A DNA stretch of 64,000 nt from an uncultured bacterium (GTDB lineage Bacteria > Edwardsbacteria > AC1 > EtOH8), in assembly GCA_937863685.1 (NCBI GenBank), contig CALMGM010000002.1, forward strand, positions 1-64,000, written 5' to 3'. Below are positions 1 through 64,000 of the stretch, piece by piece; within the stretch, counting starts at the first letter, position 1, and every line of letters starts with the position of its first letter. The notes below the pieces were generated by a model, which saw only the letters and a program-made list of their open reading frames with translations, was not told the origin of the DNA and searched no databases. A program made the translations under genes and the position numbers.

Positions 1-2
1 CC

Positions 3-329
3 TCCGACTCTACCCGGATCGCGGATACTGTGCCGGCTACCGGCATAAACGTGTCGACCACGATCTATGCGTTGCTGCCGGACAGCGGCAGGTTTGTAAA
101 CCCGTTACTTGCCACGGGGAATTGTCTCGATGCGATTGCATTCTCAGACCCCCCTGTTGGCCCGTACTTCTCAGTTATAGTACCCGGGGGATCAGGGCAA
201 GGCACGGTATATTGGGCGCCCTGCGGCTTGTCAAGCAAGTATGGTGGTTGCACAAAATACGTCATATATGGAATTGGAAGGGTAAATGTAATGTTAAAAA
301 GCACAATATATAGCGGGCATGGATATTAA
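3..329 (+). CDS. C-terminal fragment of an unidentified protein, cut by the window edge
   Basis: An open frame runs from the first complete codon at base 3 to TAA at 327-329. The roughly 108 visible residues are rich in Gly, Ser, Thr, Pro and beta-branched residues, as in a beta-sandwich secreted or surface protein; I recognise no family. A GTG at 30 could be a start but has no ribosome binding site, so a gene truncated at its 5' end is more likely. Codons shift from GC-rich at the left to AT-rich in the last 60 bases, so the frame could also be decaying. Bases 330-430 hold nothing I can name. Confidence 0.4.
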   Translation, partial: SDSTRIADTVPATGINVSTTIYALLPDSGRFVNPLLATGNCLDAIAFSDPPVGPYFSVIVPGGSGQGTVYWAPCGLSSKYGGCTKYVIYGIGRVNVMLKSTIYSGHGY

Positions 330-437
330 TTATGCCCAGGGAATATGAGTTGATAACTGAGAGTATAATTCATATGCTATCAGTTGCATGTAATACAAAG
401 GATGTGCACAAGGAACAAGGTTAATTTATCCGGTGGG

Positions 438-466
438 TTGACATCGGGCCGTTTTGTGTTTATAAT
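438..466 (+). promoter_or_regulatory. Consensus sigma-70-type promoter for the M6 protease gene
   Basis: TTGACA (438-443) and TATAAT (461-466) are separated by exactly 17 bases, a perfect match to the housekeeping consensus. Predicted transcription start is near 473, giving a leader of about 40 bases before the ATG at 515, with the purine-rich stretch AGAGGTAG as a weak ribosome binding site. Confidence 0.85.
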
Positions 467-514
467 AAACATAACAGATAACCCTTCAATCAATATAAAA
501 AGAGGTAGATAGTC

Positions 515-3133
515 ATGGGTAAAAGTTCTATCGTGCGTTTTCTTTTGGTCGTGGCGATAATGTCGTCAACGATCAGCATTTTGTATGGCATGCCGCCCTA
601 TCAGGGGATCAAGGAGCCCGAGGCGCTAAAGGCACTAAGGCTGAAAGGCCTGGATAGCCCCCAGGATGGCCTGATCCAGCAGCTTAGATCCAAGGATGCC
701 AATGCCAAGATATCCGGCAGCCGGGAATACCCGGTGGTGATGGGCTATTTCACCGATCTGGCCAATATCAACACCCAGGGCGAGTTCCAGACCATGCTGT
801 TCAGCAATGCCAGCGGAACCAAATCGGTCAACAACTACTACCGGGACATGTCCTACAACGCCATGAGCTGCTCCGGTAGCGTAGCCAGTTGGGTAACCAG
901 CGGGAACACCGTGGCCTATTTTGGGGGTGGCAATAATGGTTTCAATAATGGAACTACGGCCAATGTCTACGAGTTTATCCGGGCAGTTCTTACCAACTCT
1001 GATGCCACGGTGGATTTCTCAAAGGCTGAGTACGACCTGAACCACGACGGATATGTTGACGTGCTGTGGGTGGTCCATGCCGGCAAGGGCGGCGAGGAAG
1101 GCGGCAGCGATCCCATCTGGTCGCACAGTTGGAGCCTTTCCTACTGGAGCGGTGGGACATATTTTATTACCAACGATACCAGCCCCTATACCGGCAACCC
1201 GGTCAGGATAAACAAATATATCATCATGCCGGAAAGAACAAATTACGCCGATGGAAATGCAAGTAGTACCGAGATGATCGGCGCCGGAGTGTTTGCCCAC
1301 GAATTCGGGCATGCCCTGGGCCTGCCAGATCTATATGATACTGGGACAGGCCCGGCCGGATACGGTGTCGGCCTGTTCTCGCTGATGGCCGCCGGCTCAT
1401 GGGGCGGTGACTATAATAGCGGCGCCACTCCGGTCAGCTTGGATGTTTGGTGCAAGAGATTCCTGGGCTGGGTGGCCCCGCTGACCGTACCGTCAAACAG
1501 CCTGTACACGGTCAACAGCACTTTGGCCAACAGTGCCAACAGCTCTTATAAGTTATCCAAAGGCGGTAGCGACACCACCCGGCAGTACTGGCTGATTGAG
1601 AACCGCTGGAAGACCGCCGTCGGCCCGGTAAGCAATGTGGCCTGGGACGCCAATCTACGCGGCCAGGGATTGGGGATCTACCATATCGATAGCACCTATA
1701 CCACTACCACTCATATCAACAACAATGATGTTAATAATAATTCCACCGATGATGTCAACCGTAACCGTCCTTTGGGGGTGGCAGTGGAGGAGACCGACGA
1801 GACCACGGGGGGTTATAGCTCCGAACTGTGGTACGGCAACAATGCCGGTGAATCGGTGGATATCTGGAACAGCGGCAACCAGGCTAACTTCGACAGCTCC
1901 GGGACCGCTTATCCGGTCAGCTATTACAACGGCACCAATTCCACCACCGCCGGCCCCCATGCCGGGGTGGCGGTAAGGCAGATACCGGCGGCATCGGCGG
2001 CGATGGCCTGCAGTATGATCGTTCAGGCGGCGGGCGCGCCGACCGGACCGGTGATAGCTTTGGACCACACCTATTACGATGTCAACGTTCCCCAGAACGA
2101 CAGCCTGGACCAGATCCTGGCCATCGGCAACACCGGAGATATGGATCTCGACTGGAGCGTGACATATTTAAAAACCGGCACGGGAAGTTATGACAATGCT
2201 GACAACGGCAATTCCATAGGCAATGGCGGCACGACTTTTATTACGGCAATCCTGCTGACCGGCACCGAATTGGCATCGTATTATGAAACTTATGAGCTAT
2301 ATGCCGTAAGGGCTTTGATCATCCTGCCGATCACCAATGTGACAATCAAGGTATGGCAGGGAGGGACCACCTCTCCGACCACGGAGATATATTCCGCCGA
2401 TGTCACTGCGTCAACAGCGGACGGATGGAACACCTACCAGCTTCCTTCGCCGATAACCCTTCAGACAGGTACCAACTACTGGGTAGGCTACAGCGTGGGG
2501 CATGCCAATGGCACCTATCCTGCTTCAACCGACAACGGCCCGGCCATAGACGGCAAGGGGGACTGGGTCTATGACGGAGTATGGGCCGAGCTTCAAGACT
2601 ACGGCCTGGATAACAACTGGAATCTGAAGGCCATGCTGGGCAAAAAACTGGCCGACTGGATAACCATAAATCCCACTTCGGGGACGGTCTCACCGGCCGG
2701 AAACGATAATGTCACCTTCAGATTCAACGCCACCGGATTGTCCTTGGGGGCATACAGCGACACGGTCTGCCTGGCCAGCAACGATCTGGCCAACAATCCC
2801 AAGAAGATACCGGTATCCCTGACGGTGGGAGCCTCCGGGGTGACCGGCAAGCCCCAGGCGGGGAATCCCACGGTCTTCGCCCTGCACAATGCCTGGCCCA
2901 ATCCGGCCCGGGGGCAGGTCAACTTCAAGTACCAGCTGCCCAGGGCGGCCCAGGTGGACCTCAAGGTCTACAACGTGCTGGGCCAGATGGTCAAGGCCTT
3001 CGACCGGGGCGTGCAGGAGCCCGGTTACTACTCGTTGAAATGGAGCGATGCCAATGTGTCCGAGGGTGTCTATTTCATCAGGCTGCAGGCCGGGAATTAC
3101 CAGGCCACCAGGAAATTCGTGGTGGTGCAGTAG
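515..3133 (+). CDS. Secreted M6-family metalloprotease with C-terminal sorting domain
   Basis: The 872-residue protein starts with a signal peptide (about residues 1-25). An M6 (immune inhibitor A-like) peptidase domain follows; the zinc site HEFGHALGLPDLYD is at about residue 262, with the Met-turn SLMAAGSW downstream. The middle, about residues 510-760, resembles beta-sandwich or lectin-like accessory modules. The last ~85 residues (from FALHNAWPNPARG) form a FlgD-Ig/T9SS type A-like C-terminal domain with YNVLGQMV and GVYFIRL signatures, which in FCB bacteria directs export or surface attachment. The gene stands alone between its own promoter and a terminator. Inferred role: extracellular protein degradation; the substrate cannot be told. 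Confidence 0.9.
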   Translation: MGKSSIVRFLLVVAIMSSTISILYGMPPYQGIKEPEALKALRLKGLDSPQDGLIQQLRSKDANAKISGSREYPVVMGYFTDLANINTQGEFQTMLFSNASGTKSVNNYYRDMSYNAMSCSGSVASWVTSGNTVAYFGGGNNGFNNGTTANVYEFIRAVLTNSDATVDFSKAEYDLNHDGYVDVLWVVHAGKGGEEGGSDPIWSHSWSLSYWSGGTYFITNDTSPYTGNPVRINKYIIMPERTNYADGNASSTEMIGAGVFAHEFGHALGLPDLYDTGTGPAGYGVGLFSLMAAGSWGGDYNSGATPVSLDVWCKRFLGWVAPLTVPSNSLYTVNSTLANSANSSYKLSKGGSDTTRQYWLIENRWKTAVGPVSNVAWDANLRGQGLGIYHIDSTYTTTTHINNNDVNNNSTDDVNRNRPLGVAVEETDETTGGYSSELWYGNNAGESVDIWNSGNQANFDSSGTAYPVSYYNGTNSTTAGPHAGVAVRQIPAASAAMACSMIVQAAGAPTGPVIALDHTYYDVNVPQNDSLDQILAIGNTGDMDLDWSVTYLKTGTGSYDNADNGNSIGNGGTTFITAILLTGTELASYYETYELYAVRALIILPITNVTIKVWQGGTTSPTTEIYSADVTASTADGWNTYQLPSPITLQTGTNYWVGYSVGHANGTYPASTDNGPAIDGKGDWVYDGVWAELQDYGLDNNWNLKAMLGKKLADWITINPTSGTVSPAGNDNVTFRFNATGLSLGAYSDTVCLASNDLANNPKKIPVSLTVGASGVTGKPQAGNPTVFALHNAWPNPARGQVNFKYQLPRAAQVDLKVYNVLGQMVKAFDRGVQEPGYYSLKWSDANVSEGVYFIRLQAGNYQATRKFVVVQ

Positions 3134-3150
3134 ATCACAGAAAAGCCAAA

Positions 3151-3178
3151 GGCGAAGTGTCATCACTTCGCCTTTTTT
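3151..3178 (+). terminator. Rho-independent terminator after the M6 protease gene
   Basis: Stem GGCGAAGTG (3151-3159) with CACTTCGCC (3164-3172), loop TCAT, followed by six T. Confidence 0.9.
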
Positions 3179-3180
3179 AT

Positions 3181-3209
3181 TTGACAGGGGGCCTTTTTTA
3201 AAGTAAACT
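3181..3209 (+). promoter_or_regulatory. Promoter for pyrG
   Basis: TTGACA (3181-3186), a 17-base spacer and TAAACT (3204-3209). It starts directly after the preceding terminator. The predicted start near 3216 gives a leader of about 28 bases. No strong Shine-Dalgarno sequence precedes the ATG at 3244. Confidence 0.65.
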
Positions 3210-3243
3210 TAACGTTTAATTTATTGTTCATCGATTTAAAGTT

Positions 3244-4863
3244 ATGAAAAAGAAAACGAAGTTCATATTCGTGACCGGCGGGGTGGTCAGCTCGCTGGGC
3301 AAGGGCATCGCCTCGGCCTCCCTGGGCTACCTGCTGAAGGCCCGGGGCCTCAAGGTCAACATTCAGAAATTCGATCCCTATCTTAACGTCGATCCCGGAA
3401 CCATGAGCCCATTCCAGCACGGCGAAGTGTTCGTCACCGACGACGGAGCGGAGACCGACCTGGACCTTGGGCACTATGAGAGGTTCATCGACCGGCCCCT
3501 GACCCGGGACAACAACCTGACCTCCGGGCAGATCTACGAATCCATCATCACCAAGGAACGGCGGGGGGACTATCTGGGAAAGACCGTCCAGGTGGTGCCT
3601 CACGTCACCAACGAGATCAAAGCCCGCATCCACAAGCTGGCCGAAAGCGGCGACGTCGACGTGCTGATCACCGAGATCGGCGGCACGGTGGGCGACATCG
3701 AGAGCCTGCCTTTCATAGAGGCCATCCGGCAGTTCCGGCTGGACGTGGGGCGGGAGAACTGCGCCTACATCCACCTGACGTTGGTGCCCTACATCCATGC
3801 CTCGGGCGAGCTCAAGACCAAGCCCACCCAGCATTCGGTCAACAAACTGCGGGAGATCGGCATCCAGCCGGACATCATCATCTGCCGCACCGAACAGCCC
3901 CTGGGCAAGGAGCTCAAGGAGAAGATCGGGCTGTTCTGCAATGTTTCGTCCGAGTCGGTGATCGAGGCCATCGACGTGGAGAGCATCTATGAAGTGGTGC
4001 TTCGGTTCCATAATGACGGGCTGGATGAGATCGTGGCCCATCTGCTGGGGGCGGGCTTCCATAAGCCGGATCTTACCGCCTGGAGCGAAATGATCCGAAA
4101 TCTTAAAAACCCCGAATCCGAGGTGCGGGTGGCCATCTGCGGCAAATATGTCGATCTGCATGATGCCTATAAGAGCATCATCGAATCGTTCATCCATGCC
4201 GGCATTGCCAACAACGTCAAGGTCAAGCTGGACTGGATAGATACCGAAAGCCTGTCGGTTGATAACCTTTCTCAGCGTTTCGGCAGCTGCCACGGCATCC
4301 TGGTCTGTCCCGGCTTCGGCGAAAGGGGCATCGAGGGCAAGATCCTGGCGGCCCGGCATGCCCGGGAGACCCAGATGCCGTATTTCGGCATCTGTCTGGG
4401 GATGCAGGTGGCCACCATCGAGTTCTCCCGCAACGTCTGCGGCATGAAGAACGCCCATTCCACCGAGTTCGACGACAAGACCCCGCACCCGGTGATAGAC
4501 TACCTGCCGGAACAGAGGAACATCAGCAATATGGGCGGGACCATGCGGCTGGGGGCCTATCCCTGCGCCATCACCCCGGGCACCAAAGCCCACCGGGCCT
4601 ACCAGGCCGAGCAGATATCGGAACGCCACCGCCACCGCTACGAGGTCAACAACACCTATATCCCCAAATTGGAGGAGAAGGGCATGGTGTTCTGCGGCAA
4701 ATCTCCGGACGGCCTGCTGGTGGAGATGGTGGAGCTGAAGGACCACCCCTGGTTCCTGGGCTGCCAGTTCCATCCCGAGTTCAAGTCGCGTCCCATGAAG
4801 CCCCAGCCCCTGTTCCGTGATTTCGTCAGGGCCGCCAAGGAATACCGGGACGGTAAGAAATAG
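3244..4863 (+). CDS. pyrG: CTP synthase
   Basis: Converts UTP to CTP using ATP and glutamine, the last step of pyrimidine nucleotide synthesis, in the cytoplasm. At 539 residues it has normal family length. The N-terminal amidoligase (about 1-265) begins [17 protein letters not shown], the hallmark of the family. The C-terminal class I glutamine amidotransferase carries the nucleophile in YFGICLGMQ and the His/Glu pair in [11 protein letters not shown]. It appears monocistronic, with its own promoter and a terminator 10 bases after the stop. Confidence 0.98.
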
Positions 4864-4873
4864 CATGATCCGA

Positions 4874-4898
4874 TGGGCTGAGATATCAGCCCATTTTT
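4874..4898 (+). terminator. Terminator after pyrG
   Basis: Stem TGGGCTGA (4874-4881) with TCAGCCCA (4886-4893), loop GATA, then TTTTT. Confidence 0.85.
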
Positions 4899-4930
4899 AA
4901 CATTCAGAAAATATTTATCCAAGGAAGCCT

Positions 4931-6184
4931 ATGAACAAGATACCAAAGCTGTTCTGGATCCTGACCCTGTCCAGTCTGCTGGCCCTGGCGGTGCTGGGGC
5001 TTTTCATCGTCAAGCAGGGGGAGATGGTCATGGAACAGGCCAACCGGATCACCGGGTCCGGTGATGCCGAAAGCCTGAACCGGGCCGAGGGCGACATTGA
5101 AAAAATGAGATTCATCACCAGGGAACAGCGGCTGGGTTTGTACAACCTGCTGGCCGGCCGGTTCGCCCAGCTGGGGGAACCGCCGAGCATGTACCGGATA
5201 TTGGAAACCGCCCTGAAGCTGGATCCCGAGAACGCCGATCTCCTCAACAACATTTCCTATGAGTGGGCCAAACAGGGGATCAATCTGGACCAGGCCGAGG
5301 AATATTCCAAAAAAGCGGCAGCCCTGGCCGAGAACAAAATGTCCGGACGGAAGCCGACCGGCATGTCGCGGGAGCGCTGGGAGGACATGGTCCGGAGGGA
5401 AAGGGGAAATTACCTTGACACCTACGGCTGGGTGCTTTACCAAAAGGGAAAATATAATTCGGCCCTCCGGGAACTGCAGAAAGCCTTCCAGCTGGCAGAG
5501 GAGCCGACCATCCAGTATCACCTGGGGCTGGCCCTTTACCGGACCGGAAATCTGGACGGCGCCGTAGAGAATCTGGCCGCCAGCCTGTCCGGCCGGCTGG
5601 AGGACCCGGCCAAGGCCAGAGCCGATCTGGAGGCCATCTATAAGGAAAGATATAAAACCTTAAGGGGGTTGGATAAAATGCTGCAGCAGGTGGCGGAGAA
5701 GGCCCTGGCCCGTCAGCAGGCCGAGGATGAGGCCGACGCCGCCAAAATAGTCGGCCGGCCGGCCCCCGACTTCAGCCTGCCGGACCTGGACGATCAACCC
5801 TATAGGCTTTCCCATTTCCGGGACCGGGTGGTGATCCTTGATTTCTGGGCCACCTGGTGCGGTCCCTGCAAACTGGCCATGCCGCTGGTCAACAAGGTCC
5901 ATCTGGAATACCAGGATAAGGGTCTGGTGGTGCTGGGTATCAATCTGGAGGGCCGGGACAAGAACCAGCGGGTAAAAAAGTTCATAGAGGGGTCGGGCCA
6001 GCAGTTCGTCATCCTGCAGGGCGGGATGATGGGCGTGGGCATTGACCAGGTCTACGGCGTGACTGGTATTCCCACCACCTTTGTGATAGACAAACAGGGG
6101 ATCATCCGATACCGGCATATAGGCTACCGCGAGAATCTGGACCAGATGCTGGCCCGGGAGGTCGAGGAACTTTTGAAACAATGA
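4931..6184 (+). CDS. TPR protein with C-terminal TlpA-like thioredoxin domain
   Basis: 417 residues. A single N-terminal membrane segment (about 5-28) anchors the protein with the rest probably outside the cytoplasm. Tetratricopeptide-like helices occupy about residues 45-225, for example around DTYGWVLYQKGKYNSALRELQ. An AhpC/TSA-TlpA thioredoxin-fold domain follows from PAPDFSLPDL at about 277, with active site WCGPC near residue 310. Such proteins reduce or isomerise disulfides in exported proteins; the TPR part suggests a protein partner. The crcB gene starts five bases after the stop, so they may be co-transcribed. The physiological substrate is unknown. Confidence 0.85.
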   Translation: MNKIPKLFWILTLSSLLALAVLGLFIVKQGEMVMEQANRITGSGDAESLNRAEGDIEKMRFITREQRLGLYNLLAGRFAQLGEPPSMYRILETALKLDPENADLLNNISYEWAKQGINLDQAEEYSKKAAALAENKMSGRKPTGMSRERWEDMVRRERGNYLDTYGWVLYQKGKYNSALRELQKAFQLAEEPTIQYHLGLALYRTGNLDGAVENLAASLSGRLEDPAKARADLEAIYKERYKTLRGLDKMLQQVAEKALARQQAEDEADAAKIVGRPAPDFSLPDLDDQPYRLSHFRDRVVILDFWATWCGPCKLAMPLVNKVHLEYQDKGLVVLGINLEGRDKNQRVKKFIEGSGQQFVILQGGMMGVGIDQVYGVTGIPTTFVIDKQGIIRYRHIGYRENLDQMLAREVEELLKQ

Positions 6185-6188
6185 TCTC

Positions 6189-6572
6189 ATGAGGCACCTG
6201 ATCCTTATCGCCCTGGGAGGCATGACCGGGGCTTTGGCCCGTTACGGGCTTTCCCGGCTTATTCAAACATCGGTCAACGATTTTTTTCCGTGGGGCACCA
6301 TGGCGGTAAACCTGTCGGGCTGTCTGTTTATCGGCCTGGCCTTTGAACTTTTTGACCGGGCGATGATCCCTTCCGATCTCAGGAGCTTTATCACCATCGG
6401 ATTTCTGGGGGCCTTCACCACCTTCTCCACCTATTCTTTGGAGACCATCAATCTGCTGCGTGAGGGAGAGATCAGACTGTGCCTGACCAATGTGCTATTA
6501 AGCAATATTTTGGGGCTGTTGCTGGTTGTTTCCGGCATGTATGCAGCCAAATTGGCTCTCAAATCATTCTGA
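6189..6572 (+). CDS. crcB: Fluoride channel CrcB (Fluc)
   Basis: 127 residues with four predicted membrane helices, the normal size for the dual-topology dimeric fluoride exporter. Family signatures are visible: GGMTGALARYG at the N-terminus, the pore-lining Asn in GTMAVNLSG, and GFLGAFTTFSTYS containing the phenylalanine box. It expels cytoplasmic fluoride. It follows the TPR-thioredoxin gene by four bases and is followed by a DUF190 gene, a common partner. I looked for a fluoride riboswitch upstream and found none, so regulation is not evident. Confidence 0.95.
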   Translation: MRHLILIALGGMTGALARYGLSRLIQTSVNDFFPWGTMAVNLSGCLFIGLAFELFDRAMIPSDLRSFITIGFLGAFTTFSTYSLETINLLREGEIRLCLTNVLLSNILGLLLVVSGMYAAKLALKSF

Positions 6573-6588
6573 CAGGGAGGGGCTGCAG

Positions 6589-6921
6589 ATGAAACTTCCG
6601 GAGCAGGCGGTACTTTTAAGGATCTTTATCGGCGAAAGCGATAAGAAGGACGGCAAGCCTTTATACGAGCAAATAGTCCTTAAGGCCCGCGATATGAACC
6701 TGGCCGGGGCCACGGTCATCAGGGGCATTTTGGGATTCGGGGCCGACAGCCGGCTCCATAGTTCTAAATTGCTGGAACTGTCCCAGGACCTGCCGATGGT
6801 CATTGAGGTGGTGGATACCAAGGAGAATATCGACCGGCTGATGCCCTTCATCGATGAAAATGTCACCGAGGGACTGGTGACGCTGGAGGATATCCGGGTG
6901 ATAAAATACCGCCATAGTTAA
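6589..6921 (+). CDS. DUF190 family protein, crcB partner
   Basis: 110 residues from the ATG at 6589, chosen because GGGAGGGG lies just upstream. The frame is open further upstream, but that part overlaps crcB. The sequence shows the small alpha/beta, PII-like fold family DUF190: VLLRIFIGESDKKDGKPLYE near the N-terminus and GATVIRGILGFG in the middle. DUF190 genes often sit beside crcB, as here, which suggests a regulatory or accessory role in fluoride export; the biochemical function is not established. A terminator follows. Confidence 0.88.
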   Translation: MKLPEQAVLLRIFIGESDKKDGKPLYEQIVLKARDMNLAGATVIRGILGFGADSRLHSSKLLELSQDLPMVIEVVDTKENIDRLMPFIDENVTEGLVTLEDIRVIKYRHS

Positions 6922-6952
6922 AATATTATTTTAATAAAATAATTTCAAGCTC

Positions 6953-6977
6953 AAGCCCCGTATCAGACGGGGCTTTT
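6953..6977 (+). terminator. Terminator after the crcB-DUF190 unit
   Basis: Stem AAGCCCCGT (6953-6961) with ACGGGGCTT (6967-6975), loop ATCAG, ending in TTTT. Confidence 0.85.
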
Positions 6978-6995
6978 ACCATGAATTTTCTTTGC

Positions 6996-7024
6996 TTGAT
7001 TTTAAATCCAATTTATGCTATAAT
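6996..7024 (+). promoter_or_regulatory. Extended -10 promoter for hisC-cmk-plsC-ispH
   Basis: TTGATT (6996-7001), 17 bases, TATAAT (7019-7024) preceded by TGC (an extended -10). Predicted start near 7031; leader about 47 bases to the ATG at 7078. Confidence 0.8.
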
Positions 7025-7077
7025 ACCAAGTTATTTTAGTATAACCGATTGATAAACCTTATAGTTGGAGCAAGGCC

Positions 7078-8187
7078 ATGATACCCCAGCCAAGAGAGAA
7101 TATCGGTTCCATCAGTCCTTATATCCCGGGCAAGCCGATTGAAGAAGTGCGCCGGGAACTGGGGCTCAAGGGCAGGATAATCAAGCTGGCCTCCAATGAG
7201 AATCCCCTGGGGCCGTCAAAAATGGCGGTAAAGGCCATCCGAAAAGCCCTCAAGGAGATCAACCTTTATCCCGATGACGGCTGCTATGCCTTGGGAAAGA
7301 GACTGGCCGATCATCTGGGCGTGAATGAGAACCAGCTGATATTCGGCAACGGCTCGGTGGACATAATAGAATTCATATTCAAGACCTTCGTTGCCCCTAA
7401 AGACCATGTGGTAATGGCCGAGCAGTCTTTTGTGATGGGCAAGATAGCTGCCAAAATGACCGATGCCAATCTGGCCGAAGTCCCCTTGAAGAACTATACC
7501 CACGATCTGGAGGCCATGGCCCGGGCGGTCACACCGCAGACCAAGGTGGTCTATATTGCCAACCCCAATAATCCCACCGGGACCATGGTCAATCACGACC
7601 AGCTTAAATCCTTCATCAAATCGGTCCCCGAGAGCTGTGTGATAATCCTGGATGAGGCTTATTCGGAATATATAACCCGAAGTGATTTTCCTAGAAGCAT
7701 GGAATTGTTAAAGGATCACTCGAATATAATCATTCTCCACACATTCTCCAAGATATACGGCCTGGCGGGTTTGAGGGTGGGTTACGGCATCGGCCATCCC
7801 GAGTTGATAGCTGCGGTCCGCAAGGTGCGTCTGCCGTTCAATATCGGGCTGCTGTCCCAGGCTGGCTGCCTGGCGGCTCTGGATGACATCAAACATTTGG
7901 AACACAGCCGTCAGGTGAACGACGAAGGCAAACAGTTTTTATACCGCCAATTCGAGAAGATGAAGCTGTTCTATATCCCGTCGGAGGGCAATTTTGTGCT
8001 GATTGATCCCAAGCTGGACTCGGTGGAGGTTTTCACCCGTCTGCAGAAACGGGGCATCATCGTCCGGCCGGTAAAGAACTACGGACTGCCCACCGCCCTG
8101 AGGATCACAGTCGGCACCGAAAAGCAGAACAAAAAACTGGTGGTGGCCCTCAGGAAGGTCCTAAAAGAGGTCCGCAGATCGCTATAA
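7078..8187 (+). CDS. hisC: Histidinol-phosphate aminotransferase-type class I/II aminotransferase
   Basis: 369 residues, normal for HisC. PLP-dependent fold type I signatures are visible: ASNENPLGPS near residue 40, NPNNPTGT near 163, the aspartate in IILDEAYSEY, and the Schiff-base lysine in TFSKIYGLAGLRVGYG. The usual reaction interconverts histidinol phosphate and imidazole acetol phosphate; many homologues also transaminate aromatic amino acids, and no other his gene is nearby, so the in vivo substrate is uncertain. It is first in a tight cluster; its TAA overlaps the ATG of cmk. Confidence 0.9.
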   Translation: MIPQPRENIGSISPYIPGKPIEEVRRELGLKGRIIKLASNENPLGPSKMAVKAIRKALKEINLYPDDGCYALGKRLADHLGVNENQLIFGNGSVDIIEFIFKTFVAPKDHVVMAEQSFVMGKIAAKMTDANLAEVPLKNYTHDLEAMARAVTPQTKVVYIANPNNPTGTMVNHDQLKSFIKSVPESCVIILDEAYSEYITRSDFPRSMELLKDHSNIIILHTFSKIYGLAGLRVGYGIGHPELIAAVRKVRLPFNIGLLSQAGCLAALDDIKHLEHSRQVNDEGKQFLYRQFEKMKLFYIPSEGNFVLIDPKLDSVEVFTRLQKRGIIVRPVKNYGLPTALRITVGTEKQNKKLVVALRKVLKEVRRSL

Positions 8188-8867
8188 TGGGCAAAGACAT
8201 GGTCATCGCCATTGACGGGCCGGCGGCCTCCGGTAAAAGCACCACCGCCAAACTGGTGGCCCAAAGGTTGGGATATCTCTATATCGACACCGGCGCCATG
8301 TACCGGGCCATGGCCCTGAAAGCTTTTCTGGCGAAAATTTCCTTAAGCGATATCAATGCCGTGGCCAAGATGGTCGAAGCCACGGTCATCGATCAAAAGC
8401 CCGGCCCGGACGGGGTTCAGACCTTTCTGGACGGCCGCGATGTCAGCCTTGAGATCAGGACCCCGGAGATGTCTCTGGCCGCGTCGGATATTTCGACCAT
8501 CTCCATCGTCCGGAAAAGGCTGGTCAAACTTCAGCAGGAGATGGGCCGCCAGGGCGGGGTGGTGATGGAGGGCCGGGACATTACCACGGTGGTCTTTCCC
8601 GATGCCCAGATCAAGGTATTCATGAAGGCCAGCATTTCCCAACGGGCCAAACGCCGGCTGGAGGAGCTGAAGGGCAAGGGCATAGACTGCAGCCTGGGGG
8701 AACTTGAGGAGCAGATAGCGGAGCGCGACTCTCAGGACAGCCAGAGGGCCGACAGTCCGCTGACCTGCACTCCCGACTCGCTGGTGATAGACACTTCGGA
8801 CCTAAGCATCGAACAGCAGGCCGAAAAGGTGCTGGAGGCCGTCCGGCAGAAAGCGGGGATGGCTTAG
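8187..8867 (+). CDS. cmk: Cytidylate kinase
   Basis: 226 residues. Phosphorylates CMP and dCMP with ATP. The P-loop GPAASGKSTTAK is at residues 11-22, followed by the nucleotide-binding segment YIDTGAMYRA and the catalytic GRDITTVVFPDA region. Start and hisC stop overlap (TAATG), showing translational coupling. The order cmk-plsC-ispH-rpsA found here is a widespread bacterial gene neighbourhood. Confidence 0.97.
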   Translation: MGKDMVIAIDGPAASGKSTTAKLVAQRLGYLYIDTGAMYRAMALKAFLAKISLSDINAVAKMVEATVIDQKPGPDGVQTFLDGRDVSLEIRTPEMSLAASDISTISIVRKRLVKLQQEMGRQGGVVMEGRDITTVVFPDAQIKVFMKASISQRAKRRLEELKGKGIDCSLGELEEQIAERDSQDSQRADSPLTCTPDSLVIDTSDLSIEQQAEKVLEAVRQKAGMA

Positions 8868-9503
8868 ATGATATGGGACAGCCGGGCTTTTAATTCCCGC
8901 TTTTATCGCATCGTATGGCACAGCATCAATTTCATGCTCCGGCATTTCCTGGGGCGCCGGGTCACCGGCTGGGAGCATGTCCCGCCCCGGGGAGGCTGCA
9001 TAATCGCCTCCAACCACATCGCCCTGGTGGATCCCCCGTTCCTGGGCACGGCTGCGCCCCGTGAGGTCACTTTTGTGGCCAAGCAGGAGTTGTTCCGGTT
9101 CTTCCTGCTTCGCTGGCTGATAACCTCCCTCAACGCCATGCCGCTCCGCCGTCAGGGAGGGGATGCCGCCGCCATCAAACTCATATTGAAGAAACTGGCG
9201 CAGGGCTGGGCGGTGGTGATGTTTCCCGAGGGCACCCGCAGCCGCACAGAGAATTTCCTGCCGGCCAAATCCGGGGTAGGGCTGATAGCCAGGCGCAGCT
9301 TGGTCCCGGTGGTGCCGGCCTACATAGAAGGCACCAATCGGAAACTGTTCGATCTGTTTAAAGGCAAATATAAACTGCTGACCAGTTTCGGTCCGCCCAT
9401 CACGGCCGCCGAGATGGAGAAATATCCCGACAGCAAGGAGGGGCATCAGCAGATCAGCCAGCTGGTGATGGAACGGATAATTCGCCTGAAAGAGGAAAGA
9501 TGA
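8868..9503 (+). CDS. plsC: 1-acyl-sn-glycerol-3-phosphate acyltransferase (PlsC family)
   Basis: 211 residues. Adds the second acyl chain to lysophosphatidic acid to make phosphatidic acid at the inner membrane. Motif I NHIALVD (H-x4-D) is near residue 47 and motif III FPEGTRSR near residue 120. It starts immediately after the cmk stop and its end overlaps ispH by four bases. Acyl-chain donor specificity cannot be read from the sequence. Confidence 0.93.
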   Translation: MIWDSRAFNSRFYRIVWHSINFMLRHFLGRRVTGWEHVPPRGGCIIASNHIALVDPPFLGTAAPREVTFVAKQELFRFFLLRWLITSLNAMPLRRQGGDAAAIKLILKKLAQGWAVVMFPEGTRSRTENFLPAKSGVGLIARRSLVPVVPAYIEGTNRKLFDLFKGKYKLLTSFGPPITAAEMEKYPDSKEGHQQISQLVMERIIRLKEER

Positions 9504-10369
9504 AGATAGAGGTTGCCAGACGGGCCGGTTTCTGCTTCGGAGTGAAACGGGCGGTCAAGCTGGCCTACGAGACCGCAGCCAGGAGCAAGCAAACGGTCTA
9601 TACCCTGGGCCCCATCATCCATAATCCCCAAGTGGTAAAGGACCTGGAGGGCTGGGGGGTCAAGGTCATAGAAAACCCATCCCGTATCAAAGATGGCGTT
9701 CTGATCATCCGGTCTCACGGCGTGCATCCCCGGGTGCTGCAGCAGTTGAAAGCCCAAAAAATGCTGACCGTCATCGACGCCACCTGCCCCTTCGTCACCA
9801 AAGCGCAGAACGCGGCGGCCTGTTTGCGGGACGAGAAACGCCAGGTGATCATCATCGGCGAGAAGGAACACCCCGAGGTGACAGCACTCAAAGGCTACGC
9901 CGGCCGGGATTCGGTGGTCTTCAACAACAACTCGGTCAAGGTGGGGCCGCGGATAGGGGTGCTGGCCCAGACCACCCTGTCCACCGACGACTTTGTGAAG
10001 GCCTTGATGTACCTGGGATCCAAGACCAACGACATCCATCTGATCAATACCATCTGCCGGGCTACCCAGGTGCGCCAGCAGGATACCATGCAACTGGCCA
10101 AGCGCTCGGATCTGATGATTGTGGTGGGTGGCCGGAACTCGGCCAACACTTCCCGATTGGCGGAATTGTGCCGCAAGGTGGGAAAGCCCACCTACCATGT
10201 AGAGACAGAGGACGAACTGAAAGCCCGGTGGTTTTCCAAAGCCCGACTGGTGGGGGTCACCGCCGGGGCCTCCACTCCGGACGCCCTGGTGCGGAAAGTG
10301 GTCAAGAGGATAAGGGATATCACGGCCAAGAAAAAGAAAAAGGTTTTAAAGGTTCAAAAAGTTCAATAG
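9500..10369 (+). CDS. ispH: 4-hydroxy-3-methylbut-2-enyl diphosphate reductase
   Basis: 289 residues. Last step of the MEP isoprenoid pathway, giving IPP and DMAPP, with a 4Fe-4S cluster. The three cluster cysteines are visible in AGFCFGVKRAV, DATCPFV and NTICRATQVRQ, and the substrate histidines in RSHGVHP and EKEHPEV. The start ATGA overlaps the plsC stop. The last ~15 residues are a lysine-rich tail. With ispG at 13318, two MEP genes lie in the window. Confidence 0.97.
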   Translation: MKIEVARRAGFCFGVKRAVKLAYETAARSKQTVYTLGPIIHNPQVVKDLEGWGVKVIENPSRIKDGVLIIRSHGVHPRVLQQLKAQKMLTVIDATCPFVTKAQNAAACLRDEKRQVIIIGEKEHPEVTALKGYAGRDSVVFNNNSVKVGPRIGVLAQTTLSTDDFVKALMYLGSKTNDIHLINTICRATQVRQQDTMQLAKRSDLMIVVGGRNSANTSRLAELCRKVGKPTYHVETEDELKARWFSKARLVGVTAGASTPDALVRKVVKRIRDITAKKKKKVLKVQKVQ

Positions 10370-10475
10370 GGTTAAGAGGTTTGTAATTTTTCGTGTATTT
10401 AGCGGGCAAAATAAAATGAGATTTTAAGGCTGGCGTTGGTCGGCCTATTCTATACCAAAAGGAGTAACACAAAAC

Positions 10476-12314
10476 ATGGTCAAAACCAAAAAACTTCGTC
10501 CGGAGGACGAGAGGGACGAATTCCTGACAGAGGAGGAATCACGGGATTCCGGCGAGTTCCGGGCACTGCTGGACGAGTACTTCCACCAGAAAACATTCGA
10601 GGAGGGCGAGATCATCACCGGCAAGGTCCTGCGGATCAGCGGGGACTCGGTGATGGTGGACGTGGGTCTCAAGTCCGAGGGGATCGTGCCCCTGATGGAG
10701 ATGTCGGACCCCGAGTCCATCAAGCCGGGCGATGTGCTGGAGCTGTACCTGGAGCAGGTGGAGAACGAGGAGGGACAGATGATCCTCTCCAAGTCCAAGG
10801 CCGATTTCATCAGGGTGTGGGACAAGGCCAAGGAGTACCTGGACAACGAATCGCAGATTGAGGGCAAGGTGGTCAAGCGGATCAAGGGCGGCCTGATAGT
10901 GGACCTGATGGGGGTCGACGCATTTTTGCCGGGCTCCCAGATCGGCCTGCGCCCGCTGGAGACAATGGACAGCCTGCTGGGCCAGAACGTCCCCCTGAAG
11001 ATCGTCAAGATCAACAAGAAGCGCCGCAACATCGTGGTCTCCCGCCGGGCGGTGCTGGATGCCGAGCGCGACAAGCAGCGCACCGCCATCCTGGCCGAGA
11101 TCGACAAGGGCCAGCTGCGCGAGGGCATCGTCAAGAACATCACCGACTTCGGGGTGTTCATCGACCTGGGCGGCCTGGACGGCCTGCTGCACATCACCGA
11201 CATGTCCTGGGGCCGCATCAACCATCCCTCGGAGCTGGTCAAGCTGGGGCAGAGGATCAGCGTCAAGATCCTGGAGTACGATCGCGAGAAATCGCGGGTC
11301 TCTCTGGGCCTCAAACAGCTGACCCCGCATCCCTGGGAGGATATCGAGACCAAGTTCCCGATGGGGGCCACCATCAAGGGCAAGATCGTCTCCATCGTGG
11401 ATTATGGGGCCTTCATCGAACTGGAGAAGGGGGTGGAGGGGCTGATCCACATCTCCGAGATGTCCTGGACCAAGCAGGTCAAGCACCCCTCCAAGCTGGT
11501 GTCCATCGGCCAGGAGGTCGATGCGGTGGTGCTGAAGATAGACAAGAACGAGCAGAAGATTTCCCTGGGCCTGCGCCAGCTGGAGCCGGATCCCTGGCAT
11601 ACCATCGAACAGCGGTATCCCATCGGCTCCAAGGTCAGCGGCAAGGTCCGCAACATAACCAATTTCGGGGTGTTCGTGGAGCTGGACGAGGGCATCGACG
11701 GGCTGATTCACATCTCCGACATCTCCTGGACCAAGCGTATCAAGCATCCCAGCGAGGTGGTCAAGAAGGGGGACAAGATAGACGTGATGGTCACCAACAT
11801 CGACAAGGACAACCGCCGGATATCGCTGGGCATCAAACAGCTGGAGGATGATCCCTGGGCCGACATCGGCAGCAAGTTCTCCATCGGGCAGGACCTCAAG
11901 TGCAAGGTCAACCGTCCGCTGGAGCGGGGTCTGCTGGTGGACATGGACCACGGCTTCGAGGGGTTCGTGCCGGTCTCCGAGCTGGAGGGGATCACCGAGG
12001 ACAAGCTGGCCGAGGCCTTCAAGGGCGGCGAGGAGCTGGAGCTGAAGATCATCGAGATCGACTCCGCCAACCGCCGGATAGCCCTGTCCCAGAAGATCCT
12101 CAAGTCCGGCCAGGCGGCCGAGGAGATGAAACCCTACCTCAAGAAGGAGGCCGCTTCGGGCACCGCCTTCGGCGACGCCTTGAACCAGGCCATCAAAGGC
12201 AAGAAGGAAGAGAAGAAAGACGAAGAAAAGACCGAGGAAAAGGTTGAGGTGGCAGTCCCGGCGGAGGTCATCAATGAGAAGCCGGAAGAAGAAAAACCCG
12301 AGGCCACCGCGTAA
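10476..12314 (+). CDS. rpsA: 30S ribosomal protein S1
   Basis: 612 residues with six S1 RNA-binding repeats at about 38-108, 125-190, 205-280, 295-370, 382-457 and 469-540. Repeats 3-5 are the most alike, each with the pattern (G/N)-x-T/V-D/N-(F/Y)-G-(V/A)-F-(V/I) followed by GL(I/L)HI(S/T)(D/E)MSW. The C-terminal ~60 residues are a Lys/Glu-rich tail. S1 recruits mRNA to the 30S subunit. RBS AAGGAG sits 10-15 bases before the ATG. It follows ispH by 106 bases, the usual order. A full-length S1 together with SD-less genes elsewhere is relevant to initiation mechanism. Confidence 0.97.
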   Translation: MVKTKKLRPEDERDEFLTEEESRDSGEFRALLDEYFHQKTFEEGEIITGKVLRISGDSVMVDVGLKSEGIVPLMEMSDPESIKPGDVLELYLEQVENEEGQMILSKSKADFIRVWDKAKEYLDNESQIEGKVVKRIKGGLIVDLMGVDAFLPGSQIGLRPLETMDSLLGQNVPLKIVKINKKRRNIVVSRRAVLDAERDKQRTAILAEIDKGQLREGIVKNITDFGVFIDLGGLDGLLHITDMSWGRINHPSELVKLGQRISVKILEYDREKSRVSLGLKQLTPHPWEDIETKFPMGATIKGKIVSIVDYGAFIELEKGVEGLIHISEMSWTKQVKHPSKLVSIGQEVDAVVLKIDKNEQKISLGLRQLEPDPWHTIEQRYPIGSKVSGKVRNITNFGVFVELDEGIDGLIHISDISWTKRIKHPSEVVKKGDKIDVMVTNIDKDNRRISLGIKQLEDDPWADIGSKFSIGQDLKCKVNRPLERGLLVDMDHGFEGFVPVSELEGITEDKLAEAFKGGEELELKIIEIDSANRRIALSQKILKSGQAAEEMKPYLKKEAASGTAFGDALNQAIKGKKEEKKDEEKTEEKVEVAVPAEVINEKPEEEKPEATA

Positions 12315-12662
12315 ACCGACCTAACCCCCAAACCCCCTTCCCCGGTGGGGAAGGGGGTTTTTCTTATTCCTGTCTTTCGTGTCTGCATGCCCGGCAGAAT
12401 ACACGGCGGGCCGTGCCCGCCGACCTAACCCCCAGCCCCTTCCCCGTATGGGAAGGGGTATTATTTTTGCCCGGTGTCATTGCCCGCATACTGTAGGGAC
12501 ACGGCGTGCCGTGTCCCTACCTGCATGCCCGGCAGGTTGACCGCCCCTGGCGGGTCTGACCCCTCCCAACCCTCCCCCGAGGGGAGAGGGAGATTAAATT
12601 CCCCTCTTGCATTTTCCCTAACTATTTGCGATAATCTCATAAAATATAGTGAAAAGGATCTT
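12315..12662. repeat. Gene-free, palindrome-rich gap between rpsA and the lipoprotein gene
   Basis: Besides the rpsA terminator, this 348-base stretch holds several palindromes: CCCCTTCCC/GGGAAGGGG (about 12436-12459), a 13-base inverted repeat GTAGGGACACGGC at 12493-12505 and 12508-12520, and C-rich/G-rich arms near 12570-12590. The words CGACCTAACCCCCA and GCATGCCCGGCAG each occur twice. This looks like accumulated small dispersed repeats, not coding sequence. The right end supplies the promoter of the next gene: a weak -35 and an extended -10 TGC-GATAAT at 12627-12635. Confidence 0.6.
12330..12362 (+). terminator. Strong terminator after rpsA
   Basis: Fourteen-base perfect stem AAACCCCCTTCCCC (12330-12343) with its complement at 12347-12360, loop GGT, and a T-run at 12358-12362. 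Confidence 0.9.
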
Positions 12663-13232
12663 ATGAACAGATATATAATGTTTATTGTCCTGTCGCTGGC
12701 GGTTTTTATATTAGCAAATTGTGCGACTGTGAAAACAAAAGAAAGTGCGACCGTTCTCTCAAATGAATTGACGATCGTTGATACGCTTGCTGGTCAAAAT
12801 ATTCGCATGCCGGAATACTTATCAAAGATTTCAGAGGTGCGCCATAAATGTGCCTATAATTATTCGGTATGTTATCCCCTGAATGAAATATATATAAAAA
12901 CCGATAGTCTATATAATAATGCAGGGCGTTCTCCTGCCAAACCGATAGGTAAAGGCGTTAAATTCGGTCTAATTTCGGGAGCGATTATTGGCACGATTTT
13001 TGTATTGGACGCTTTTTCCCATTCTTCTTCCGGTGGCGAAGACTGGCGGGGATTATCGATTCTCGCCGCCGGGGAGATGATCGCAATAACTACTGTAGCT
13101 GGCTTGGCAATCGGCACTGCAATATATACGACAAACATTATCAAAGGCGGAAAGAAATTATCAAAAGATGAAATTAGGGTATTAAACGATTGGATAAAAT
13201 ATTATAATCAGATTGTTATCAATTATCGGTAA
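12663..13232 (+). CDS. Putative lipoprotein, AT-rich, unknown function
   Basis: 189 residues from the ATG at 12663, chosen for the signal sequence MNRYIMFIVLSLAVFILANC and the AAAAGG upstream. The frame is open further left but only through repeats. The Cys at residue 20 fits a lipobox loosely (LAN-C; Asn at -1 is unusual). Two glycine-rich hydrophobic stretches lie around residues 100-115 and 137-160, so it may be membrane-embedded. Codon use is clearly more AT-rich than in rpsA or ispG, suggesting recent acquisition. No family recognised. Confidence 0.7.
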   Translation: MNRYIMFIVLSLAVFILANCATVKTKESATVLSNELTIVDTLAGQNIRMPEYLSKISEVRHKCAYNYSVCYPLNEIYIKTDSLYNNAGRSPAKPIGKGVKFGLISGAIIGTIFVLDAFSHSSSGGEDWRGLSILAAGEMIAITTVAGLAIGTAIYTTNIIKGGKKLSKDEIRVLNDWIKYYNQIVINYR

Positions 13233-13242
13233 AAATAAATAT

Positions 13243-13276
13243 AATGTCCTTGCAACAATATGCAGGGACATTTTTT
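13243..13276 (+). terminator. Terminator after the AT-rich lipoprotein gene
   Basis: Stem AATGTCCTTGCA (13243-13254) with TGCAGGGACATT (13261-13272, one G-U pair), loop ACAATA, followed by T-run. Confidence 0.85.
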
Positions 13277-13280
13277 ATTG

Positions 13281-13309
13281 TTGATTAACACCTCTAAAAG
13301 AGTTATAAT
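13281..13309 (+). promoter_or_regulatory. Promoter for ispG, predicting a leaderless transcript
   Basis: TTGATT (13281-13286), a 17-base spacer and TATAAT (13304-13309). The -10 element ends eight bases before the ATG at 13318, so the predicted transcription start falls on or 1-2 bases before the start codon. There is no room for a ribosome binding site. Confidence 0.75.
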
Positions 13310-13317
13310 CCATCGTT

Positions 13318-14394
13318 ATGAAAGCAACAGGCATCGCGGTTACCTATCCCCGCCGCAGGTCCCAGCCGGTCAAGGTGGGGAATATCGTCATCGGAGGCAG
13401 CGCCCCGGTGTCCATCCAGTCCATGACCAACACCGATCCCTGCAACGTCAGGGCCACATTGGCCCAGATAAAAAAACTGGAGAAGGCCGGCTGCCAGATC
13501 GTCCGCCTGGCGGTGCCGGATAAAAAGTCCGCCGCCGCCCTGGCCCGTATCCGGCAGGGGACAAAGATGCCGCTGGTGGCCGATATCCATTTCGACCACC
13601 GCCTGGCCCTGGCGGCCCTGGATGCCGGGGTGGACAAACTACGGATCAACCCCGGGAACATCGGCTCAGCGGCAAAGGTCCGGGAAGTTGTAAAGGCGGC
13701 GAAGGTTAGAAAGGTTCCCATCCGCATCGGGGTCAACGCCGGATCGCTGGAGAAGGATATCCTGGCCCGGGACGGCCATCCCACCGCCCGCGGCATGGTG
13801 GACAGCGCCCTGCGGCATGTTCGGATACTGGAGGACCTGGGGTTTGATGCTATCGTGATCTCGCTCAAAGGTTCGGACGTGCCCATGACCATCGAGGCCT
13901 ACAGAAAAATATCCAGAATGGTTCCCTATGCCTTGCATCTGGGAATCACCGAGGCCGGGACTCCGGCGGCCGGGGCTATCCGCTCGGCGGTGGGCATCGG
14001 GACGCTTCTGGCCGAGGGCATTGGAGACACCATCCGGGTTTCGTTATCGGGTGATCCCGTCAAAGAGATCCCGGTGGCCCGGGAGATAGTTCAGACTTTG
14101 GGGCTGAGAATCTTCGGTCCGGTGGTCCACGCCTGCCCCACCTGCGGCCGCTGCAAGATAGACGTGGCAAGGATCGCCGCTCGGGTGGAGAAGAGAATGG
14201 CCGGGATAAAGAAGCCGCTGAAGATAGCGGTGATGGGCTGCGTGGTCAACGGGCCGGGCGAGGCCCGGGAGGCCGACCTGGGGATCGCCGGCGGCGACGG
14301 GATGGGACTGCTATTCCAAAAGGGAAAGATCACGGCCAAGGTCAAAGAAAAAGACATGGTCAATCAGTTGGTGGCGTTAGCCAAAAAAATGTAA
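13318..14394 (+). CDS. ispG: 4-hydroxy-3-methylbut-2-enyl diphosphate synthase (flavodoxin/ferredoxin)
   Basis: 358 residues. Penultimate MEP-pathway step, converting MEcPP to HMBPP with a 4Fe-4S cluster. The cluster ligands are visible in CPTCGRCKID (two Cys) and VMGCVVNGPGEA (Cys and Glu). The TIM-barrel N-terminal part starts with SQPVKVGNIVIGG and SIQSMTNTDPC. It has the short bacterial form without the insert domain. Translation start at 13318 is supported by family alignment; no Shine-Dalgarno is present. Confidence 0.97.
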   Translation: MKATGIAVTYPRRRSQPVKVGNIVIGGSAPVSIQSMTNTDPCNVRATLAQIKKLEKAGCQIVRLAVPDKKSAAALARIRQGTKMPLVADIHFDHRLALAALDAGVDKLRINPGNIGSAAKVREVVKAAKVRKVPIRIGVNAGSLEKDILARDGHPTARGMVDSALRHVRILEDLGFDAIVISLKGSDVPMTIEAYRKISRMVPYALHLGITEAGTPAAGAIRSAVGIGTLLAEGIGDTIRVSLSGDPVKEIPVAREIVQTLGLRIFGPVVHACPTCGRCKIDVARIAARVEKRMAGIKKPLKIAVMGCVVNGPGEAREADLGIAGGDGMGLLFQKGKITAKVKEKDMVNQLVALAKKM

Positions 14395-14488
14395 ACCATT
14401 ATTTTTGGACGCTGATGCCGTCGTCCAGAGTCTATGGCGCCGGACGATAAACACTGATTATTACTGTAGTGATAAAATACATCTTTCA

Positions 14489-14602
14489 GTCATTCCTGTC
14501 CCGCATCAAGTGCGGGATAAACTCCGGCAAGAATCCGGGCCTGGATGCCCGTTTTCACGCCTGCGCGCTGAAGCGCTATGGCGCGCAAGCACGGGCATGA
14601 CA
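14489..14602. repeat. Dispersed palindromic repeat (family A) between ispG and sppA
   Basis: The segment from CATTCCTGTCCCGC to GCACGGGCATGACA contains nested arms: CCCGCA/TGCGGG near 14500-14516, and GGATGCCCGT (14543-14552) against ACGGGCATGA (14591-14600). The same words (TCATTCC, GCGGGAATGA, GGATTCCCG) recur at 15672, 27072, 27615 and 60518. REP-like; the other ~110 bases between ispG and sppA hold nothing recognisable. Confidence 0.6.
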
Positions 14603-14620
14603 TAAAAACAAGGAGTTTTC

Positions 14621-15508
14621 ATGCCAATGAAGAAAAAAGGGATTTTCATAACCCTGATAGTGGCCGCGGTGCTGATGTTCGTCGTCATTTTCGTAGGCGC
14701 CATCGTGATGGCGGTATCCGACAACAGCGACATGGGCATATCCTACGGCAAATCGGTGGGGCTGGTGGAGATCGTCGGTCCGATAGTCTCCTCCGATAAC
14801 GCCGTCCGGCAGATAAAAAAATACCGCGACAACAATTCCGTCAAGGCCATCGTGGTCCGGCTGGAGACGCCGGGCGGCGGAGTGGCCGCCTCCCAGGAGA
14901 TATACGAGGCCCTCCGGAACGCCCGGACCAAAAAACCGGTGGTCTGCTCCATGGGCGAGGTGGCGGCCTCCGGCGGATATTACATCGCCTGCGGCTGCGA
15001 TTCCATCGTAGCCAACCCCGGCACCCTCACCGGCTCCATCGGGGTCATATTAAGCTACGCCGTGCTGGAGGAGCTGTTCCGCAAGATCGGCATCAGCTAT
15101 GAGGTGGTCAAGGCCGGTGCGGTGAAGGACCTGGCCTCGCCCTTCCGCCAGATGACGCCCCAGGAGCGGTTCTTATTGCAGTCGATGATCGACGATGTGC
15201 ACCTGCAGTTCATGGAGGCGGTGTCGGAAGGGCGGAATATCCCCTTGGACTCGATAAAACTGTTGGCCGACGGCCGGGTCTTCTCCGGCAGGCAGGCCTA
15301 CAATCTTAAACTGGTTGACCGGCTGGGAACCCAGGACGATGCGGTGATAATGGCCGGCAACATGGCCGGTCTCAAGGAAACCCCCAAGGTGATCAGGGAG
15401 AGAAAGCGCCGGCCCTCGATATTGGACCTGCTGACCGAAAGCGCCGAGACCCTGTCCAACCTTAACCGATCATCCCGGACCAAGCTGGAATACCGATTGG
15501 GGAATTAG
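14621..15508 (+). CDS. sppA: Signal peptide peptidase SppA, short (36K-type) form
   Basis: 295 residues, one N-terminal membrane anchor (about 8-32), then a single S49/ClpP-like domain. The catalytic Ser lies in EVAASGGYYIA (about residue 113) and the likely Lys in EVVKAGAVKDLASPFR (about 165-170). It degrades signal peptides and membrane-released peptides on the periplasmic face as an oligomer. AAGGAG seven bases upstream fixes the ATG at 14621. It stands alone before the tRNA cluster. Confidence 0.93.
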   Translation: MPMKKKGIFITLIVAAVLMFVVIFVGAIVMAVSDNSDMGISYGKSVGLVEIVGPIVSSDNAVRQIKKYRDNNSVKAIVVRLETPGGGVAASQEIYEALRNARTKKPVVCSMGEVAASGGYYIACGCDSIVANPGTLTGSIGVILSYAVLEELFRKIGISYEVVKAGAVKDLASPFRQMTPQERFLLQSMIDDVHLQFMEAVSEGRNIPLDSIKLLADGRVFSGRQAYNLKLVDRLGTQDDAVIMAGNMAGLKETPKVIRERKRRPSILDLLTESAETLSNLNRSSRTKLEYRLGN

Positions 15509-15525
15509 GCGGGGAATGGATCTTC

Positions 15526-15555
15526 TTGACAGGCGGGGCTGAAAACTGGTAAAAT
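15526..15555 (+). promoter_or_regulatory. Promoter for the tRNA-Cys/tRNA-Leu pair
   Basis: TTGACA (15526-15531), 18-base spacer, TAAAAT (15550-15555). Predicted start near 15562, about 12 bases before tRNA-Cys. Confidence 0.8.
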
Positions 15556-15573
15556 CAGATGATCGAATTTTGA

Positions 15574-15648
15574 GGCGGCTTAGCCAAGTGGTAAGGCGAC
15601 GGTCTGCAAAACCGTTATTCAGCGGTTCGAACCCGCTAGCCGCCTCCA
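15574..15648 (+). tRNA. tRNA-Cys (GCA)
   Basis: Acceptor arms GGCGGCT (15574-15580) and AGCCGCC (15638-15644) pair. The anticodon loop reads CTGCAAA with anticodon GCA. T-arm GGTTCGAACCC is present, discriminator U at 15645 (as expected for Cys) and CCA is encoded. Confidence 0.97.
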
Positions 15649-15671
15649 GTAAAAAGGTTATAATTAATGGT

Positions 15672-15698
15672 GGTCATTCTCGCGAAGGCGGGAATCCA
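15672..15698. repeat. Dispersed palindromic repeat (family A) between the two tRNAs
   Basis: TCATTCTCGCG...GCGGGAATCCA forms a small hairpin and shares both arms with the repeats at 27072 and 60518. It lies in the 58 bases between tRNA-Cys and tRNA-Leu. Confidence 0.6.
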
Positions 15699-15706
15699 TA
15701 TAATAT

Positions 15707-15794
15707 GCCGGGGTGGCGGAACTGGTAGACGCAAGGGACTTAAAATCCCTCGTTCCCAAAGAACGTGTCGGTTCGATTCCGACCCTCGGTACCA
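15707..15794 (+). tRNA. tRNA-Leu (TAA)
   Basis: Class II tRNA of 88 bases with a long variable arm (CGTTCCCAAAGAACG). Anticodon loop CTTAAAA gives anticodon TAA. T-arm GGTTCGATTCC, discriminator A and encoded CCA at 15792-15794. Acceptor stem contains two G-U pairs. Confidence 0.96.
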
Positions 15795-15798
15795 GTAC

Positions 15799-15832
15799 AA
15801 GGCAGGACTGCTGAAAAGCATCCTGCCTTTTT
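15799..15832 (+). terminator. Terminator after tRNA-Leu
   Basis: Stem AAGGCAGGA (15799-15807) with TCCTGCCTT (15821-15829), extended by inner TGCT/AGCA around a GAAA loop, then TTTT. Confidence 0.9.
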
Positions 15833-15834
15833 GA

Positions 15835-16440
15835 TTTATCATTAATAACGCTAATATTGCTACCCTGAGAATAGCAACATGCTTGGCGGGTTGAATGGGT
15901 GACTCGTATCATACTGATATTTTTTTGTGGAGTCATTCGCACTGCGCCATCTGACCTCATTTAGGCGCATAGATTCACTTAACTTAACCTGTAATTATTT
16001 ACAGGTTAAGCCGGGTGTTAGGGGGCGGCTACGATTAGCGTTGCTGGTGCAATAGCTTTCATATTACTAAAAAAGCGGGTTGAGCACGTTATCATTCTTA
16101 AATGCGTTAGTTTGGCGCCCCCTAAAACTTCTCTTTGGAGCTTTCTCTTAGTTATAAGAGAAAGCGGAAGAGTTGTTTTGGCGGCACAAAATAAAGGAAC
16201 TATAAAGTTGGTTAGTCAATAATTAAGCAATAGTCATCTCTTTTATGCCCTTTCTGTCCGGGCAGAAAGGGCGAAAGACCCGCCGGGAGCACAGGGCTTG
16301 AAGTCAATTACACAAAAAACATAATTAAAGTAATCTTGTGAAGTAGCACACGCCTATATGACTTAATCGCTTATGGTTTGTTACTCGCAGAAAACCGCAA
16401 CTGCGCCCCCGGACCTCACCTACCCACAACAGACAAACAA
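15835..16440. other. Gene-free, structured, AT-richer intergenic stretch
   Basis: About 600 bases with no convincing coding frame. It holds a perfect 10-base inverted repeat TTAGGGGGCG (16018-16027) and CGCCCCCTAA (16116-16125) closing a ~108-base unit; a hairpin TTAACCTGTAA/TTACAGGTTAA near 15990-16015; a hairpin CTTTCTCTTA/TAAGAGAAAG near 16141-16166; and GCCCTTTCTG/CAGAAAGGGC near 16247-16272. It also has AACGCTAAT (about 15847) inverted as ATTAGCGTT (about 16034). Could be a decayed small mobile element or structured RNA. I saw no tmRNA, RNase P, SRP or 6S hallmarks. Confidence 0.5.
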
Positions 16441-16444
16441 AAAA

Positions 16445-16469
16445 AGGACAGGCTTTTAAAGCCTGTCCT
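16445..16469 (-). terminator. Terminator for tRNA-Gly (minus strand)
   Basis: Stem AGGACAGGC (16445-16453) with GCCTGTCCT (16461-16469). Read on the minus strand it is followed by a T-rich run (A-run at 16433-16445 on the plus strand). Confidence 0.85.
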
Positions 16470-16478
16470 GATATTTAC

Positions 16479-16554
16479 TGGAGCGGGCGATGGGATTTGA
16501 ACCCACGACGTCTACCTTGGCAAGGTAGCACTCTAGCCGCTGAGTTACGCCCGC
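16479..16554 (-). tRNA. tRNA-Gly (GCC)
   Basis: On the minus strand, acceptor GCGGGCG pairs with CGCCCGC. The anticodon loop TTGCCAA has anticodon GCC. T-arm GGTTCAAATCC, discriminator U and encoded CCA (16479-16481). The gene opposes the neighbouring tRNAs and has its own consensus promoter and terminator. Confidence 0.97.
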
Positions 16555-16565
16555 AATCAGTGGTA

Positions 16566-16594
16566 ATTATATATAAATATCCGGCGGGTGTCAA
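16566..16594 (-). promoter_or_regulatory. Consensus promoter for tRNA-Gly (minus strand)
   Basis: On the minus strand TTGACA (complement of 16589-16594) and TATAAT (complement of 16566-16571) are separated by exactly 17 bases. Predicted start is near 16559, five bases before the tRNA. It overlaps the far-upstream alternative start of the histidine kinase frame, arguing against that start. Confidence 0.88.
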
Positions 16595-16695
16595 GGGTTT
16601 TTATTTACGGCCATTTAGCTATAAACAAATTATTCATCTTGCGTTTTTCCGGCATAAAGGTTACACTTGTTGCAATAACAACGACTTTGAGGGTT

Positions 16696-17919
16696 ATGGG
16701 AAAAACAACCTCCAATAACAAAGACAGGCTGCTATGGCAGCTTCAGGAACGGGTCAAGGAATTGACAGCTTTGCATAAAGCTTCGGCCATCCTGCAAAAC
16801 GACCGTAAGGGTATAGAGAAGGTCCTCGGGGAATTCATCAAAATACTGCCGGCGGCCTGGCAATATCCCCGGGATACCGCCGCCCGGATAGTCGCTGGGG
16901 ATTTAACCATTGCCACTCCGAATTATGCGGTCACCAGATGGAAACAATCCAGCTTTTTCGGCATCGGTGACGGAAAGCGGGGCCGGATAGAGGTTTGCTA
17001 TCTGATTAAGCAAAAGGACTCATTTGAGGGACCATTTCTCAAAGAGGAACGGCAGTTGATAGATTCTCTGGCCAAAATGCTGCATGCCTTTTACCAGAAG
17101 AGACTGGCCCAGAGGACTATCAGGGAAACCCTGGAACAACTGGAGGGAAAGGTCCTTAAAAGGACCGCCTTGCTGAACGATGCCAATCTCAAACTTAAAG
17201 GTGAAATTGCCGAGCGAAAGCGGTCGGAGCAGACGGTCAAAAAGTACCAGCAGAAGCTTAAAAAACTCGCTTCGGAACTTATTCTCACCGAGGAGAGGGA
17301 AAGGCGGGCCATAGCCTCCGATCTGCACGACCACATCGGCCAGTCGTTGGCCATGATCCGGGTCAAACTGAAGGCGCTGGAAGGCAACGCTGTCTTCAGC
17401 GGAACGGAACGGGACCTGGAGGATGTCCGGATCTTGTTGGAGCAGACCATCCGTTACACCAGAAATCTTACCTTCGAGCTCAGTCCGCCGGTGCTGTATG
17501 ATCTGGGGTTTGAGGCCGGGCTGGAGTGGCTGGCCGAACAATTCCGCAGGAAGCACGGACTGCCGGTCAAATTATCCGTCAATGGGCCGAATTTGGAGAT
17601 ATCCAACGATCTCCGGGTCACGCTTTTCAAGTCCGTTCGCGAGTTGCTTTTCAACGTTGTCAAGCATGCCCGGGCAAGCAATGTATCGGTTGTTCTGACG
17701 AACTCTGGAGGGGTCGTTGCCATAGAAGTGTCCGACGATGGTATCGGGCTGGCGGCAAAAGACGGAACTGTTGAATATTCGGAGCCAGGTGGTTTCGGGC
17801 TTTTCAGTATAAGGGAACAGCTGGGTTGTTTCGGCGGCCGGCTGAGCTTGGAGTCCCTTCCCGGATGTGGCGTTAAGGCGGTCATTAACTGCAAAACCGG
17901 AGTGGAGGAGATGATATGA
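16696..17919 (+). CDS. NarX/DegS-type sensor histidine kinase (soluble)
   Basis: 407 residues from the ATG at 16696. An upstream GTG at 16588 is possible but overlaps the tRNA-Gly promoter and adds unconserved sequence. Residues about 20-150 resemble a degenerate GAF-like input domain. A long coiled coil follows (about 150-205), then a HisKA_3 dimerisation domain with the phospho-acceptor His in ASDLHDHIGQSLAMIR, and a HATPase domain with N-box ELLFNVVKHA and G-boxes DDGIGL and GGFGLFSIREQL. No membrane helix is seen, so the signal is likely cytoplasmic. The next gene, its response regulator, overlaps by four bases. Confidence 0.9.
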   Translation: MGKTTSNNKDRLLWQLQERVKELTALHKASAILQNDRKGIEKVLGEFIKILPAAWQYPRDTAARIVAGDLTIATPNYAVTRWKQSSFFGIGDGKRGRIEVCYLIKQKDSFEGPFLKEERQLIDSLAKMLHAFYQKRLAQRTIRETLEQLEGKVLKRTALLNDANLKLKGEIAERKRSEQTVKKYQQKLKKLASELILTEERERRAIASDLHDHIGQSLAMIRVKLKALEGNAVFSGTERDLEDVRILLEQTIRYTRNLTFELSPPVLYDLGFEAGLEWLAEQFRRKHGLPVKLSVNGPNLEISNDLRVTLFKSVRELLFNVVKHARASNVSVVLTNSGGVVAIEVSDDGIGLAAKDGTVEYSEPGGFGLFSIREQLGCFGGRLSLESLPGCGVKAVINCKTGVEEMI

Positions 17920-18557
17920 AGATCATCATTGCTGACGACCATAAAATAGTGAGGGAGGGTTTGAAAAATCTGCTGGAAAAGCAGTCCGGCTTAAATGTGG
18001 TGGCCGAGACCAAGGACGGCTTGGAGGCGGTTCGGTTGGTTCGGGAACACCTGCCGGACCTGATCATCATGGATATCACCATGCCGGGGCTGAACGGAAT
18101 AGGGGCGGCCCGGCGGATAAAAGAAGTGTGTCCCACGGCCAAGATAATAATATTATCCATGCACGCCGACCGCCGATATGTGCTGGAAGCCCTAAAGGCT
18201 GGGGCGTCAGGTTATCTGCTAAAGGATTCCGCTTTTGATGAGCTGATCCAGGCGATCAAGGCCGTCTTTAAAAGCAAGATATATTTAAGTCCCGATATCA
18301 CCGATGTTCTGGTTCGGGACTATCTGGTCAATGAGCGCGATGGTGACCCTACCGCCTATTCGTTATTGTCGGCCAGGGAAAGAGAGGTTCTTCAGTTACT
18401 GGCGGAGGGAAAGAGTACCCGACAGACAGCCGATAAGCTGTCAATCAGCGTCAAGACGGTGGAGACGCACCGCCAGCAGTTGATGCAAAAACTCAATCTC
18501 CACAGCGTTGCCGAACTCACCAAATACGCAGTAAGGGAGGGATTGACGACATTGTGA
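17916..18557 (+). CDS. NarL/FixJ-family response regulator
   Basis: 213 residues. The receiver domain (1-120) has the acidic pair in IADDHK, the phosphorylatable Asp in DLIIMDITMPG and Lys in YLLKDSAFDE. The C-terminal LuxR-type HTH (about 148-213) contains LSAREREVLQLLAEGKSTRQTADKL-type sequence and SVKTVETHRQQLMQKL. It overlaps the kinase gene by ATGA and surely forms a two-component pair with it. amtB follows on the same strand after a terminator and may be a target. Confidence 0.95.
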   Translation: MKIIIADDHKIVREGLKNLLEKQSGLNVVAETKDGLEAVRLVREHLPDLIIMDITMPGLNGIGAARRIKEVCPTAKIIILSMHADRRYVLEALKAGASGYLLKDSAFDELIQAIKAVFKSKIYLSPDITDVLVRDYLVNERDGDPTAYSLLSAREREVLQLLAEGKSTRQTADKLSISVKTVETHRQQLMQKLNLHSVAELTKYAVREGLTTL

Positions 18558-18572
18558 TCTGAATATCCCTAT

Positions 18573-18605
18573 GCCCGGGGTCTTTGAAAGACGCCGGGCT
18601 TTTTG
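18573..18605 (+). terminator. Terminator after the response regulator gene
   Basis: Stem GCCCGG-G-GTCTTT with AAAGAC-G-CCGGGC (18573-18599), followed by a T-rich run. Confidence 0.8.
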
Positions 18606-18659
18606 TTTGACGGTAATTTCCGCAAAAAACTCCTTTCAGGTTTCCCGAAGGCTTTTTTC

Positions 18660-18671
18660 AGGGATATCCCT
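18660..18671. promoter_or_regulatory. Perfect 12-base palindrome upstream of amtB
   Basis: AGGGATATCCCT at 18660-18671, 73 bases before the amtB start. Its right half plus flank (ATATCCCTATG) recurs at 18563-18573, just after the response regulator stop. It could be an operator for the adjacent NarL-type regulator. This is position-based inference. Confidence 0.35.
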
Positions 18672-18743
18672 ATGGCGTAAAATCCCGGTTTATTTTAAAC
18701 TTCGGGCAGTAATTGGAAATCATAAAACAAAAAGGAGTTTAAT

Positions 18744-19973
18744 ATGTTCGATACTGGCAATACCGGGTTTATGCTGGTGGCCACCAGTCTGGTCATGCTG
18801 ATGACCCCGGGGCTGGCGTTCTTTTACGGCGGGTTGGTGGGCCGCAAGAACGTTCTGGCCATCATGCTTCAGAGTTTTGTATCCATGGGCTGGACCTCGG
18901 TGCTATGGTTCGCCTTCGGTTATTCGATGTGCTTTTCCGGGAATATGGCCGGGGGGACCGATATCGCCGGGATAATCGGCAATTTCAACATGGTCTTCTT
19001 CAGGGGGATCGACGCAATGACCCCGCTGGCCGGAAACAATATCCCGTTGTTCGTTTTCATTGCCTACCAGATGATGTTTGCCATCATTACCCCGGCGCTG
19101 ATCACGGGGGCTTTTACCAACCGGGTCCGTTTCGTCCCTTATCTGATATTTTTGACAGTCTGGCTGATCTTCGTTTATTTCCCGATGGTCCACATGGTCT
19201 GGGGAGGCGGCCTTCTGCAGAGCTGGGGGGTGCTTGATTTTGCCGGAGGGATCGTGGTGCATGCCATAGCCGGAATGGCCGCTCTGGCATCGGTGTTCTA
19301 TGTGGGACGCCGCAAAGTGGCCGAGCGGGGGCCTCACAGCATTCCCCTGGTGGCCCTGGGAACCGGTCTGCTGTGGTTCGGGTGGTACGGATTCAACGCC
19401 GGCAGCGAATTGCGGGTCGATCACATCACTTCGATGGCCTTTTTGAACACCGATACCGCCGCGTCATTCGCCGCCATCACCTGGCTGATAATGGCCTGGA
19501 TATTTGAAAAGAAGCCGAAACTGCTGGGCCTTCTGACCGGCTCTATCGCCGGGCTGGCTACCATAACCCCAGCCGCGGGCTATGTTACCGTTCAGACTGC
19601 GGCCATGATAGGCATAATCGCTGGAATGGTTTGCTATGGCGCCATAAATCTCAAGAACAAGCTGGGCTGGGATGATTCTCTGGATGTGTGGGGGGTTCAC
19701 GGGGTCGGCGGGACCATCGGGGTCATCCTGCTGGGCCTATTTGCCACCACTGCGGTGAATGCCAACGGGGCTAACGGGTTATTTTACGGCAACCCTGGTT
19801 TCTTTGTAAAGCAAACAGTGGCTGTGACCGGTGCTTCGATATACGCCTTTCTCTTTTCCTATCTGGCCTTGATCGTTATAAATAAAATCTCTCCGGTAAG
19901 AACCACCGAGGCTGAAGAGATGAACGGGCTCGATGCCAGTTTGCATGGCGAGGAAGCATATATTCACGATTAA
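18744..19973 (+). CDS. amtB: Ammonium transporter Amt
   Basis: 409 residues with about 11 membrane helices, normal for the trimeric ammonium channel. The twin pore histidines are in FPMVHMVWGGG and DVWGVHGVGG. The family signature near the N-terminus, MLMTPGLAFFYGGLV, is present. AAAAAGGAG lies about ten bases before the ATG. No glnK/PII gene follows; a terminator is found 20 bases after the stop. The preceding two-component pair is the only visible candidate regulator. Confidence 0.96.
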   Translation: MFDTGNTGFMLVATSLVMLMTPGLAFFYGGLVGRKNVLAIMLQSFVSMGWTSVLWFAFGYSMCFSGNMAGGTDIAGIIGNFNMVFFRGIDAMTPLAGNNIPLFVFIAYQMMFAIITPALITGAFTNRVRFVPYLIFLTVWLIFVYFPMVHMVWGGGLLQSWGVLDFAGGIVVHAIAGMAALASVFYVGRRKVAERGPHSIPLVALGTGLLWFGWYGFNAGSELRVDHITSMAFLNTDTAASFAAITWLIMAWIFEKKPKLLGLLTGSIAGLATITPAAGYVTVQTAAMIGIIAGMVCYGAINLKNKLGWDDSLDVWGVHGVGGTIGVILLGLFATTAVNANGANGLFYGNPGFFVKQTVAVTGASIYAFLFSYLALIVINKISPVRTTEAEEMNGLDASLHGEEAYIHD

Positions 19974-19993
19974 AAAGGAATAGACTGCCGGTT

Positions 19994-20022
19994 AAAGAGG
20001 TTGTTAACGCAACCTCTTTTTT
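19994..20022 (+). terminator. Terminator after amtB
   Basis: Stem AAAGAGGTT (19994-20002) with AACCTCTTT (20011-20019), ending in a T-run. Confidence 0.88.
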
Positions 20023-20029
20023 ATTTCCC

Positions 20030-20058
20030 TTGAAAATATTTCCCGATTCTGATACAAT
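20030..20058 (+). promoter_or_regulatory. Promoter for the 2-oxoacid:ferredoxin oxidoreductase operon
   Basis: TTGAAA (20030-20035), 17 bases, TACAAT (20053-20058). Predicted start near 20065; the ATG at 20118 is preceded by AGGAGG. Confidence 0.8.
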
Positions 20059-20117
20059 AAAAGGACTTAATTTGCCGTCAATCAAAATCATTAATATATA
20101 ATTTCAGGAGGTCCACT

Positions 20118-20321
20118 ATGCCAGAAATCAGGGTCGATGAGACCCGCTGCAAAGGATGTGAGCTATGCACCAAGGCTTGTCCCAAAAGCTGCATAGAGAT
20201 GTCCGATACCTTCAGCGTCACCGGCTATTACCCGGCCAAACTGGCCAAAACGGATTGCTGCATAGGCTGCGGCCTGTGCGCCCAGATATGCCCCGATCTG
20301 GCCATCGCGGTGTGGAAGTAA
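20118..20321 (+). CDS. 2-oxoacid:ferredoxin oxidoreductase delta subunit (2x4Fe-4S ferredoxin)
   Basis: 67 residues with two complete CxxCxxCxxxCP motifs, CKGCELCTKACP and CIGCGLCAQICP. It passes electrons from the thiamine-diphosphate catalytic core to ferredoxin. It opens a four-gene operon in the order delta-alpha-beta-gamma, the arrangement of Kor/Vor-type enzymes of anaerobes. Good ribosome binding site AGGAGG. Confidence 0.93.
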   Translation: MPEIRVDETRCKGCELCTKACPKSCIEMSDTFSVTGYYPAKLAKTDCCIGCGLCAQICPDLAIAVWK

Positions 20322-20381
20322 AGTTATATCAATCTTTATCCACGCCTTTTCTGTTTAAGCTAAACTTTTAGGAGAAAATAA

Positions 20382-21620
20382 ATGGGTGAAAAGATCTTAA
20401 TGAAGGGCAATGAAGCCCTGGCCGAGGGCGCGGTCCTGGCCGGGTGCCGCTTCTTTTCCGGGTATCCCATCACTCCGCAGAACGAAGTGCCGGAGTATAT
20501 GTCCTGGCGCCTTCCCGAAGCTGGCGGGACCTTTATTCAGGCCGAATCCGAGGTGTCGGCCATCAACATGATCTACGGAGCTGCGGCCACCGGGATCCGC
20601 ACCATGACCTCGTCCTCCAGTCCGGGCATCAGCCTGAAGCAGGAGGGCATTTCCTACTGCGCCGGGGCCGACCTGCCGATATTCTTTGCCAATGTGGTCC
20701 GGGGCGGCCCGGGGCTGGGCAACATCGCCGCCTCCCAGGGTGACTACAACCAGTCGGTCAAGGGCGGCGGCCACGGGGATTACCACACCATCGTGCTGGC
20801 TCCCAACTCGGTGGACGAGATGGGAAATTTCCCCAAGAAATGCTACGAGCTGGCCGAAAAATACCGTATGCCTTCGATGATCCTGGCCGACGGCATTCTG
20901 GGACAGATGATGGAGCCGGTGGAGTTCAAGTTTCAGCCGGTGGATCCCAAGTCATTGAAGAAACCCGAGTGGTCACTGGGCAGCGCCGAAGGACGGAAGA
21001 AAAGGATAGTCCGTTCCTACGATCTGCGGGAAGGGGAATTGGAAAAACTGAACTGGATCCGGGCCAAGAAATTCAAAGAGATAGAGGATAAGGAAGTCCT
21101 GTTCGAAGAGAAAAACATCAACGATGCCCAGCTGGTGCTGGTGGCCTACGGCACTTCATCCCGCATCGCCGCCGCCGCCATGAAGATGGCCCGCGACAAG
21201 GGTATGAAGGTCGGGCTGTTCCGGCCCATCACCCTGTGGCCGTTCCCCAAGAAACAGTTGGCCAAAATGGCCCAAAGGGTGAAGAACTTCCTGGTGGTGG
21301 AGATGAGCCAGGGCCAGTTCGTGGACGACGTCCGCCTGGCCATCAATGGCACTGCCGAAATAGATCTGTATGCCAGGCCTTCGGGAATCCCCAACGGCGA
21401 GGAAGTGTTTGCCGTGGTGGATAAGCTTTACCAGAGCATCAAGCCGGCGATAGCGGCTAAAAAAGCTGAAAAGAGCAAACCGGCTAAAAAAGCCAAAGCC
21501 CCCAAGAAGGCCAAGCCGACAAAGAAGCTCAAGCCGGTTAAAAAATTCCAGCCGGTTAAAAAGAAAACAACAAAAATAAAGACTGCCAAAAAATCGACCA
21601 AGAAAGGAGGGCGTAGATAA
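20382..21620 (+). CDS. vorB: 2-oxoacid:ferredoxin oxidoreductase alpha subunit (VorB-like) with Lys-rich tail
   Basis: 412 residues. The first ~355 match the alpha subunit of ketoisovalerate (3-methyl-2-oxobutanoate):ferredoxin oxidoreductase: GNEALAEGAVLAGCRFF, FSGYPITPQNEVPEYM, RGGPGLGNIAASQGDY and DGILGQMMEP. Related enzymes act on 2-oxoglutarate, so the substrate is probable, not certain. The last ~55 residues are almost entirely Lys, Ala, Pro and Thr (repeats like AKKAKAPKKAKPTKK), absent from typical relatives and clearly in frame. The stop overlaps the next start (TAATG). Confidence 0.9.
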   Translation: MGEKILMKGNEALAEGAVLAGCRFFSGYPITPQNEVPEYMSWRLPEAGGTFIQAESEVSAINMIYGAAATGIRTMTSSSSPGISLKQEGISYCAGADLPIFFANVVRGGPGLGNIAASQGDYNQSVKGGGHGDYHTIVLAPNSVDEMGNFPKKCYELAEKYRMPSMILADGILGQMMEPVEFKFQPVDPKSLKKPEWSLGSAEGRKKRIVRSYDLREGELEKLNWIRAKKFKEIEDKEVLFEEKNINDAQLVLVAYGTSSRIAAAAMKMARDKGMKVGLFRPITLWPFPKKQLAKMAQRVKNFLVVEMSQGQFVDDVRLAINGTAEIDLYARPSGIPNGEEVFAVVDKLYQSIKPAIAAKKAEKSKPAKKAKAPKKAKPTKKLKPVKKFQPVKKKTTKIKTAKKSTKKGGRR

Positions 21621-22375
21621 TGGAACTTGTCAATAAAAAGCCATCCAGCCTGGTCGACATTAAAATGCATTACTGCCCGGGCTGCGGCCACGGAATAGTG
21701 CATAGGCTGATCGCCGAAGTGATGGACGAACTGGGTATCCGGGAGAGGACCGTGGGGGTGGCCCCGGTGGGCTGCGCGGTGTTCTCCGATGATTATTTCA
21801 ACTGCGACATGATCCAGGGGCCGCACGGCCGAGGACCGGCCATCGCCACCGGCATCAAACGCTCCCAGCCAGGCTGCATAGTGTTCTCCTATCAGGGAGA
21901 CGGCGACCTGGCCTCCATCGGTATGGCCGAGACTGTTCATTCGGCGGCCCGCTCCGAGAACATCAGCATCATCTTCATCAACAATGCCATATACGGCATG
22001 ACCGGCGGGCAGATGGCCCCCACCACGTTGATCGGACAGCCGGCCACCACCTGCCCCAAGGGGCGTGATCCCAAGGTCAACGGTTATCCCATCAAGGTCT
22101 GCGAACTGCTTTCTCAATTGGACGGCGCCAGGTTTCTGGAGCGGACATCGGTCAGCACCGCCCAAGGGGTGATCAAAACCAAGAAGGCCATCAAAAAGGC
22201 TTTTCAAAACCAAATTGAAGGGAAAGGTTTCTCGCTGGTGGAGATCCTGTCCATGTGTCCCACCAACTGGGGTGTTACCCCGTTGCAGGGTCTGAAATTT
22301 GTGGATGAGAAGATGATGCCGTTGTATCCGCTGGGTGTCTTCCGCTCGCCGGAACAGGAAGGAGGGCAGAAATAA
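21620..22375 (+). CDS. 2-oxoacid:ferredoxin oxidoreductase beta subunit (TPP-binding)
   Basis: 251 residues. Thiamine diphosphate site GDGDLASIG followed by NNAIYGMTGGQ; the family N-terminal motif YCPGCGHGIVHRL is present. With the alpha subunit it decarboxylates branched-chain or other 2-oxoacids to the acyl-CoA, reducing ferredoxin. Coupled by overlap to both neighbours (shares A at 21620 and 22375). Confidence 0.94.
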   Translation: MELVNKKPSSLVDIKMHYCPGCGHGIVHRLIAEVMDELGIRERTVGVAPVGCAVFSDDYFNCDMIQGPHGRGPAIATGIKRSQPGCIVFSYQGDGDLASIGMAETVHSAARSENISIIFINNAIYGMTGGQMAPTTLIGQPATTCPKGRDPKVNGYPIKVCELLSQLDGARFLERTSVSTAQGVIKTKKAIKKAFQNQIEGKGFSLVEILSMCPTNWGVTPLQGLKFVDEKMMPLYPLGVFRSPEQEGGQK

Positions 22376-22911
22376 TGTATCAGGGAATTAGAATTTCGGG
22401 TTTCGGCGGCCAAGGCGTGATATCGGCCGGCATTCTGCTGGCCCAGGCCGGGCTGTTGGAGAACAAAAACGTATCATGGTTTCCGGCTTACGGGGCCGAG
22501 ATGAGGGGCGGCACAGCCAATTGCTCCGTTGTCATAGCCTCCGAAGAGGTTTCCAGCCCGGTGGTCTCCCGTCCCGATACCGTCATCGTGATGAACGAGC
22601 CATCATTGGCCAAGTTTGAACCTTTGGTCAAGCCAGGCGGACTGCTGATCATCAACAGTTCGCTGGTTAACTCCAAGCCCAAGCGGACCGACATCAAAGT
22701 GGCCTATGTGCCGTGCAACAAGATAGCCGAGGAGATCGGCACCACCAAGATCGCCAACATGGTTGCCCTGGGCGCCTATGCCGGCCTGACTGGAGCTTTA
22801 TCGGTCGACACCATCGCCAAGGCTTTGGGCAAGGTCTTCAAACGAGCCAAGCCGGAGATGCTGGAGCTTAATGTCAAGGCCCTTAAAAAGGGCGCGGAAA
22901 CAAAGATCTAG
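22375..22911 (+). CDS. 2-oxoacid:ferredoxin oxidoreductase gamma subunit
   Basis: 178 residues, pyruvate ferredoxin oxidoreductase gamma-type domain with GFGGQGVISAGILLAQAG near the N-terminus and PAYGAEMRGGTANCSV. It binds the CoA/acyl moiety or stabilises the complex in related enzymes. Last gene of the operon, with a terminator 15 bases downstream. Confidence 0.94.
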   Translation: MYQGIRISGFGGQGVISAGILLAQAGLLENKNVSWFPAYGAEMRGGTANCSVVIASEEVSSPVVSRPDTVIVMNEPSLAKFEPLVKPGGLLIINSSLVNSKPKRTDIKVAYVPCNKIAEEIGTTKIANMVALGAYAGLTGALSVDTIAKALGKVFKRAKPEMLELNVKALKKGAETKI

Positions 22912-22925
22912 GTCGTTGATATCAG

Positions 22926-22953
22926 GGGACGGAGCATAGCTCCGTCCCTTTTT
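22926..22953 (+). terminator. Terminator after the oxidoreductase operon
   Basis: Ten-base stem GGGACGGAGC (22926-22935) with GCTCCGTCCC (22939-22948), loop ATA, then TTTTT. Confidence 0.92.
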
Positions 22954-22988
22954 ATTGCAGTCCCCGTAAATAATGAAGAGGAGTATTC

Positions 22989-23753
22989 ATGACCGAAAAT
23001 AAACTGCAGCGGGACCGGATCGTCAAGGCCGTGGTTGATACTTTGGAGCCGTTGAATTTTGTCCACACCTTGTGGCAGGGCGGGGCGGCGGCATTCAATA
23101 GGGTCGATCAGTGGAGCGATATCGATTTTATGGTCATCGCCGACCGGGAATTCATCCCCCGGGTCTTCGAAACCGTTGAAACGGCTATTGAAAAGCTGGC
23201 CGGGTTCGATCTGATCTTCGATGTTCCCCAGCCCACGTCACATGGGTTCTTTCAGAAATTCTACCGGCTGAAGAATACCAGCCCCTTTTTATTGATCGAT
23301 TTCGCAGTGGGAGAACTGGAGAAGCCAGATAAATTCCTGGAGCCGGAGATCCACGGTAACCCTATCGTGCATTTCGACCGGAAGAACATCATCGCCTCCC
23401 AGCCGCTGGACAAGGAAAAGTTCCGCAAGAATATGATGCTGGCCCTGGAACGCAACAAGGCAAAAGTGGATATGTTCGCGTTGTTCTTCGACAAGGAATT
23501 CAACCGGGGCAACTACATGGATGCCTTCGATTTTTATTACAATTTTGCCATAGGAAGCCTTTTGGCCGTTTTAAGGATGAAGCATTCCCCATATCATTAT
23601 ACTTTCCGATCCAAATATGCCAACTATGACCTGCCGCCGGAAGTGGTAAAAAGATTGGAGGAGCTTTATTTTGTGAAGGACCCTGAGGATATGAAAGCAA
23701 AATATGGGCAGATAAGGGAGTGGTTCCAATCGGTCGTTAGAGATTTGGAATAA
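22989..23753 (+). CDS. Nucleotidyltransferase-fold protein of unknown substrate
   Basis: 254 residues. The N-terminal part shows a polymerase-beta-type nucleotidyltransferase site: LWQGGAAAFNRVDQWSDIDFMVIAD, i.e. a G-G then D-x-D pattern at about residues 28-52. The first signature is less strict than the canonical GS(x)AR. The C-terminal half is helical, as in aminoglycoside nucleotidyltransferase-like proteins, but residues fixing a drug substrate are not recognisable. It could be a housekeeping transferase or an inactive relative. GAGGAG precedes the ATG, and a shared terminator separates it from the opposing gene. Confidence 0.75.
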   Translation: MTENKLQRDRIVKAVVDTLEPLNFVHTLWQGGAAAFNRVDQWSDIDFMVIADREFIPRVFETVETAIEKLAGFDLIFDVPQPTSHGFFQKFYRLKNTSPFLLIDFAVGELEKPDKFLEPEIHGNPIVHFDRKNIIASQPLDKEKFRKNMMLALERNKAKVDMFALFFDKEFNRGNYMDAFDFYYNFAIGSLLAVLRMKHSPYHYTFRSKYANYDLPPEVVKRLEELYFVKDPEDMKAKYGQIREWFQSVVRDLE

Positions 23754-23754
23754 T

Positions 23755-23784
23755 AAAAAGGGCGCTGATTTCAGCGCCCTTTTT
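23755..23784. terminator. Bidirectional terminator between converging genes
   Basis: Stem AAAAAGGGCGCTG/CAGCGCCCTTTTT with loop ATTT. A-run on the left and T-run on the right let it serve the + gene ending at 23753 and the - gene ending at 23801. Confidence 0.9.
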
Positions 23785-23800
23785 GTGTTCTATCCTGGAG

Positions 23801-24322
23801 TTACTTCCGGCCCTTGCCGGATTTCTTGTTATCCTTGTCGTTCTTCGCCTTTTCTTCCTTCTTGTCCTGTTTCCCCTCCTTGATATCTTTTTTCATTTCT
23901 TTCTGGTCCTGCTTCTTCTCCCAGTGTTTTTCCTTCTCCCACTGTTTCCAGTTCTTTTTTACCTCTTGGTACTTGAATCCGGAATGGTCTATGGCCATCT
24001 TGCGCCACTCGGGAGAGAGTTTGAAAAACGGCGCCGGGACATACTTGTTTTTCCGGTGTTTCCAGGGTCCGTTGTAGTGATTGGCCCGATACCAGCGGTT
24101 GTGGTGAAACCTCCACCAGTAGCCGCCATAGAAAAAGAAATCGTGCTCGTAACCGTAGATGAAATAGATGTAAGTGCCTGGGATCACCGCCATGGTGGGC
24201 TCATCCTTGATCTGCACCAGCGGCAGGTTGATGTTGATCTTGACGTCGGTATCGGCCAGCAAACCCGGTGTCCCAAGGGAGCTGAGCAACAATAAGGCGA
24301 TAAGCATCAATTTTGTTTTCAT
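23801..24322 (-). CDS. Secreted basic protein with Trp/Tyr-rich core, unknown function
   Basis: 173 residues on the minus strand. Signal peptide (about 1-23, cleavage after LLA). The core at about 60-95 is dense in aromatic residues (FFFYGGYWWRFHHNRWYRA, NGPWKH), resembling the YxWxxW/WxxGxW repeat proteins of periplasm or outer membrane. From residue 110 on it is a long charged helix, then a Lys/Asp/Glu tail. Promoter on the minus strand: TTGACA at 24371-24376, 18-base spacer, TATCAT at 24347-24352; RBS AAAGGAG. Function unknown; metal or envelope polymer binding is possible. Confidence 0.8.
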   Translation of the reverse strand: MKTKLMLIALLLLSSLGTPGLLADTDVKININLPLVQIKDEPTMAVIPGTYIYFIYGYEHDFFFYGGYWWRFHHNRWYRANHYNGPWKHRKNKYVPAPFFKLSPEWRKMAIDHSGFKYQEVKKNWKQWEKEKHWEKKQDQKEMKKDIKEGKQDKKEEKAKNDKDNKKSGKGRK

Positions 24323-24346
24323 TTTCCGTTCTCCTTTCTATTTGCA

Positions 24347-24376
24347 ATGATAGCCAGTGAAAATGCTTTTGTCAAG
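24347..24376 (-). promoter_or_regulatory. Promoter for the secreted basic protein gene
   Basis: Minus strand TTGACA (complement of 24371-24376) and TATCAT (complement of 24347-24352) with an 18-base spacer. Predicted start near 24340. Confidence 0.75.
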
Positions 24377-24456
24377 TTTTTGTTTAATAAATGTTAGAGT
24401 GCCTGGCCGGGAATCAGGTTCCTGGACTATTCTCAAAATCAGGCTAACTTTATTGT

Positions 24457-24485
24457 TTGACATAGCTTGCAAAATCTGTTAAATT
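24457..24485 (+). promoter_or_regulatory. Promoter for pgsA, predicting a leaderless transcript
   Basis: TTGACA (24457-24462), 17 bases, TAAATT (24480-24485). The -10 ends six bases before the ATG at 24492, so the predicted transcription start coincides with the start codon. No ribosome binding site is present. Confidence 0.7.
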
Positions 24486-24491
24486 TACGAC

Positions 24492-25094
24492 ATGACGATG
24501 AATCTGCCCAATATCCTCACTCTGGCCCGGCTGGTTATCAGTCCGGTCTTCATGGCCCTGTTGCTGGTGGACAATGTATATTCCCGGCTGGGAGCCATGG
24601 CGCTTTTCATCCTGGCCTCGGTTACCGACCTGTTGGACGGATATCTGGCCCGCAAGAACGGCCAGCAGACCGATTTCGGCAAGTTCATGGACCCGGTGGC
24701 CGACAAATTCCTGATCGCCCTGGCCCTGATCTCATTCGTGGCCCTGAAGTCGGCCAGCACCTGGATGGTGATGATAATCATTGGGCGGGAATTTCTGATA
24801 ATGGGCCTGCGGACCTTGGTGGCCTACCGCCGGGTGATGATGGAGTCCAGTTTTCTGGCCAAGATCAAGACCTTCAGCCAGATGGCCTCGGTGTTCGGTA
24901 TTCTGCTGTACATATGCCTCAATGATTGCGTGGATGCGGGCTTCTTAAGCCTTTCATGGCAGTTGCTGGCCGATCTGAAGTTCTCTTTCGATGCCCTGCT
25001 TTTTCTGGCCATGCTGCTTACCCTGCTTTCAGGCTTGGATTATGTGATCAAGAACCGCTGGCTGATCCTGGGCCTTTTTAGGGATAATCTGTAA
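24492..25094 (+). CDS. pgsA: CDP-diacylglycerol-glycerol-3-phosphate 3-phosphatidyltransferase
   Basis: 200 residues with about five or six membrane helices. The CDP-alcohol phosphotransferase motif DG-x2-AR-x8-G-x3-D-x3-D is complete (LLDGYLARKNGQ ... DFGKFMDPVADK) at about residues 54-78. It makes phosphatidylglycerol phosphate at the inner membrane. The product is the substrate of the next gene, pgpA, which starts directly at the stop. A second ATG at 24498 is possible. Confidence 0.96.
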   Translation: MTMNLPNILTLARLVISPVFMALLLVDNVYSRLGAMALFILASVTDLLDGYLARKNGQQTDFGKFMDPVADKFLIALALISFVALKSASTWMVMIIIGREFLIMGLRTLVAYRRVMMESSFLAKIKTFSQMASVFGILLYICLNDCVDAGFLSLSWQLLADLKFSFDALLFLAMLLTLLSGLDYVIKNRWLILGLFRDNL

Positions 25095-25613
25095 ATGAAG
25101 AACATAATCAATAAGACCGCTTTGACGCTGGCCTCCGGTTTCGGCTCCGGATATTCACCGGTGGCGCCGGGCACCGCCGGGAGCCTGCTGGCTCTTGTCC
25201 TTTGGTGGCTGGCGCCGTCTTTTTTATGGCTGAGAGCATTATTGCTGGTTCTGTCCCTACTCCTTGGCGTCTGGTCGGCAACCCAGGCCGAGGGAAAATG
25301 GGGGCACGACAACGGGAAGATCGTGATAGACGAAGTGGCCGGGATGTGGATCACGCTGTTGTTTTTGCCCAAGGTGTTTTTGGTATATCTGGCAGCATTC
25401 CTGCTGTTCCGGGCCATGGACATAGTCAAACCGCTGGGGGCCAGGCAGATCCAGAATCTCAAGGGCGGCTGGGGAGTGGTGGCCGACGATGTGCTGGCCG
25501 GGATCTATGCCAATGTCCTTTGCCAGATCATCGTGATGATATTTTTTGGACAGTATGCTGTTCCCATAAAAAGTTTGTGGCAGGCTTTTAGTAAAGCATA
25601 TGGTTTTGGTTGA
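25095..25613 (+). CDS. pgpA: Phosphatidylglycerophosphatase A
   Basis: 172 residues, several membrane helices. Family signatures are GSGYSPVAPGTAGSL near the N-terminus, IVIDEVAGMW in the middle and VADDVLAGIYAN near the end. It dephosphorylates phosphatidylglycerol phosphate to phosphatidylglycerol, the step after PgsA, encoded immediately upstream. It ends before a repeat-like element. Confidence 0.95.
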   Translation: MKNIINKTALTLASGFGSGYSPVAPGTAGSLLALVLWWLAPSFLWLRALLLVLSLLLGVWSATQAEGKWGHDNGKIVIDEVAGMWITLLFLPKVFLVYLAAFLLFRAMDIVKPLGARQIQNLKGGWGVVADDVLAGIYANVLCQIIVMIFFGQYAVPIKSLWQAFSKAYGFG

Positions 25614-25622
25614 TCTTGTCTG

Positions 25623-25763
25623 TTCTTTCTTGTCGCCAAGAAAGAACCAAAGAAGCGCCGGGGGCTTTGCAACTGACGTTTCTAGTATGATCTAGGTGAT
25701 TCCCTTGAAACGACAATTTCTTCATTCCGCATATCCGTGGTTTAAAGCCGTCAAAGCCCCCGG
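25623..25763. repeat. Nested inverted-repeat element between pgpA and cinA
   Basis: Two perfect inverted repeats lie in one 141-base block. TTCTTTCTTG (25623-25632) pairs with CAAGAAAGAA (25637-25646) as a tight hairpin. CCGGGGGCTTTG (25658-25669) is inverted as CAAAGCCCCCGG (25752-25763), enclosing about 80 bases with no coding frame. Words like CAAGAAAGAACCAAAGAA are common in dispersed non-coding repeats of many genomes. Probably a MITE-like or decayed element. Confidence 0.55.
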
Positions 25764-25829
25764 ACCCCGCTTGGAACGATCAGGAATAAAAGCCGGTTGT
25801 CGAGAAAGATATTGGAGATCAATCGTTAT

Positions 25830-27068
25830 ATGAAAGCTTCCATCATAACCATAGGCAACGAGATACTTTCGGGGATGACCCTGGACACCAACTCGTCGTT
25901 TCTGGCCAGGGAGTTGGGAACGATCGGCATCCCGGTGGCCCTCAAGATATCAGTGGGCGACCGGGCGGATGATATCAATAAAACTTTCAAACAGGCATTA
26001 GCGCAAACGGATATTATTTTATGCACCGGCGGGTTGGGTCCGACCAGCGACGATATCACCAAGAAAGTTGCGGCAAAATTATTTGGATTGAAACTCAAAT
26101 TCGATAAAAAGATATTGGATCACATCCGGTCCCGTTTTGCCAAGCGGGGAATAGAGATGCCGGCCTGCAACCGGGGGCAGGCCATGGTGCCGGATAAGGC
26201 CGAAGTGTTATTCAACCCCGAAGGCACCGCCCCGGGTTTGTTGTTCAAAAAAGGAAAGAAAATATTGATCCTTATGCCCGGTGTACCGCGGGAGATGAAG
26301 GCCATCTTTGCCGGGTCGCTTAAGGAAAGGCTGGAGGCCTTGAGTTGCAGGATGAAGATCAATATGCTGACTCTGAGAACCACCGGGATCTCCGAATCGG
26401 CCATCGCCGAGAAGCTCATCCCCTTCGAAAAAGGCCTGGCCAAAAGTATTTTGGCTTACCTGCCGACTCATATAGGTGTTGATCTGCGATTGACCTTGTC
26501 CGGCAAAAACTCCGGCCAGATTGATGCGAAGCTTCTGGAATTGTCATTGAAAATAAAACAGCTGCTGGGACCGGTGATCTACGGGCAGGATGAGGAGACC
26601 ATGGAGCTGATTGTCGGCAGCTTGCTAAAGGATAAGAAACTTACCTTGACCACGGCCGAGTCCTGCACCGGCGGATTGATCGCGGACAGGATCACCAATG
26701 TTTCCGGATCATCAGATTATTATCTGGGCTCGATCATCGCCTACAGCAATATCCTAAAAGAAAAAATGCTGGGGGTGAAATCGCAGACCCTGCGGCTGCA
26801 CGGTGCAGTCAGCAAAGAGACGGCGATAGAGATGGCCAAAGGTGTTCGGGGCCGGCTGGGCAGCGATCTGGGGCTGGCCATAACCGGCATAGCCGGGCCA
26901 ACCGGAGGGACCGATAAAAAACCGGTGGGGCTGGTGGTCATGGCCCTGGCCGGGCCCAAGGGAACGGTGGCGTTGGAGAAAAGGTTTTTGGGCCAGCGCC
27001 GGCATATCAAGGAATCGTCCGCCCAGGCGGCGTTGAATATGCTGAGGTTGTATTTGCTTAAATGTTAA
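25830..27068 (+). CDS. cinA: CinA-family nicotinamide mononucleotide deamidase-related protein
   Basis: 413 residues. I chose the ATG at 25830 because MKASIITIGNEILSGMTLDTN is the family N-terminus; an upstream TTG adds 11 unconserved residues. The N-terminal MoCF/COG1058 domain (to about 170) has LCTGGLGPTSDD. The C-terminal CinA domain (about 255-413) has TAESCTGGLIADRI and SYYLGSIIAYSN-type sequence with the Ser/Lys amidase site. It recycles NMN to NaMN in NAD metabolism. The pgsA-cinA-thpR neighbourhood is common; recA, often next, is instead at 61575. Confidence 0.95.
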   Translation: MKASIITIGNEILSGMTLDTNSSFLARELGTIGIPVALKISVGDRADDINKTFKQALAQTDIILCTGGLGPTSDDITKKVAAKLFGLKLKFDKKILDHIRSRFAKRGIEMPACNRGQAMVPDKAEVLFNPEGTAPGLLFKKGKKILILMPGVPREMKAIFAGSLKERLEALSCRMKINMLTLRTTGISESAIAEKLIPFEKGLAKSILAYLPTHIGVDLRLTLSGKNSGQIDAKLLELSLKIKQLLGPVIYGQDEETMELIVGSLLKDKKLTLTTAESCTGGLIADRITNVSGSSDYYLGSIIAYSNILKEKMLGVKSQTLRLHGAVSKETAIEMAKGVRGRLGSDLGLAITGIAGPTGGTDKKPVGLVVMALAGPKGTVALEKRFLGQRRHIKESSAQAALNMLRLYLLKC

Positions 27069-27071
27069 ATT

Positions 27072-27094
27072 GGATTCCCGCATGCGCGGGAATG
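27072..27094. repeat. Dispersed palindromic repeat (family A)
   Basis: GGATTCCCGC and GCGGGAATGAT face each other around AT, immediately after the cinA stop. This is the most compact copy of the family also seen at 14489, 15672, 27615 and 60518. Confidence 0.65.
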
Positions 27095-27132
27095 ATATCA
27101 ATAAAGATGATCATGGAGAAACTGGAGGATAG

Positions 27133-27564
27133 ATGCCCAAAGAAATAAGCATATCCCATCTGGTCAAATCAGAGGACCTCAACCATCACGGCACGCTGTT
27201 TGCCGGGCGCATGGCCGAATGGCTGGTGGAAGGCTGTTTCATCGCCGCCTCCAAGCTGGTGGGAAGGCCGGAGGACGTGGTCTGCGTCCAGATCCACGGC
27301 ATGACCTTCCATCGTTCTGCCACCAAGGGCGATATTGTGGAACTGCGTACCAAGGTGGCCTGCCTGGGGAGCAAGAGCATCACGGTCTGGGGCAGGGTGC
27401 TGGTCAACGAGGATCCTGATCCGGCCGTCACCGGGATGGCCACTTTTGTGACGGTGGACGGACAGGGCAAGCCTTATGCCCACGGGCTGTCGTTGTCGGA
27501 GGAATACATCCAGCAGAACAAGGAAATTCACGAGTTGGCCATGAGGATGAAGAACAGGAATTAG
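27133..27564 (+). CDS. Hotdog-fold acyl-CoA thioesterase (YciA/BACH type)
   Basis: 143 residues. The single hotdog domain shows NHHGTLFAGRMAEWL with the catalytic-type Asn/His-Gly region at residues 16-30 and FHRSATKGDIVELRT in the middle, as in acyl-CoA hydrolases. It hydrolyses acyl-CoA esters in the cytoplasm; chain-length preference unknown. It lies between two family A repeats, with GGAGG nine bases before the ATG. Confidence 0.9.
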   Translation: MPKEISISHLVKSEDLNHHGTLFAGRMAEWLVEGCFIAASKLVGRPEDVVCVQIHGMTFHRSATKGDIVELRTKVACLGSKSITVWGRVLVNEDPDPAVTGMATFVTVDGQGKPYAHGLSLSEEYIQQNKEIHELAMRMKNRN

Positions 27565-27614
27565 ACAACATTCCCTCTTCCATTGGGGTAGGGGCAGGGG
27601 AGGGGTTAACCCCT

Positions 27615-27661
27615 GGATTCCCGTTCCCCGCCTACGCGAGGACAAGCTTCATGGGAATGAC
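27615..27661. repeat. Dispersed palindromic repeat (family A), diverged copy
   Basis: GGATTCCCGTTCCCCGC at the left and ATGGGAATGAC at the right form outer arms around CGCCTACGCGAGGACAAG. It is adjacent to a G-rich stretch (GGGGTAGGGGCAGGGGAGGGG, about 27584-27605). Confidence 0.55.
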
Positions 27662-27673
27662 AGGGGAACGAAT

Positions 27674-28246
27674 ATGAACACCCAGAAAATTATCCGCTGT
27701 TTTATAGCTCTGGAAGTGCCGATCGAGGTTCAGGCGGCTTTGGGTGATATGATCGGGCAATTAAAAAAGTCCGGGGCCGATGTTAAATGGGTGGATTCGG
27801 CCAATATCCATCTGACCCTGAAGTTTTTGGGGGAGACCCCTGAAGCCGACGTTTTGCGAACCGGTCTGGCATTAAATGCCCTTAAGGGAAAATTCAAAAC
27901 GATAGATTCCGGATTGGGCGGTTTGGGAGCCTTCCCGTCTTTTGAAAGGCCGAAGGTCATCTGGTCCGGGCTGTCGAAAGGCGCGGAGGGGATAAAAGAA
28001 ATTTACCGCGAGGTAGAAACGCTGACAGCCGACATATTGGACGAAAAGAAGGGTCGGGAATTCAGCCCCCATCTGACCTTGGGGCGGGTGCGGTCGAATA
28101 AGAACGTTATGCAATTGAAGGAAGCGGTAAGGAAGGCTAATATCGCACAAAAAGATTTTAAGATCACCCGATTGGCGCTGATGAAAAGCACCTTGACCCG
28201 AGAAGGAGCGATATATACGGAGTTGAATGGGGCGGAGTTGGTTTGA
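27674..28246 (+). CDS. thpR: RNA 2',3'-cyclic 3'-phosphodiesterase (LigT/ThpR)
   Basis: 190 residues of the 2H phosphoesterase fold. The two catalytic H-x-T-x motifs are HLTLKFLG (about residue 42) and HLTLGRVR (about residue 134). Hydrolyses 2',3'-cyclic phosphates on RNA ends. It starts with FIALEVP, the family N-terminus. It ends just before a family B repeat. Confidence 0.93.
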   Translation: MNTQKIIRCFIALEVPIEVQAALGDMIGQLKKSGADVKWVDSANIHLTLKFLGETPEADVLRTGLALNALKGKFKTIDSGLGGLGAFPSFERPKVIWSGLSKGAEGIKEIYREVETLTADILDEKKGREFSPHLTLGRVRSNKNVMQLKEAVRKANIAQKDFKITRLALMKSTLTREGAIYTELNGAELV

Positions 28247-28271
28247 ACCACCAAGGCACCAAGACACGAAG
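28247..28271. repeat. Dispersed repeat (family B), plus orientation
   Basis: The words ACCAAGGCACCAAGACACG follow the thpR stop directly. The inverse complement recurs at 34119-34142 (CCTTGGTGCCTTAGTGTC). Similar sequences are common non-coding repeats in many bacterial genomes. Confidence 0.5.
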
Positions 28272-28304
28272 AAATTATTGCTATGCAACCGTATTTTCTC
28301 TCTC

Positions 28305-28333
28305 TTGCTAAACCACAAGATTAATGTTAAAAT
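28305..28333 (+). promoter_or_regulatory. Extended -10 promoter for truA, predicting a leaderless transcript
   Basis: TTGCTA (28305-28310), 17 bases, TAAAAT (28328-28333) preceded by TGT (extended -10). The -10 ends six bases before the TTG start codon at 28340. Confidence 0.65.
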
Positions 28334-28339
28334 CATAAG

Positions 28340-29068
28340 TTGCGCAATATTAAACTGACCATAGAGTACGACGGAACCGATTTTGCCGGGTGGCAGTTCC
28401 AGCCCGGTCAGCGGACCGTTCAGGGCCTGTTGGAGGAAAATCTTTCCTCCATGCTGGAGGAGAAGATATCGGTCCTCGGCTCCGGGCGGACCGACGCTGG
28501 GGTACATGCCGCCGGGCAGGTGGCCAATTTCAAAACCTCCCGCGATATTCCCCTAAAAGCCTTTGATGAAGGTTTGAACTCACTGCTTCCCCGCGATGTG
28601 GCCATCATTAAAGCCGAGGAAGCGGCTGAAAAATTCCACGCTCGGTTCGATGCCAAGAGCCGGCGCTACCGTTATCAGATTATTTTTCATCGTTCTCCTT
28701 TAAGGGAGCGCTACGCTTGGCGGATAACATATAAGGCCGAACCGGCCGTTCTGCAAACCCTGGCGGGGCAGATATTGGGGCAGCACGATTTTACCGCCTT
28801 TGCTTCGGCCCAGGCCGAGGTCAACAATTTCATTTGCCAGGTGGAACAGGCCGAGTGGCGCTTTGGCCATGAGATATGGACCTTTGAGATAAAGGCCAAC
28901 CGTTTTCTGCACAACATGGTTCGCATACTGGTCGGCACTATGATAGACATGGCCCGGGGGCAGATGGATAACAAAGATCTCCAAAAAATTCTGGAGGCCA
29001 AGGACCGGACCCTGGCCGGCAAGACCGCTCCGGCTTGCGGCCTGTGTTTGATGGAGGTATTGTACTGA
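28340..29068 (+). CDS. truA: tRNA pseudouridine(38-40) synthase
   Basis: 242 residues. The catalytic Asp is in LGSGRTDAGVHAAGQV (about residue 53); the N-terminus MRNIKLTIEYDGTDFAGWQ is typical, which supports the unusual TTG start at 28340 as no ATG or GTG precedes it in frame. It modifies uridines in the tRNA anticodon stem. The stop TGA overlaps the next ATG. No ribosome binding site; see its promoter. Confidence 0.95.
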   Translation: MRNIKLTIEYDGTDFAGWQFQPGQRTVQGLLEENLSSMLEEKISVLGSGRTDAGVHAAGQVANFKTSRDIPLKAFDEGLNSLLPRDVAIIKAEEAAEKFHARFDAKSRRYRYQIIFHRSPLRERYAWRITYKAEPAVLQTLAGQILGQHDFTAFASAQAEVNNFICQVEQAEWRFGHEIWTFEIKANRFLHNMVRILVGTMIDMARGQMDNKDLQKILEAKDRTLAGKTAPACGLCLMEVLY

Positions 29069-29589
29069 TGCAGGTATTCATCAACGAAGCGGCTTTCTGG
29101 GGATTGCTGGTCTCGGCCATCGAGGTCTACAAGAAGGAGTCCTACGGGCTCCTTTTGGGCCACCGGGACGGCGAGATGTTCATGGTGGTCAATGCCATCG
29201 CCTGCCAGAAGGCCGAGCGGCATGCCACCTGGGTCAAGGCCAGGGATAGAGCCTACTCCCGGATAGTGAACTTCTTTGAGAACCTGCCCAACCTGTACAT
29301 CGTGGGCGATTTCCATTCCCACCCCCAGCATAACACCGCGCTGAGCGAGGACGACCTTTACGGTATGAGACCCGACCATGTCTATGTTGTGATTGAGATC
29401 AAGGACAAGGCCAAGGATAAATACTGGAGCTACAACGAGGACGGCACCCTGTCCGGCACCACCGACAATTGGTTCATCAAGATCGCCGCCTATTACATAG
29501 ACCCGGAGACCAACAAACACCGGATGGCCGACGTGCTGTGCCCCTTTGCCATCGGGTTCAACATCAAACCCAGAACGCCATCGAGATGA
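29068..29589 (+). CDS. JAB1/MPN (JAMM) metalloprotease-domain protein
   Basis: 173 residues from the ATG overlapping the truA stop. The complete JAMM zinc motif is visible: Glu in [10 protein letters not shown] (about residue 25) and H-S-H-P-x6-S-x2-D in [15 protein letters not shown] (about 88-102). Such domains remove ubiquitin-like tags, act on Cys-containing sulfur-carrier adducts, or cleave other isopeptides. No ubiquitin-like or E1/ThiF gene is nearby, so the substrate is unknown. Overlap with truA and prfA indicates co-translation with tRNA modification and translation termination genes. Confidence 0.88.
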
Positions 29590-30662
29590 TAGAAAAGAAA
29601 CTTATAAAGATCGAAGAACGCTACCGCGAATTGGAAAAACTGATCAGCGATCCGGCGATCATATCCGATCAGCAGAGATACCGCGACCTTTCCCGGGAGT
29701 ACCGCCAGGCATCGCCCGTAATCACGAAATATAAAGAGTATCGGGATGTCGGCAAACAGCTGGAGGATAACAGAGCAATGGTGGCCGAAGGAGGCGATAA
29801 GGAACTGACAGAGATGGCCCAGGCCGAGCTGCCGGAACTTGAAGCTAGGCACCAAACGCTGACCGAAGAGCTGAAAAAACTGCTGGTGCCAAAGGACCCC
29901 AGCGATTTCAAGAACGCCATCATCGAGATCAGGGCCGGGACCGGCGGCGAGGAGGCGGCCATATTCGCCGGAGACCTTTACCGGATGTACGTCCGCTACG
30001 CCGAGCGCAAGGGCTTCAGGATAGACATCATGAACTCCAATCCCACCCAGCTGGGCGGCTTCAAGGAAGTGATCTTCAGCGTCCAGGGCGAGGGAACCTA
30101 CGGGCAGTATAAGTTCGAGAGCGGGGTGCACCGGGTCCAGAGGGTGCCGCGCACCGAGGCCTCGGGACGGCTGCACACCTCGGCGGCCACCGTGGCGGTC
30201 CTGCCGGAGGCCGAGGAGGTGGACCTGCAGATCAACGCCAACGACCTGAGGGTGGACACCTTCTGCTCATCCGGGGCCGGCGGACAGTGCGTCAATACCA
30301 CTTATTCGGCGGTGCGGATCACCCATATTCCCAGCGGACTGGTGGTCTCCTGCCAGGACGAACGCTCCCAGATCAAGAACCGGGCCAAGGCCATGACGGT
30401 GCTGCGCTCCCGCTTGCTGGAGAAGATGGAGGAAGAACACAACGCCAAGCTGGCCCAGGAGCGCAAATCGCAGGTCAAGTCGGGGGACCGCAGCGAGAAG
30501 ATAAGGACCTATAACTTCCCCCAGAACCGGGTGACCGACCATCGCATCGGTCTGACCCTTTACAATCTGGACGGGGTGATGGACGGCCAGATCGACCAGA
30601 TCATAGAGGGGCTGACCGCGGCCGAACAGGCCGAGGGCCTGGAGGTGGAGGAAGAGGATTGA
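29586..30662 (+). CDS. prfA: Peptide chain release factor 1
   Basis: 358 residues from the ATG at 29586, overlapping the JAMM gene by four bases; the longer frame upstream is only read-through in that gene. The peptidyl-tRNA hydrolysis motif GGQ lies in [17 protein letters not shown]; the residue after GGQ is Cys, where many RF1 proteins have His. The stop-codon recognition P-x-T (PRT) lies in [17 protein letters not shown]. It recognises UAA and UAG. Usually followed by prmC, its methyltransferase, which here comes after an inserted gene. Confidence 0.96.
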
Positions 30663-30673
30663 TATTCTTTGCT

Positions 30674-31159
30674 ATGAAGTTGAGATATTGGTGCCTAATA
30701 TTACTGGTATTGTTTATTGGTTCATTTGTAGGCAGGGCATATGCCGACGACCGATTTATTTCTCCGGGCATAAAATTCGGATACACTTTCGGAGAAGGTG
30801 GTGGTGTAACGGTTGGTGCAGAAGTTAGTTATATCGTATGGTATAATAATCTAGCTCACGCTGTAGTGCTTAATTTGGACATATGCGGCAACGAGGATAA
30901 ATTGAAATTTAACAAAATGCATTTGGGATATCAAATAAGCCGTGGGGTGGGTGTTGAGGCTGGGCCGACAATGTTCTGGACTGATAAAGGTGTGTATTTT
31001 GGAGCATCTGTAACACCATTCGCAGGTATTATTATACCCTATGCTTATTATTCCTATACTGTAGCTTTTAATAAGAAAAAGGTGCTGAACGAAGCTGGCA
31101 TGCTATTGAAGCTACCCATGGCAATTGAGGGCCATGAATTTAGCATAGGTTTGAACTAG
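30674..31159 (+). CDS. Putative exported or outer-membrane protein, AT-rich, unknown family
   Basis: 161 residues from the ATG at 30674 (a TTG at 30659 is also open). N-terminal signal peptide ending GRAYA. The rest alternates Gly, aromatic and beta-branched residues (FGYTFGEGGGVTVGAEVSY, VGVEAGPTMFW), as in small beta-barrels. Base composition is clearly more AT-rich than prfA and prmC, between which it sits with short gaps. This suggests a later insertion into a conserved pair. No family recognised. Confidence 0.7.
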   Translation: MKLRYWCLILLVLFIGSFVGRAYADDRFISPGIKFGYTFGEGGGVTVGAEVSYIVWYNNLAHAVVLNLDICGNEDKLKFNKMHLGYQISRGVGVEAGPTMFWTDKGVYFGASVTPFAGIIIPYAYYSYTVAFNKKKVLNEAGMLLKLPMAIEGHEFSIGLN

Positions 31160-31169
31160 GAAACAGACC

Positions 31170-32012
31170 ATGACCATCGGCGAGATCTTAAATTACGGAT
31201 TCGATCATCTCTCCCAGGCCGGTATCCCGGAAGCAGTGCTGGAGGCCGAATTGCTGCTGGAATACGCCATGGATCAGGAGCGGATATATCTGCATCTGCA
31301 TCGCAACCAGAACGTATCCGAAACCGTTCGGGAAAAATACCGGTCATACATCGTCGATCGCTGCCGGCACCGGCCCTTGCAGCATGTGGTGGGACAGGCG
31401 GAATTCTACGGACTGAAGTTCAAGTCTGACAAAAGGGCGCTGATCCCCCGGCCCGAGACCGAGATACTGGTGGAGGAGGTCTTGGAACAATGGCAGCCGG
31501 GATTTCACAACGTTCTTGATATCGGCACCGGCAGCGGCATCATAGCCATAGCCTTGGCCAAACATCTGGCCTCGGCCAGGATCACGGCCACCGATCAAAG
31601 CCCGGAAGCCCTGGAACTGGCCGGAATCAACATCAAGAGCTTCGGCCTGGAGGACAATATTCATTTGGTGCAGGCCGATCTTTTCCCGCAGGGGGCTGAA
31701 AGATTTGATTGCATAGTTTCCAACCCGCCGTATATCCCGTCCGCCCAGATCGCCAGTTTGCAGCCCGAGGTCGGCCTTTTTGAACCGGCCATGTCCCTGG
31801 ACGGCGGGGCTGACGGCCTGGAATTTTACCGCCGGATAGCCGGGGGCCTTGCCGGTCGTCTCAACCGTCCCGGCCTGGTCGCTCTGGAGGTCGGAATGGG
31901 GCAGGCCGAGGAGGTGGCGGAAATGATGACCCGGGCGCTTCCGGCGTCAGAAATAAGCGTTACAAAGGACCTGGCAGGGGTAAACCGGGTGGTGCTGGTG
32001 AAAATGCATTAA
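31170..32012 (+). CDS. prmC: Release factor glutamine methyltransferase
   Basis: 280 residues. Helical N-terminal substrate-binding part, then a Rossmann methyltransferase with SAM motif VLDIGTGSGIIAIALA (about 113) and the catalytic NPPY in IVSNPPYIPS (about 187). It methylates the Gln of the GGQ motif of RF1/RF2, matching prfA nearby. Confidence 0.96.
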   Translation: MTIGEILNYGFDHLSQAGIPEAVLEAELLLEYAMDQERIYLHLHRNQNVSETVREKYRSYIVDRCRHRPLQHVVGQAEFYGLKFKSDKRALIPRPETEILVEEVLEQWQPGFHNVLDIGTGSGIIAIALAKHLASARITATDQSPEALELAGINIKSFGLEDNIHLVQADLFPQGAERFDCIVSNPPYIPSAQIASLQPEVGLFEPAMSLDGGADGLEFYRRIAGGLAGRLNRPGLVALEVGMGQAEEVAEMMTRALPASEISVTKDLAGVNRVVLVKMH

Positions 32013-32031
32013 CCCCAAGGGATAAAATGTC

Positions 32032-32060
32032 TTGACAATGATAAAATTTTACAGTATCAT
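32032..32060 (+). promoter_or_regulatory. Promoter for the amino-acid dehydrogenase locus
   Basis: TTGACA (32032-32037), 17 bases, TATCAT (32055-32060). Predicted start near 32067, leader of about 43 bases to the ATG at 32110. Confidence 0.75.
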
Positions 32061-32109
32061 TACTTTTTATTGTTAATAATCCGCAAACAACAGCCAATTT
32101 TACGGTCAG

Positions 32110-32421
32110 ATGAGAATAGGAAAACATCCCATCCTTGATTTCAAAAAAGGGACCAAAATAGAATTTTTTTTTGAAGGGCAGCCGGTCGAGGGGTTCCTGG
32201 GAGAACCCATTGCGGCTGCTTTGCATGCCGCCGGGATCAAGGTGCTGCGCCATAGCGTCAAACTGGACAGGCCCCGGGGCTTTTTTTGTGCGGTGGGCAA
32301 GTGCTCCTCCTGCCTGATGGAGGTGGACGGCGTGCCGAATGTCTTCTCCTGCATCACCCCCATCCGTCCGGGCATGCAGGTCAGGCGCCAGAAGGGCCGG
32401 GGCCGGATCGCCGTAAACTGA
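32110..32421 (+). CDS. 2Fe-2S subunit of an FAD-dependent amino-acid dehydrogenase (Fer2_4 type)
   Basis: 103 residues. The 2Fe-2S motif C-x4-C-x2-C...C appears as FFCAVGKCSSCLMEV and FSCITP. This matches the N-terminal module of sarcosine oxidase alpha and the small subunit of HcnABC/opine or proline dehydrogenases. It starts a locus with the FAD subunit 32 bases downstream. It probably wires substrate electrons from FAD to other iron-sulfur centres. Confidence 0.88.
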   Translation: MRIGKHPILDFKKGTKIEFFFEGQPVEGFLGEPIAAALHAAGIKVLRHSVKLDRPRGFFCAVGKCSSCLMEVDGVPNVFSCITPIRPGMQVRRQKGRGRIAVN

Positions 32422-32452
32422 ACCAATGTTACTACACTGCTTTTAAGAATTC

Positions 32453-33535
32453 ATGACGAATACCAACTTTCTTATCATCGGCGGGGGCCCGGCCGGCTTG
32501 ATGGCGGCGCTGTCGTCCTCGGAGTTCGGCCTGGATCCGCTGATCATAGACGAGAACCAGACAATCGGGGGCCAGCTGATCAAGCAGACCCACATGTTCT
32601 TCGGCTCCAAGGCCGAACGGGCCGGGACCCGGGGCTTTGAGATCGGGATGGAGCTGGAGCAGGAGATCGGCAAGCGCAACATCAAGATAGAACGCCAGGC
32701 CTCGGCGGTGGGATATTATCCCGACGGGACGTTGGCGGTGCTGCAGAACGAAAAAGTGACGCCGCTCAAGCCCAAGGCCGTTCTGGTGGCCACCGGAGCC
32801 TCGGAGAATTTCGTCTCCTTTCCCGGCAGCGATCTTCCGGGTGTCTACGGGGCCGGGGCGGTGCAGACCCTGATGAACGTCTACGGCATCAAGCCGGGCC
32901 GCAGCGTGCTGATGGTGGGCTCCGGCAACATCGGTCTGATCGTTTCCTACCAGCTGATGCAGGCCGGGGTTCAGGTCAAGGCCATCATTGAGGGCCTGCC
33001 AAAGATCGGCGGTTATCTGGTCCATGCCTCCAAGATAGCCCGGGCGGGGGTGCCTATTTTAACCCGCCACACCATCCTTAAAGCGCTGGGAGGGGATCAG
33101 GTCAGCGGGGCGGTGATATCAAAAATTGACGATAAATGGCAGACCATAGAGGGCACCCAGCAGACGCTGGAGGTGGACACCATCTGCCTGGCGGTGGGGC
33201 TTTCGCCATTGACCGAAATTTTATGGCAGGCCGGCTGTCAGATGAACTACATTCCGGAACTGGGGGGCCAGGTGGCCTGGCACGATGACCTGATGATGAC
33301 CACTATGCCCGGCATCTTCACCGCCGGCGATGTCACCGGGATAGAGGAGGCCTCCACCGCCATGCTGGAGGGCGAGCTGGCCGGGTTGGGGGCGGTCAAA
33401 TTTCTCAAGGGCGATTCAAAAGCTCTCCAAAGCCGGATAAACGACACCGCCTGCCGGCTGGCGGCCTTGCGGGCCGGGCCGTTCGGGCAGAAGGCCAGGG
33501 AGGGCAAGTGCAAGCTGGCGGAATGCCGGAGATAG
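32453..33535 (+). CDS. FAD/NAD(P)-binding subunit of amino-acid dehydrogenase (HcnB-like)
   Basis: 360 residues. FAD-binding LIIGGGPAGLMAAL at the N-terminus, GGQLIKQTHMFF, a second dinucleotide fold with VLMVGSGNIGLIVSY (about 160), and the FAD-closing GIFTAGDVTGIEEAS near residue 285. It corresponds to the middle module of sarcosine oxidase alpha and to HcnB. Together with the 2Fe-2S, 4Fe-4S, BFD and DAO-type subunits nearby it would form a heteromeric proline- or sarcosine-type dehydrogenase; the substrate is inferred only at that level. Confidence 0.88.
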   Translation: MTNTNFLIIGGGPAGLMAALSSSEFGLDPLIIDENQTIGGQLIKQTHMFFGSKAERAGTRGFEIGMELEQEIGKRNIKIERQASAVGYYPDGTLAVLQNEKVTPLKPKAVLVATGASENFVSFPGSDLPGVYGAGAVQTLMNVYGIKPGRSVLMVGSGNIGLIVSYQLMQAGVQVKAIIEGLPKIGGYLVHASKIARAGVPILTRHTILKALGGDQVSGAVISKIDDKWQTIEGTQQTLEVDTICLAVGLSPLTEILWQAGCQMNYIPELGGQVAWHDDLMMTTMPGIFTAGDVTGIEEASTAMLEGELAGLGAVKFLKGDSKALQSRINDTACRLAALRAGPFGQKAREGKCKLAECRR

Positions 33536-33569
33536 TTCAAAGTATAAAGTTGAAAGTTTAAAGTCTTAA

Positions 33570-34070
33570 ATGCTCAGTGATAAATTAACATCCTGCGGGA
33601 TTGCCGACCATTCGGATATCCCTGCCTCCTGGCCGTCGGAAGAACGGCTGAAAAAAGGACCGGTGGTCGTTGTGGAATGTTTTCAGGAGATCCCCTGCAA
33701 TCCCTGCGAGACCAGCTGTCCCCGCCAGGCCATCGTGGTCGGTGAGAACATCAACGACCTGCCCAAGGTGGACCATGCCAAATGCAACGGCTGCACCATC
33801 TGTGTCTCCCGCTGCCCGGGCCTGGCCATCTTTGTGATCGACGTCAATTATTCGGAAACGGAAAGTCTGGTGACCATGCCTTACGAGTTCCTGCCTCTGC
33901 CGGAGAAGGGCGATACGGTCTCAGCTTTGGATCGGGCAGGGAAGGAATGTTGCCGGGCAAAAGTGGTCAAAGTGGTAAACACCAAGGCCCAGGGCAAGAC
34001 CCCGCTGGTGACCCTGACAATACCCAGGGGAATGGAGAAATCGATCCGGTTTTTCAAATTGATCCCCTGA
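33570..34070 (+). CDS. 4Fe-4S ferredoxin-type subunit
   Basis: 166 residues. A Cys cluster CNPCETSCP and a full motif CNGCTICVSRCP suggest one to two 4Fe-4S centres. The C-terminal ~70 residues form a small beta domain of unknown role. It is the likely electron-exit subunit of the dehydrogenase complex. The gap before the next gene holds a family B repeat. Confidence 0.82.
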   Translation: MLSDKLTSCGIADHSDIPASWPSEERLKKGPVVVVECFQEIPCNPCETSCPRQAIVVGENINDLPKVDHAKCNGCTICVSRCPGLAIFVIDVNYSETESLVTMPYEFLPLPEKGDTVSALDRAGKECCRAKVVKVVNTKAQGKTPLVTLTIPRGMEKSIRFFKLIP

Positions 34071-34118
34071 TTTTTTACCAACAAAGTTACCCTGATCCCA
34101 AAGCATGAATTATATATT

Positions 34119-34142
34119 CCTTGGTGCCTTAGTGTCTTTGTG
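34119..34142. repeat. Dispersed repeat (family B), minus orientation
   Basis: CCTTGGTGCCTTAGTGTC...TTTGTG is the approximate inverse complement of 28247-28271. It sits precisely at the left boundary of the eight-gene membrane cluster, just upstream of the weak candidate promoter TTGAAT (34144) / TATTAA (34167). Confidence 0.5.
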
Positions 34143-34189
34143 TTTGAATTACCAAAAATATAACATTATTAATAAACAAAAGGGACGTT

Positions 34190-35329
34190 ATGATCAAGAT
34201 CAAATATGCAGTCCTGCTGATATTGTTCCTGCTTCCGGCCCTGACCCCGGCCCTGGAGCCGCCGACCGATATCAAGCTGACGGATGCTCCCAATGATGAC
34301 GGCTCCATTGTCATCATGGAGTGGCAATCATCTCCCTCGGAAAACGAGCCGGGGTTCATGGGCTACAATATTGAGCGGTCAATGATGCCAAACGATTCCT
34401 TCCAGATGATCGCCTGGGTACCCAAGGGTACGACCGAGCACGAGGATAATTCCGTCGAGATCATCGGCCGGAATTATTATTATAAGGTGGTGGCCGTCAA
34501 CGAGAGCGGGGACAGCGCCGTCAGCGCCTTGGCCGGACCGATATCCACCACCCAGAGCTGGTTCAACACCGGCAAGCTGAACACATTGTTCGGCACCTTT
34601 CTGTTCATCGCCATAACCCTGTTATACATCTATTGGGCCCGCAAGGGCAAGCTGTTCATCCGGCGCATCTCAGGATTGGACGCGGTGGAGGAGGCCATCG
34701 GCCGGGCCACCGAGATGGGACGGCCGATACTTTACTGCAATGGCATCGGCCTGATAGATTCAATATCCACCGTGGCTTCCCTGAACATCCTGGGACAGGT
34801 GGCCAAGAAGACCGCCGAGTACGATACCCCGCTGACCGTACCCACCGCCGACCCGGTGGTGCATGCGGTGGCCCGGGAGATGGTCAAGGAGGGTTACAAA
34901 AGCGTGGGTCGTCCCGATCTGTTCAAGGAGGATTCGGTATACTTCATCACCCAGGACCAGATGGGATACGCCGCGGCCCTGGCCGGGATAATGGTCCGGG
35001 AAAAGCCGGCCACCAATTTTTTCATGGGTTATTATGCGGCCGAGTCCCTGGTGCTGGCCGAATCGGGCGCCGCCACCGGGGCCATCCAGATAGCCGGGAC
35101 CGACCAGATATCGCAATTGCCGTTCTTCATCACTGCCTGCGATTACACCCTGATCGGCGAGGAGCTGTACGCCGCCTCGGCCTACCTGTCCAAGGAGCCG
35201 CTGCTGGTGGGAAGCCTGAAGGGGCAGGATGCCTGCAAGCTGATCATCATCCTGTTCGTCCTGCTGGGCACCCTGGCGGCCCTGCTCTTCCGCTCCGATC
35301 TCATCTACAACCTTTTCAGCATTCACTAA
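34190..35329 (+). CDS. Tetrad protein A, copy 1: FN3 domain, membrane anchor and soluble domain
   Basis: 379 residues. Signal or anchor segment (5-21), a fibronectin type III-like domain (about 22-118, starting PPTDIKLTDAPND), a membrane helix (about 130-148), a basic stretch RKGKLFIRRISG, then a conserved alpha/beta domain (about 160-350: AIGRATEMGRPILY, NILGQVAKKTAEYDTP, GAIQIAGTD, FFITACDYTLIGEELYAASAYLS) and a last helix (353-372). The FN3 part probably faces outward and the conserved domain inward. It may match an uncharacterised DUF (DUF6754-like, from memory). Closely similar to 37538-38764. First of four genes repeated in tandem; function unknown. Confidence 0.85.
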   Translation: MIKIKYAVLLILFLLPALTPALEPPTDIKLTDAPNDDGSIVIMEWQSSPSENEPGFMGYNIERSMMPNDSFQMIAWVPKGTTEHEDNSVEIIGRNYYYKVVAVNESGDSAVSALAGPISTTQSWFNTGKLNTLFGTFLFIAITLLYIYWARKGKLFIRRISGLDAVEEAIGRATEMGRPILYCNGIGLIDSISTVASLNILGQVAKKTAEYDTPLTVPTADPVVHAVAREMVKEGYKSVGRPDLFKEDSVYFITQDQMGYAAALAGIMVREKPATNFFMGYYAAESLVLAESGAATGAIQIAGTDQISQLPFFITACDYTLIGEELYAASAYLSKEPLLVGSLKGQDACKLIIILFVLLGTLAALLFRSDLIYNLFSIH

Positions 35330-35341
35330 AGGTAAAGGAAT

Positions 35342-35962
35342 ATGAAAAAAAATATACCCATGGCCATAGTTTTCGTGCTGGGAGTGGCTTTCATCATCCA
35401 GTTCTTCATCCCCAGCCGGCCATCGCAGGTGGCCTTCAATACCATGATCGAATGGGATCTGATCATCTATGTTTTCGCTTCGGTGATCGCGGTGGACAGC
35501 CTGGTGCGGCACCACATCCTGAAGATCTCCCGCAAGAGCAAGGGCTGGGGATACAGCCTGGTCTATCTGGGCGCGGCGGTGTTCATGATACTGGCGGCGG
35601 TGTTCAGCGGCACCCGGGAGGGCAGTTTCTACATGAAGGTGTTCAATTATGCCCTGGCCCCCATGCAGGCCACCATGTTCGCCATTTTGGCCTTCTACAT
35701 GGCCTCGGCCAGCTACCGGGCATTTCGGGCCAAATCCACCGAAGCCACCATGCTGTTGATATCGGCCTTTATCGTGATGCTGGGGCTGATCCCGCAGGGG
35801 GCCGCCATCTGGAGCGGCCTGCCCAAACTTTCGGAGTGGCTGATGCTGGTGCCCAATATGGCCGCCAAGCGGGGCATCACCTTCGGCATCGGGCTGGGCA
35901 TCACCGCCACTTCCCTGAAGATCATCCTGGGCATCGAACGCAACTGGATGGGAGGACACTAA
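35342..35962 (+). CDS. Tetrad protein B, copy 1: polytopic membrane protein
   Basis: 206 residues with about six hydrophobic helices. Segments shared with its duplicate at 38774 are AFIIQFFIPS (helix 1), QATMFAILAFYMASASYRAFRAKS (split across helix 4 and a basic loop), and NMAAKRGITFG with TATSLKIILGIER at the end. The invariant, basic C-terminal loop and helix suggest a partner-binding face. No known family recognised. Twelve bases after A; C follows after one base. Confidence 0.85.
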   Translation: MKKNIPMAIVFVLGVAFIIQFFIPSRPSQVAFNTMIEWDLIIYVFASVIAVDSLVRHHILKISRKSKGWGYSLVYLGAAVFMILAAVFSGTREGSFYMKVFNYALAPMQATMFAILAFYMASASYRAFRAKSTEATMLLISAFIVMLGLIPQGAAIWSGLPKLSEWLMLVPNMAAKRGITFGIGLGITATSLKIILGIERNWMGGH

Positions 35963-35963
35963 C

Positions 35964-36815
35964 ATGTTGAAATTTTTGGCCAAGTTCGGCAAGCTGGACC
36001 GCCGGATCGTGTTCGCCCTTCTGCTGGCGGCCATCCTGATCCCGCTGTTGTTCAGCGTAAAATCACATTTTTATGTGGATGCCGCCACCAGGAGCATCTA
36101 TGATTATGTCGACCATATAGAACCGAACGGACGGCCCCTGATGATCTCTTTCGATTACGACCCCCAGGTGGCCGCCGAGCTGGACCCCATGGCCCGGGCG
36201 GTGCTGCGGCATTGTTTTGCCCGGGGGGTGAAAGTGGTCGGCTTGTCCCTGGCCCCGCAGGGCGATGCCATCGGGGAGGGGATCATAACCAAGGTGGCCA
36301 AGGAATACGGCAAAAAGAACGGGATCGATTACTGTTATTTTGGCTATCGCCCCGGCATGACCATCATCATGCTGCAGATGGGCGTCAACGTAAAAAAAGC
36401 CCTGCCGCTGGATTATTACCAGACCCCCTACGACAGCCTTCCCATGATGCATAACATACACAATTATGACGATATAGCCCTGGTCCTTTCTTTGGCCGGC
36501 TCGACCTATCCCTACAGCTGGATCATCTTTGCCGGCACCAAGTTCAAGGTCAAAATTGCCGCCGGACAGACGGCGGTGATGGCCCCGGACAATTATCCCT
36601 TTCTGCAGACCGGCCAGCTGGTGGGCCAGCTGGGCGGGATGAAGGGCGGGGCCGAATATGAACAACTGATTGTCGAGGCGGGCTATTACCATAAATCGGA
36701 TATTGCCAGCAAGGCCATGAGCGCCATCGCCTATTCGCATCTGTTGATCATCCTGCTGATCATTCTGGGGAACATAGGATATTTCATCTCCAAAAAGATC
36801 GAACAGAAAAAATGA
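35964..36815 (+). CDS. Tetrad protein C, copy 1: doubly anchored extracytoplasmic domain
   Basis: 283 residues. N-terminal helix (about 13-32), a ~210-residue alpha/beta domain, and a C-terminal helix (YSHLLIILLIILGNIGYF, about 254-274). Motifs shared with copy 2 are RHCFA-G-(V/I)-(K/R)-VV, DSLPMM, YPFLQ-GQLVG, GMKG-x2-EYE and LVLS-AGS. Helix polarity suggests the domain lies outside the cytoplasm. The conserved Cys, His, Tyr and Glu would suit a binding or catalytic pocket, but I recognise no enzyme family. Confidence 0.85.
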   Translation: MLKFLAKFGKLDRRIVFALLLAAILIPLLFSVKSHFYVDAATRSIYDYVDHIEPNGRPLMISFDYDPQVAAELDPMARAVLRHCFARGVKVVGLSLAPQGDAIGEGIITKVAKEYGKKNGIDYCYFGYRPGMTIIMLQMGVNVKKALPLDYYQTPYDSLPMMHNIHNYDDIALVLSLAGSTYPYSWIIFAGTKFKVKIAAGQTAVMAPDNYPFLQTGQLVGQLGGMKGGAEYEQLIVEAGYYHKSDIASKAMSAIAYSHLLIILLIILGNIGYFISKKIEQKK

Positions 36816-36854
36816 CGCAGTTATTTAAGAACTTTCAAAAGTAAGGATATAATA

Positions 36855-37487
36855 ATGAGCACAAATATCTGGGTATGGATAGCCGCCTTGTTGAGCCTGG
36901 CCATTTTCTCCTATCTCTATAAGGACAACCCGGCCTTCCGATTTGCCGAGCATCTGTTTACCGGGCTATCGGTGGGATATTTCATAGTACTCTATTGGAA
37001 TAACTACACCCTGCCGTACATTGTCACTCCGCTGGTCAATCATCGGTGGATAACCCTTATTCCCATGGCCCTGGGGATGATGTACTTTTTCAGGTTCATT
37101 CCCAAACTTAACCATCTGATCCTGATCCCCATCGCCATCAGCCTGGGATTCTGGAACGGCATGTCCATTCCGCTGACCTTTGAGGCCGACGTGCTCAAAC
37201 AGATCCAGGGCACCATGGTGAACACCTCCATGCTCACCAACATCTGGGATCCCCAGAAGGGGCTGATGGTGGGCCTGCTGGTGATGGTCGGGGTGATCAG
37301 CACCATCACCTATTTCTATTTCTCCCGGGAGCACAAGGGACCGATCAAGGTCACCGCCAATGTCGGCATCTGGTTCGTGATGATCGGCTTCGGGGCCACC
37401 TTCGGCTACACCGTCATGGCCCGGGTCTCCCTGCTGATCGCCCGGATGCAGTTTTTGTTCACCGATTGGATACATCTGATAAAATAA
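36855..37487 (+). CDS. Tetrad protein D, copy 1: polytopic membrane protein
   Basis: 210 residues with about six helices. Shared with copy 2: WVWIAALL...IFSYLYKDNPAFRFAEHLF at the N-terminus, YFYFSREHKG after helix 5, and GIWFVMIGFGA(T/S)FG...ARVSLLI-R-QFL-TDWIH-IK at the C-terminus. The charged, invariant ends suggest assembly with B or C. No known family recognised. AAGGA precedes the ATG. Confidence 0.85.
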   Translation: MSTNIWVWIAALLSLAIFSYLYKDNPAFRFAEHLFTGLSVGYFIVLYWNNYTLPYIVTPLVNHRWITLIPMALGMMYFFRFIPKLNHLILIPIAISLGFWNGMSIPLTFEADVLKQIQGTMVNTSMLTNIWDPQKGLMVGLLVMVGVISTITYFYFSREHKGPIKVTANVGIWFVMIGFGATFGYTVMARVSLLIARMQFLFTDWIHLIK

Positions 37488-37537
37488 GACAGGCCAGGGG
37501 CGGTTTTATAAGGTTATATGGGATATAAAGGGCATAA

Positions 37538-38764
37538 TTGATTATAATCAAAACCATAAAACGGAGAAGATTGATGAGGCTTAAAATCACCGGGCTGCTG
37601 TTGATGTTATGCTGGGCAACTGCAGCTATGGCTGCTTCACCAGTGACGGCCGCACCGCCAGAGGCTGTTTCGGTTGCGGTCATCGCCCCGCCGTCAGATA
37701 TCAAGGCAGTCGACACTCCCAACGATGCCGGGCATGCCATTACCGTAAGCTGGCAGGCGTCGCCGGATGAGGCCCAAAAATTGATCGAGGGCTACGAGGT
37801 CCTGCGGTCCGAAATTTCGGATGGGGAATTTGTCAAAGCGGGGTATGTCCCCTACGGGTTCACCAGCTTTGACGACCAGGATGTCCCGGCCAACGGGAAG
37901 GATTATTTCTACCGGGTCAGGGCGGTGGGCCGGGAGAGTCAGGCGCTGAGCGCCGTTTCAAATCCGGCCAGGGCCTCGGAGCAGTGGTTCAACACCCTGC
38001 GCATCAATGCCCTGATCAGCTGTATTTTGTTCACCATAATCGTGATGATCTTCATCGCCCGGGCCAGGAGCGGGCAGAGCCTTTTCATTCGTCGTATAGC
38101 CGGGCTGGCGGCGGTGGAGGAGGCGGTGGGCCGGGCCACCGAAATGGGTCGTCCCATTCTGTACGTGCCGGGCATTTCTACCATCGCGGATGTGGCCACC
38201 ATCGCCGCCCTGAACATCCTGGGGCAGGTGGCCAAAAAGACCGCCGAATACGATACTCCGCTGCTGGTGCCTAATAAGGATCCAGTGGTCTTTACCGTGG
38301 CCCAGGAGATCGTCAAGGAGGCCTACAACGAGATCGGCCGTCCCGATGCCTATAACCACGATTCGGTTTTTTATCTTACCGACAGCCAGATGGGATTCGC
38401 CTCGGGGGTGGACGGCATCATGGCCCGGGAAAAACCGGCCACCAACTTCTTTTTGGGAATGTTTTATGCCGAATCCCTGATCCTGGCGGAAACCGGGGCC
38501 GAGACCGGGGCCATTCAGATCGCCGGCACCGATGCCATCCACCAGCTGCCGTTCTTCATCACCGCCTGCGATTACACTCTGATCGGCGAGGAACTGTATG
38601 CCGCCTCGGCCTACCTTTCCCGCGAGCCGATGCTGCTGGGCACCCTCAAGGGCCAGGATTGGAGCAAGGCCATCATCGTGCTGTTGCTGATAATCGGCCT
38701 GGCCGCGTCGCTGATAAACCCCGGGATCAGGGTCATCATCCTGCAAATGCTAAGGGTAGGTTAA
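37538..38764 (+). CDS. Tetrad protein A, copy 2: FN3 domain, membrane anchor and soluble domain
   Basis: 408 residues by the longest frame; the ATG at 37574 gives MRLKITGLLLMLCWATAAMA, a clear signal peptide, and follows GGAGAAG, so it is the likelier start (396 residues). FN3-like domain (from PPSDIKAVDTPND), membrane helix, IRRIAGLAAVEEAVGRATEMGRPILY and the same conserved inner domain as copy 1, ending with a helix. By eye the inner domain is very similar between copies while the FN3 part and first 40 residues diverge, so the outer parts have evolved faster. Confidence 0.83.
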   Translation: MIIIKTIKRRRLMRLKITGLLLMLCWATAAMAASPVTAAPPEAVSVAVIAPPSDIKAVDTPNDAGHAITVSWQASPDEAQKLIEGYEVLRSEISDGEFVKAGYVPYGFTSFDDQDVPANGKDYFYRVRAVGRESQALSAVSNPARASEQWFNTLRINALISCILFTIIVMIFIARARSGQSLFIRRIAGLAAVEEAVGRATEMGRPILYVPGISTIADVATIAALNILGQVAKKTAEYDTPLLVPNKDPVVFTVAQEIVKEAYNEIGRPDAYNHDSVFYLTDSQMGFASGVDGIMAREKPATNFFLGMFYAESLILAETGAETGAIQIAGTDAIHQLPFFITACDYTLIGEELYAASAYLSREPMLLGTLKGQDWSKAIIVLLLIIGLAASLINPGIRVIILQMLRVG

Positions 38765-38773
38765 GGAGAGAAA

Positions 38774-39412
38774 ATGAAAAGACAGATACCTTTGATAATA
38801 GTTCTGACGCTGGGGATATTCTTTTTCATCCAGTTCTTCGTCCCCAGCCAGATATCAACCAATATCTATCAGACCACCCTGCAATGGACCCTGGTTATCA
38901 GCGCCTTTGCCATCGTGCTGGCCATAGGCAGTTTGGTCAACCATCATATGCTGAAGATCAAAAGACGCAAGCCTCATTGGTGGAACAGCATCGTGACCCT
39001 GGTGGCTCTGGTGGTGATGGCCCTGCTGGGAATCTTCGGGAGGGTAAAAGGCCTGGAGCCGCTGGGCGAGTTATATCGCAAGTTGTTTCATTATGTGCAA
39101 TCACCGATGGACCAGGCCATGTTCGCCATCCTGGCCTTCTATATGGCCTCGGCCGCCTACCGGGCCTTCCGGGCCCGTTCCCAGGAGGCGGCCCTGCTGC
39201 TGATCTCCGGCTTCATCGTGATGCTGGGGGTGATACCCTTCGGATCCATGATCTGGTCCAAGATCCCCGACATCGCCGAATGGATCATGATGGTTCCCAA
39301 CATGGCCGCCAAGCGCGGCATCCTGTTCGGGGTGGGCCTGGGAATGACGGCCACCTCGCTGAAGATCATCCTGGGCATTGAGCGCAGCTGGCTGGGAGGA
39401 GGTGGCAAATGA
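38774..39412 (+). CDS. Tetrad protein B, copy 2: polytopic membrane protein
   Basis: 212 residues, same six-helix layout as 35342-35962. Helix 1 ends FFIQFFVPS; the middle has MFAILAFYMASAAYRAFRARS; the end has NMAAKRGILFG and TATSLKIILGIER. The loop between helices 2 and 3 (KIKRRKPHW) is more basic than in copy 1. RBS AGGAG seven bases upstream. Overlaps C by four bases, tighter than in copy 1. Confidence 0.85.
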   Translation: MKRQIPLIIVLTLGIFFFIQFFVPSQISTNIYQTTLQWTLVISAFAIVLAIGSLVNHHMLKIKRRKPHWWNSIVTLVALVVMALLGIFGRVKGLEPLGELYRKLFHYVQSPMDQAMFAILAFYMASAAYRAFRARSQEAALLLISGFIVMLGVIPFGSMIWSKIPDIAEWIMMVPNMAAKRGILFGVGLGMTATSLKIILGIERSWLGGGGK

Positions 39413-40257
39413 AGATATTGGAGAATCTGACCAAGATAAACCGCCGGTATATCTTTCTGCTGGTGGCCCTGGCGGTGATCATTCCTCTGATAGTCCCCAT
39501 GAAACTGCCTACCATCCCGGGGAAATACACCGTCAAGCTGTACGGCTTTATCGACAAGATACCGCCCCAAAGCCAGCCGATATTGATAGCGGCCGATTAC
39601 AGCCCCTCCATGATGCCCGAGCTGCAGCCGATGCTGGAGGCGGTCATCCGGCACTGCTTCGCCAAGGGAATTCGGGTAGTGATCATGACCCTGGATCCCA
39701 ACGGTGCGGCCCTTTCGGAAGAAGCCCTTAAAAAGATAGCTCCGGAATACGGGGCCGTCAACGGGCGGGATTACGCCTTTTTGGGTTTTAAACCCGGCTC
39801 TTCCATCGTGATGATGTCCATCGGAGAGAATTTCCGCCAGGCATTTCCCACCGATTTCTACGGCACCCCGCTGGACAGCCTGCCGATGATGAACGGCATC
39901 CGAAACTACGCCGATGTGCCGCTGGTGCTCTCCATAGCCGGCAGCGCCATCACTCAGGGCTGGATCGCTTATGCCCATACCCGCTACCATGCCAATGTGG
40001 GGGCCGGATGCACCGCGGTCAGCACCGCCGACTACTATCCCTTTCTGCAGGCTGGGCAGCTGGTGGGGCTGTTGAACGGCATGAAGGGGGCCAGCGAGTA
40101 TGAATATTTAAACAAGAAGAACGGCTATTCCAGCGCCGCTCCGGTGGCCACCAAGGGGATGAACGCAGTTTCCATCGTTCACCTTTTGTTGATGCTGTTC
40201 ATCATTTTGGGCAATATCGGCTATCTGGTGACCCGGCACAACCAGAGCAAGAAGTAA
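39409..40257 (+). CDS. Tetrad protein C, copy 2: doubly anchored extracytoplasmic domain
   Basis: 282 residues, the duplicate of 35964-36815 with the same two anchors and motifs (IRHCFAKGIRVV, LDSLPMM, YPFLQAGQLVG, GMKGASEYE, IILGNIGY). Residues lying between motifs differ widely, so the motifs probably mark a functional pocket. ATGA overlap with B indicates translational coupling. No known family recognised. Confidence 0.85.
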   Translation: MKILENLTKINRRYIFLLVALAVIIPLIVPMKLPTIPGKYTVKLYGFIDKIPPQSQPILIAADYSPSMMPELQPMLEAVIRHCFAKGIRVVIMTLDPNGAALSEEALKKIAPEYGAVNGRDYAFLGFKPGSSIVMMSIGENFRQAFPTDFYGTPLDSLPMMNGIRNYADVPLVLSIAGSAITQGWIAYAHTRYHANVGAGCTAVSTADYYPFLQAGQLVGLLNGMKGASEYEYLNKKNGYSSAAPVATKGMNAVSIVHLLLMLFIILGNIGYLVTRHNQSKK

Positions 40258-40267
40258 GGAGAGCGAA

Positions 40268-40900
40268 ATGATATTTTCAACCAATCCCTGGGTGTGGATC
40301 GCGGCCATACTGACGTTGGGCATCTTCTCCTTTTTATATAAGGAGAATCCCTTCTACCGTTTTGCCGAGCACCTTTTCGTCGGCATTTCGGCTGGGTACG
40401 GCGTGGCCATCTACTGGAACAACGCCATAGTGCCCAATCTGTACGTCCCGGTTTTTCAGCAGCACAATTACTGGTTCATAATTCCCGGCCTTATAGGATT
40501 GATGTTCTTTTTCCGCTTTAGCTCCAAAGCCGGCTGGCTGATCCTGATACCCCTGGCAGTGCTATTGGGGACGGGCAGCGGGATGGGGCTGGCGCCCACC
40601 TTCCAGACCGATATTCTGAAACAAATGCAGAGCGCCATCGGTGATGCCACAAATCTGCAGCTGGGAGGCTGGGGTTTGGTTTGGGGATTGGTCACTTTTG
40701 TGGGGGTGCTAACCACCCTCAGCTACTTCTTCTTCTCCCGGGAGCAGAAGGGGGCTTTAAAAATTTCGGCCAATATCGGCATCTGGTTCATCATGATAGG
40801 CTTCGGGGCTTCTTTCGGCAACACCGTTATGGGGCGTATCGCTCTGCTTATCGGCCGGGTGCAGTTCCTGCTGACCGATTGGATACATGTGATTAAATAA
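40268..40900 (+). CDS. Tetrad protein D, copy 2: polytopic membrane protein
   Basis: 210 residues, exactly the length of copy 1. N-terminus NPWVWIAAILTLGIFSFLYKENP, RFAEHLFVGISAGYG, and C-terminus ANIGIWFIMIGFGASFG...LLIGRVQFLLTDWIHVIK. Equal length and collinear motifs show it arose by duplication of a complete four-gene block. AAGGAG lies eight bases before the ATG. It ends the block; a hairpin repeat follows. Confidence 0.85.
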   Translation: MIFSTNPWVWIAAILTLGIFSFLYKENPFYRFAEHLFVGISAGYGVAIYWNNAIVPNLYVPVFQQHNYWFIIPGLIGLMFFFRFSSKAGWLILIPLAVLLGTGSGMGLAPTFQTDILKQMQSAIGDATNLQLGGWGLVWGLVTFVGVLTTLSYFFFSREQKGALKISANIGIWFIMIGFGASFGNTVMGRIALLIGRVQFLLTDWIHVIK

Positions 40901-40917
40901 CTGACCTCTCCCTCGAT

Positions 40918-40943
40918 CCCTCTCCTAAAGCATTAGGAGAGGG
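40918..40943. repeat. Perfect hairpin repeat at the right boundary of the tetrad block
   Basis: CCCTCTCCTAA (40918-40928) and TTAGGAGAGGG (40933-40943), loop AGCA, with imperfect outer arms CCTCTCCC/GGGTGAGG. No T-run follows, so it is more likely a dispersed repeat than a strong terminator. Confidence 0.6.
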
Positions 40944-40970
40944 AAGGGTGAGGTTGTAATATTGAAAAGT

Positions 40971-41240
40971 ATGGCAAATAACAACGATAAAATAATCTGC
41001 CGCTGCGAGGACATCACCGAGTCCGAGGTCATAGAAGCAATTGGAAAAGGCGCAACCACGGCCGACGAGGTCAAGCGCCTGACCCGGGCCGGCATGGGGC
41101 ATTGCCAGGGCCGGACCTGCCGCCGGCTGATCAATCAGCTGCTGGCCAGCAAGCTGGGGCAGAGCCCGGAGGATCAGAAACCCGTCACTCAGCGCTCGCC
41201 GCTGCAGCCCGTCGCCCTGAAGATCCTGGCGGATTCGTGA
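40971..41240 (+). CDS. BFD-type 2Fe-2S subunit of the amino-acid dehydrogenase
   Basis: 89 residues from the ATG at 40971; a TTG at 40962 has a better-placed GTGAGG but adds only three residues. A BFD-like 2Fe-2S motif is visible: IICRCEDITESEV then GMGHCQGRTCRRL (C-x-C...C-x4-C). It matches the small Fe-S subunit or C-terminal module of HcnB/sarcosine oxidase alpha. It belongs functionally with 32110-34070, from which it is separated by the eight membrane genes. Confidence 0.88.
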   Translation: MANNNDKIICRCEDITESEVIEAIGKGATTADEVKRLTRAGMGHCQGRTCRRLINQLLASKLGQSPEDQKPVTQRSPLQPVALKILADS

Positions 41241-41244
41241 TCCG

Positions 41245-42381
41245 ATGGCCAATAATTCCGACATCATCATCATCGGGGGCGGCATCATTGGGGCCGCCAC
41301 CGGGTATTATCTTTCCCGGGCCGGATGCCGGGTCAGGCTGATCGAGAAGGGCTACCTGTGCTCCGGGTCCACCGGGCGTTGCATTGGGGGCATCCGCCAG
41401 CAGTTCACCTCCGAGGGGTCGATCAAGCTGATGCTGGAGAGCGTTGGGCATTTCAGCAATATGAAAGAGGAGCTGGGGATCGATGTCCACTGGCATCCCG
41501 GCGGATACCTGTTCCTGGCCCACAGCCAGGAGAAGAAGGAAGCATTCCTGTCCAATATCTCCATTCAACAGAGCTTTGGTCTGAAGGATGTCCGCTGGGT
41601 GGATGCCTATGAAGCCAAGCAGGTGGCTCCCGGCCTGGATGCCCAGGGATTGCTGGGCGGCTCCTACTGTCCGTCGGACGGCCAGGCCTATCCCTTTGCA
41701 GTGGTCAGCGGCTACGTCGAAAGGATCAAATCCTACGGCGGCAGCATAAACACCTTTACCGAGGTGGCCGCCATACTTCAGGGCGGCGGCCGGGTCCGGG
41801 GGGTGCGGACCGCCGCGGGTGCCGAATACCAGGCCGATGTGGTCGTCAATGCCGCCGGGCCCTGGGCCAGGGATATCGGCCAAATGGCCGGCATCGAGGT
41901 GCCGGTGGAGCCGGAGAGGCATGAGGCCCTGATAACCGAGGGGGTGGATTACCTGAACATTCCCATGCTGGTGGATTACCGGGCCGACGGGGGATATTTC
42001 CAGCAGTTCCGCCACAACGGGCAGTTCATCGGCTGTTATTCGCCGGTTCCCAACGTTCCCGGCCATTCCACCGATTCCAGCTACCAATTCCTGAATCAGA
42101 TGCCCCGGCGGATGCTTAAACTGGTGCCGGCCCTGGCCCCGGTGAAGGTGATCCGCCAGTGGGCCGGCAGCTACGAGAACACCCCGGACGGCAACCCCAT
42201 ACTGGACCGGACCCCGCTGGAGGGATTTTTCGTGGCCGCCGGGATGTGCGGTCACGGTTTCATGCTGGGGCCGGCCATGGGAAGGCTGGCCGCCGACCTG
42301 ATATTGAATCACGGCAAAGTGCCTCCGGTGGCCGAATTCGCGCTGGAGCGGGATTATTCGCGTCAGGAGGCGATGAAATAA
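41245..42381 (+). CDS. DAO-type FAD-dependent amino-acid dehydrogenase catalytic subunit
   Basis: 378 residues. FAD-binding IIIGGGIIGAATGYYLSRAG at the N-terminus, STGRCIGGIRQQ, and the C-terminal WAGSYENTPDGNPILDRTPLEGFF...GHGFMLGPAMG typical of sarcosine oxidase beta, proline dehydrogenase beta and HcnC. It oxidises a secondary or D-amino acid; exact substrate unknown. It starts four bases after the BFD gene. Confidence 0.9.
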   Translation: MANNSDIIIIGGGIIGAATGYYLSRAGCRVRLIEKGYLCSGSTGRCIGGIRQQFTSEGSIKLMLESVGHFSNMKEELGIDVHWHPGGYLFLAHSQEKKEAFLSNISIQQSFGLKDVRWVDAYEAKQVAPGLDAQGLLGGSYCPSDGQAYPFAVVSGYVERIKSYGGSINTFTEVAAILQGGGRVRGVRTAAGAEYQADVVVNAAGPWARDIGQMAGIEVPVEPERHEALITEGVDYLNIPMLVDYRADGGYFQQFRHNGQFIGCYSPVPNVPGHSTDSSYQFLNQMPRRMLKLVPALAPVKVIRQWAGSYENTPDGNPILDRTPLEGFFVAAGMCGHGFMLGPAMGRLAADLILNHGKVPPVAEFALERDYSRQEAMK

Positions 42382-42410
42382 ATTATATCTTTAAAGAGGA
42401 GAGCAGGGAA

Positions 42411-42776
42411 ATGGATGCTTTGATCAGACTTATAGGCGGCAATGTTCGGAAGATGCGCAAAGCCCAGGGGATCTCCCAGCAAAAACTGGGGGAGCGGGCC
42501 GGCTTTGACTACCGGTACATAGGTTTCATCGAACAGGCCAGGGTCAATCCGACCATCAAGACCCTGGAGAAGGTGGCGGCGGCCCTCAATGCCTCGGTCC
42601 GCGACCTTCTGCCGGCCAACGCGGCTCTGGAGATTAACAAAAAGGGGCTTCCCGCCAAGATCACCGACCGGGAAAAGGTGATCTCCTTCATCATGCGTGA
42701 CCTCAACAAGGCCGACACAGTCAAGCTGAGGAAGATACGGCGGATCGTCAAGATCTCGGTGGGCGGCCCGGACTGA
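42411..42776 (+). CDS. XRE-family helix-turn-helix regulator
   Basis: 121 residues from the ATG at 42411, preceded by AGAGGAG. HTH_3 domain at about 6-62 (IGGNVRKMRKAQGISQQKLGERAG, then RYIGFIEQARVNPTIKTLEKVAAAL). The C-terminal ~50 residues are basic and may dimerise. It lies just after the amino-acid dehydrogenase genes, so it may regulate them or the ferritin-like/Hsp20 genes downstream. Confidence 0.88.
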   Translation: MDALIRLIGGNVRKMRKAQGISQQKLGERAGFDYRYIGFIEQARVNPTIKTLEKVAAALNASVRDLLPANAALEINKKGLPAKITDREKVISFIMRDLNKADTVKLRKIRRIVKISVGGPD

Positions 42777-42807
42777 TGACCGGCGATAGCGGCACTGGGG
42801 CCGTCCG

Positions 42808-43329
42808 ATGATCCTGGCCGGCGCCCTGGAGAAATTCAAATCTTTGGAGCTGAAGATGTCCGAGGTTTACCTGTGGTGCTCGATCAGCTTTGAGGATTTG
42901 GAACTCCGGCAGTTCTTTGCCGACATGTCCGACGAGGAACTGTCGCATGCCAGAGCCCTGGAAAACATCGGCAAACTTCCAGTGGTCAAGGAGGCCAATT
43001 TCGACATTCCCGATTACCTGCCGGAAAGAATTGGCCAAAAGATGGCCGAGACATTCGCCCGGCTGAAAGGGGAAAAAGGACTGGGGCAGATATTTCTGCT
43101 GCTGGCGGAGATGGAGAACAGCGAGATCAACCAGGCCTTCGACAGCATCCTGAAGGGCATCAACGATGCCGGGATCCGGCAGGTGGACCATCTGAACACC
43201 AATACCCGCCGCCATATCCTGATGCTGGCCCGGCAGGCGGAAAAGCTGGGCCTGGCGGAGGATGTCCGCAACAAAATAGGGCAGATCTCCGTGACCGACC
43301 GGGATTATTTCAAGCTGTTCATCCCCTAA
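42808..43329 (+). CDS. Ferritin-like (rubrerythrin-type) diiron protein
   Basis: 173 residues, all helical. Ferritin-like carboxylate pattern: Glu in LKMSEVYLW, E-x2-H in SDEELSHARAL, Glu in LAEMENSEIN, and a late His in TRRHILMLA. There is no rubredoxin Cys4 tail, so it is a short erythrin. Such proteins handle peroxide or iron in anaerobes. Neighbours (XRE regulator, Hsp20, Lon) suit a stress role. Spacing of the ligands is not fully canonical, so activity is uncertain. Confidence 0.72.
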   Translation: MILAGALEKFKSLELKMSEVYLWCSISFEDLELRQFFADMSDEELSHARALENIGKLPVVKEANFDIPDYLPERIGQKMAETFARLKGEKGLGQIFLLLAEMENSEINQAFDSILKGINDAGIRQVDHLNTNTRRHILMLARQAEKLGLAEDVRNKIGQISVTDRDYFKLFIP

Positions 43330-43346
43330 AGATAAAGGAGAGGATT

Positions 43347-43781
43347 ATGCCAAACCAGCCGGTGAAGGTGATGCGGGTGTACCGCCGGGACCTGAGCGGC
43401 CTGCTGCACGACATGACCGACCAGACCCAGCCCTTCTATCTGGTGGAGGAGGAGACCCTGTGGCATCCCAGCTGCGATGTCTACGAGACCGACGACGAGC
43501 TGGTGATCAAGCTGGAACTGGCCGGGATCTCCAAGGATGACATCAACATCAGTTTCGTTCCGGGGTCCCTGGTGATCAGGGGCTCCCGGCTGGACAACGC
43601 CGGGGCCGACCAGAAGCGTTTCTATCACAAGATCGAGATCAACCAGGGCTGGTTCGAGAAGGTCATCCGCCTGCCGGAGACGGTCAGCGACAAGGTCCAG
43701 AGCTCGGTCTACAAGGACGGCATGCTGGACATCAGGGTGGCCAAGCAGAAGGTCAGGACGGTGGAGATAAAGATAGAATGA
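43347..43781 (+). CDS. Small heat-shock protein Hsp20
   Basis: 144 residues with an alpha-crystallin domain (about 45-140): HPSCDVYETDDELVIKLELAGI, SLVIRGSR, and GWFEKVIRLPETV...YKDGMLDIRVAK. It holds unfolding proteins for refolding or degradation. AAGGAGAGG precedes the ATG, and the Lon protease gene follows, a functional match. Confidence 0.95.
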   Translation: MPNQPVKVMRVYRRDLSGLLHDMTDQTQPFYLVEEETLWHPSCDVYETDDELVIKLELAGISKDDINISFVPGSLVIRGSRLDNAGADQKRFYHKIEINQGWFEKVIRLPETVSDKVQSSVYKDGMLDIRVAKQKVRTVEIKIE

Positions 43782-43858
43782 GCTCCGGGAGAGGTATCGC
43801 TCGACGTCTGCCGGCAGATATCAAACCATAACTGAATCTTGAATCGAATAGGTTTTCA

Positions 43859-46207
43859 ATGCCCGAAGAATCCAAAGAAGTGAAAATACCAGGGGAGCTT
43901 CCCATTCTGCCGCTCAAGGGGCAGGTGGTATTTCCCTATCTGATAGTCCCGCTGGTCATATCCAACGAGAAGATGATCAAGCTCACCGACGAGACCCTGT
44001 TGGGGAACAAGATCATCGGCCTGTGCACCCAGCTGCGGCAGGATACCGACGAGCCCAAGGAGGACGAGATCTACCAGGTCGGCACCGCGGCCCTGATCAT
44101 CAAGATGCTCCGGTTCCCGGATGGCAGCATCCGGATCCTGGTGCAGGGCCTGAACCGGATCAAGATCACCAAGTTCGTCCAGACCGATCCCTATCTCACC
44201 GCCAAAGTGGAGGTGCTCAGGGAGAAGGGCCGTAAGAGCATCGAGGCCGAGGCCCTGATGAGGAACGTGGTGTCCCTGTTCCAGAAGATCATCGGACTGG
44301 CTCCCTACCTGCCGGACGAGCTGCAGGCGGTCTCCATGAACATTGAGGACAGCGGCAAGATGGCCGACCTGATTGCCTCCAACCTCAACCTGACCATCGC
44401 CGAGCGCCAGCAGATGCTGGAGACCATCGATCCCAAGGAGCGTTTGCAGAAGCTGATCCCGCTGCTCTCCAAGGAGCTCTCCATCCTGGAACTGGGGGAC
44501 AAGATCCGGAACCAGGTCAAGACCGAGATGGACAAGGACCAGCGCGATTATTTCCTGCGGGAGCAGATGAAGGCCATCCAGCGGGAGCTGGGAGAGGGGG
44601 ACGAACATTCCCTGGAAGTGGGCAACCTGCGCAAGAAGGTGGAGAAGGCAAACTTAAGCCCCGAGGCCCTGAAGGCGGCCCACGAGGAGCTGGACCGGCT
44701 GGCCCGGATGCCGCCCCATGCCGCCGAATACACCGTGGCCCGCACCTACATCGACTGGCTGGTTAAGCTCCCCTGGAGCGTATCCACCACCGACAGCTTG
44801 GACGTGGCGGCCGCCCGTAAGATACTGGACGAGGACCATTACGACCTGGAGAAGGTCAAGGACCGGATCATAGAATACCTGGCGGTCCGCAAGCTGAAAG
44901 GGGACGCCAAGGGGCCGATCCTGTGCTTTGTGGGGCCTCCGGGGGTGGGCAAGACCTCGCTGGGCCGTTCCATCGCCCGGGCCCTGGGCCGCAAATTCTA
45001 CCGCATCTCCCTGGGCGGCATCCGGGATGAGGCCGAGATCCGGGGCTTCCGCCGCACCTATATAGGCTCCATGCCGGGCCGCATCATCCAGGGACTGAAG
45101 CAGGCCGAGACCAACAACCCGGTCTTCATGCTGGATGAGGTGGACAAGATCGGGCTTGATTTCCGGGGCGATCCGGCGGCGGCCCTGCTGGAGGTGCTGG
45201 ATCCCGAACAGAACTTCTCCTTTGCCGATCATTACCTGGATGTGCCCTTCGACCTGTCCAAGGTGATGTTCATCACCACCGCCAACGTGATGGACCCCAT
45301 CCCCTCGGCCCTCAAGGACCGGATGGAGGTGCTGGAACTGCCGGGCTACATCGAGGAGGAGAAACTGCATATCGCCCTCAACTACCTGGTGCCCCGTCAG
45401 ATCAAGGAGAACGGTCTGAGCGGCGACCACATCAAATTCAGCGACCAGTCCATCAGCAAGATAATCTCCGAGTACACCCGTGAGGCCGGGGTCCGAAATC
45501 TGGAGCGGGAGATCGCCACCGTATGCCGCAAGGTGGCCAAGGAAGTGGCCTCCGGCGAGGACGGCAAAAAGACCGTCACTCCTCAGAGCCTGCATAAATA
45601 CCTGGGGCCGCAGAAGATATTTCCCGAGGTGGCCGAGCGGACCGGCGAGGTGGGCATGGCCACTGGGCTGGCCTGGACCCCGGTGGGCGGGGAGATCCTG
45701 TTCATCGAGGCCACCAAGATGCCGGGCAAGAAGGGGCTCAGCCTGACCGGATCGCTGGGCGAGGTGATGAAGGAATCGGCCCAGGCGGCCCTGTCGTACA
45801 TCCGGTCTAAAGCCAAGAGCTACAAGATAGATCCCCATTTCTTTGAGAAGTTCGACATTCACATCCACGTGCCGTCCGGGGCCATCCCCAAGGACGGCCC
45901 CTCGGCCGGGGTGACCATGGCCACCGCCCTGCTTTCGCTGCTGACCGACCGGCCGGTGAAGGCCAACCTGGCCATGACCGGCGAGATCACTTTGAGGGGC
46001 AAGGTGATGCCGGTTGGCGGCATCAAGGAGAAGGTGATCGCCGCCAAACGGGCCGGCATCAGGGAGATCATCATGCCGGAGCAGAACAAAAAGGACCTGG
46101 AGGAGGTACCGGACCATGTGCGGAAGAACCTGAAATTCCATTACGTCAGCAACATCGAAAGCGTGGTCAAGATAGCCTTCGGACCCAGGACCAGGAAGGG
46201 CAGATGA
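43859..46207 (+). CDS. lon: ATP-dependent protease Lon
   Basis: 782 residues. Substrate-binding LON domain (about 15-205), AAA+ domain with Walker [10 protein letters not shown] (about 358) and Walker [10 protein letters not shown], and C-terminal protease domain with catalytic Ser in [11 protein letters not shown] and Lys in [14 protein letters not shown]. Degrades misfolded and regulatory proteins. Full-length, no oddities. The GT9 gene starts one base after its stop. Confidence 0.98.
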
Positions 46208-46208
46208 A

Positions 46209-47225
46209 GTGAGCCTATTCAACTCACTGGCCATAAGCTTGTCCCGGAGGCTCGGCGTCCAGAAGCCGGTGGATTTCACCCGGATCCTCAAAAAACCCGG
46301 CAGGATCCTGTGTTTCCCGGCCCAGGACGACGGCGAACTGCTGTGTGCCGTTCCTGCCATCAGGGCTCTGCGCAAACATTATCGGGACAGCCTGATCGCC
46401 CTGCTGATCGACGAGGATAAACGCGGGCTGTGGCATTTTGACAACGAGGTGGACGAGGTGATAGATTTCCGGCCCCGTCTGGTCAAAGGCCCGGCTTCCG
46501 GGGAATCGCGCCGGCTGAAGAAGATCTTCCGTCAGCGCCGGTTCGAACTGCTGCTGGACCTGAACTACCGGCCCCTGGAGAACCTGTCACACCTGTTCTT
46601 CCGCTCCGATATAGAAGTGCGGTACGGACAGGAGACCGGGAGGGACTACCCATTCAAGAATTTCCTGATAAAGGCAGAAAAACTTTCGGCGGATGAGGTG
46701 ATCCGCAACCTGGACATCATAAAACCCCTGGGGGCTCAGGTGGCCGGCCATCATCCGGCCTGGCCCAAGCTGGTGGGCCTGGAGGGCAAAAGGGAGTTCC
46801 GGGAAAGGCTCAAGGAGGAGGGCCTTAAAAAAGGCCAGTCGGTGCTGGCCCTGGACGGAAGCCATTGGAAGAAGAGAAACTTTGAAAAGATCCTGCAGGC
46901 TCTGGCCCTTGATCAGCGGCTCAAGCTGATCGTGATAAATCCCGATGAAAAGATGTCTCAGCAGATGTTGAACGGGCAGACGGTGCTGAACTCGCCATCG
47001 GCGGCCGAGGCGGCCGAAGCCCTATCCCAGGCCCGGGGCTTCATCGGCTCCAAGAACGACATCTTCTCCATAGCCTACATGCTCAAGGTGCCCAGCCTGA
47101 TCACTGCCGGGTCCCAAAGCCTGGGCCTGCCCCTGCAGGGGGATCTGCTTCAGATACGGCGCGGTAAAATGCCTTTCGAGATCGGCGAGCAAGAGCTGAA
47201 TATTTTCCTGCAAAAAATATTTTAA
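46209..47225 (+). CDS. Glycosyltransferase family 9-like (heptosyltransferase-like) protein
   Basis: 338 residues starting at GTG 46209. Two Rossmann halves: GRILCFPAQDDGELLCAVPAIRALRKHY at about 30-58, and SHWKKRNFEKILQALA then ARGFIGSKNDIFSIAYMLKVPSLIT in the second half. This pattern is that of GT9 enzymes, which transfer ADP-heptose to LPS inner core. The motifs are weaker than in WaaC/WaaF, so the sugar is uncertain. Supports a Gram-negative envelope. Confidence 0.8.
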   Translation: MSLFNSLAISLSRRLGVQKPVDFTRILKKPGRILCFPAQDDGELLCAVPAIRALRKHYRDSLIALLIDEDKRGLWHFDNEVDEVIDFRPRLVKGPASGESRRLKKIFRQRRFELLLDLNYRPLENLSHLFFRSDIEVRYGQETGRDYPFKNFLIKAEKLSADEVIRNLDIIKPLGAQVAGHHPAWPKLVGLEGKREFRERLKEEGLKKGQSVLALDGSHWKKRNFEKILQALALDQRLKLIVINPDEKMSQQMLNGQTVLNSPSAAEAAEALSQARGFIGSKNDIFSIAYMLKVPSLITAGSQSLGLPLQGDLLQIRRGKMPFEIGEQELNIFLQKIF

Positions 47226-47233
47226 AATTCCTA

Positions 47234-47263
47234 TTGACAAACACCGCTCCGAAATTGTATCAT
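47234..47263 (+). promoter_or_regulatory. Promoter for the FmdB-HU unit, predicting a leaderless start
   Basis: TTGACA (47234-47239), 18 bases, TATCAT (47258-47263). The -10 ends six bases before the ATG at 47270. Confidence 0.65.
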
Positions 47264-47269
47264 AATGCT

Positions 47270-47488
47270 ATGCCAATCTTTGAGTTTGAATGCAGCAGGT
47301 GTAATCATAAATTTGAACAGCTGATGCGCCTCTCGGAAAGCAAACCCGCCTGCCCGGAATGCGGCAGTGCCCAGACAGAAAAGATTTTTTCCACATTCGG
47401 CTGCAGGACCGAGAGAGGTTTCGTTTCGGCCGGAAAATCCGGAGGATGCGGCGGGTGTTCATCTCATAACTGTTCCAGTTGTAACTAA
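47270..47488 (+). CDS. FmdB-family zinc ribbon protein
   Basis: 72 residues from the ATG at 47270; an upstream TTG lies inside the promoter. The zinc ribbon is visible as FEFECSRCNHKFEQLM ... CPECGS, the FmdB signature (PIFEFECSRC). The C-terminus is Gly/Cys-rich (GGCGGCSSHNCSSCN). FmdB proteins are small regulators of unclear function. No ribosome binding site; see promoter. Confidence 0.92.
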   Translation: MPIFEFECSRCNHKFEQLMRLSESKPACPECGSAQTEKIFSTFGCRTERGFVSAGKSGGCGGCSSHNCSSCN

Positions 47489-47501
47489 GGAGGGTTCACA
47501 A

Positions 47502-47783
47502 ATGACTAAGGCTGATCTGGTGAAGTTGGTTTGCGATAAAACCGGGGTTACCCAGCGGGATGCCAAGATCGTGGTCGATTCCTTTCTGGATGTCATCGCT
47601 CTGACGCTGAGCGAGGGCAAGAATATCGAGATCAGGGGTTTCGGCCGTTTCAAGGTCAAAGAGCGCAAGCCCCGTCTGGCCCGCAATCCCCGGCGTCCTA
47701 CCGAGACGGTGCAGATACCGGCCAGGTTGGTCCCCATTTTCCAGCCTTCCAACGAACTTAAAGCCCAGGTCTCGAAGAAGTAA
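47502..47783 (+). CDS. HU/IHF-family DNA-binding protein
   Basis: 93 residues from the ATG at 47502, with AAGGAGG eight bases upstream. The DNA-binding arm IEIRGFGRFKVKERKPRLARNPR is the HU/IHF signature. It compacts and bends DNA. Whether it is HU, or IHF alpha/beta-like cannot be decided. It lies 13 bases after the FmdB gene. Confidence 0.95.
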   Translation: MTKADLVKLVCDKTGVTQRDAKIVVDSFLDVIALTLSEGKNIEIRGFGRFKVKERKPRLARNPRRPTETVQIPARLVPIFQPSNELKAQVSKK

Positions 47784-47828
47784 ATAATAACAAAATATGA
47801 TAAACCAGAAGGAGGTTCGACAGTATAA

Positions 47829-47924
47829 ATGCCTTGCGGTAAGAAAAAGAAAAAACACAAGATAGCGACCCATAAACGCAAGAAACGTTTGAGAGCCAAC
47901 CGGCATAAGAAGAAATTGCGTTAG
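47829..47924 (+). CDS. AURKAIP1/COX24 (mS38-like) small basic ribosome-associated protein
   Basis: 31 residues, too short for most gene callers: starts MPCGKKKKKHK, then HKRKKRLRANRHKKKLR. This is the compact COX24/AURKAIP1 C-terminal domain, related to mitochondrial small-subunit protein mS38 and found as tiny proteins in Bacteroidetes and relatives. Almost half of the residues are Lys or Arg, fitting rRNA binding. AAGGAGG lies 13 bases before the ATG. It closes the FmdB-HU unit before a strong terminator. Confidence 0.85.
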   Translation: MPCGKKKKKHKIATHKRKKRLRANRHKKKLR

Positions 47925-47930
47925 AGCTTT

Positions 47931-47961
47931 ATGGCTATTCCCGCCGGGAATAGCCATTTTT
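47931..47961 (+). terminator. Terminator after the mS38-like gene
   Basis: Twelve-base stem ATGGCTATTCCC (47931-47942) with GGGAATAGCCAT (47946-47957), loop GCC, then TTTT. Confidence 0.92.
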
Positions 47962-48044
47962 ATTAAAGGTTCGCCAAGATGCAGATCAAGAAAACAGACG
48001 GCTACCGCGGGTGGTCAAGGGATGAAAATATATTTTTGTGATAC

Positions 48045-48073
48045 TTGACTTTTGAGGTTAGTTGAGATAACAT
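48045..48073 (+). promoter_or_regulatory. Promoter for the outer-membrane barrel gene
   Basis: TTGACT (48045-48050), 17 bases, TAACAT (48068-48073). Leader of about 53 bases to the ATG at 48133. Confidence 0.7.
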
Positions 48074-48132
48074 TATGCCATTGCGATCACCAACCAAACA
48101 ATAACAACAAAACAACATTAAGGAGTTCAGTC

Positions 48133-48708
48133 ATGAAGAAAATGACCCTGGTCCTGGTGGCCCTGGTTGCCTTGGGTTCCCTGTCATTTGCCCAGAACAA
48201 AATGACCATCGGCGGCGACGTGGGCTTGTTCCTGCCTATGGGAGATATGGGTGAGTGGTATTCAATGGGCTTTGGAGTCTGCCCGACCTTCGATTATGCC
48301 ATGAATGAGAATCTGTCCATAACCGGAACCATCGGTTATGTGAGCTGGGGCGCCAAGGAAGAGATATTCGGCATAGAATACAGCGTATCGGACATACCGC
48401 TCAAGGCCGGCGCCAAGTATTATTTCGGCGGCGGAACAGGCATCAAGCCCTACGGCATCGGCGAATTGGGTTTCCACATGCTGACATCAAAGGCCGAAGG
48501 GACCTTTTCTTATTTGGGTTACACCATGGAAATTGATGAATCGGCCAGTGAGACCAAAATGGGTCTGGGCTTCGGCGCCGGTTTCGAATATCCCATGAAC
48601 GAAAAGATGGCTTTGAACGTTCTGGGTGAGTACGAGACCATCATGACCGAGGGAGATGCCTTCAATAATTTCGTCATCAAGGCCGGGATCAAGTACAATC
48701 TAAAGTAG
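48133..48708 (+). CDS. Small outer-membrane beta-barrel protein
   Basis: 191 residues from the ATG at 48133 (AAGGAG upstream). Signal peptide 1-20 (MKKMTLVLVALVALGSLSFA). The mature part has alternating beta strands (GGDVGLFLPMGDM, LSITGTIGYVSWG, YGIGELGFHM, VIKAGIKYNLK) ending in the aromatic/hydrophobic strand expected of OmpA/OmpW-like eight-stranded barrels. Function unknown; supports an outer membrane. Confidence 0.85.
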   Translation: MKKMTLVLVALVALGSLSFAQNKMTIGGDVGLFLPMGDMGEWYSMGFGVCPTFDYAMNENLSITGTIGYVSWGAKEEIFGIEYSVSDIPLKAGAKYYFGGGTGIKPYGIGELGFHMLTSKAEGTFSYLGYTMEIDESASETKMGLGFGAGFEYPMNEKMALNVLGEYETIMTEGDAFNNFVIKAGIKYNLK

Positions 48709-48719
48709 AATATATGGTT

Positions 48720-48746
48720 AAAGCCCCGCTTCTGCGGGGCTTTTTT
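48720..48746 (+). terminator. Terminator after the barrel gene
   Basis: Stem AAAGCCCCGC (48720-48729) with GCGGGGCTTT (48734-48743), loop TTCT, ending in a run of T. Confidence 0.9.
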
Positions 48747-48796
48747 GTTTTAAACCATATCCTGTAAGCATAAGTCTAATCTGTTGAATATCAACC

Positions 48797-49336
48797 ATGC
48801 CTGAATCCTTAATGAATGCCATACAAGAAGTTAAAGCCGGGAATACCAGCTCTTTCAATGAGATCGTTCGGGCTCATCAGCAGGGCATCTATCGGCTTTG
48901 CTACCGCCTTACCGGCAACGTTGAGGATGCCAAGGACCTTACCCAGGAGGTATTCATCAAAGCATTAAAAGGCATCGGGGGATTCAAAGGGGAAAGCGAC
49001 ATCAGGACCTGGCTCTACCGGATAGCCATCAACACCGGTTCCACCTGGCGAAAGAAGAACCTCAACCAGCCCCTTTCATTTGAAGTTACCGGAGAGATCG
49101 CCGACCGCAAGACCCCGGATGTTCTTTTACAGAGGAAGGTTTCTGAGGCGGTGGATTCACTGCCATACAAACAAAGGTCGGTGTTCGTGATGCACCACTA
49201 CGAGGGATACAAACACGACGAGATCGCCCGGATCACCGACCGCTCCCCGGGCAGCGTCAAGGCCAATTATTTTCAGGCCGTCCAGAAGCTGAAGGAGAAG
49301 CTGAAGGATTTCGTGGAGTATCAGGATGACCAATGA
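48797..49336 (+). CDS. ECF-type RNA polymerase sigma factor
   Basis: 179 residues. Region 2 (about 18-85) has IYRLCYRLTGNVEDAKDLTQEVFIKA and TWLYRIAINT; region 4 (about 115-170) has LPYKQRSVFVMHHYEGYKHDEIARI and SPGSVKANYFQAVQKL. It directs polymerase to stress or envelope promoters. The next gene encodes a small membrane protein likely to be its anti-sigma factor, followed by two periplasmic sensor-like proteins, a typical ECF cassette. Confidence 0.95.
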   Translation: MPESLMNAIQEVKAGNTSSFNEIVRAHQQGIYRLCYRLTGNVEDAKDLTQEVFIKALKGIGGFKGESDIRTWLYRIAINTGSTWRKKNLNQPLSFEVTGEIADRKTPDVLLQRKVSEAVDSLPYKQRSVFVMHHYEGYKHDEIARITDRSPGSVKANYFQAVQKLKEKLKDFVEYQDDQ

Positions 49337-49406
49337 GGCCGTCATACTGCAGACGGTTTCGGGAATATAAACGTAAAAAAGGAAATCATATAACTTATCA
49401 AAGTCG

Positions 49407-49907
49407 ATGAACAAAATGAATAAAAACAAAAAAATACCGACCGATCTGGAATTATCCCTAATTTTGGATAAGTGGCAGGTGGAGATGCCGGACCAGCAGT
49501 TCTTTGCCAATCTGTCGGCCGTGGTCCAACAGACCGCCCTGAGACCGGCCAAACCGTGGTGGAGCGTAATGCTGTCCCCCATGCCGGCGGCCTCATTCAT
49601 GATGGTCTTCTTGCTGGCTTTCGGCATAACGGCCATGCGGAACCGGATATCGTCCGACAACAGGATCTCGCAGACCGCGGCCCACTGGGCCTCGGAGAAC
49701 TACGGCTGGTCAAACATCGACGAGGCCCTGGAGGCTGTGGCCCAGGACATCCCCGTCTCCCAGAACGACGCTCATGAAGAATATCTTTCCACCCTGCAGA
49801 AGGGCATATACCTTGAGGGATCGGACAATGCCACCCACTTGCTGGACGATCTGTCCGAAACCGAAATGGAGTACCTGCTTTCGGAACTGCAGGATATAAG
49901 GAGTTGA
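49407..49907 (+). CDS. Putative anti-sigma factor, single-pass membrane protein
   Basis: 166 residues (a second Met at 49416 is possible). The N-terminal ~50 residues would be cytoplasmic (DLELSLILDKWQVEMPDQQFFANL), one helix follows at about 55-73 (SPMPAASFMMVFLLAFGIT), and an acidic C-terminal domain lies outside. Position and topology suit an anti-sigma factor for 48797-49336; no ZAS zinc motif is present. Assignment rests on context. Confidence 0.65.
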   Translation: MNKMNKNKKIPTDLELSLILDKWQVEMPDQQFFANLSAVVQQTALRPAKPWWSVMLSPMPAASFMMVFLLAFGITAMRNRISSDNRISQTAAHWASENYGWSNIDEALEAVAQDIPVSQNDAHEEYLSTLQKGIYLEGSDNATHLLDDLSETEMEYLLSELQDIRS

Positions 49908-49908
49908 C

Positions 49909-50433
49909 ATGAAAAAAACATTGTTGATATTGTCCCTGCTGCTGATATCCCTGTCGGTCATGGCCCAGACCCGGATGACGGTCATGCTTCATGAGTATGA
50001 CAGTCTGTGTCCCCCGGAATTCCCGCCGCCCGAGCACCGGGAGCGACGGATGTTGGAGGCGGTGAGGGTCTCCCGGATGACCGAGGTCCTGCAACTTTCC
50101 AACGACCAGATATCCAAATTCTTCCCCAAGCTCAAACAGCTGGAGGAGAACCAGCGGGAACTGCGCAATAAACACCGGACACTGGTGGCCCAACTTGAGG
50201 AGATGATGGCCAGGAAGGCCAAGGACCGGGATCTTAAAGCCAAGCTGGATTCCATCGACAAACTGCAAAAGGAAACCTTTAAGAATATGGAAAAGATCCA
50301 TCAGGAGCTGGATACCATGCTGACCGTTCAGCAAAGGGCCCTGTGGAGGATCTTCGACCAGAATTTCGACGAGGAGATCCGCAGGATGGTGATCCAGGTC
50401 AAGGAAAAAAGGTACCGACGGATACGGCAATAG
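49909..50433 (+). CDS. Periplasmic helical protein, Spy/CpxP-like
   Basis: 174 residues. Signal peptide 1-20 (ending SVMAQ). The rest is helical and charged: LQLSNDQISKFFPKLKQLEENQRELRNKH and LDTMLTVQQRALWRIF, echoing the LTxxQ pattern of Spy/CpxP and heavy-metal sensor proteins. One base after the putative anti-sigma gene, so probably in one operon. Likely envelope-stress sensor or chaperone; inference from fold pattern and context. Confidence 0.7.
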   Translation: MKKTLLILSLLLISLSVMAQTRMTVMLHEYDSLCPPEFPPPEHRERRMLEAVRVSRMTEVLQLSNDQISKFFPKLKQLEENQRELRNKHRTLVAQLEEMMARKAKDRDLKAKLDSIDKLQKETFKNMEKIHQELDTMLTVQQRALWRIFDQNFDEEIRRMVIQVKEKRYRRIRQ

Positions 50434-50541
50434 CACAATAATATTGCCGGCGGCGGTAAATAGTTAAACCCTTAGACCGCTCCTGCAGTCCAATTACCGA
50501 ACAATGTCAAATACAATAAAACCAAAACCAAAGGAGAACCA

Positions 50542-51063
50542 ATGAAAAAAGCAATCCTACTGATGGTGCCGGCCCTGATGCTGGCGGCCAGCGCCATGGC
50601 CCAGTGCCCCGGCGGCGGGGAGAAGAACATCCGGATCGAAAAACGTATCGAAAGGGATGGCCCCGGGATGATGGGCGAAGGCCGGGGGATGGGCCGGGGA
50701 CAATGGTGGGAGAACCCGGAGATGGCCAAGGAGATCGGACTGACCGATGAGCAAGTCAAAAAGATCGACGGCATGGCCACCGCCCACCGCAAGGAGATGA
50801 TCAAAACCGAGGCCGACCTGAAGATAGCCAATATGGAATTGCAGGACCTGTTTGACGAAGCGGGGAACGAGGGGGCCATCAGGAAGAAGGCGGCGGAGGT
50901 TTCCAAGCTACAGGAGAAGATCTATAACTCCCGCATCGAGCACCGCCTGGCCGTGAACAAAGTGCTGACCGCCGAACAGCAGAAAAAGATGAAATCCGTG
51001 AAGCGGATGAAAACGAAGAATGTCGTCATCGACACAAACTGCGACGGCTGCGGAAACAAGTAA
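50542..51063 (+). CDS. Spy/CpxP-family periplasmic protein
   Basis: 173 residues. Signal peptide 1-20 (ending SAMAQ), a Gly/Met/Arg-rich segment (GPGMMGEGRGMGRGQWW), then helices with two LTxxQ-like motifs: IGLTDEQVKKIDGMATAHRK and VLTAEQQKKMKSV. The C-terminus has two Cys in NCDGCGNK, a possible metal site. AAAGGAG seven bases upstream. Likely a metal- or unfolded-protein-responsive envelope protein. Confidence 0.82.
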   Translation: MKKAILLMVPALMLAASAMAQCPGGGEKNIRIEKRIERDGPGMMGEGRGMGRGQWWENPEMAKEIGLTDEQVKKIDGMATAHRKEMIKTEADLKIANMELQDLFDEAGNEGAIRKKAAEVSKLQEKIYNSRIEHRLAVNKVLTAEQQKKMKSVKRMKTKNVVIDTNCDGCGNK

Positions 51064-51080
51064 AATTCACCGGTTTATTA

Positions 51081-51110
51081 ATGGGATGCCTTTGGGCATC
51101 CCATTTTTTT
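51081..51110 (+). terminator. Terminator after the ECF sigma cassette
   Basis: Ten-base stem ATGGGATGCC (51081-51090) with GGCATCCCAT (51095-51104), loop TTTG, then seven T. Confidence 0.92.
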
Positions 51111-51111
51111 A

Positions 51112-51140
51112 TTGACAGCAGCAATGGGTTATGATATTCT
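51112..51140 (+). promoter_or_regulatory. Extended -10 promoter for the sigma-54 activator gene, leaderless prediction
   Basis: TTGACA (51112-51117), 17 bases, TATTCT (51135-51140) preceded by TGA (extended -10). The -10 ends eight bases before the ATG at 51149. No ribosome binding site. Confidence 0.65.
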
Positions 51141-51148
51141 GTTATGCT

Positions 51149-53389
51149 ATGAAGCGCAAATGGTTAAAATACGAACGGGAGACCCGACTGGCCGGGTTTC
51201 TGATAGTGTCGATACTTCTGGTGATGAATATCGCCACGGTATTCCTTCTGAACAATACTCATGACCAATATAAGACACAATTTAGACAAAGATTGAGGTT
51301 TGTCGCCGATATCGCAAGCCGGCAATTGGCGGTGAACAGCGCCGTCCAGAGCGACATGGTGCTGAAGAAAATCCGAGAAATCGCCGACTCCGCCGGTCTT
51401 AAGGAAATAGGTTTGATAGATGACAAAGGGGTCTGGAAACTAAGCACCAGCCCATACCGAATGCAGTTCCAGGAAGGTCCATCCGGCAGAGTGATGGTCT
51501 TCCCGCAAATTGCCGAAAACGGCCTGGACGGACTCGGTAAAACCTATAAAGAAGGCAACTCGGCTTATATAAATTATATCTACGGCAAAAAAATAAACGA
51601 AGATCATCTGGCTATAATTGCGCCGGCTGATTTTCTGTCTGCCATGGAAACCGCCGAACGGGTATTGAATTTAAGCCTGCTGATAATCGGAGGACTGGTC
51701 TTTTTATTCCTGTATTTCTATTTAAGGAACATTTTAGCTCCTTTTCAGATGATGGCCCAAAGCGCAAGAAACGAGTTGCCTGGCAATGAAGTTGTATTTG
51801 ATTCTGACGTGGAACTGGTGATGGATACATATCATAAAATGATCGGCGAGTTAAAGGAAAAAGGCAAGAAGCTGGGAGAGCTTTATGACCTGGAGAAGAT
51901 TCGGGCGGATAATCTGGAACATTACAGCCGGCAGGTCCTTGACAATATCGACAAAGGGATAATCACCATTGACAACAAGGGTTCGATCATTTCGTTCAAC
52001 AAGGCTGCAGCTGCCATTCTGGGAAAGGACGGTATAAAGGAAATAAATACCCTGATCCCCGCCAAGGACTGCAGCCAGACCGTAATAAAAGAGATCGAAG
52101 GGACCGGAGGGCGGAAAATCATCATTCAGGCCGAAGCGAACAGGTTCAAGGAGCTGGGAGGCAAGGATGTCGGCTACAATATAGTCATCTCTGACATCAC
52201 CGAAGCCCGGAAACTGGAGGAACTGGCCGGATATTCCGAAAGGGCCGATCTGATAAACAGCGCGGCACAAAGCTTTCTGGCCAAAATAAATCCTATGCTG
52301 GAAGATCTTAAGGATAATATATCCGAGACAGTGGAGGATAAAATAATATCCGCCAATCTGAATAAGATAGAAGGTTGTCTAAATGATTATGGGCGGATAT
52401 TCAGCCTGGAAAAGATCGCGCCTTCGGGCAAGTATTCTACCGATATAATCTACCGGTCAGCCGCAATGAAAAATGTTCTGCAGCTTGCCGCCAAGGTGGC
52501 AGGCTCGGACAGCAATGTATTGATCATCGGGGAAAGCGGAACAGGAAAGGAGCTTATTGCCAAGGAGATACACCGGCTGAGCGCCAGGTCCTCCGGACCG
52601 TTCATAACCCTCAATTGCGCCGCCCTGCCGGAAACCCTTCTGGAATCGGAGCTGTTTGGCTATGTAAAGGGGGCTTTTACCGGAGCCGGCCGCGATAAAC
52701 CGGGTTTGTTCAGGGTTGCCGAACAGGGCAGTTTTTTCCTGGATGAAGTAAGCGAACTTTCCCTGCCGTTGCAGGCAAAGATCCTCAGGGTAATTCAGGA
52801 ACGGGAGATAGTGCCGGTGGGCGGCACCAAACCGTCAAAGGTAGATGTCCGGCTGATCGCCGCCACCAACCAAAGGCTTGAGGAGCTGGTGGAAAAAGGG
52901 CGATTCCGGCAGGATCTGTTTTACCGGCTGAATGTGTTCCCCATAGTGATCCCCCCACTGAGCGAGAGGATCGATGACATTGAGCCGTTGCTCAATCATT
53001 TTATAAAAAAATATTCCATCAAACTGCACAAACAAGTTGCCGGGATATCCCCCGGGGCGCTGAAGATAATGATGGCCCATAACTGGCAGGGAAATGTAAG
53101 ACAGTTGGAGAATGCCGTCGAAAGGGCAGTGATAATGGCCGGCGGGAATCGGCTCGATGAAACGGATGTCGAATTTTTGCCGCCTGCCGTTACCACGTCA
53201 AATAACGATCCGGGAATGTCCGGCGATGGTTTGCTGGCTGTTTCCGCCCGGGCGGCCGCGGAGGCAGAAGCGGGTTTGATAAGAAAAGTGCTAAGCGATG
53301 TTAAGGGCAATAAAAGCGAGGCTGCCAGGAGGCTGAAGATCAGCTACCGGGTAATGCTTAAAAAGATAAAGGATTACAGTTTGGAATAA
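51149..53389 (+). CDS. Membrane-anchored sigma-54-dependent transcriptional activator
   Basis: 746 residues from the ATG at 51149 (an in-frame ATG at 51131 lies inside the promoter). Two membrane helices (about 15-37 and 170-192) flank an extracytoplasmic sensor; a HAMP-like linker, a PAS domain (about 265-350), a coiled coil, and a sigma-54 AAA+ domain (about 435-665) follow, with Walker A GESGTGKE, the sigma-54-contacting GAFTGA and LDEVSELSLPLQAKILRV. The C-terminal Fis-type HTH is NKSEAARRLKISYRVMLKK. There is no kinase or receiver domain, so signal and transcription are joined in one protein. The pilin operon with a sigma-54 promoter is next. Confidence 0.92.
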   Translation: MKRKWLKYERETRLAGFLIVSILLVMNIATVFLLNNTHDQYKTQFRQRLRFVADIASRQLAVNSAVQSDMVLKKIREIADSAGLKEIGLIDDKGVWKLSTSPYRMQFQEGPSGRVMVFPQIAENGLDGLGKTYKEGNSAYINYIYGKKINEDHLAIIAPADFLSAMETAERVLNLSLLIIGGLVFLFLYFYLRNILAPFQMMAQSARNELPGNEVVFDSDVELVMDTYHKMIGELKEKGKKLGELYDLEKIRADNLEHYSRQVLDNIDKGIITIDNKGSIISFNKAAAAILGKDGIKEINTLIPAKDCSQTVIKEIEGTGGRKIIIQAEANRFKELGGKDVGYNIVISDITEARKLEELAGYSERADLINSAAQSFLAKINPMLEDLKDNISETVEDKIISANLNKIEGCLNDYGRIFSLEKIAPSGKYSTDIIYRSAAMKNVLQLAAKVAGSDSNVLIIGESGTGKELIAKEIHRLSARSSGPFITLNCAALPETLLESELFGYVKGAFTGAGRDKPGLFRVAEQGSFFLDEVSELSLPLQAKILRVIQEREIVPVGGTKPSKVDVRLIAATNQRLEELVEKGRFRQDLFYRLNVFPIVIPPLSERIDDIEPLLNHFIKKYSIKLHKQVAGISPGALKIMMAHNWQGNVRQLENAVERAVIMAGGNRLDETDVEFLPPAVTTSNNDPGMSGDGLLAVSARAAAEAEAGLIRKVLSDVKGNKSEAARRLKISYRVMLKKIKDYSLE

Positions 53390-53410
53390 ACCCAGGATCA
53401 GGGCCTTAGA

Positions 53411-53435
53411 GTAATAAGGTATTACCCCAGGGTAA
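53411..53435. promoter_or_regulatory. Overlapping palindromes, candidate enhancer sites for the sigma-54 activator
   Basis: GTAATA-AGG-TATTAC (53411-53425) overlaps TTACCC-CA-GGGTAA (53422-53435). They lie about 100 bases upstream of the -24/-12 promoter, the usual distance for enhancer-binding-protein sites, in the 177-base gap before the pilin genes. Assignment is by symmetry and position only. Confidence 0.5.
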
Positions 53436-53525
53436 CAGTATTAAAATTAATAAACCGACCCTGTTGAACTCATGATGTCGTGTAATCTCCGTATTTATAA
53501 TGAATTAAGCAGACAACACATATGC

Positions 53526-53541
53526 TGGCATAAAAAATGCT
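53526..53541 (+). promoter_or_regulatory. Sigma-54 (-24/-12) promoter for the pilin operon
   Basis: TGGCA (53526-53530) and TGC (53538-53540) keep the diagnostic GG-N10-GC spacing, with an A-run between. Predicted start near 53552, leaving a short leader with GAGG before the ATG at 53567. It lies directly downstream of a sigma-54 activator gene. Confidence 0.75.
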
Positions 53542-53566
53542 TTAATATTTTAACGAGGTAAGAGAT

Positions 53567-54010
53567 ATGAAAAACAAAGGCTTTACAATAATCGAGTTGA
53601 TGGTCGTCATCATTATAATGGGCGTGATGGCCGGGTTATCCGTGCCTGCCATAACCGGAAGCCTACCCAATTACCGGTTAAACAACGACATTAGAAATGT
53701 CACCAACAGCCTGATCTTGGCACGGTCTTTTTCCATAACCAACGGGACACCTTATTTATGCACTTTCACTCAAAATGCCTCATTCTATACGATCGTTAAA
53801 GATCTTAACGCTAACCATGTCGTGGATGCCGGCGAACCGACAAACACCGTCCAATTATCAAGGAATATATCCATAAGTTCCGCTACGGTCACAATAATCT
53901 TCTCTCCCAGGGGCAACGCCGATGTTTCCGGCAATGTAAGCCTGATAAACAGTAAAAACATCACCCGAACGGTCTTTGTCCCCCTTTCCGGCACGGTCAT
54001 TCTACCATAA
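53567..54010 (+). CDS. Type IV minor prepilin, FimT/GspH-like
   Basis: 147 residues. Prepilin motif KG-FTIIELMVVIIIMGVMAG at residues 4-23 with Glu at mature position 5; cleavage by PilD after Gly. The globular part (LARSFSITNGTPY, VTIIFSPRGNADVSG) resembles GspH/FimT. First of four genes (FimT-, PilV-, PilW-, PilX-like), the standard minor pilin order. Confidence 0.9.
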   Translation: MKNKGFTIIELMVVIIIMGVMAGLSVPAITGSLPNYRLNNDIRNVTNSLILARSFSITNGTPYLCTFTQNASFYTIVKDLNANHVVDAGEPTNTVQLSRNISISSATVTIIFSPRGNADVSGNVSLINSKNITRTVFVPLSGTVILP

Positions 54011-54035
54011 GAGCATTTTATTAAAGGAGATGAAA

Positions 54036-54461
54036 ATGGGAAAGACATATAATAACAAGGGCATGTCCATCATAGAATTGATGGTCTCGATAATAATCCT
54101 GGCCATAGGCATATTGGCCATGGCCGGCGTTGTTCCCATGGCCGCCAGGAGCATTAACAAAAGCAAACTTATGATGACCGCCACCGAATACAGCCAGCAG
54201 CAAATGGAGATACTTAAAAAATCAGGGTTCAGCTCCCTGCCGGCCGGGAATGTCACCACGGCCTATTACCATCCCAGCGGGAACGGCCGGTACTGGCAGT
54301 GGTGGTCCGTTACCGCAGACGTCAACGGCAACACCGATATGCGAAGGGTATCGGTCTCCACCTCCTGGGACATGTATTACATGGATCATCCCGCTCCGGA
54401 ACAGACAGATCACCCCCGCGAGTGGGAAACAGTGACGGTCACCAGTTATTTTACAAACTAA
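54036..54461 (+). CDS. Type IV minor prepilin, PilV-like
   Basis: 141 residues from the ATG at 54036 (AAGGAG six bases upstream; an ATG at 54030 is too close to it). Prepilin motif NKG-MSIIELMVSIIILAIGILAMAG, with Met instead of Phe at +1. The mature domain is short and Trp-rich (YWQWWSVTAD). Minor pilins like this prime pilus assembly. Confidence 0.88.
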   Translation: MGKTYNNKGMSIIELMVSIIILAIGILAMAGVVPMAARSINKSKLMMTATEYSQQQMEILKKSGFSSLPAGNVTTAYYHPSGNGRYWQWWSVTADVNGNTDMRRVSVSTSWDMYYMDHPAPEQTDHPREWETVTVTSYFTN

Positions 54462-54488
54462 ATGCATAAAATTGCGGAGGGACCTGCC

Positions 54489-57400
54489 ATGCACAATCTT
54501 CAAATAAAACAAAAGGGCTTTTCCCTGATCGAGATGATGATCGCCATAGTCATGCTGGGCCTGATCGTGGGGGCGGTGATCTCGGTGGTCCTCAACAGTC
54601 AGCGGAGCAAGTCCGACTCCGAAATAATGCTGGAAACGCAGCAGACCGCCAGGGTATTGGTCGACATGATAGTGGAAGACATCAGGATGGCGGGCTACGG
54701 CGCCAATGCGGTGGCCGGGCACCGTCCCATAAACTATGCCGGACCGTTCGACCTGATACTTTCGGCCAATCTGGCGCCATACCCCGACACCATAGACGGC
54801 CACGGCACCCCCAGGGCCCTTAATCCCCTGGTCAATCCCCTGCCCGGCGGCAGCGCCAGCCCGCTTTACAGCGGGGGAAGCGGCTTTACCGACGGGGCCG
54901 AGTGCATCAGATACACTTTCGATTCCAACAACAATGGCGCGATTGCGGTCGATGACCGGGGCGACGACCTGGAGGAAACCCTGAGCCCCAGGAATACCCG
55001 GCTGTATTGTCTGGTGCGCCAGGTCTTCGGCTATGACTCGGCAGCCAACAGCAACGGAGGCACCTCTCTCCCGGTGGGCCTTGCCAGGTGCAGTTTCCCG
55101 GCGGCGCCGGTGGGACAGCCGGCGATACGCCCGTTGTTTGTATATTATTATTACGACGCGGCCACCAATACGGAAAAGGTGTGGGGCGACACCGATAACG
55201 ACAACATGGTGAGCTCGGCCGCCGAGATCGCCGCCATCACCCCGCTTTCCTCCTCATTGCTTCCCAAGATCACCAAGATAGGGGTCTATGTTACCACCGA
55301 AGCCCGGAGGCCGAACAGCAAGAACATAGTCCAGGTCGTCACTCTCAACACAGTGGTCTCCCTGTCGCGGAATTATCCGGTGCTGGAGGGCAAGACCATT
55401 TCCGGCTTCGTATATTCCGACAATGACAGCAGCCGGACCATGGGCGCCGGGGAGGACGGCATTGAGGGCATCAAGGTGACCAACCGCACCGACGGCCAGA
55501 CCACCGTCACCGATGTCACCGGCAGCTACTCGTTCAGCGTGGCCCCCCAGAGACATATAATAGAAATAACGGTCCCCCCGATACACTGCGGTGATACCAA
55601 GGGCTACAGGATAGTTCCTCCGGCCAAGGCCGACTCCCTGGTGGACGCCACCTCCAGCAACAAGACCCTGGACTTTCCCCTGGTGCCCTATATACCGCGC
55701 TCGGTCTCGGGAATAGTTTTCAAGGATGACAACGCCGACGGCCTCAAAGATGCAGGGGAGCTCGGCTTGGGAGGCTGTACGGTTTATCTGAAATCAACCG
55801 GGCAGAGTTATCTGACCGGGAGCGACGGTTCTTACTGCCTGGCTACTGCCCCCTTGCCCGACACCGCCATCTGCATCCCGGTGGTGGCCGATCCGGAATA
55901 CGTTCCCACGGTCCCGGCCACGGCCAAGGCCGGCGTCTCTTCCAGCGGCAACGTCACCCAGAATTTCGGCTTCCGGCCGGGCGGTACCGCCCACATAAGG
56001 GGCAAGGTATTCCGGGATGCCGCGCCAATAGGGTCGTATGATAACGAAGCCGGCATAGGCGGCGTCAGGATCTCGGTCTATAAGGGCCTTGATCCGACCA
56101 CCGAGATTTATGTGAAGGATTGCTTTACCGCCGCCGACGGGACCTTTGGGGTGGACGTGCTGGAAACCGACGCCGCCAACCCCTATACCATAGTCGAGAC
56201 CGATTCCGCCGGATGGATGTCAACCACGCCCAACCGCATAGCCGTTTACCGTCCGTCGCCCAACAACACCTCCCGGGCTTTGCAGACCGGGGACACCACC
56301 ATAGTCTATACCTTCGGCGATCTTCAAATGCAGACGGTATATTTCCAGGCCTCAAATGTCCTGTGCATGACCGACAACGATTTTTATGAATATGAGGGGA
56401 GCGCCGCCAGCCATTATTACGATTGCGACATTGTCCTGGGCACCAAATACATCAATTCCACCACCGGGAACCTGCGGGGCTGGTTCAGCAAAAGGTACAA
56501 GATAGACGGGACCCAGGAGACCAACGTCGATTATATATTCGATTCCCTGGTCGGCCCCTATACCTATGAAAAGACCACCTCTTTGGTGAATGCCAATGTT
56601 ATCGCCATTGCCAGCGATACCATGGACGATTACGGCAGCAAAAGCGGGACCAGGAACATTTCCAACTATCGTTCCCGGAGAGACCTGGTCGTGGGGCTGG
56701 ACAACACCGGGGCCACCACCCCGTCCTATAACCTGATCGTATGGCCGACCATCAACGACGACTCCGCCACCACCACATCCCGGGGCCGGGCCCAAATGGC
56801 GGCAAATATCCCGACCACCCCGAATTTCCTTTTGACCGCGGTGGACCCCACATACAAAGTGAACACCATAAGCCTGGCCAATTTTGGCAACGACGGGTTC
56901 CCGGATATAGCGGCCGGCTACACCAGCGCCTACAGCCAGGGCGGCTTTGTGCTGTGGATCAATACGCCCTATACCTCATATACCGGCAACTGGAGCAACA
57001 AACAGGTCCGCAGTTTCCCAACCCCGCCGGCCGACCAGGTATTCGCCAACCTGGGCGGCGAGGTCATGGCCCTGGCCTCCGGACTGCTGCTGAACAGCGA
57101 CACCAAACAAGACCTGGTGGTGGGGCTGCAGAAGGGCAAATACGTCGGCGAGATCCAGGTTTACGAGGGCCAAGGGGCCACCCCGTGGTTCGTAAAAAGG
57201 AGAACCTTCCTGCAGGATAATGTCAACGGCGATGTTGTGGCCTTGGCGGTGGCGGATATCGACACCAACGGAAGGAACGATATCGTCGCGGCCGTCAGGA
57301 CCGATTCGCTCTGCGGCGAGCTCCAGGTATGGCTGCAGAATACCGACGGCAGTTTCGGCAAGATCGACGGCAATCCCAGCTTTGTGGCCGAGCTCAAGGA

Positions 57401-57725
57401 TAAAAACGGTCTTGACATCGGCGAGCCTACATCGATGGCTGTTTCCCGGATGAACTGGATCTCCGGCAGTTTGACATCTCACATAGTGGTGGGCTTACGG
57501 TCCGGTCTGAGCGGCGGACGCTATTACGGTAAAACGCTGGTATTCGATTGTTCCAAGGGGGTTTTGCCGGAAGAGGGCACCGATCCCTCGTTGGGATTGC
57601 GAGACGGGGATGTGGCGACCGTCGGGATAGGCGATTTTAACAAGGACGGGCACATGGACATCAGCGCGGCAGAAAAGACCGAAGAAGGCAAGGGCAATCT
57701 GATAATTTATTTCCCCAAGTATTAG
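54489..57725 (+). CDS. Giant PilW-like prepilin fused to SdrD-like and FG-GAP-like domains
   Basis: 1078 residues from the ATG at 54489 (GGAGGG nine bases upstream). Prepilin motif QKG-FSLIEMMIAIVMLGLIVGA and a PilW-like region to about 300. Then three SdrD/Cna-B-like modules (starting about ISGFVYSDNDSS, VSGIVFKDDNADG and IRGKVFRDAAPI), and a C-terminal third of about six repeats like ADIDTNGRNDIVAA and GDFNKDGHMDIS, as in FG-GAP/VCBS beta-propellers with DxDxNG-type calcium sites. Normal PilW is ~350 residues. Inferred role: pilus-tip adhesin in place of a separate PilY1, which is not seen in this operon. Confidence 0.88.
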   Translation: MHNLQIKQKGFSLIEMMIAIVMLGLIVGAVISVVLNSQRSKSDSEIMLETQQTARVLVDMIVEDIRMAGYGANAVAGHRPINYAGPFDLILSANLAPYPDTIDGHGTPRALNPLVNPLPGGSASPLYSGGSGFTDGAECIRYTFDSNNNGAIAVDDRGDDLEETLSPRNTRLYCLVRQVFGYDSAANSNGGTSLPVGLARCSFPAAPVGQPAIRPLFVYYYYDAATNTEKVWGDTDNDNMVSSAAEIAAITPLSSSLLPKITKIGVYVTTEARRPNSKNIVQVVTLNTVVSLSRNYPVLEGKTISGFVYSDNDSSRTMGAGEDGIEGIKVTNRTDGQTTVTDVTGSYSFSVAPQRHIIEITVPPIHCGDTKGYRIVPPAKADSLVDATSSNKTLDFPLVPYIPRSVSGIVFKDDNADGLKDAGELGLGGCTVYLKSTGQSYLTGSDGSYCLATAPLPDTAICIPVVADPEYVPTVPATAKAGVSSSGNVTQNFGFRPGGTAHIRGKVFRDAAPIGSYDNEAGIGGVRISVYKGLDPTTEIYVKDCFTAADGTFGVDVLETDAANPYTIVETDSAGWMSTTPNRIAVYRPSPNNTSRALQTGDTTIVYTFGDLQMQTVYFQASNVLCMTDNDFYEYEGSAASHYYDCDIVLGTKYINSTTGNLRGWFSKRYKIDGTQETNVDYIFDSLVGPYTYEKTTSLVNANVIAIASDTMDDYGSKSGTRNISNYRSRRDLVVGLDNTGATTPSYNLIVWPTINDDSATTTSRGRAQMAANIPTTPNFLLTAVDPTYKVNTISLANFGNDGFPDIAAGYTSAYSQGGFVLWINTPYTSYTGNWSNKQVRSFPTPPADQVFANLGGEVMALASGLLLNSDTKQDLVVGLQKGKYVGEIQVYEGQGATPWFVKRRTFLQDNVNGDVVALAVADIDTNGRNDIVAAVRTDSLCGELQVWLQNTDGSFGKIDGNPSFVAELKDKNGLDIGEPTSMAVSRMNWISGSLTSHIVVGLRSGLSGGRYYGKTLVFDCSKGVLPEEGTDPSLGLRDGDVATVGIGDFNKDGHMDISAAEKTEEGKGNLIIYFPKY

Positions 57726-57754
57726 TAAATTCATAATAGTTAAGGAGTACCAAG

Positions 57755-59113
57755 ATGCAAAACAAACTGAAACAGGAAAAGGGCATAGCCCTGGTGATCA
57801 CCATGATGCTGTTGCTGGTCATGTCGGTGATGGTGGCCGGATTCATGCTTTCCACCACCACCGAAAAGCAGATGGGCGGTAACCAGGTGCGCTATGTGGA
57901 GGCCATGAACGTGGCCGAGGCCGGCATCAGCGAGATGGCAGCCCGGCTGGCCAAAACCGGCGCCATTTTCATCGGCGAGAAAACCCCGACATCCGCCAAT
58001 TGGGAGGCCAGGGTGCTCAACACCACCAGCCTGCCGACCAGCACCACCACCCTGAAATACTATTCATCCATCCAAACCGGGATGGCCGACGCCCTTCCCT
58101 ATACCGTCAGCACCGTTGACGGATACGACGGCAAATACGCGCTTTCGGTAAGATACAAGACCGATCCGGCGCAGACCGGCATCTATTATTATGACATCTC
58201 CACCGGACAGCAGAGCCTTTCCGTCGGCCCGCCCTTTAACGCTCCCAACGACAAGTCCGCCCCGGTCTGGGTGATCAGGGCTACCGGCCTGGTGGGGAAT
58301 GTCCGCCGGACCGTAGAGGTCGAGGCGTCCAAGAATATCCTTACCTGCAACGTAAAATCCGCCGTCAACTGCGACCAGGGGGTGTTTGTCACCGGCGCTT
58401 TCTCGGTGTGCGGCCATAACCACCCGGCCTCCATCGATTACGGCGAATACGGGGCCAGGGACAAGGGCAGCAACCCGCCGTATTGCGGATCGCCGGTAGG
58501 AGCCCACGAGCTGTGCATGCGCACCGGCATCACCTGCGACGAGGCCGGCTGCCTGGCCGGCATAGCCACCTCCGGCGGTTTGATCGACCGGCCCGGAAGC
58601 GGCAACTCCAACACCATGTCCGGCGATCCGCCGACCATCCAGGACCCGGCCTATGCGGTAAAACCCATATGGGAGATGCTGGGCTGTGCCGATGAAGCCG
58701 ACATGAAAAGAAAATACAGGGTCAGGACGGTGAGCTCGGTTGCCGAACTTAACGGGGATTACAACGGCTTCATCGAATTTACCAACGATCTGGATGTGTC
58801 CACCCTGGGAACCAGCACCGCCCACGGGGTCTACTGGTGCAAGAAGAACTTCTTCGGCCGGAGCGATTTCGCCTTCAAGGGGATGATCTACGGCGAATCC
58901 GATTTCGACATCACTTCCAAATTCTGGGTCCTGGGGGCCTGCGTGGCCAAAGGCGATGTCAATCTGGCCGGGGTCGGCCAGCCCCGGGGCCGCGGGATGC
59001 ACTTCAGGGGCAACGGCGACTGCCTGTATTCCAGCGAGGTCTTGCAGAACGAACTTTCCAACGGCACCAGTGCCGGGCTAAAACAGCTGGGATGGCGTGA
59101 AATAAACCTGTAA
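57755..59113 (+). CDS. PilX-like pilus assembly protein with large Cys-rich domain
   Basis: 452 residues. N-terminal PilX-type segment KGIALVITMMLLLVMSVMVAGFML followed by EKQMGGNQVRYVEAMNVAEAGI. No Glu5, as usual for PilX. The mature domain carries many Cys between about residues 190 and 310 (for example in SVCGHNHPASIDYG, PPYCGSPVGAHELCMRTGITCDEAGC), probably disulfide-bonded. AAGGAG lies 8 bases before the ATG. Last gene of the pilin operon, followed by a terminator. Confidence 0.85.
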   Translation: MQNKLKQEKGIALVITMMLLLVMSVMVAGFMLSTTTEKQMGGNQVRYVEAMNVAEAGISEMAARLAKTGAIFIGEKTPTSANWEARVLNTTSLPTSTTTLKYYSSIQTGMADALPYTVSTVDGYDGKYALSVRYKTDPAQTGIYYYDISTGQQSLSVGPPFNAPNDKSAPVWVIRATGLVGNVRRTVEVEASKNILTCNVKSAVNCDQGVFVTGAFSVCGHNHPASIDYGEYGARDKGSNPPYCGSPVGAHELCMRTGITCDEAGCLAGIATSGGLIDRPGSGNSNTMSGDPPTIQDPAYAVKPIWEMLGCADEADMKRKYRVRTVSSVAELNGDYNGFIEFTNDLDVSTLGTSTAHGVYWCKKNFFGRSDFAFKGMIYGESDFDITSKFWVLGACVAKGDVNLAGVGQPRGRGMHFRGNGDCLYSSEVLQNELSNGTSAGLKQLGWREINL

Positions 59114-59127
59114 ACCCAGCCATAATG

Positions 59128-59166
59128 AAAGCCGCTCATATAAAACATGGGCGGCTTTTCATATTT
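59128..59166 (+). terminator. Terminator after the pilin operon
   Basis: Stem AAAGCCGCTCAT (59128-59139) with ATGGGCGGCTTT (59147-59158, one G-U pair), followed by a T-rich run. Confidence 0.8.
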
Positions 59167-59173
59167 TTAACAT

Positions 59174-59202
59174 TTGACTTTTATTTTCAGATATCTTATA
59201 CT
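59174..59202 (+). promoter_or_regulatory. Promoter for rnfC-rnfD
   Basis: TTGACT (59174-59179), 17 bases, TATACT (59197-59202). A second candidate -10, TATAAT at 59235-59240, lies 11 bases before the ATG and would give a nearly leaderless mRNA, but it has no good -35. Confidence 0.65.
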
Positions 59203-59251
59203 TAACAAGTTAGTTTTATTGCAACTTACAAATATATAATACACCGAATTA

Positions 59252-60481
59252 ATGACCAGATCCATCACCGGCGGCTGGCATTGGCCGGCCAAAATGTTCT
59301 GCTATAAAAAGCCCATAGAAAATTCCGAGCGGCCGGAATTTTTGACCATTCCCCTGTGGCGGGGCGGCAAGGCCTCGGTGTTCGCCGGGGACTGGGTGCA
59401 CGCCTACGACGTGATCGGATATGACCATTGCGGGCTTCCGGTGTATGCTCCGCTGGCCGGGCAGGTGGAGAGGATAGAGGATTTTCCCGACCTGGTGGTC
59501 CGGCCCAAAAAGATAGATTTCCCCCGGCTGACCGTCTATCTGCAGGTATCGGAAGCCCAGCACCAGCCCAAAGCCGTGCTGGGGGCCTTTCCCCGCTACT
59601 GGGAGAAGACCCGGAACGACCTGGGCCACCGGATCTGGGAGGCCGGCATCCGGGACCTGCAGGAGCCGCCGGATATTTTTTTGCTGATATTCAACGGCCT
59701 GGACCTGGAGCCGCCGGTATCGGGCAGCATCCGGCTGCTGCGGGAGGTTCCGGAGAGACTGATAGAGGGGATGCGGATATTGATGCAGGTCCACCATTCG
59801 GTGCAGGGCCGGGTGGTTCTTTCCAACGATATGCCGGACCTGATAGAGCGGATGAAGGTGCTGTTGACCAGCGCGGTGAACATATCGGTGGAGGTGGTGG
59901 AGCCCAAATATCCCCAGGATCACCGCCAGCTGCTTAAGGACAATTTCCCCGGTGCCAAAAGTTCGGAGGTCTACGGCATGGAAGAGATCTGGAACATTGG
60001 GCAGGCGGTGATAGAGGGTCTGCCGATGGTCTCCAAGCTGTGCACGGTATGGGACCAGACCTCCGGGCAGTCGGCCAATCTTCGCCTGCCGCTGGGGATC
60101 ACCATGGAGCAGGTGTTCAAGCGCGACCTGTCGCGCTACCGCAATATCAAGCTGATCCTGGGCGGGCTGATGACCGGACAGAGCTACTACAGCCCGCGGA
60201 TGCCGGTGACCCCGGCCACCGACGGCGTGATCATGACCAAGGATGACGTCTCCTGGGAAAGCAATCTGTGCATCAATTGCGGGGAGTGCACCAATATCTG
60301 CCCCCAGGGGCTGAGCCCTTATTGCCTTTATGCCGCGGTGGGCGAATGCCGGGCGGAGAAATATTCCGCCCTGGGCCTGGTCAAATGCCTGGAATGCGGG
60401 CTGTGCAGTTTTGTCTGCCCGTCCCGACTTCATCTTCTCCACCAGATCAAAGTGGGCAAGGCGATGCTGAAGGGCGGTTAA
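59252..60481 (+). CDS. rnfC: RnfC-like electron transport subunit
   Basis: 409 residues. The N-terminal part has a barrel-sandwich region (VYAPLAGQVERIEDF); the middle has the Rnf/NqrF-type fold (GMEEIWNIGQAVIEGLPM); the C-terminus carries two 4Fe-4S motifs, CINCGECTNICP and CLECGLCSFVCP. The glycine-rich NADH/FMN site typical of RnfC (G-x-GG-AG) is not obvious in the N-terminal half, so this may be a diverged form binding ferredoxin-side partners. The next gene is RnfD-like; RnfA, B, E and G are absent from the window. Confidence 0.8.
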   Translation: MTRSITGGWHWPAKMFCYKKPIENSERPEFLTIPLWRGGKASVFAGDWVHAYDVIGYDHCGLPVYAPLAGQVERIEDFPDLVVRPKKIDFPRLTVYLQVSEAQHQPKAVLGAFPRYWEKTRNDLGHRIWEAGIRDLQEPPDIFLLIFNGLDLEPPVSGSIRLLREVPERLIEGMRILMQVHHSVQGRVVLSNDMPDLIERMKVLLTSAVNISVEVVEPKYPQDHRQLLKDNFPGAKSSEVYGMEEIWNIGQAVIEGLPMVSKLCTVWDQTSGQSANLRLPLGITMEQVFKRDLSRYRNIKLILGGLMTGQSYYSPRMPVTPATDGVIMTKDDVSWESNLCINCGECTNICPQGLSPYCLYAAVGECRAEKYSALGLVKCLECGLCSFVCPSRLHLLHQIKVGKAMLKGG

Positions 60482-60517
60482 CGCGGCAGTTCCTCTTGAA
60501 GAGGATTATCCAGTCTT

Positions 60518-60566
60518 GGATTCCCGCTGGAGTATATCCCGCACTGAGATGCGGGACGGGAATGGC
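60518..60566. repeat. Dispersed palindromic repeat (family A) between rnfC and rnfD
   Basis: Outer arms GGATTCCCGC and CGGGAATGG enclose an inner hairpin ATCCCGCA/TGCGGGA. Shares both arms with copies at 14489, 15672, 27072 and 27615. Confidence 0.65.
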
Positions 60567-60617
60567 ACATTTTCGATATTTATTCGTCGGAGCTATAACC
60601 AAAAGGAACTGATTATA

Positions 60618-61502
60618 ATGTTCAATGTGTCGCTGTGGCCCCATATCCGCACCCGCTTTGACTGGAAACAGCTGGGTTTCAGGAAATTCATAATCCTGCT
60701 TCCGATGGCCGGGTTCGGCGCCTACCTGTGGGGATGGGGTTTGACAGCCTCTTTTTTGTTGTCGCTGTTCCTGGGAATGGTCTGGCATATCTATGCCTTT
60801 AAAAAGGGCCATCAGATAAGGACCGATCTGGGGTTCGTCAACGACGCCGTCCTGATCAACCTGCTGATGCCGGCCGGCACCGGCGCCCTCATCCCGGCCG
60901 GCCTGACGGTGGTGTGCGGCATATTGCGGTGTTTTGTCAGGGATAAGGAATACGCCTTTCCCCTGAACTTCCCGCTGGTTCTGGCCCTGCTGGCGATGCT
61001 GGGGGGAAATATTTTCAGCGGCGAGATCCATTCCGGCGGCATCATCGGCGGAGGGGGCGTCTTCCGGGGCCCGGCCTATTTTATTTCCGGGTGGCTGCCG
61101 GTCGGCCTGACGATCTTGTTTTCGTTCTTGTTCCTCAACCGGCTTTACAAATGGAGGATATTCCTGTCCGGCATAGCGGTGCCCCTGGTTTTCTTGTATC
61201 TGCAATACCGGGCTTCCGGAGCGACCGATGTGCTTCCGTGGGCGGCCGGGCTGTTCCTGTTCTCGCTGGGCGTTTTGGGCACCGACCATGCGTCAACCCC
61301 GGGCCGGCATTGGGGGCAATACTGGTACGGGATGCTTTGCGGGGTGCTGATATTCCTGTTTTCGATGAAGGGATTGATCATGGAGGGGATCCTTTTTTCT
61401 CCCATCATCACCGGACTGGCAACTCCTCTGCTGGATAAGCTGGCCGGGATGTCCGGAAGGGCGGCCGCAGCATTCAACCTGCAATATGAACCGAAGATTT
61501 GA
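60618..61502 (+). CDS. rnfD: RnfD/NqrB-family membrane subunit
   Basis: 294 residues from the ATG at 60618 (AAAAGGAACTG upstream); earlier in-frame codons fall inside a repeat. About eight to ten membrane helices. A SGAT tetrapeptide at about residue 196 could correspond to the threonine that covalently carries FMN in RnfD/NqrB, but its context is atypical. It would move electrons through the membrane and couple them to ion transport with RnfC. Only two Rnf genes are seen here. Confidence 0.75.
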   Translation: MFNVSLWPHIRTRFDWKQLGFRKFIILLPMAGFGAYLWGWGLTASFLLSLFLGMVWHIYAFKKGHQIRTDLGFVNDAVLINLLMPAGTGALIPAGLTVVCGILRCFVRDKEYAFPLNFPLVLALLAMLGGNIFSGEIHSGGIIGGGGVFRGPAYFISGWLPVGLTILFSFLFLNRLYKWRIFLSGIAVPLVFLYLQYRASGATDVLPWAAGLFLFSLGVLGTDHASTPGRHWGQYWYGMLCGVLIFLFSMKGLIMEGILFSPIITGLATPLLDKLAGMSGRAAAAFNLQYEPKI

Positions 61503-61528
61503 CCGAAAAAATCCGGGTATGGTAAAAT
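61499..61528 (+). promoter_or_regulatory. Promoter for recA
   Basis: TTGACC (61499-61504, overlapping the rnfD stop), 18 bases, TAAAAT (61523-61528). Predicted start near 61535. I found no LexA box of the Gram-positive or E. coli type around it. Confidence 0.65.
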
Positions 61529-61574
61529 ATACATGCCCGATATATTAACGTATCAATTTGAGAGGAGTATGAAA

Positions 61575-62648
61575 ATGGCTGAGGGTGCTAACGAGAAGGC
61601 AAAAGCGTTGGATCTGGCGGTATCGCAGATCGAAAAACAATTCGGCAAGGGGGCCATAATGAAATGGGGCGGCCTGAATGCGGTGGTCAACGTTGATGTG
61701 ATCCCCACCGGCGCCATGTCGCTGGACAACGCTTTGGGGGTGGGCGGGGTGCCCCGGGGCAGGATCGTCGAGATATACGGACCGGAGGCCTCGGGCAAGA
61801 CCACCCTGGCCCTCTCAATTGTGGCCCAGGCCCAGAAGAAGGGCGGCACCGCCGCCTATATAGATGCCGAGCACGCCCTGGATTCCAAATACGCCCGGGC
61901 GCTGGGGGTGGATGTGGACAACCTGCTGATCTCCCAGCCGGACACCGGCGAGGACGCTCTGGAGATAACCGAGACCCTGGTCCGCAGCAACGCCATGGAC
62001 GTGATAGTGATCGACTCGGTGGCGGCCCTGGTGCCCAAGGCCGAGATCGAGGGCGACATGGGCGATTCCCACATGGGCCTGCAGGCCCGGCTGATGTCCC
62101 AGGCTTTGCGCAAGCTGACGGCGGTGGCCAACCGCTCCAAGACCTGCATAGTGTTCATCAACCAGATCCGGATGAAGATCGGGGTGATGTTCGGCAACCC
62201 CGAGACCACCCCGGGCGGGCTGGCCTTAAAGTTCCATGCCTCGGTGCGGATGGACATCCGCCGGATAGAGACCATCAAGCAGGGCGAGCAGATGATCGGC
62301 AACCGGGTGCGGGTGAAGGTGGTCAAGAACAAGATGGCCCCGCCCTTCCGGACCACCGAGTTCGAGATCATCTTCGGCGAGGGCATCTCCTACATCGGCG
62401 ACCTGATGGACCTGGCGGTGGAGAACAACATCATCGAGAAATCCGGGGCCTGGTTCTCCTACCAGGGCGAGAGGCTGGGGCAGGGCCGGGACAACATCAA
62501 GGCCATGCTCAAGCAGAATCCCGACCTGCTGGAAAAGATAGAGATCGAGCTTAAGGCCAAGCTCAATCCGCCGGCCGGGCAGAAGGCAGGAGACAAGGAA
62601 CCGGAAAAAGAGGAGAAGGAAGAGCCCAAGAAGCGGGGACGGAAATAA
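61575..62648 (+). CDS. recA: Recombinase RecA
   Basis: 358 residues from the ATG at 61575, chosen because AGGAG lies seven bases upstream (in-frame ATGs at 61533 and 61569 are less well placed). Walker [10 protein letters not shown], Walker [13 protein letters not shown], and the DNA-binding loop [16 protein letters not shown] are intact. It has an acidic/lysine-rich C-terminal tail of ~35 residues. Performs homologous strand exchange and SOS co-protease activity. recX follows. Confidence 0.98.
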
Positions 62649-62670
62649 TTATATAACTCAACCCCCGGCT

Positions 62671-62691
62671 CCTTCTCTTCAAAAGAGAAGG
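62671..62691. repeat. Small hairpin between recA and recX
   Basis: CCTTCTCTT (62671-62679) and AAGAGAAGG (62683-62691), loop CAA. No T-run follows, so it is either a weak attenuator or another CCTTCTC-type dispersed repeat. Confidence 0.45.
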
Positions 62692-62704
62692 GGAATAAAA
62701 GGGG

Positions 62705-63190
62705 ATGAGTTCAAATATGAAAACATTTAACCCCAAAGCCTACGCCCTGCGACTGTTGGAGCTGCGCGGCCGCTCGGTCAAGGACGTCAGGGACAAGCTC
62801 AGGGTAAAGGGGGCCTCGCCGGCGGATGTCGATCTGGTGATAGACGACCTGCTGTTGCTGGGGCTTTTGGACGATGAGAAATTCGCCCGGGACTGGATCG
62901 AGAACCGCCAGCACTTCCGGCCCACCGGCGTGGTCCGTTTGAGGCAGGAACTTTTTGCCAAAGGGATAGACCGGGAGATAGTGGACCAGGCTATCAGGGA
63001 GTATAAAAGCTATGCTGACGAGTTTCCGGCGGCCCTGGACCTGGCCCGGAGAAAGATGAAGCTTTACAGCAAGCTGGACGCCGACACTGCCAGGCGCCGC
63101 CTGGCGGGGTTTCTGGCCCGGAGGGGATACGAAACCTCGATAGTATCAAAAGTGCTGAAGGAATTGCTGAAGGAAAATATTTCAGAATGA
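62705..63190 (+). CDS. recX: RecA regulator RecX
   Basis: 161 residues (or 157 from the ATG at 62717, which is better spaced from AAAGGGG). All-helical three-repeat protein with AYALRLLELRGRSVKDVRDKL at the start, LDDEKFARDWIENR in repeat 1 and the final ARRRLAGFLARRGYE. It binds the RecA filament and limits or modulates its activity. Overlaps the next gene by four bases (ATGA). Confidence 0.93.
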   Translation: MSSNMKTFNPKAYALRLLELRGRSVKDVRDKLRVKGASPADVDLVIDDLLLLGLLDDEKFARDWIENRQHFRPTGVVRLRQELFAKGIDREIVDQAIREYKSYADEFPAALDLARRKMKLYSKLDADTARRRLAGFLARRGYETSIVSKVLKELLKENISE

Positions 63191-63888
63191 TCCAAACTAC
63201 CATCCGGCGCTGGCTCAAGCTGATAATTGCGGCGCGTGACGCCGATGCGGATTCGGTGGAGCACTACACGCCGGCCGAGGAGACCACCAACGCCATCCTG
63301 CACGGGGTGGGACTGGGGCTGGCTATTGCGGCCCTGGTGGTATTGGTGGTGCTGGCCAGCCTGTCCGGGAACGCCTGGCACATAGTCAGTTTCAGCATCT
63401 ACGGGGCGACCTTGGTTCTGTTATACCTGTCGTCGACCCTGTATCACGGTTTTTATGCCGGGCGGGCCAAGCAACTGTTCCGGATCTTCGACCACTCGGC
63501 CATATTTCTCCTGATAGCCGGGACCTACACCCCGATCGCGCTGATCACCCTGCACGGCCGGCTGGGCTGGACGGTTTGCGGCGTGGTGTGGGGCATAGCC
63601 GCGGCGGGCATTGTGGGCAAGGCCTTTTGGGCGAACCGTTTCGCGGTGCTGTCGACCGTACTGTATTTGGCGATGGGGTGGATCGTGGTGATCGTGGCTA
63701 AGCCGCTATTGGCGCACCTCAATACCGCCAGCCTGGTGTTCCTGGGCCTGGGCGGCCTGTTCTACACGCTGGGGACGGTGTTCTACCTGTGGCGAAAGTT
63801 GAAATTCCACCACGCCATCTGGCACCTGTTCGTGCTGGCCGGGAGCATCTGCCATTTTTTTACCATATTGTTTTTGCTGCCGAGGTAA
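63187..63888 (+). CDS. Hemolysin III / PAQR-family membrane protein
   Basis: 233 residues, about seven helices. Family signatures: EETTNAILHGVGLGLA near the N-terminus, SSTLYHGF, FDHSAIFLLIAGTYTP, and the last metal-type His in FHHAIWHLFVLAGSICHF. The His/Asp/Ser set suits a zinc-dependent hydrolase-like membrane enzyme. The bacterial role is not well defined. Coupled to recX by ATGA overlap. Confidence 0.93.
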   Translation: MIQTTIRRWLKLIIAARDADADSVEHYTPAEETTNAILHGVGLGLAIAALVVLVVLASLSGNAWHIVSFSIYGATLVLLYLSSTLYHGFYAGRAKQLFRIFDHSAIFLLIAGTYTPIALITLHGRLGWTVCGVVWGIAAAGIVGKAFWANRFAVLSTVLYLAMGWIVVIVAKPLLAHLNTASLVFLGLGGLFYTLGTVFYLWRKLKFHHAIWHLFVLAGSICHFFTILFLLPR

Positions 63889-63933
63889 CGGTTTGTGTTT
63901 AGTCGGCATTGTGTAATTACGTTTTGTATTAAT

Positions 63934-64000
63934 ATGTCAATCAATAACCCGAAACACCACCGCCGTTCCATCCGTTTGCCGGAATATGATTATTCCCAGG
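63934..64000 (+). CDS. Start of a REP-associated tyrosine transposase (RAYT), cut by the window edge
   Basis: The final 22 codons read MSINNPKHHRRSIRL then PEYDYSQ. The pattern RRSIRLPxYDYSQ is the typical N-terminus of Y1_Tnp/IS200-like REP-associated transposases, which continue with GAYFVTICT. The rest lies outside the window. No clear ribosome binding site is seen upstream. The presence of such a gene fits the palindromic family A repeats in this window. Confidence 0.7.
   Translation, partial: MSINNPKHHRRSIRLPEYDYSQ

Follow-up and report, generated by a model that had tools for sequence, protein, structure and literature searches.

Positions 34190 to 40900 of the window (the whole 64,000-nucleotide stretch that was analyzed, which lies on contig C2 of a 2.72-Mb genome that is 98% complete) are occupied, in the list of ORFs, by eight ORFs on the + strand that form two collinear A-B-C-D tetrads. 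All eight are found at the place, in the order and on the strand given by the initial annotation, the lengths that it gave for B (206 and 212 aa), C (283 and 282 aa) and D (210 and 210 aa) agree with the ORFs, and the motifs that it quoted are present in both copies of the tetrad.

A1, 34190..35329, + strand: 379 aa; signal peptide, FN3 domain, transmembrane helix (TM), DUF6754 alpha/beta domain predicted to be cytosolic, TM; Pfam PF20539, E = 4e-113; positive-inside charge pattern.
B1, 35342..35962, + strand: 206 aa; polytopic membrane protein, about six TM; no family; conserved YRAFRAR and GIERxxLGG.
C1, 35964..36815, + strand: 283 aa; TM, alpha/beta domain predicted to be outside, TM; no family; fold as modeled for its paralogue C2.
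D1, 36855..37487, + strand: 210 aa; polytopic membrane protein, about six TM; no family.
A2, 37571..38764, + strand: 397 aa; signal peptide, FN3 domain, TM, DUF6754 domain, TM; PF20539, E = 5.6e-122; AlphaFold2 model; matches to FN3 domains.
B2, 38774..39412, + strand: 212 aa; polytopic membrane protein; 59% identity to B1.
C2, 39409..40257, + strand: 282 aa; TM, alpha/beta domain predicted to be outside, TM; AlphaFold2 model.
D2, 40268..40900, + strand: 210 aa; polytopic membrane protein; 56% identity to D1.

The length given for A2 counts from the ATG at 37571; the ORF itself opens at an upstream TTG (37538), which would make the protein 408 aa long. When the two tetrads are compared with phmmer, the E-values are 4.6e-130 for A, 1e-74 for B, 2e-86 for C and 3e-73 for D, and their homology, as judged by these alignments, is far beyond chance. 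The copies have not diverged evenly. The idea that FN3 and C are the fast-changing parts holds, since the N-terminal FN3 region of A (36% identity) and C (46%) show the lowest values, against 56-66% elsewhere, with B and D as listed above and the conserved domain of A at 66%. This faster change would be compatible with different ligands for the two versions. Besides the tandem pair on contig C2, the host genome has one A gene on contig C5 and one on contig C13, that is, four in total, each accompanied by its own B, C and D. The double tetrad of the window is located between iron-sulfur/FAD proteins and a DAO-type FAD protein. The tetrad on contig C13 adjoins V-ATPase genes, an arrangement seen only in the window's own genus.

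Predicted fold and topology of the four proteins

A1 and A2 belong clearly to DUF6754 (PF20539), a family with no assigned function, which they match over the whole domain with 377 and 406 bits (curated cut-off 27), a membership that the initial annotation had not recognized. Searches of Pfam and NCBIfam place B, C and D in no family. The Pfam near-matches of D to Otopetrin and of B to CoV_NSP4_N and DUF2157 lie far under the cut-off and were regarded as chance matches. The searches run yielded neither a characterized family nor a solved structure for B, C, D or the conserved domain of A, in keeping with the initial annotation, which had recognized no named system. A search of the literature available without subscription found no paper on DUF6754, PF20539 or PF13941, the family of a partner protein described below. 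PADLOC has no model that matches any of the eight window proteins, and the tetrads have no plasmid or phage match; a plasmid, phage or defense origin was rejected on the basis of these searches.

The FN3 domain attributed to A is sub-threshold when its N terminus is compared with Pfam fn3 alone (E = 0.33), and is identified by a match of the A profile to titin FN3 (5e-8) and by matches of the predicted A2 structure to FN3 domains (about 1e-6). The length of A varies through this N terminus, reaching about 940 aa, and the alignment of its cytosolic domain contains 25 invariant columns. The anchored alpha/beta domains described for A and C are backed by confident AlphaFold2 models, built from alignments of 79 (C) and 97 (A) sequences, with a pLDDT of 94.2 and a pTM of 0.90 for C2, and of 91.4 and 0.77, respectively, for A2. 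Both models display the same succession of elements, a TM, an alpha helix, six beta-alpha units and a second TM, that is, TM-alpha-(beta-alpha)6-TM, to which A adds FN3 in front. A common origin of A and C is only suggested by this shared order, because profile-profile comparison, with about 100 sequences each, detects no homology between A and C, nor between B and D, and both pairs were consequently rejected as sequence homologues. Among the 50 PDB matches listed for the C2 model, which are generic Rossmann-type hits, none has a TM-score above 0.5, and substrate-binding chains are at about 0.18. For the A2 model, the list of PDB matches is filled by the FN3 domain and is therefore not a proper test of the DUF6754 domain.

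The K+R content of the regions flanking the helices assigns the domain of A to the cytosol and that of C to the outside, a charge bias by which the A domain is predicted to be inside and the C domain outside the membrane. From this topology it would follow that the two conserved loops in the alignment of B, YRAFRAR and GIERxxLGG, face the cytosol. The membrane helices of C contain conserved polar residues, His258 and Asn269, and the alignments of B and D show no conserved cysteine pair.

Conservation, distribution and history of the tetrads

A strict A-B-C-D order is found in 24 loci that represent at least 16 families, as well as in a 100-locus set, bringing together 79 named loci and 20 further loci from other genomes, that was scored with alignment profiles of A to D. 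In this set, 56 loci read ABCD, 12 ABCDABCD and 7 ABCDABCDABCD. The remaining patterns are mostly truncations at contig ends; in three loci, a very long A is present yet missed by the profile, and in one the two tetrads are in opposite orientation. Single and double copies thus both occur, and with 12 double and 7 triple arrays duplication is not special to the window. The genes are closely packed, with median gaps inside tetrads of 10 (A-B), -1 (B-C) and -4 (C-D) bases and frequent overlaps between neighbors, and the distance matrices of A, B, C and D correlate, with r of 0.72-0.86. The initial annotation had staked its reading on the four genes occurring together, and they do, in fixed order; that they are kept as one unit is borne out by the invariance of this order across many phyla, by the overlaps and by the correlated matrices.

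The hosts belong to Edwardsbacteria, WOR-3/Stahlbacteria, Zixibacteria, Latescibacterota, Poribacteria, Fermentibacteria, Hyd24-12, Coatesbacteria, Eisenbacteria, CSSED10-310 and TA06, and to other uncultured phyla, and the system is absent from 14 well-studied control genomes. Among named organisms, the closest to the window's host are Candidatus Edwardsbacteria. The genes next to ABCD loci are housekeeping genes that differ by lineage; they contain no clue to a substrate and were rejected as such. The full set of oxidoreductase neighbors seen around the window tetrads is restricted to the family to which the window belongs.

In a tree of 107 concatenated tetrads, in which some deep supports are low, there are two large classes (43 and 52 tetrads) and basal lineages. 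Both window tetrads are in class 2, where full support groups them in one clade with the three tetrads of a second genus from their family, which argues that the pair arose by duplication inside that family. The tetrads on contigs C5 and C13 are in the first class. Since inspection of the tree reveals that 15 of 21 multi-tetrad loci combine one tetrad of each class, keeping two versions is a recurring habit.

The partner genes S, M and N

Clustering of neighbor genes identified one recurring partner set, composed of S, M and N, all of which are outside the window. S is a protein of about 110-140 aa with no family. M, of about 605 aa, matches the GlmL/MutL family of ASKHA proteins (PF13941; NF040745, TIGR01319) with an E-value of 1e-125 and 420 bits against a cut-off of 27, aligns with the full MutL model and retains conserved ASKHA-type motifs (DCGSTTTKA, GVDIGGATTD and GSGGVLSHAP). 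Its sequence resembles GlmL more than FtsA/PilM. However, it differs from GlmL/MutL by an extra C-terminal region that makes it about 150 aa longer than GlmL, by its linkage to a membrane complex, and by scores below the equivalog and subfamily cut-offs of all three NCBIfam GlmL models (226.6 of 475, 205 of 600 and 159.5 of 204 bits). Moreover, the glutamate mutase E subunit (Met_asp_mut_E) has no match above cut-off in any of 61 genomes. M has therefore probably left the mutase role. The strong PF13941 match could otherwise be taken to mean that the system is an accessory of coenzyme-B12 mutases; with the length and scores of M, partners that are membrane proteins and no Met_asp_mut_E, this is highly improbable, and the link to glutamate mutase was rejected.

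N, a protein of about 375 aa with no assigned family, shows weak matches to RnfC_N (21 bits, cut-off 25.6), NqrA_N and biotinyl-lipoyl models, that is, a weak barrel-sandwich/lipoyl-like likeness, and its C terminus has a weak SPT5/NusG KOW-like match. These matches raise the prospect of an ion-pumping or redox-coupled complex like Rnf or Na+-NQR, in which N would resemble RnfC/NqrA and the two subunits of about six helices, B and D, the NqrD/E-RnfA/E pair. The polar residues in the membrane helices of C fit such a scheme, as do the FAD and iron-sulfur proteins around the window tetrads and the V-ATPase genes that the contig C13 tetrad abuts. Yet B and D match no Rnf or Nqr family and lack a conserved cysteine pair, no flavin, quinone or iron-sulfur component recurs with the system in the neighbor survey, the full oxidoreductase neighborhood is limited to a single family, and the partner M is an ASKHA ATPase rather than a redox protein. 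N itself departs from RnfC/NqrA by its KOW-like C terminus and by occurring only with ABCD in the sampled genomes. We consequently regard a redox complex as improbable.

In many lineages, S, M and N immediately adjoin ABCD and share its strand, with several arrangements of the genes: S-M-N-ABCD at the contig C5 locus of the host and at many others, S-ABCD-M-N in L050, M-N-S-ABCD in L165 (a 0.9-Mb genome) and ABCD-S-M-N in L176. In L105, M and N are fused in a protein of 920 aa that scores 27.7 bits with NQRA_N (cut-off 25), and in other genomes second N matches lie inside ORFs of about 980-1030 aa that M matches as well. ABCD is often distant from S-M-N, as are the window's own copies, flanked by oxidoreductase genes, and the host genome has one M and one N, on contig C5, against four ABCD. 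The initial annotation is supported in proposing a multisubunit unit that is kept whole, and is incomplete in that ABCD is not the entire system, N and M being tied to it by operon and by presence and absence; likewise, its coordinates are correct for ABCD-ABCD but omit the other genes of the system, on contig C5.

Co-occurrence extends this link to entire genomes. Among 61 genomes, A is present in 22, and these 22 and no others also have N; M is present in 21 of them and in two further genomes, where the ORF is as long as an ordinary GlmL. When this set is restricted to genomes that do not belong to the family of the window, each then standing for a different family, 12 genomes have both A and N and 39 have neither (p about 6e-12). 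In a larger sample of 241 genomes, A is found in 69, N in 66 that are all among these 69, and neither in 172, with a Fisher p of about 3e-56 that has to be read in light of a sample centered on the window's host, whose genomes are not independent. M is above cut-off in 65 of the 69 genomes with A, compared with 9 of the 172 without, and seven of these nine matches measure 455-503 aa, as GlmL ordinarily does; another, G096, is an 85% complete genome carrying S and a long M. Exceptions are few. In three of the 69 genomes, A is present and N is not detected (G067, G086 and G226, in the last of which a fragment of 97 aa is all that is seen); in G016, which carries both A and N, no M passes the cut-off. 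C is found in 69 of the 241 genomes, 67 of them in common with A, the two extra being G102 and G240. These two have a divergent B-C-D, in which profile comparison confirms B (94.5%), gives weak support to S (15%) and does not confirm the proposed M and A. Such absences are soft, because nearly all named hosts are metagenome-assembled genomes. That ABCD, M and N act together is, on these grounds, very likely.

A candidate ATP-driven envelope machine

Because the order of the four genes is fixed across phyla and their genomes nearly always encode the ATPase and the adaptor, ABCD looks like part of an undescribed envelope machine. We think it probable that ABCD is the membrane core of such a multi-protein machine, made of S-M-N and one to several ABCD modules, and coupling across the membrane driven by ATP appears about equally plausible. 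The observations behind this proposal are the fixed gene order, the joint occurrence of the genes, their linkage in operons, the M-N fusions of some lineages, the motifs of M, the predicted folds and the charge-based topology, and from them we infer a physical complex and a direction of action. M would be a cytosolic ATPase with an ASKHA fold, a GlmL/MutL family member extended at its C terminus. Together with the barrel-sandwich/KOW-like adaptor N and with S, it would dock on A, at its cytosolic DUF6754 domain, and on the YRAFRAR and GIERxxLGG loops of B. An ATP-driven conformational change would then pass via the multi-helix B and D to the alpha/beta domain of C and the FN3 domain of A, which, on the outside, would move or assemble a substrate of the envelope, be it protein, lipid or polymer. 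Modules of ABCD would be exchangeable versions sharing one M-N, of which the window encodes two, both class 2. That the task is export or assembly rather than another envelope job is a tentative guess drawn from the architecture, and the less likely outcome.

One parallel is with the PilM-PilN-PilO-PilP and GspL-GspM platforms, where an actin-fold cytosolic protein is joined to membrane subunits with outside domains, as would be the case here. In contrast to these platforms, the system has two multi-helix subunits and alpha/beta domains on both faces, and no pilin, secretin or PilB/GspE-type ATPase is among the recurring neighbors of ABCD. PilM and FtsA are membrane-bound relatives of the actin/Hsp70-type fold, which M shares, and M could accordingly polymerize or switch like them in a system for envelope sensing or scaffolding, with FN3 and C sensing the wall or surface and nothing being transported. 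The variable N terminus of A would suit this role, and retention in a 0.9-Mb genome makes a core housekeeping function plausible. However, the strong conservation of B, D and the cytosolic domain of A seems to exceed what a scaffold would require, and M is nearer to GlmL than to FtsA/PilM; although it is the strongest of the competing readings, we consider sensing or scaffolding unlikely.

ECF transporters, in which one energizing unit serves several exchangeable membrane modules, offer another parallel. By analogy with group II ECF transporters, ABCD modules sharing one ATPase could form a solute transporter energized by M, in which C would capture a small molecule outside, B and D would provide the path and A a cytosolic gate, the two window copies having different specificities. 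The faster evolution of the extracytoplasmic C domain than of the domain of A agrees with this. However, the fold of C is not near any solved solute-binding protein among the matches listed, and the system has a four-gene module, no ECF-type subunits and no ABC ATPase: none recurs adjacent to the membrane genes in the neighbor survey, and a recurring ABC cluster is at least 3 kb away, in only five loci. Moreover, no transporter is known to be powered by an ASKHA ATPase. A solute transporter is thus rather unlikely, slightly less so than a redox complex.

There is about an even chance that S-M-N-(ABCD)n is an ATP-driven membrane machine of a new class, one that is common in uncultured bacterial phyla and performs a core envelope job such as export, assembly or lipid/polymer transfer. 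If so, an actin-fold ATPase and its adaptor would drive exchangeable four-subunit modules with alpha/beta domains facing opposite sides of the membrane, for an envelope job that model organisms do by other means. Its presence in 69 of 241 sampled genomes and in a 0.9-Mb genome, and its absence from the 14 controls, make it look like a core envelope function that escaped notice because most of the hosts are uncultured and, of the membrane genes, a single one carries so much as a DUF number. Seen as one set, DUF6754, B, C, D, M and N are no longer separate uncharacterized families but a single complex that is open to testing and has a likely source of energy.

Genes adjoining the tetrads of the host genome

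The double tetrad of the window, two successive copies of the ABCD membrane gene set (34190-40900, + strand), lies between oxidoreductase genes, and the same arrangement is found in relatives from the window's family (L053, L055, L089).

Window 32110-34070: upstream flank; 2Fe-2S protein, Pyr_redox FAD protein, 4Fe-4S protein
Window 41245-42381: downstream flank; DAO-type FAD oxidoreductase
L035 (G000 C13:4000-20000), 8752-13466: third ABCD tetrad of the host genome

The flanking proteins look like subunits of one amino-acid/amine dehydrogenase complex. As for the third tetrad, it is immediately preceded by genes for V-type ATPase subunits (G, I, E and C by Pfam) and a roadblock-like gene, a layout repeated in genome G002 (L167).

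Compact and divergent loci

A compact M-N-S-A-B-C-D cluster of overlapping genes, in which the partner genes M (GlmL/MutL-like ASKHA ATPase), N (barrel-sandwich/KOW-like) and S (~130 aa) precede the tetrad, occurs in a genome of ~0.9 Mb that is 98% complete (L165, G206 C4:1-16000), adjoined by CdsA-like and diacylglycerol-kinase-like genes. Loci L171 and L172 (G102, G240) exhibit a divergent B-C-D with a B of ~500 aa, preceded by genes of 243, 485 and ~95 aa that may be highly divergent A, M and S; of all these genes, profile comparison confirmed B only. At L173 (G069 C33), C carries a long N-terminal extension made of DWLR-type motif repeats and is adjoined by D and a 736-aa M-like protein, in which the first ASKHA motif is altered (AEIGSLITR).

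Genes beside D and S

In WOR-3 and related genomes (L096, L113, L114, L115, L125), D is followed, on the ABCD strand, by a DUF4388 gene and two genes without family assignment, one of them roadblock-like by eye; next come a TolQ-, two TolR- and a TonB-resembling gene.

Several lineages encode a ~150-aa membrane protein directly upstream of S.

L118:1909-2361: small membrane protein
L068:3338-3781: small membrane protein
L048:6846-7289: small membrane protein

It may be an additional member of the system; no family match was found for it.
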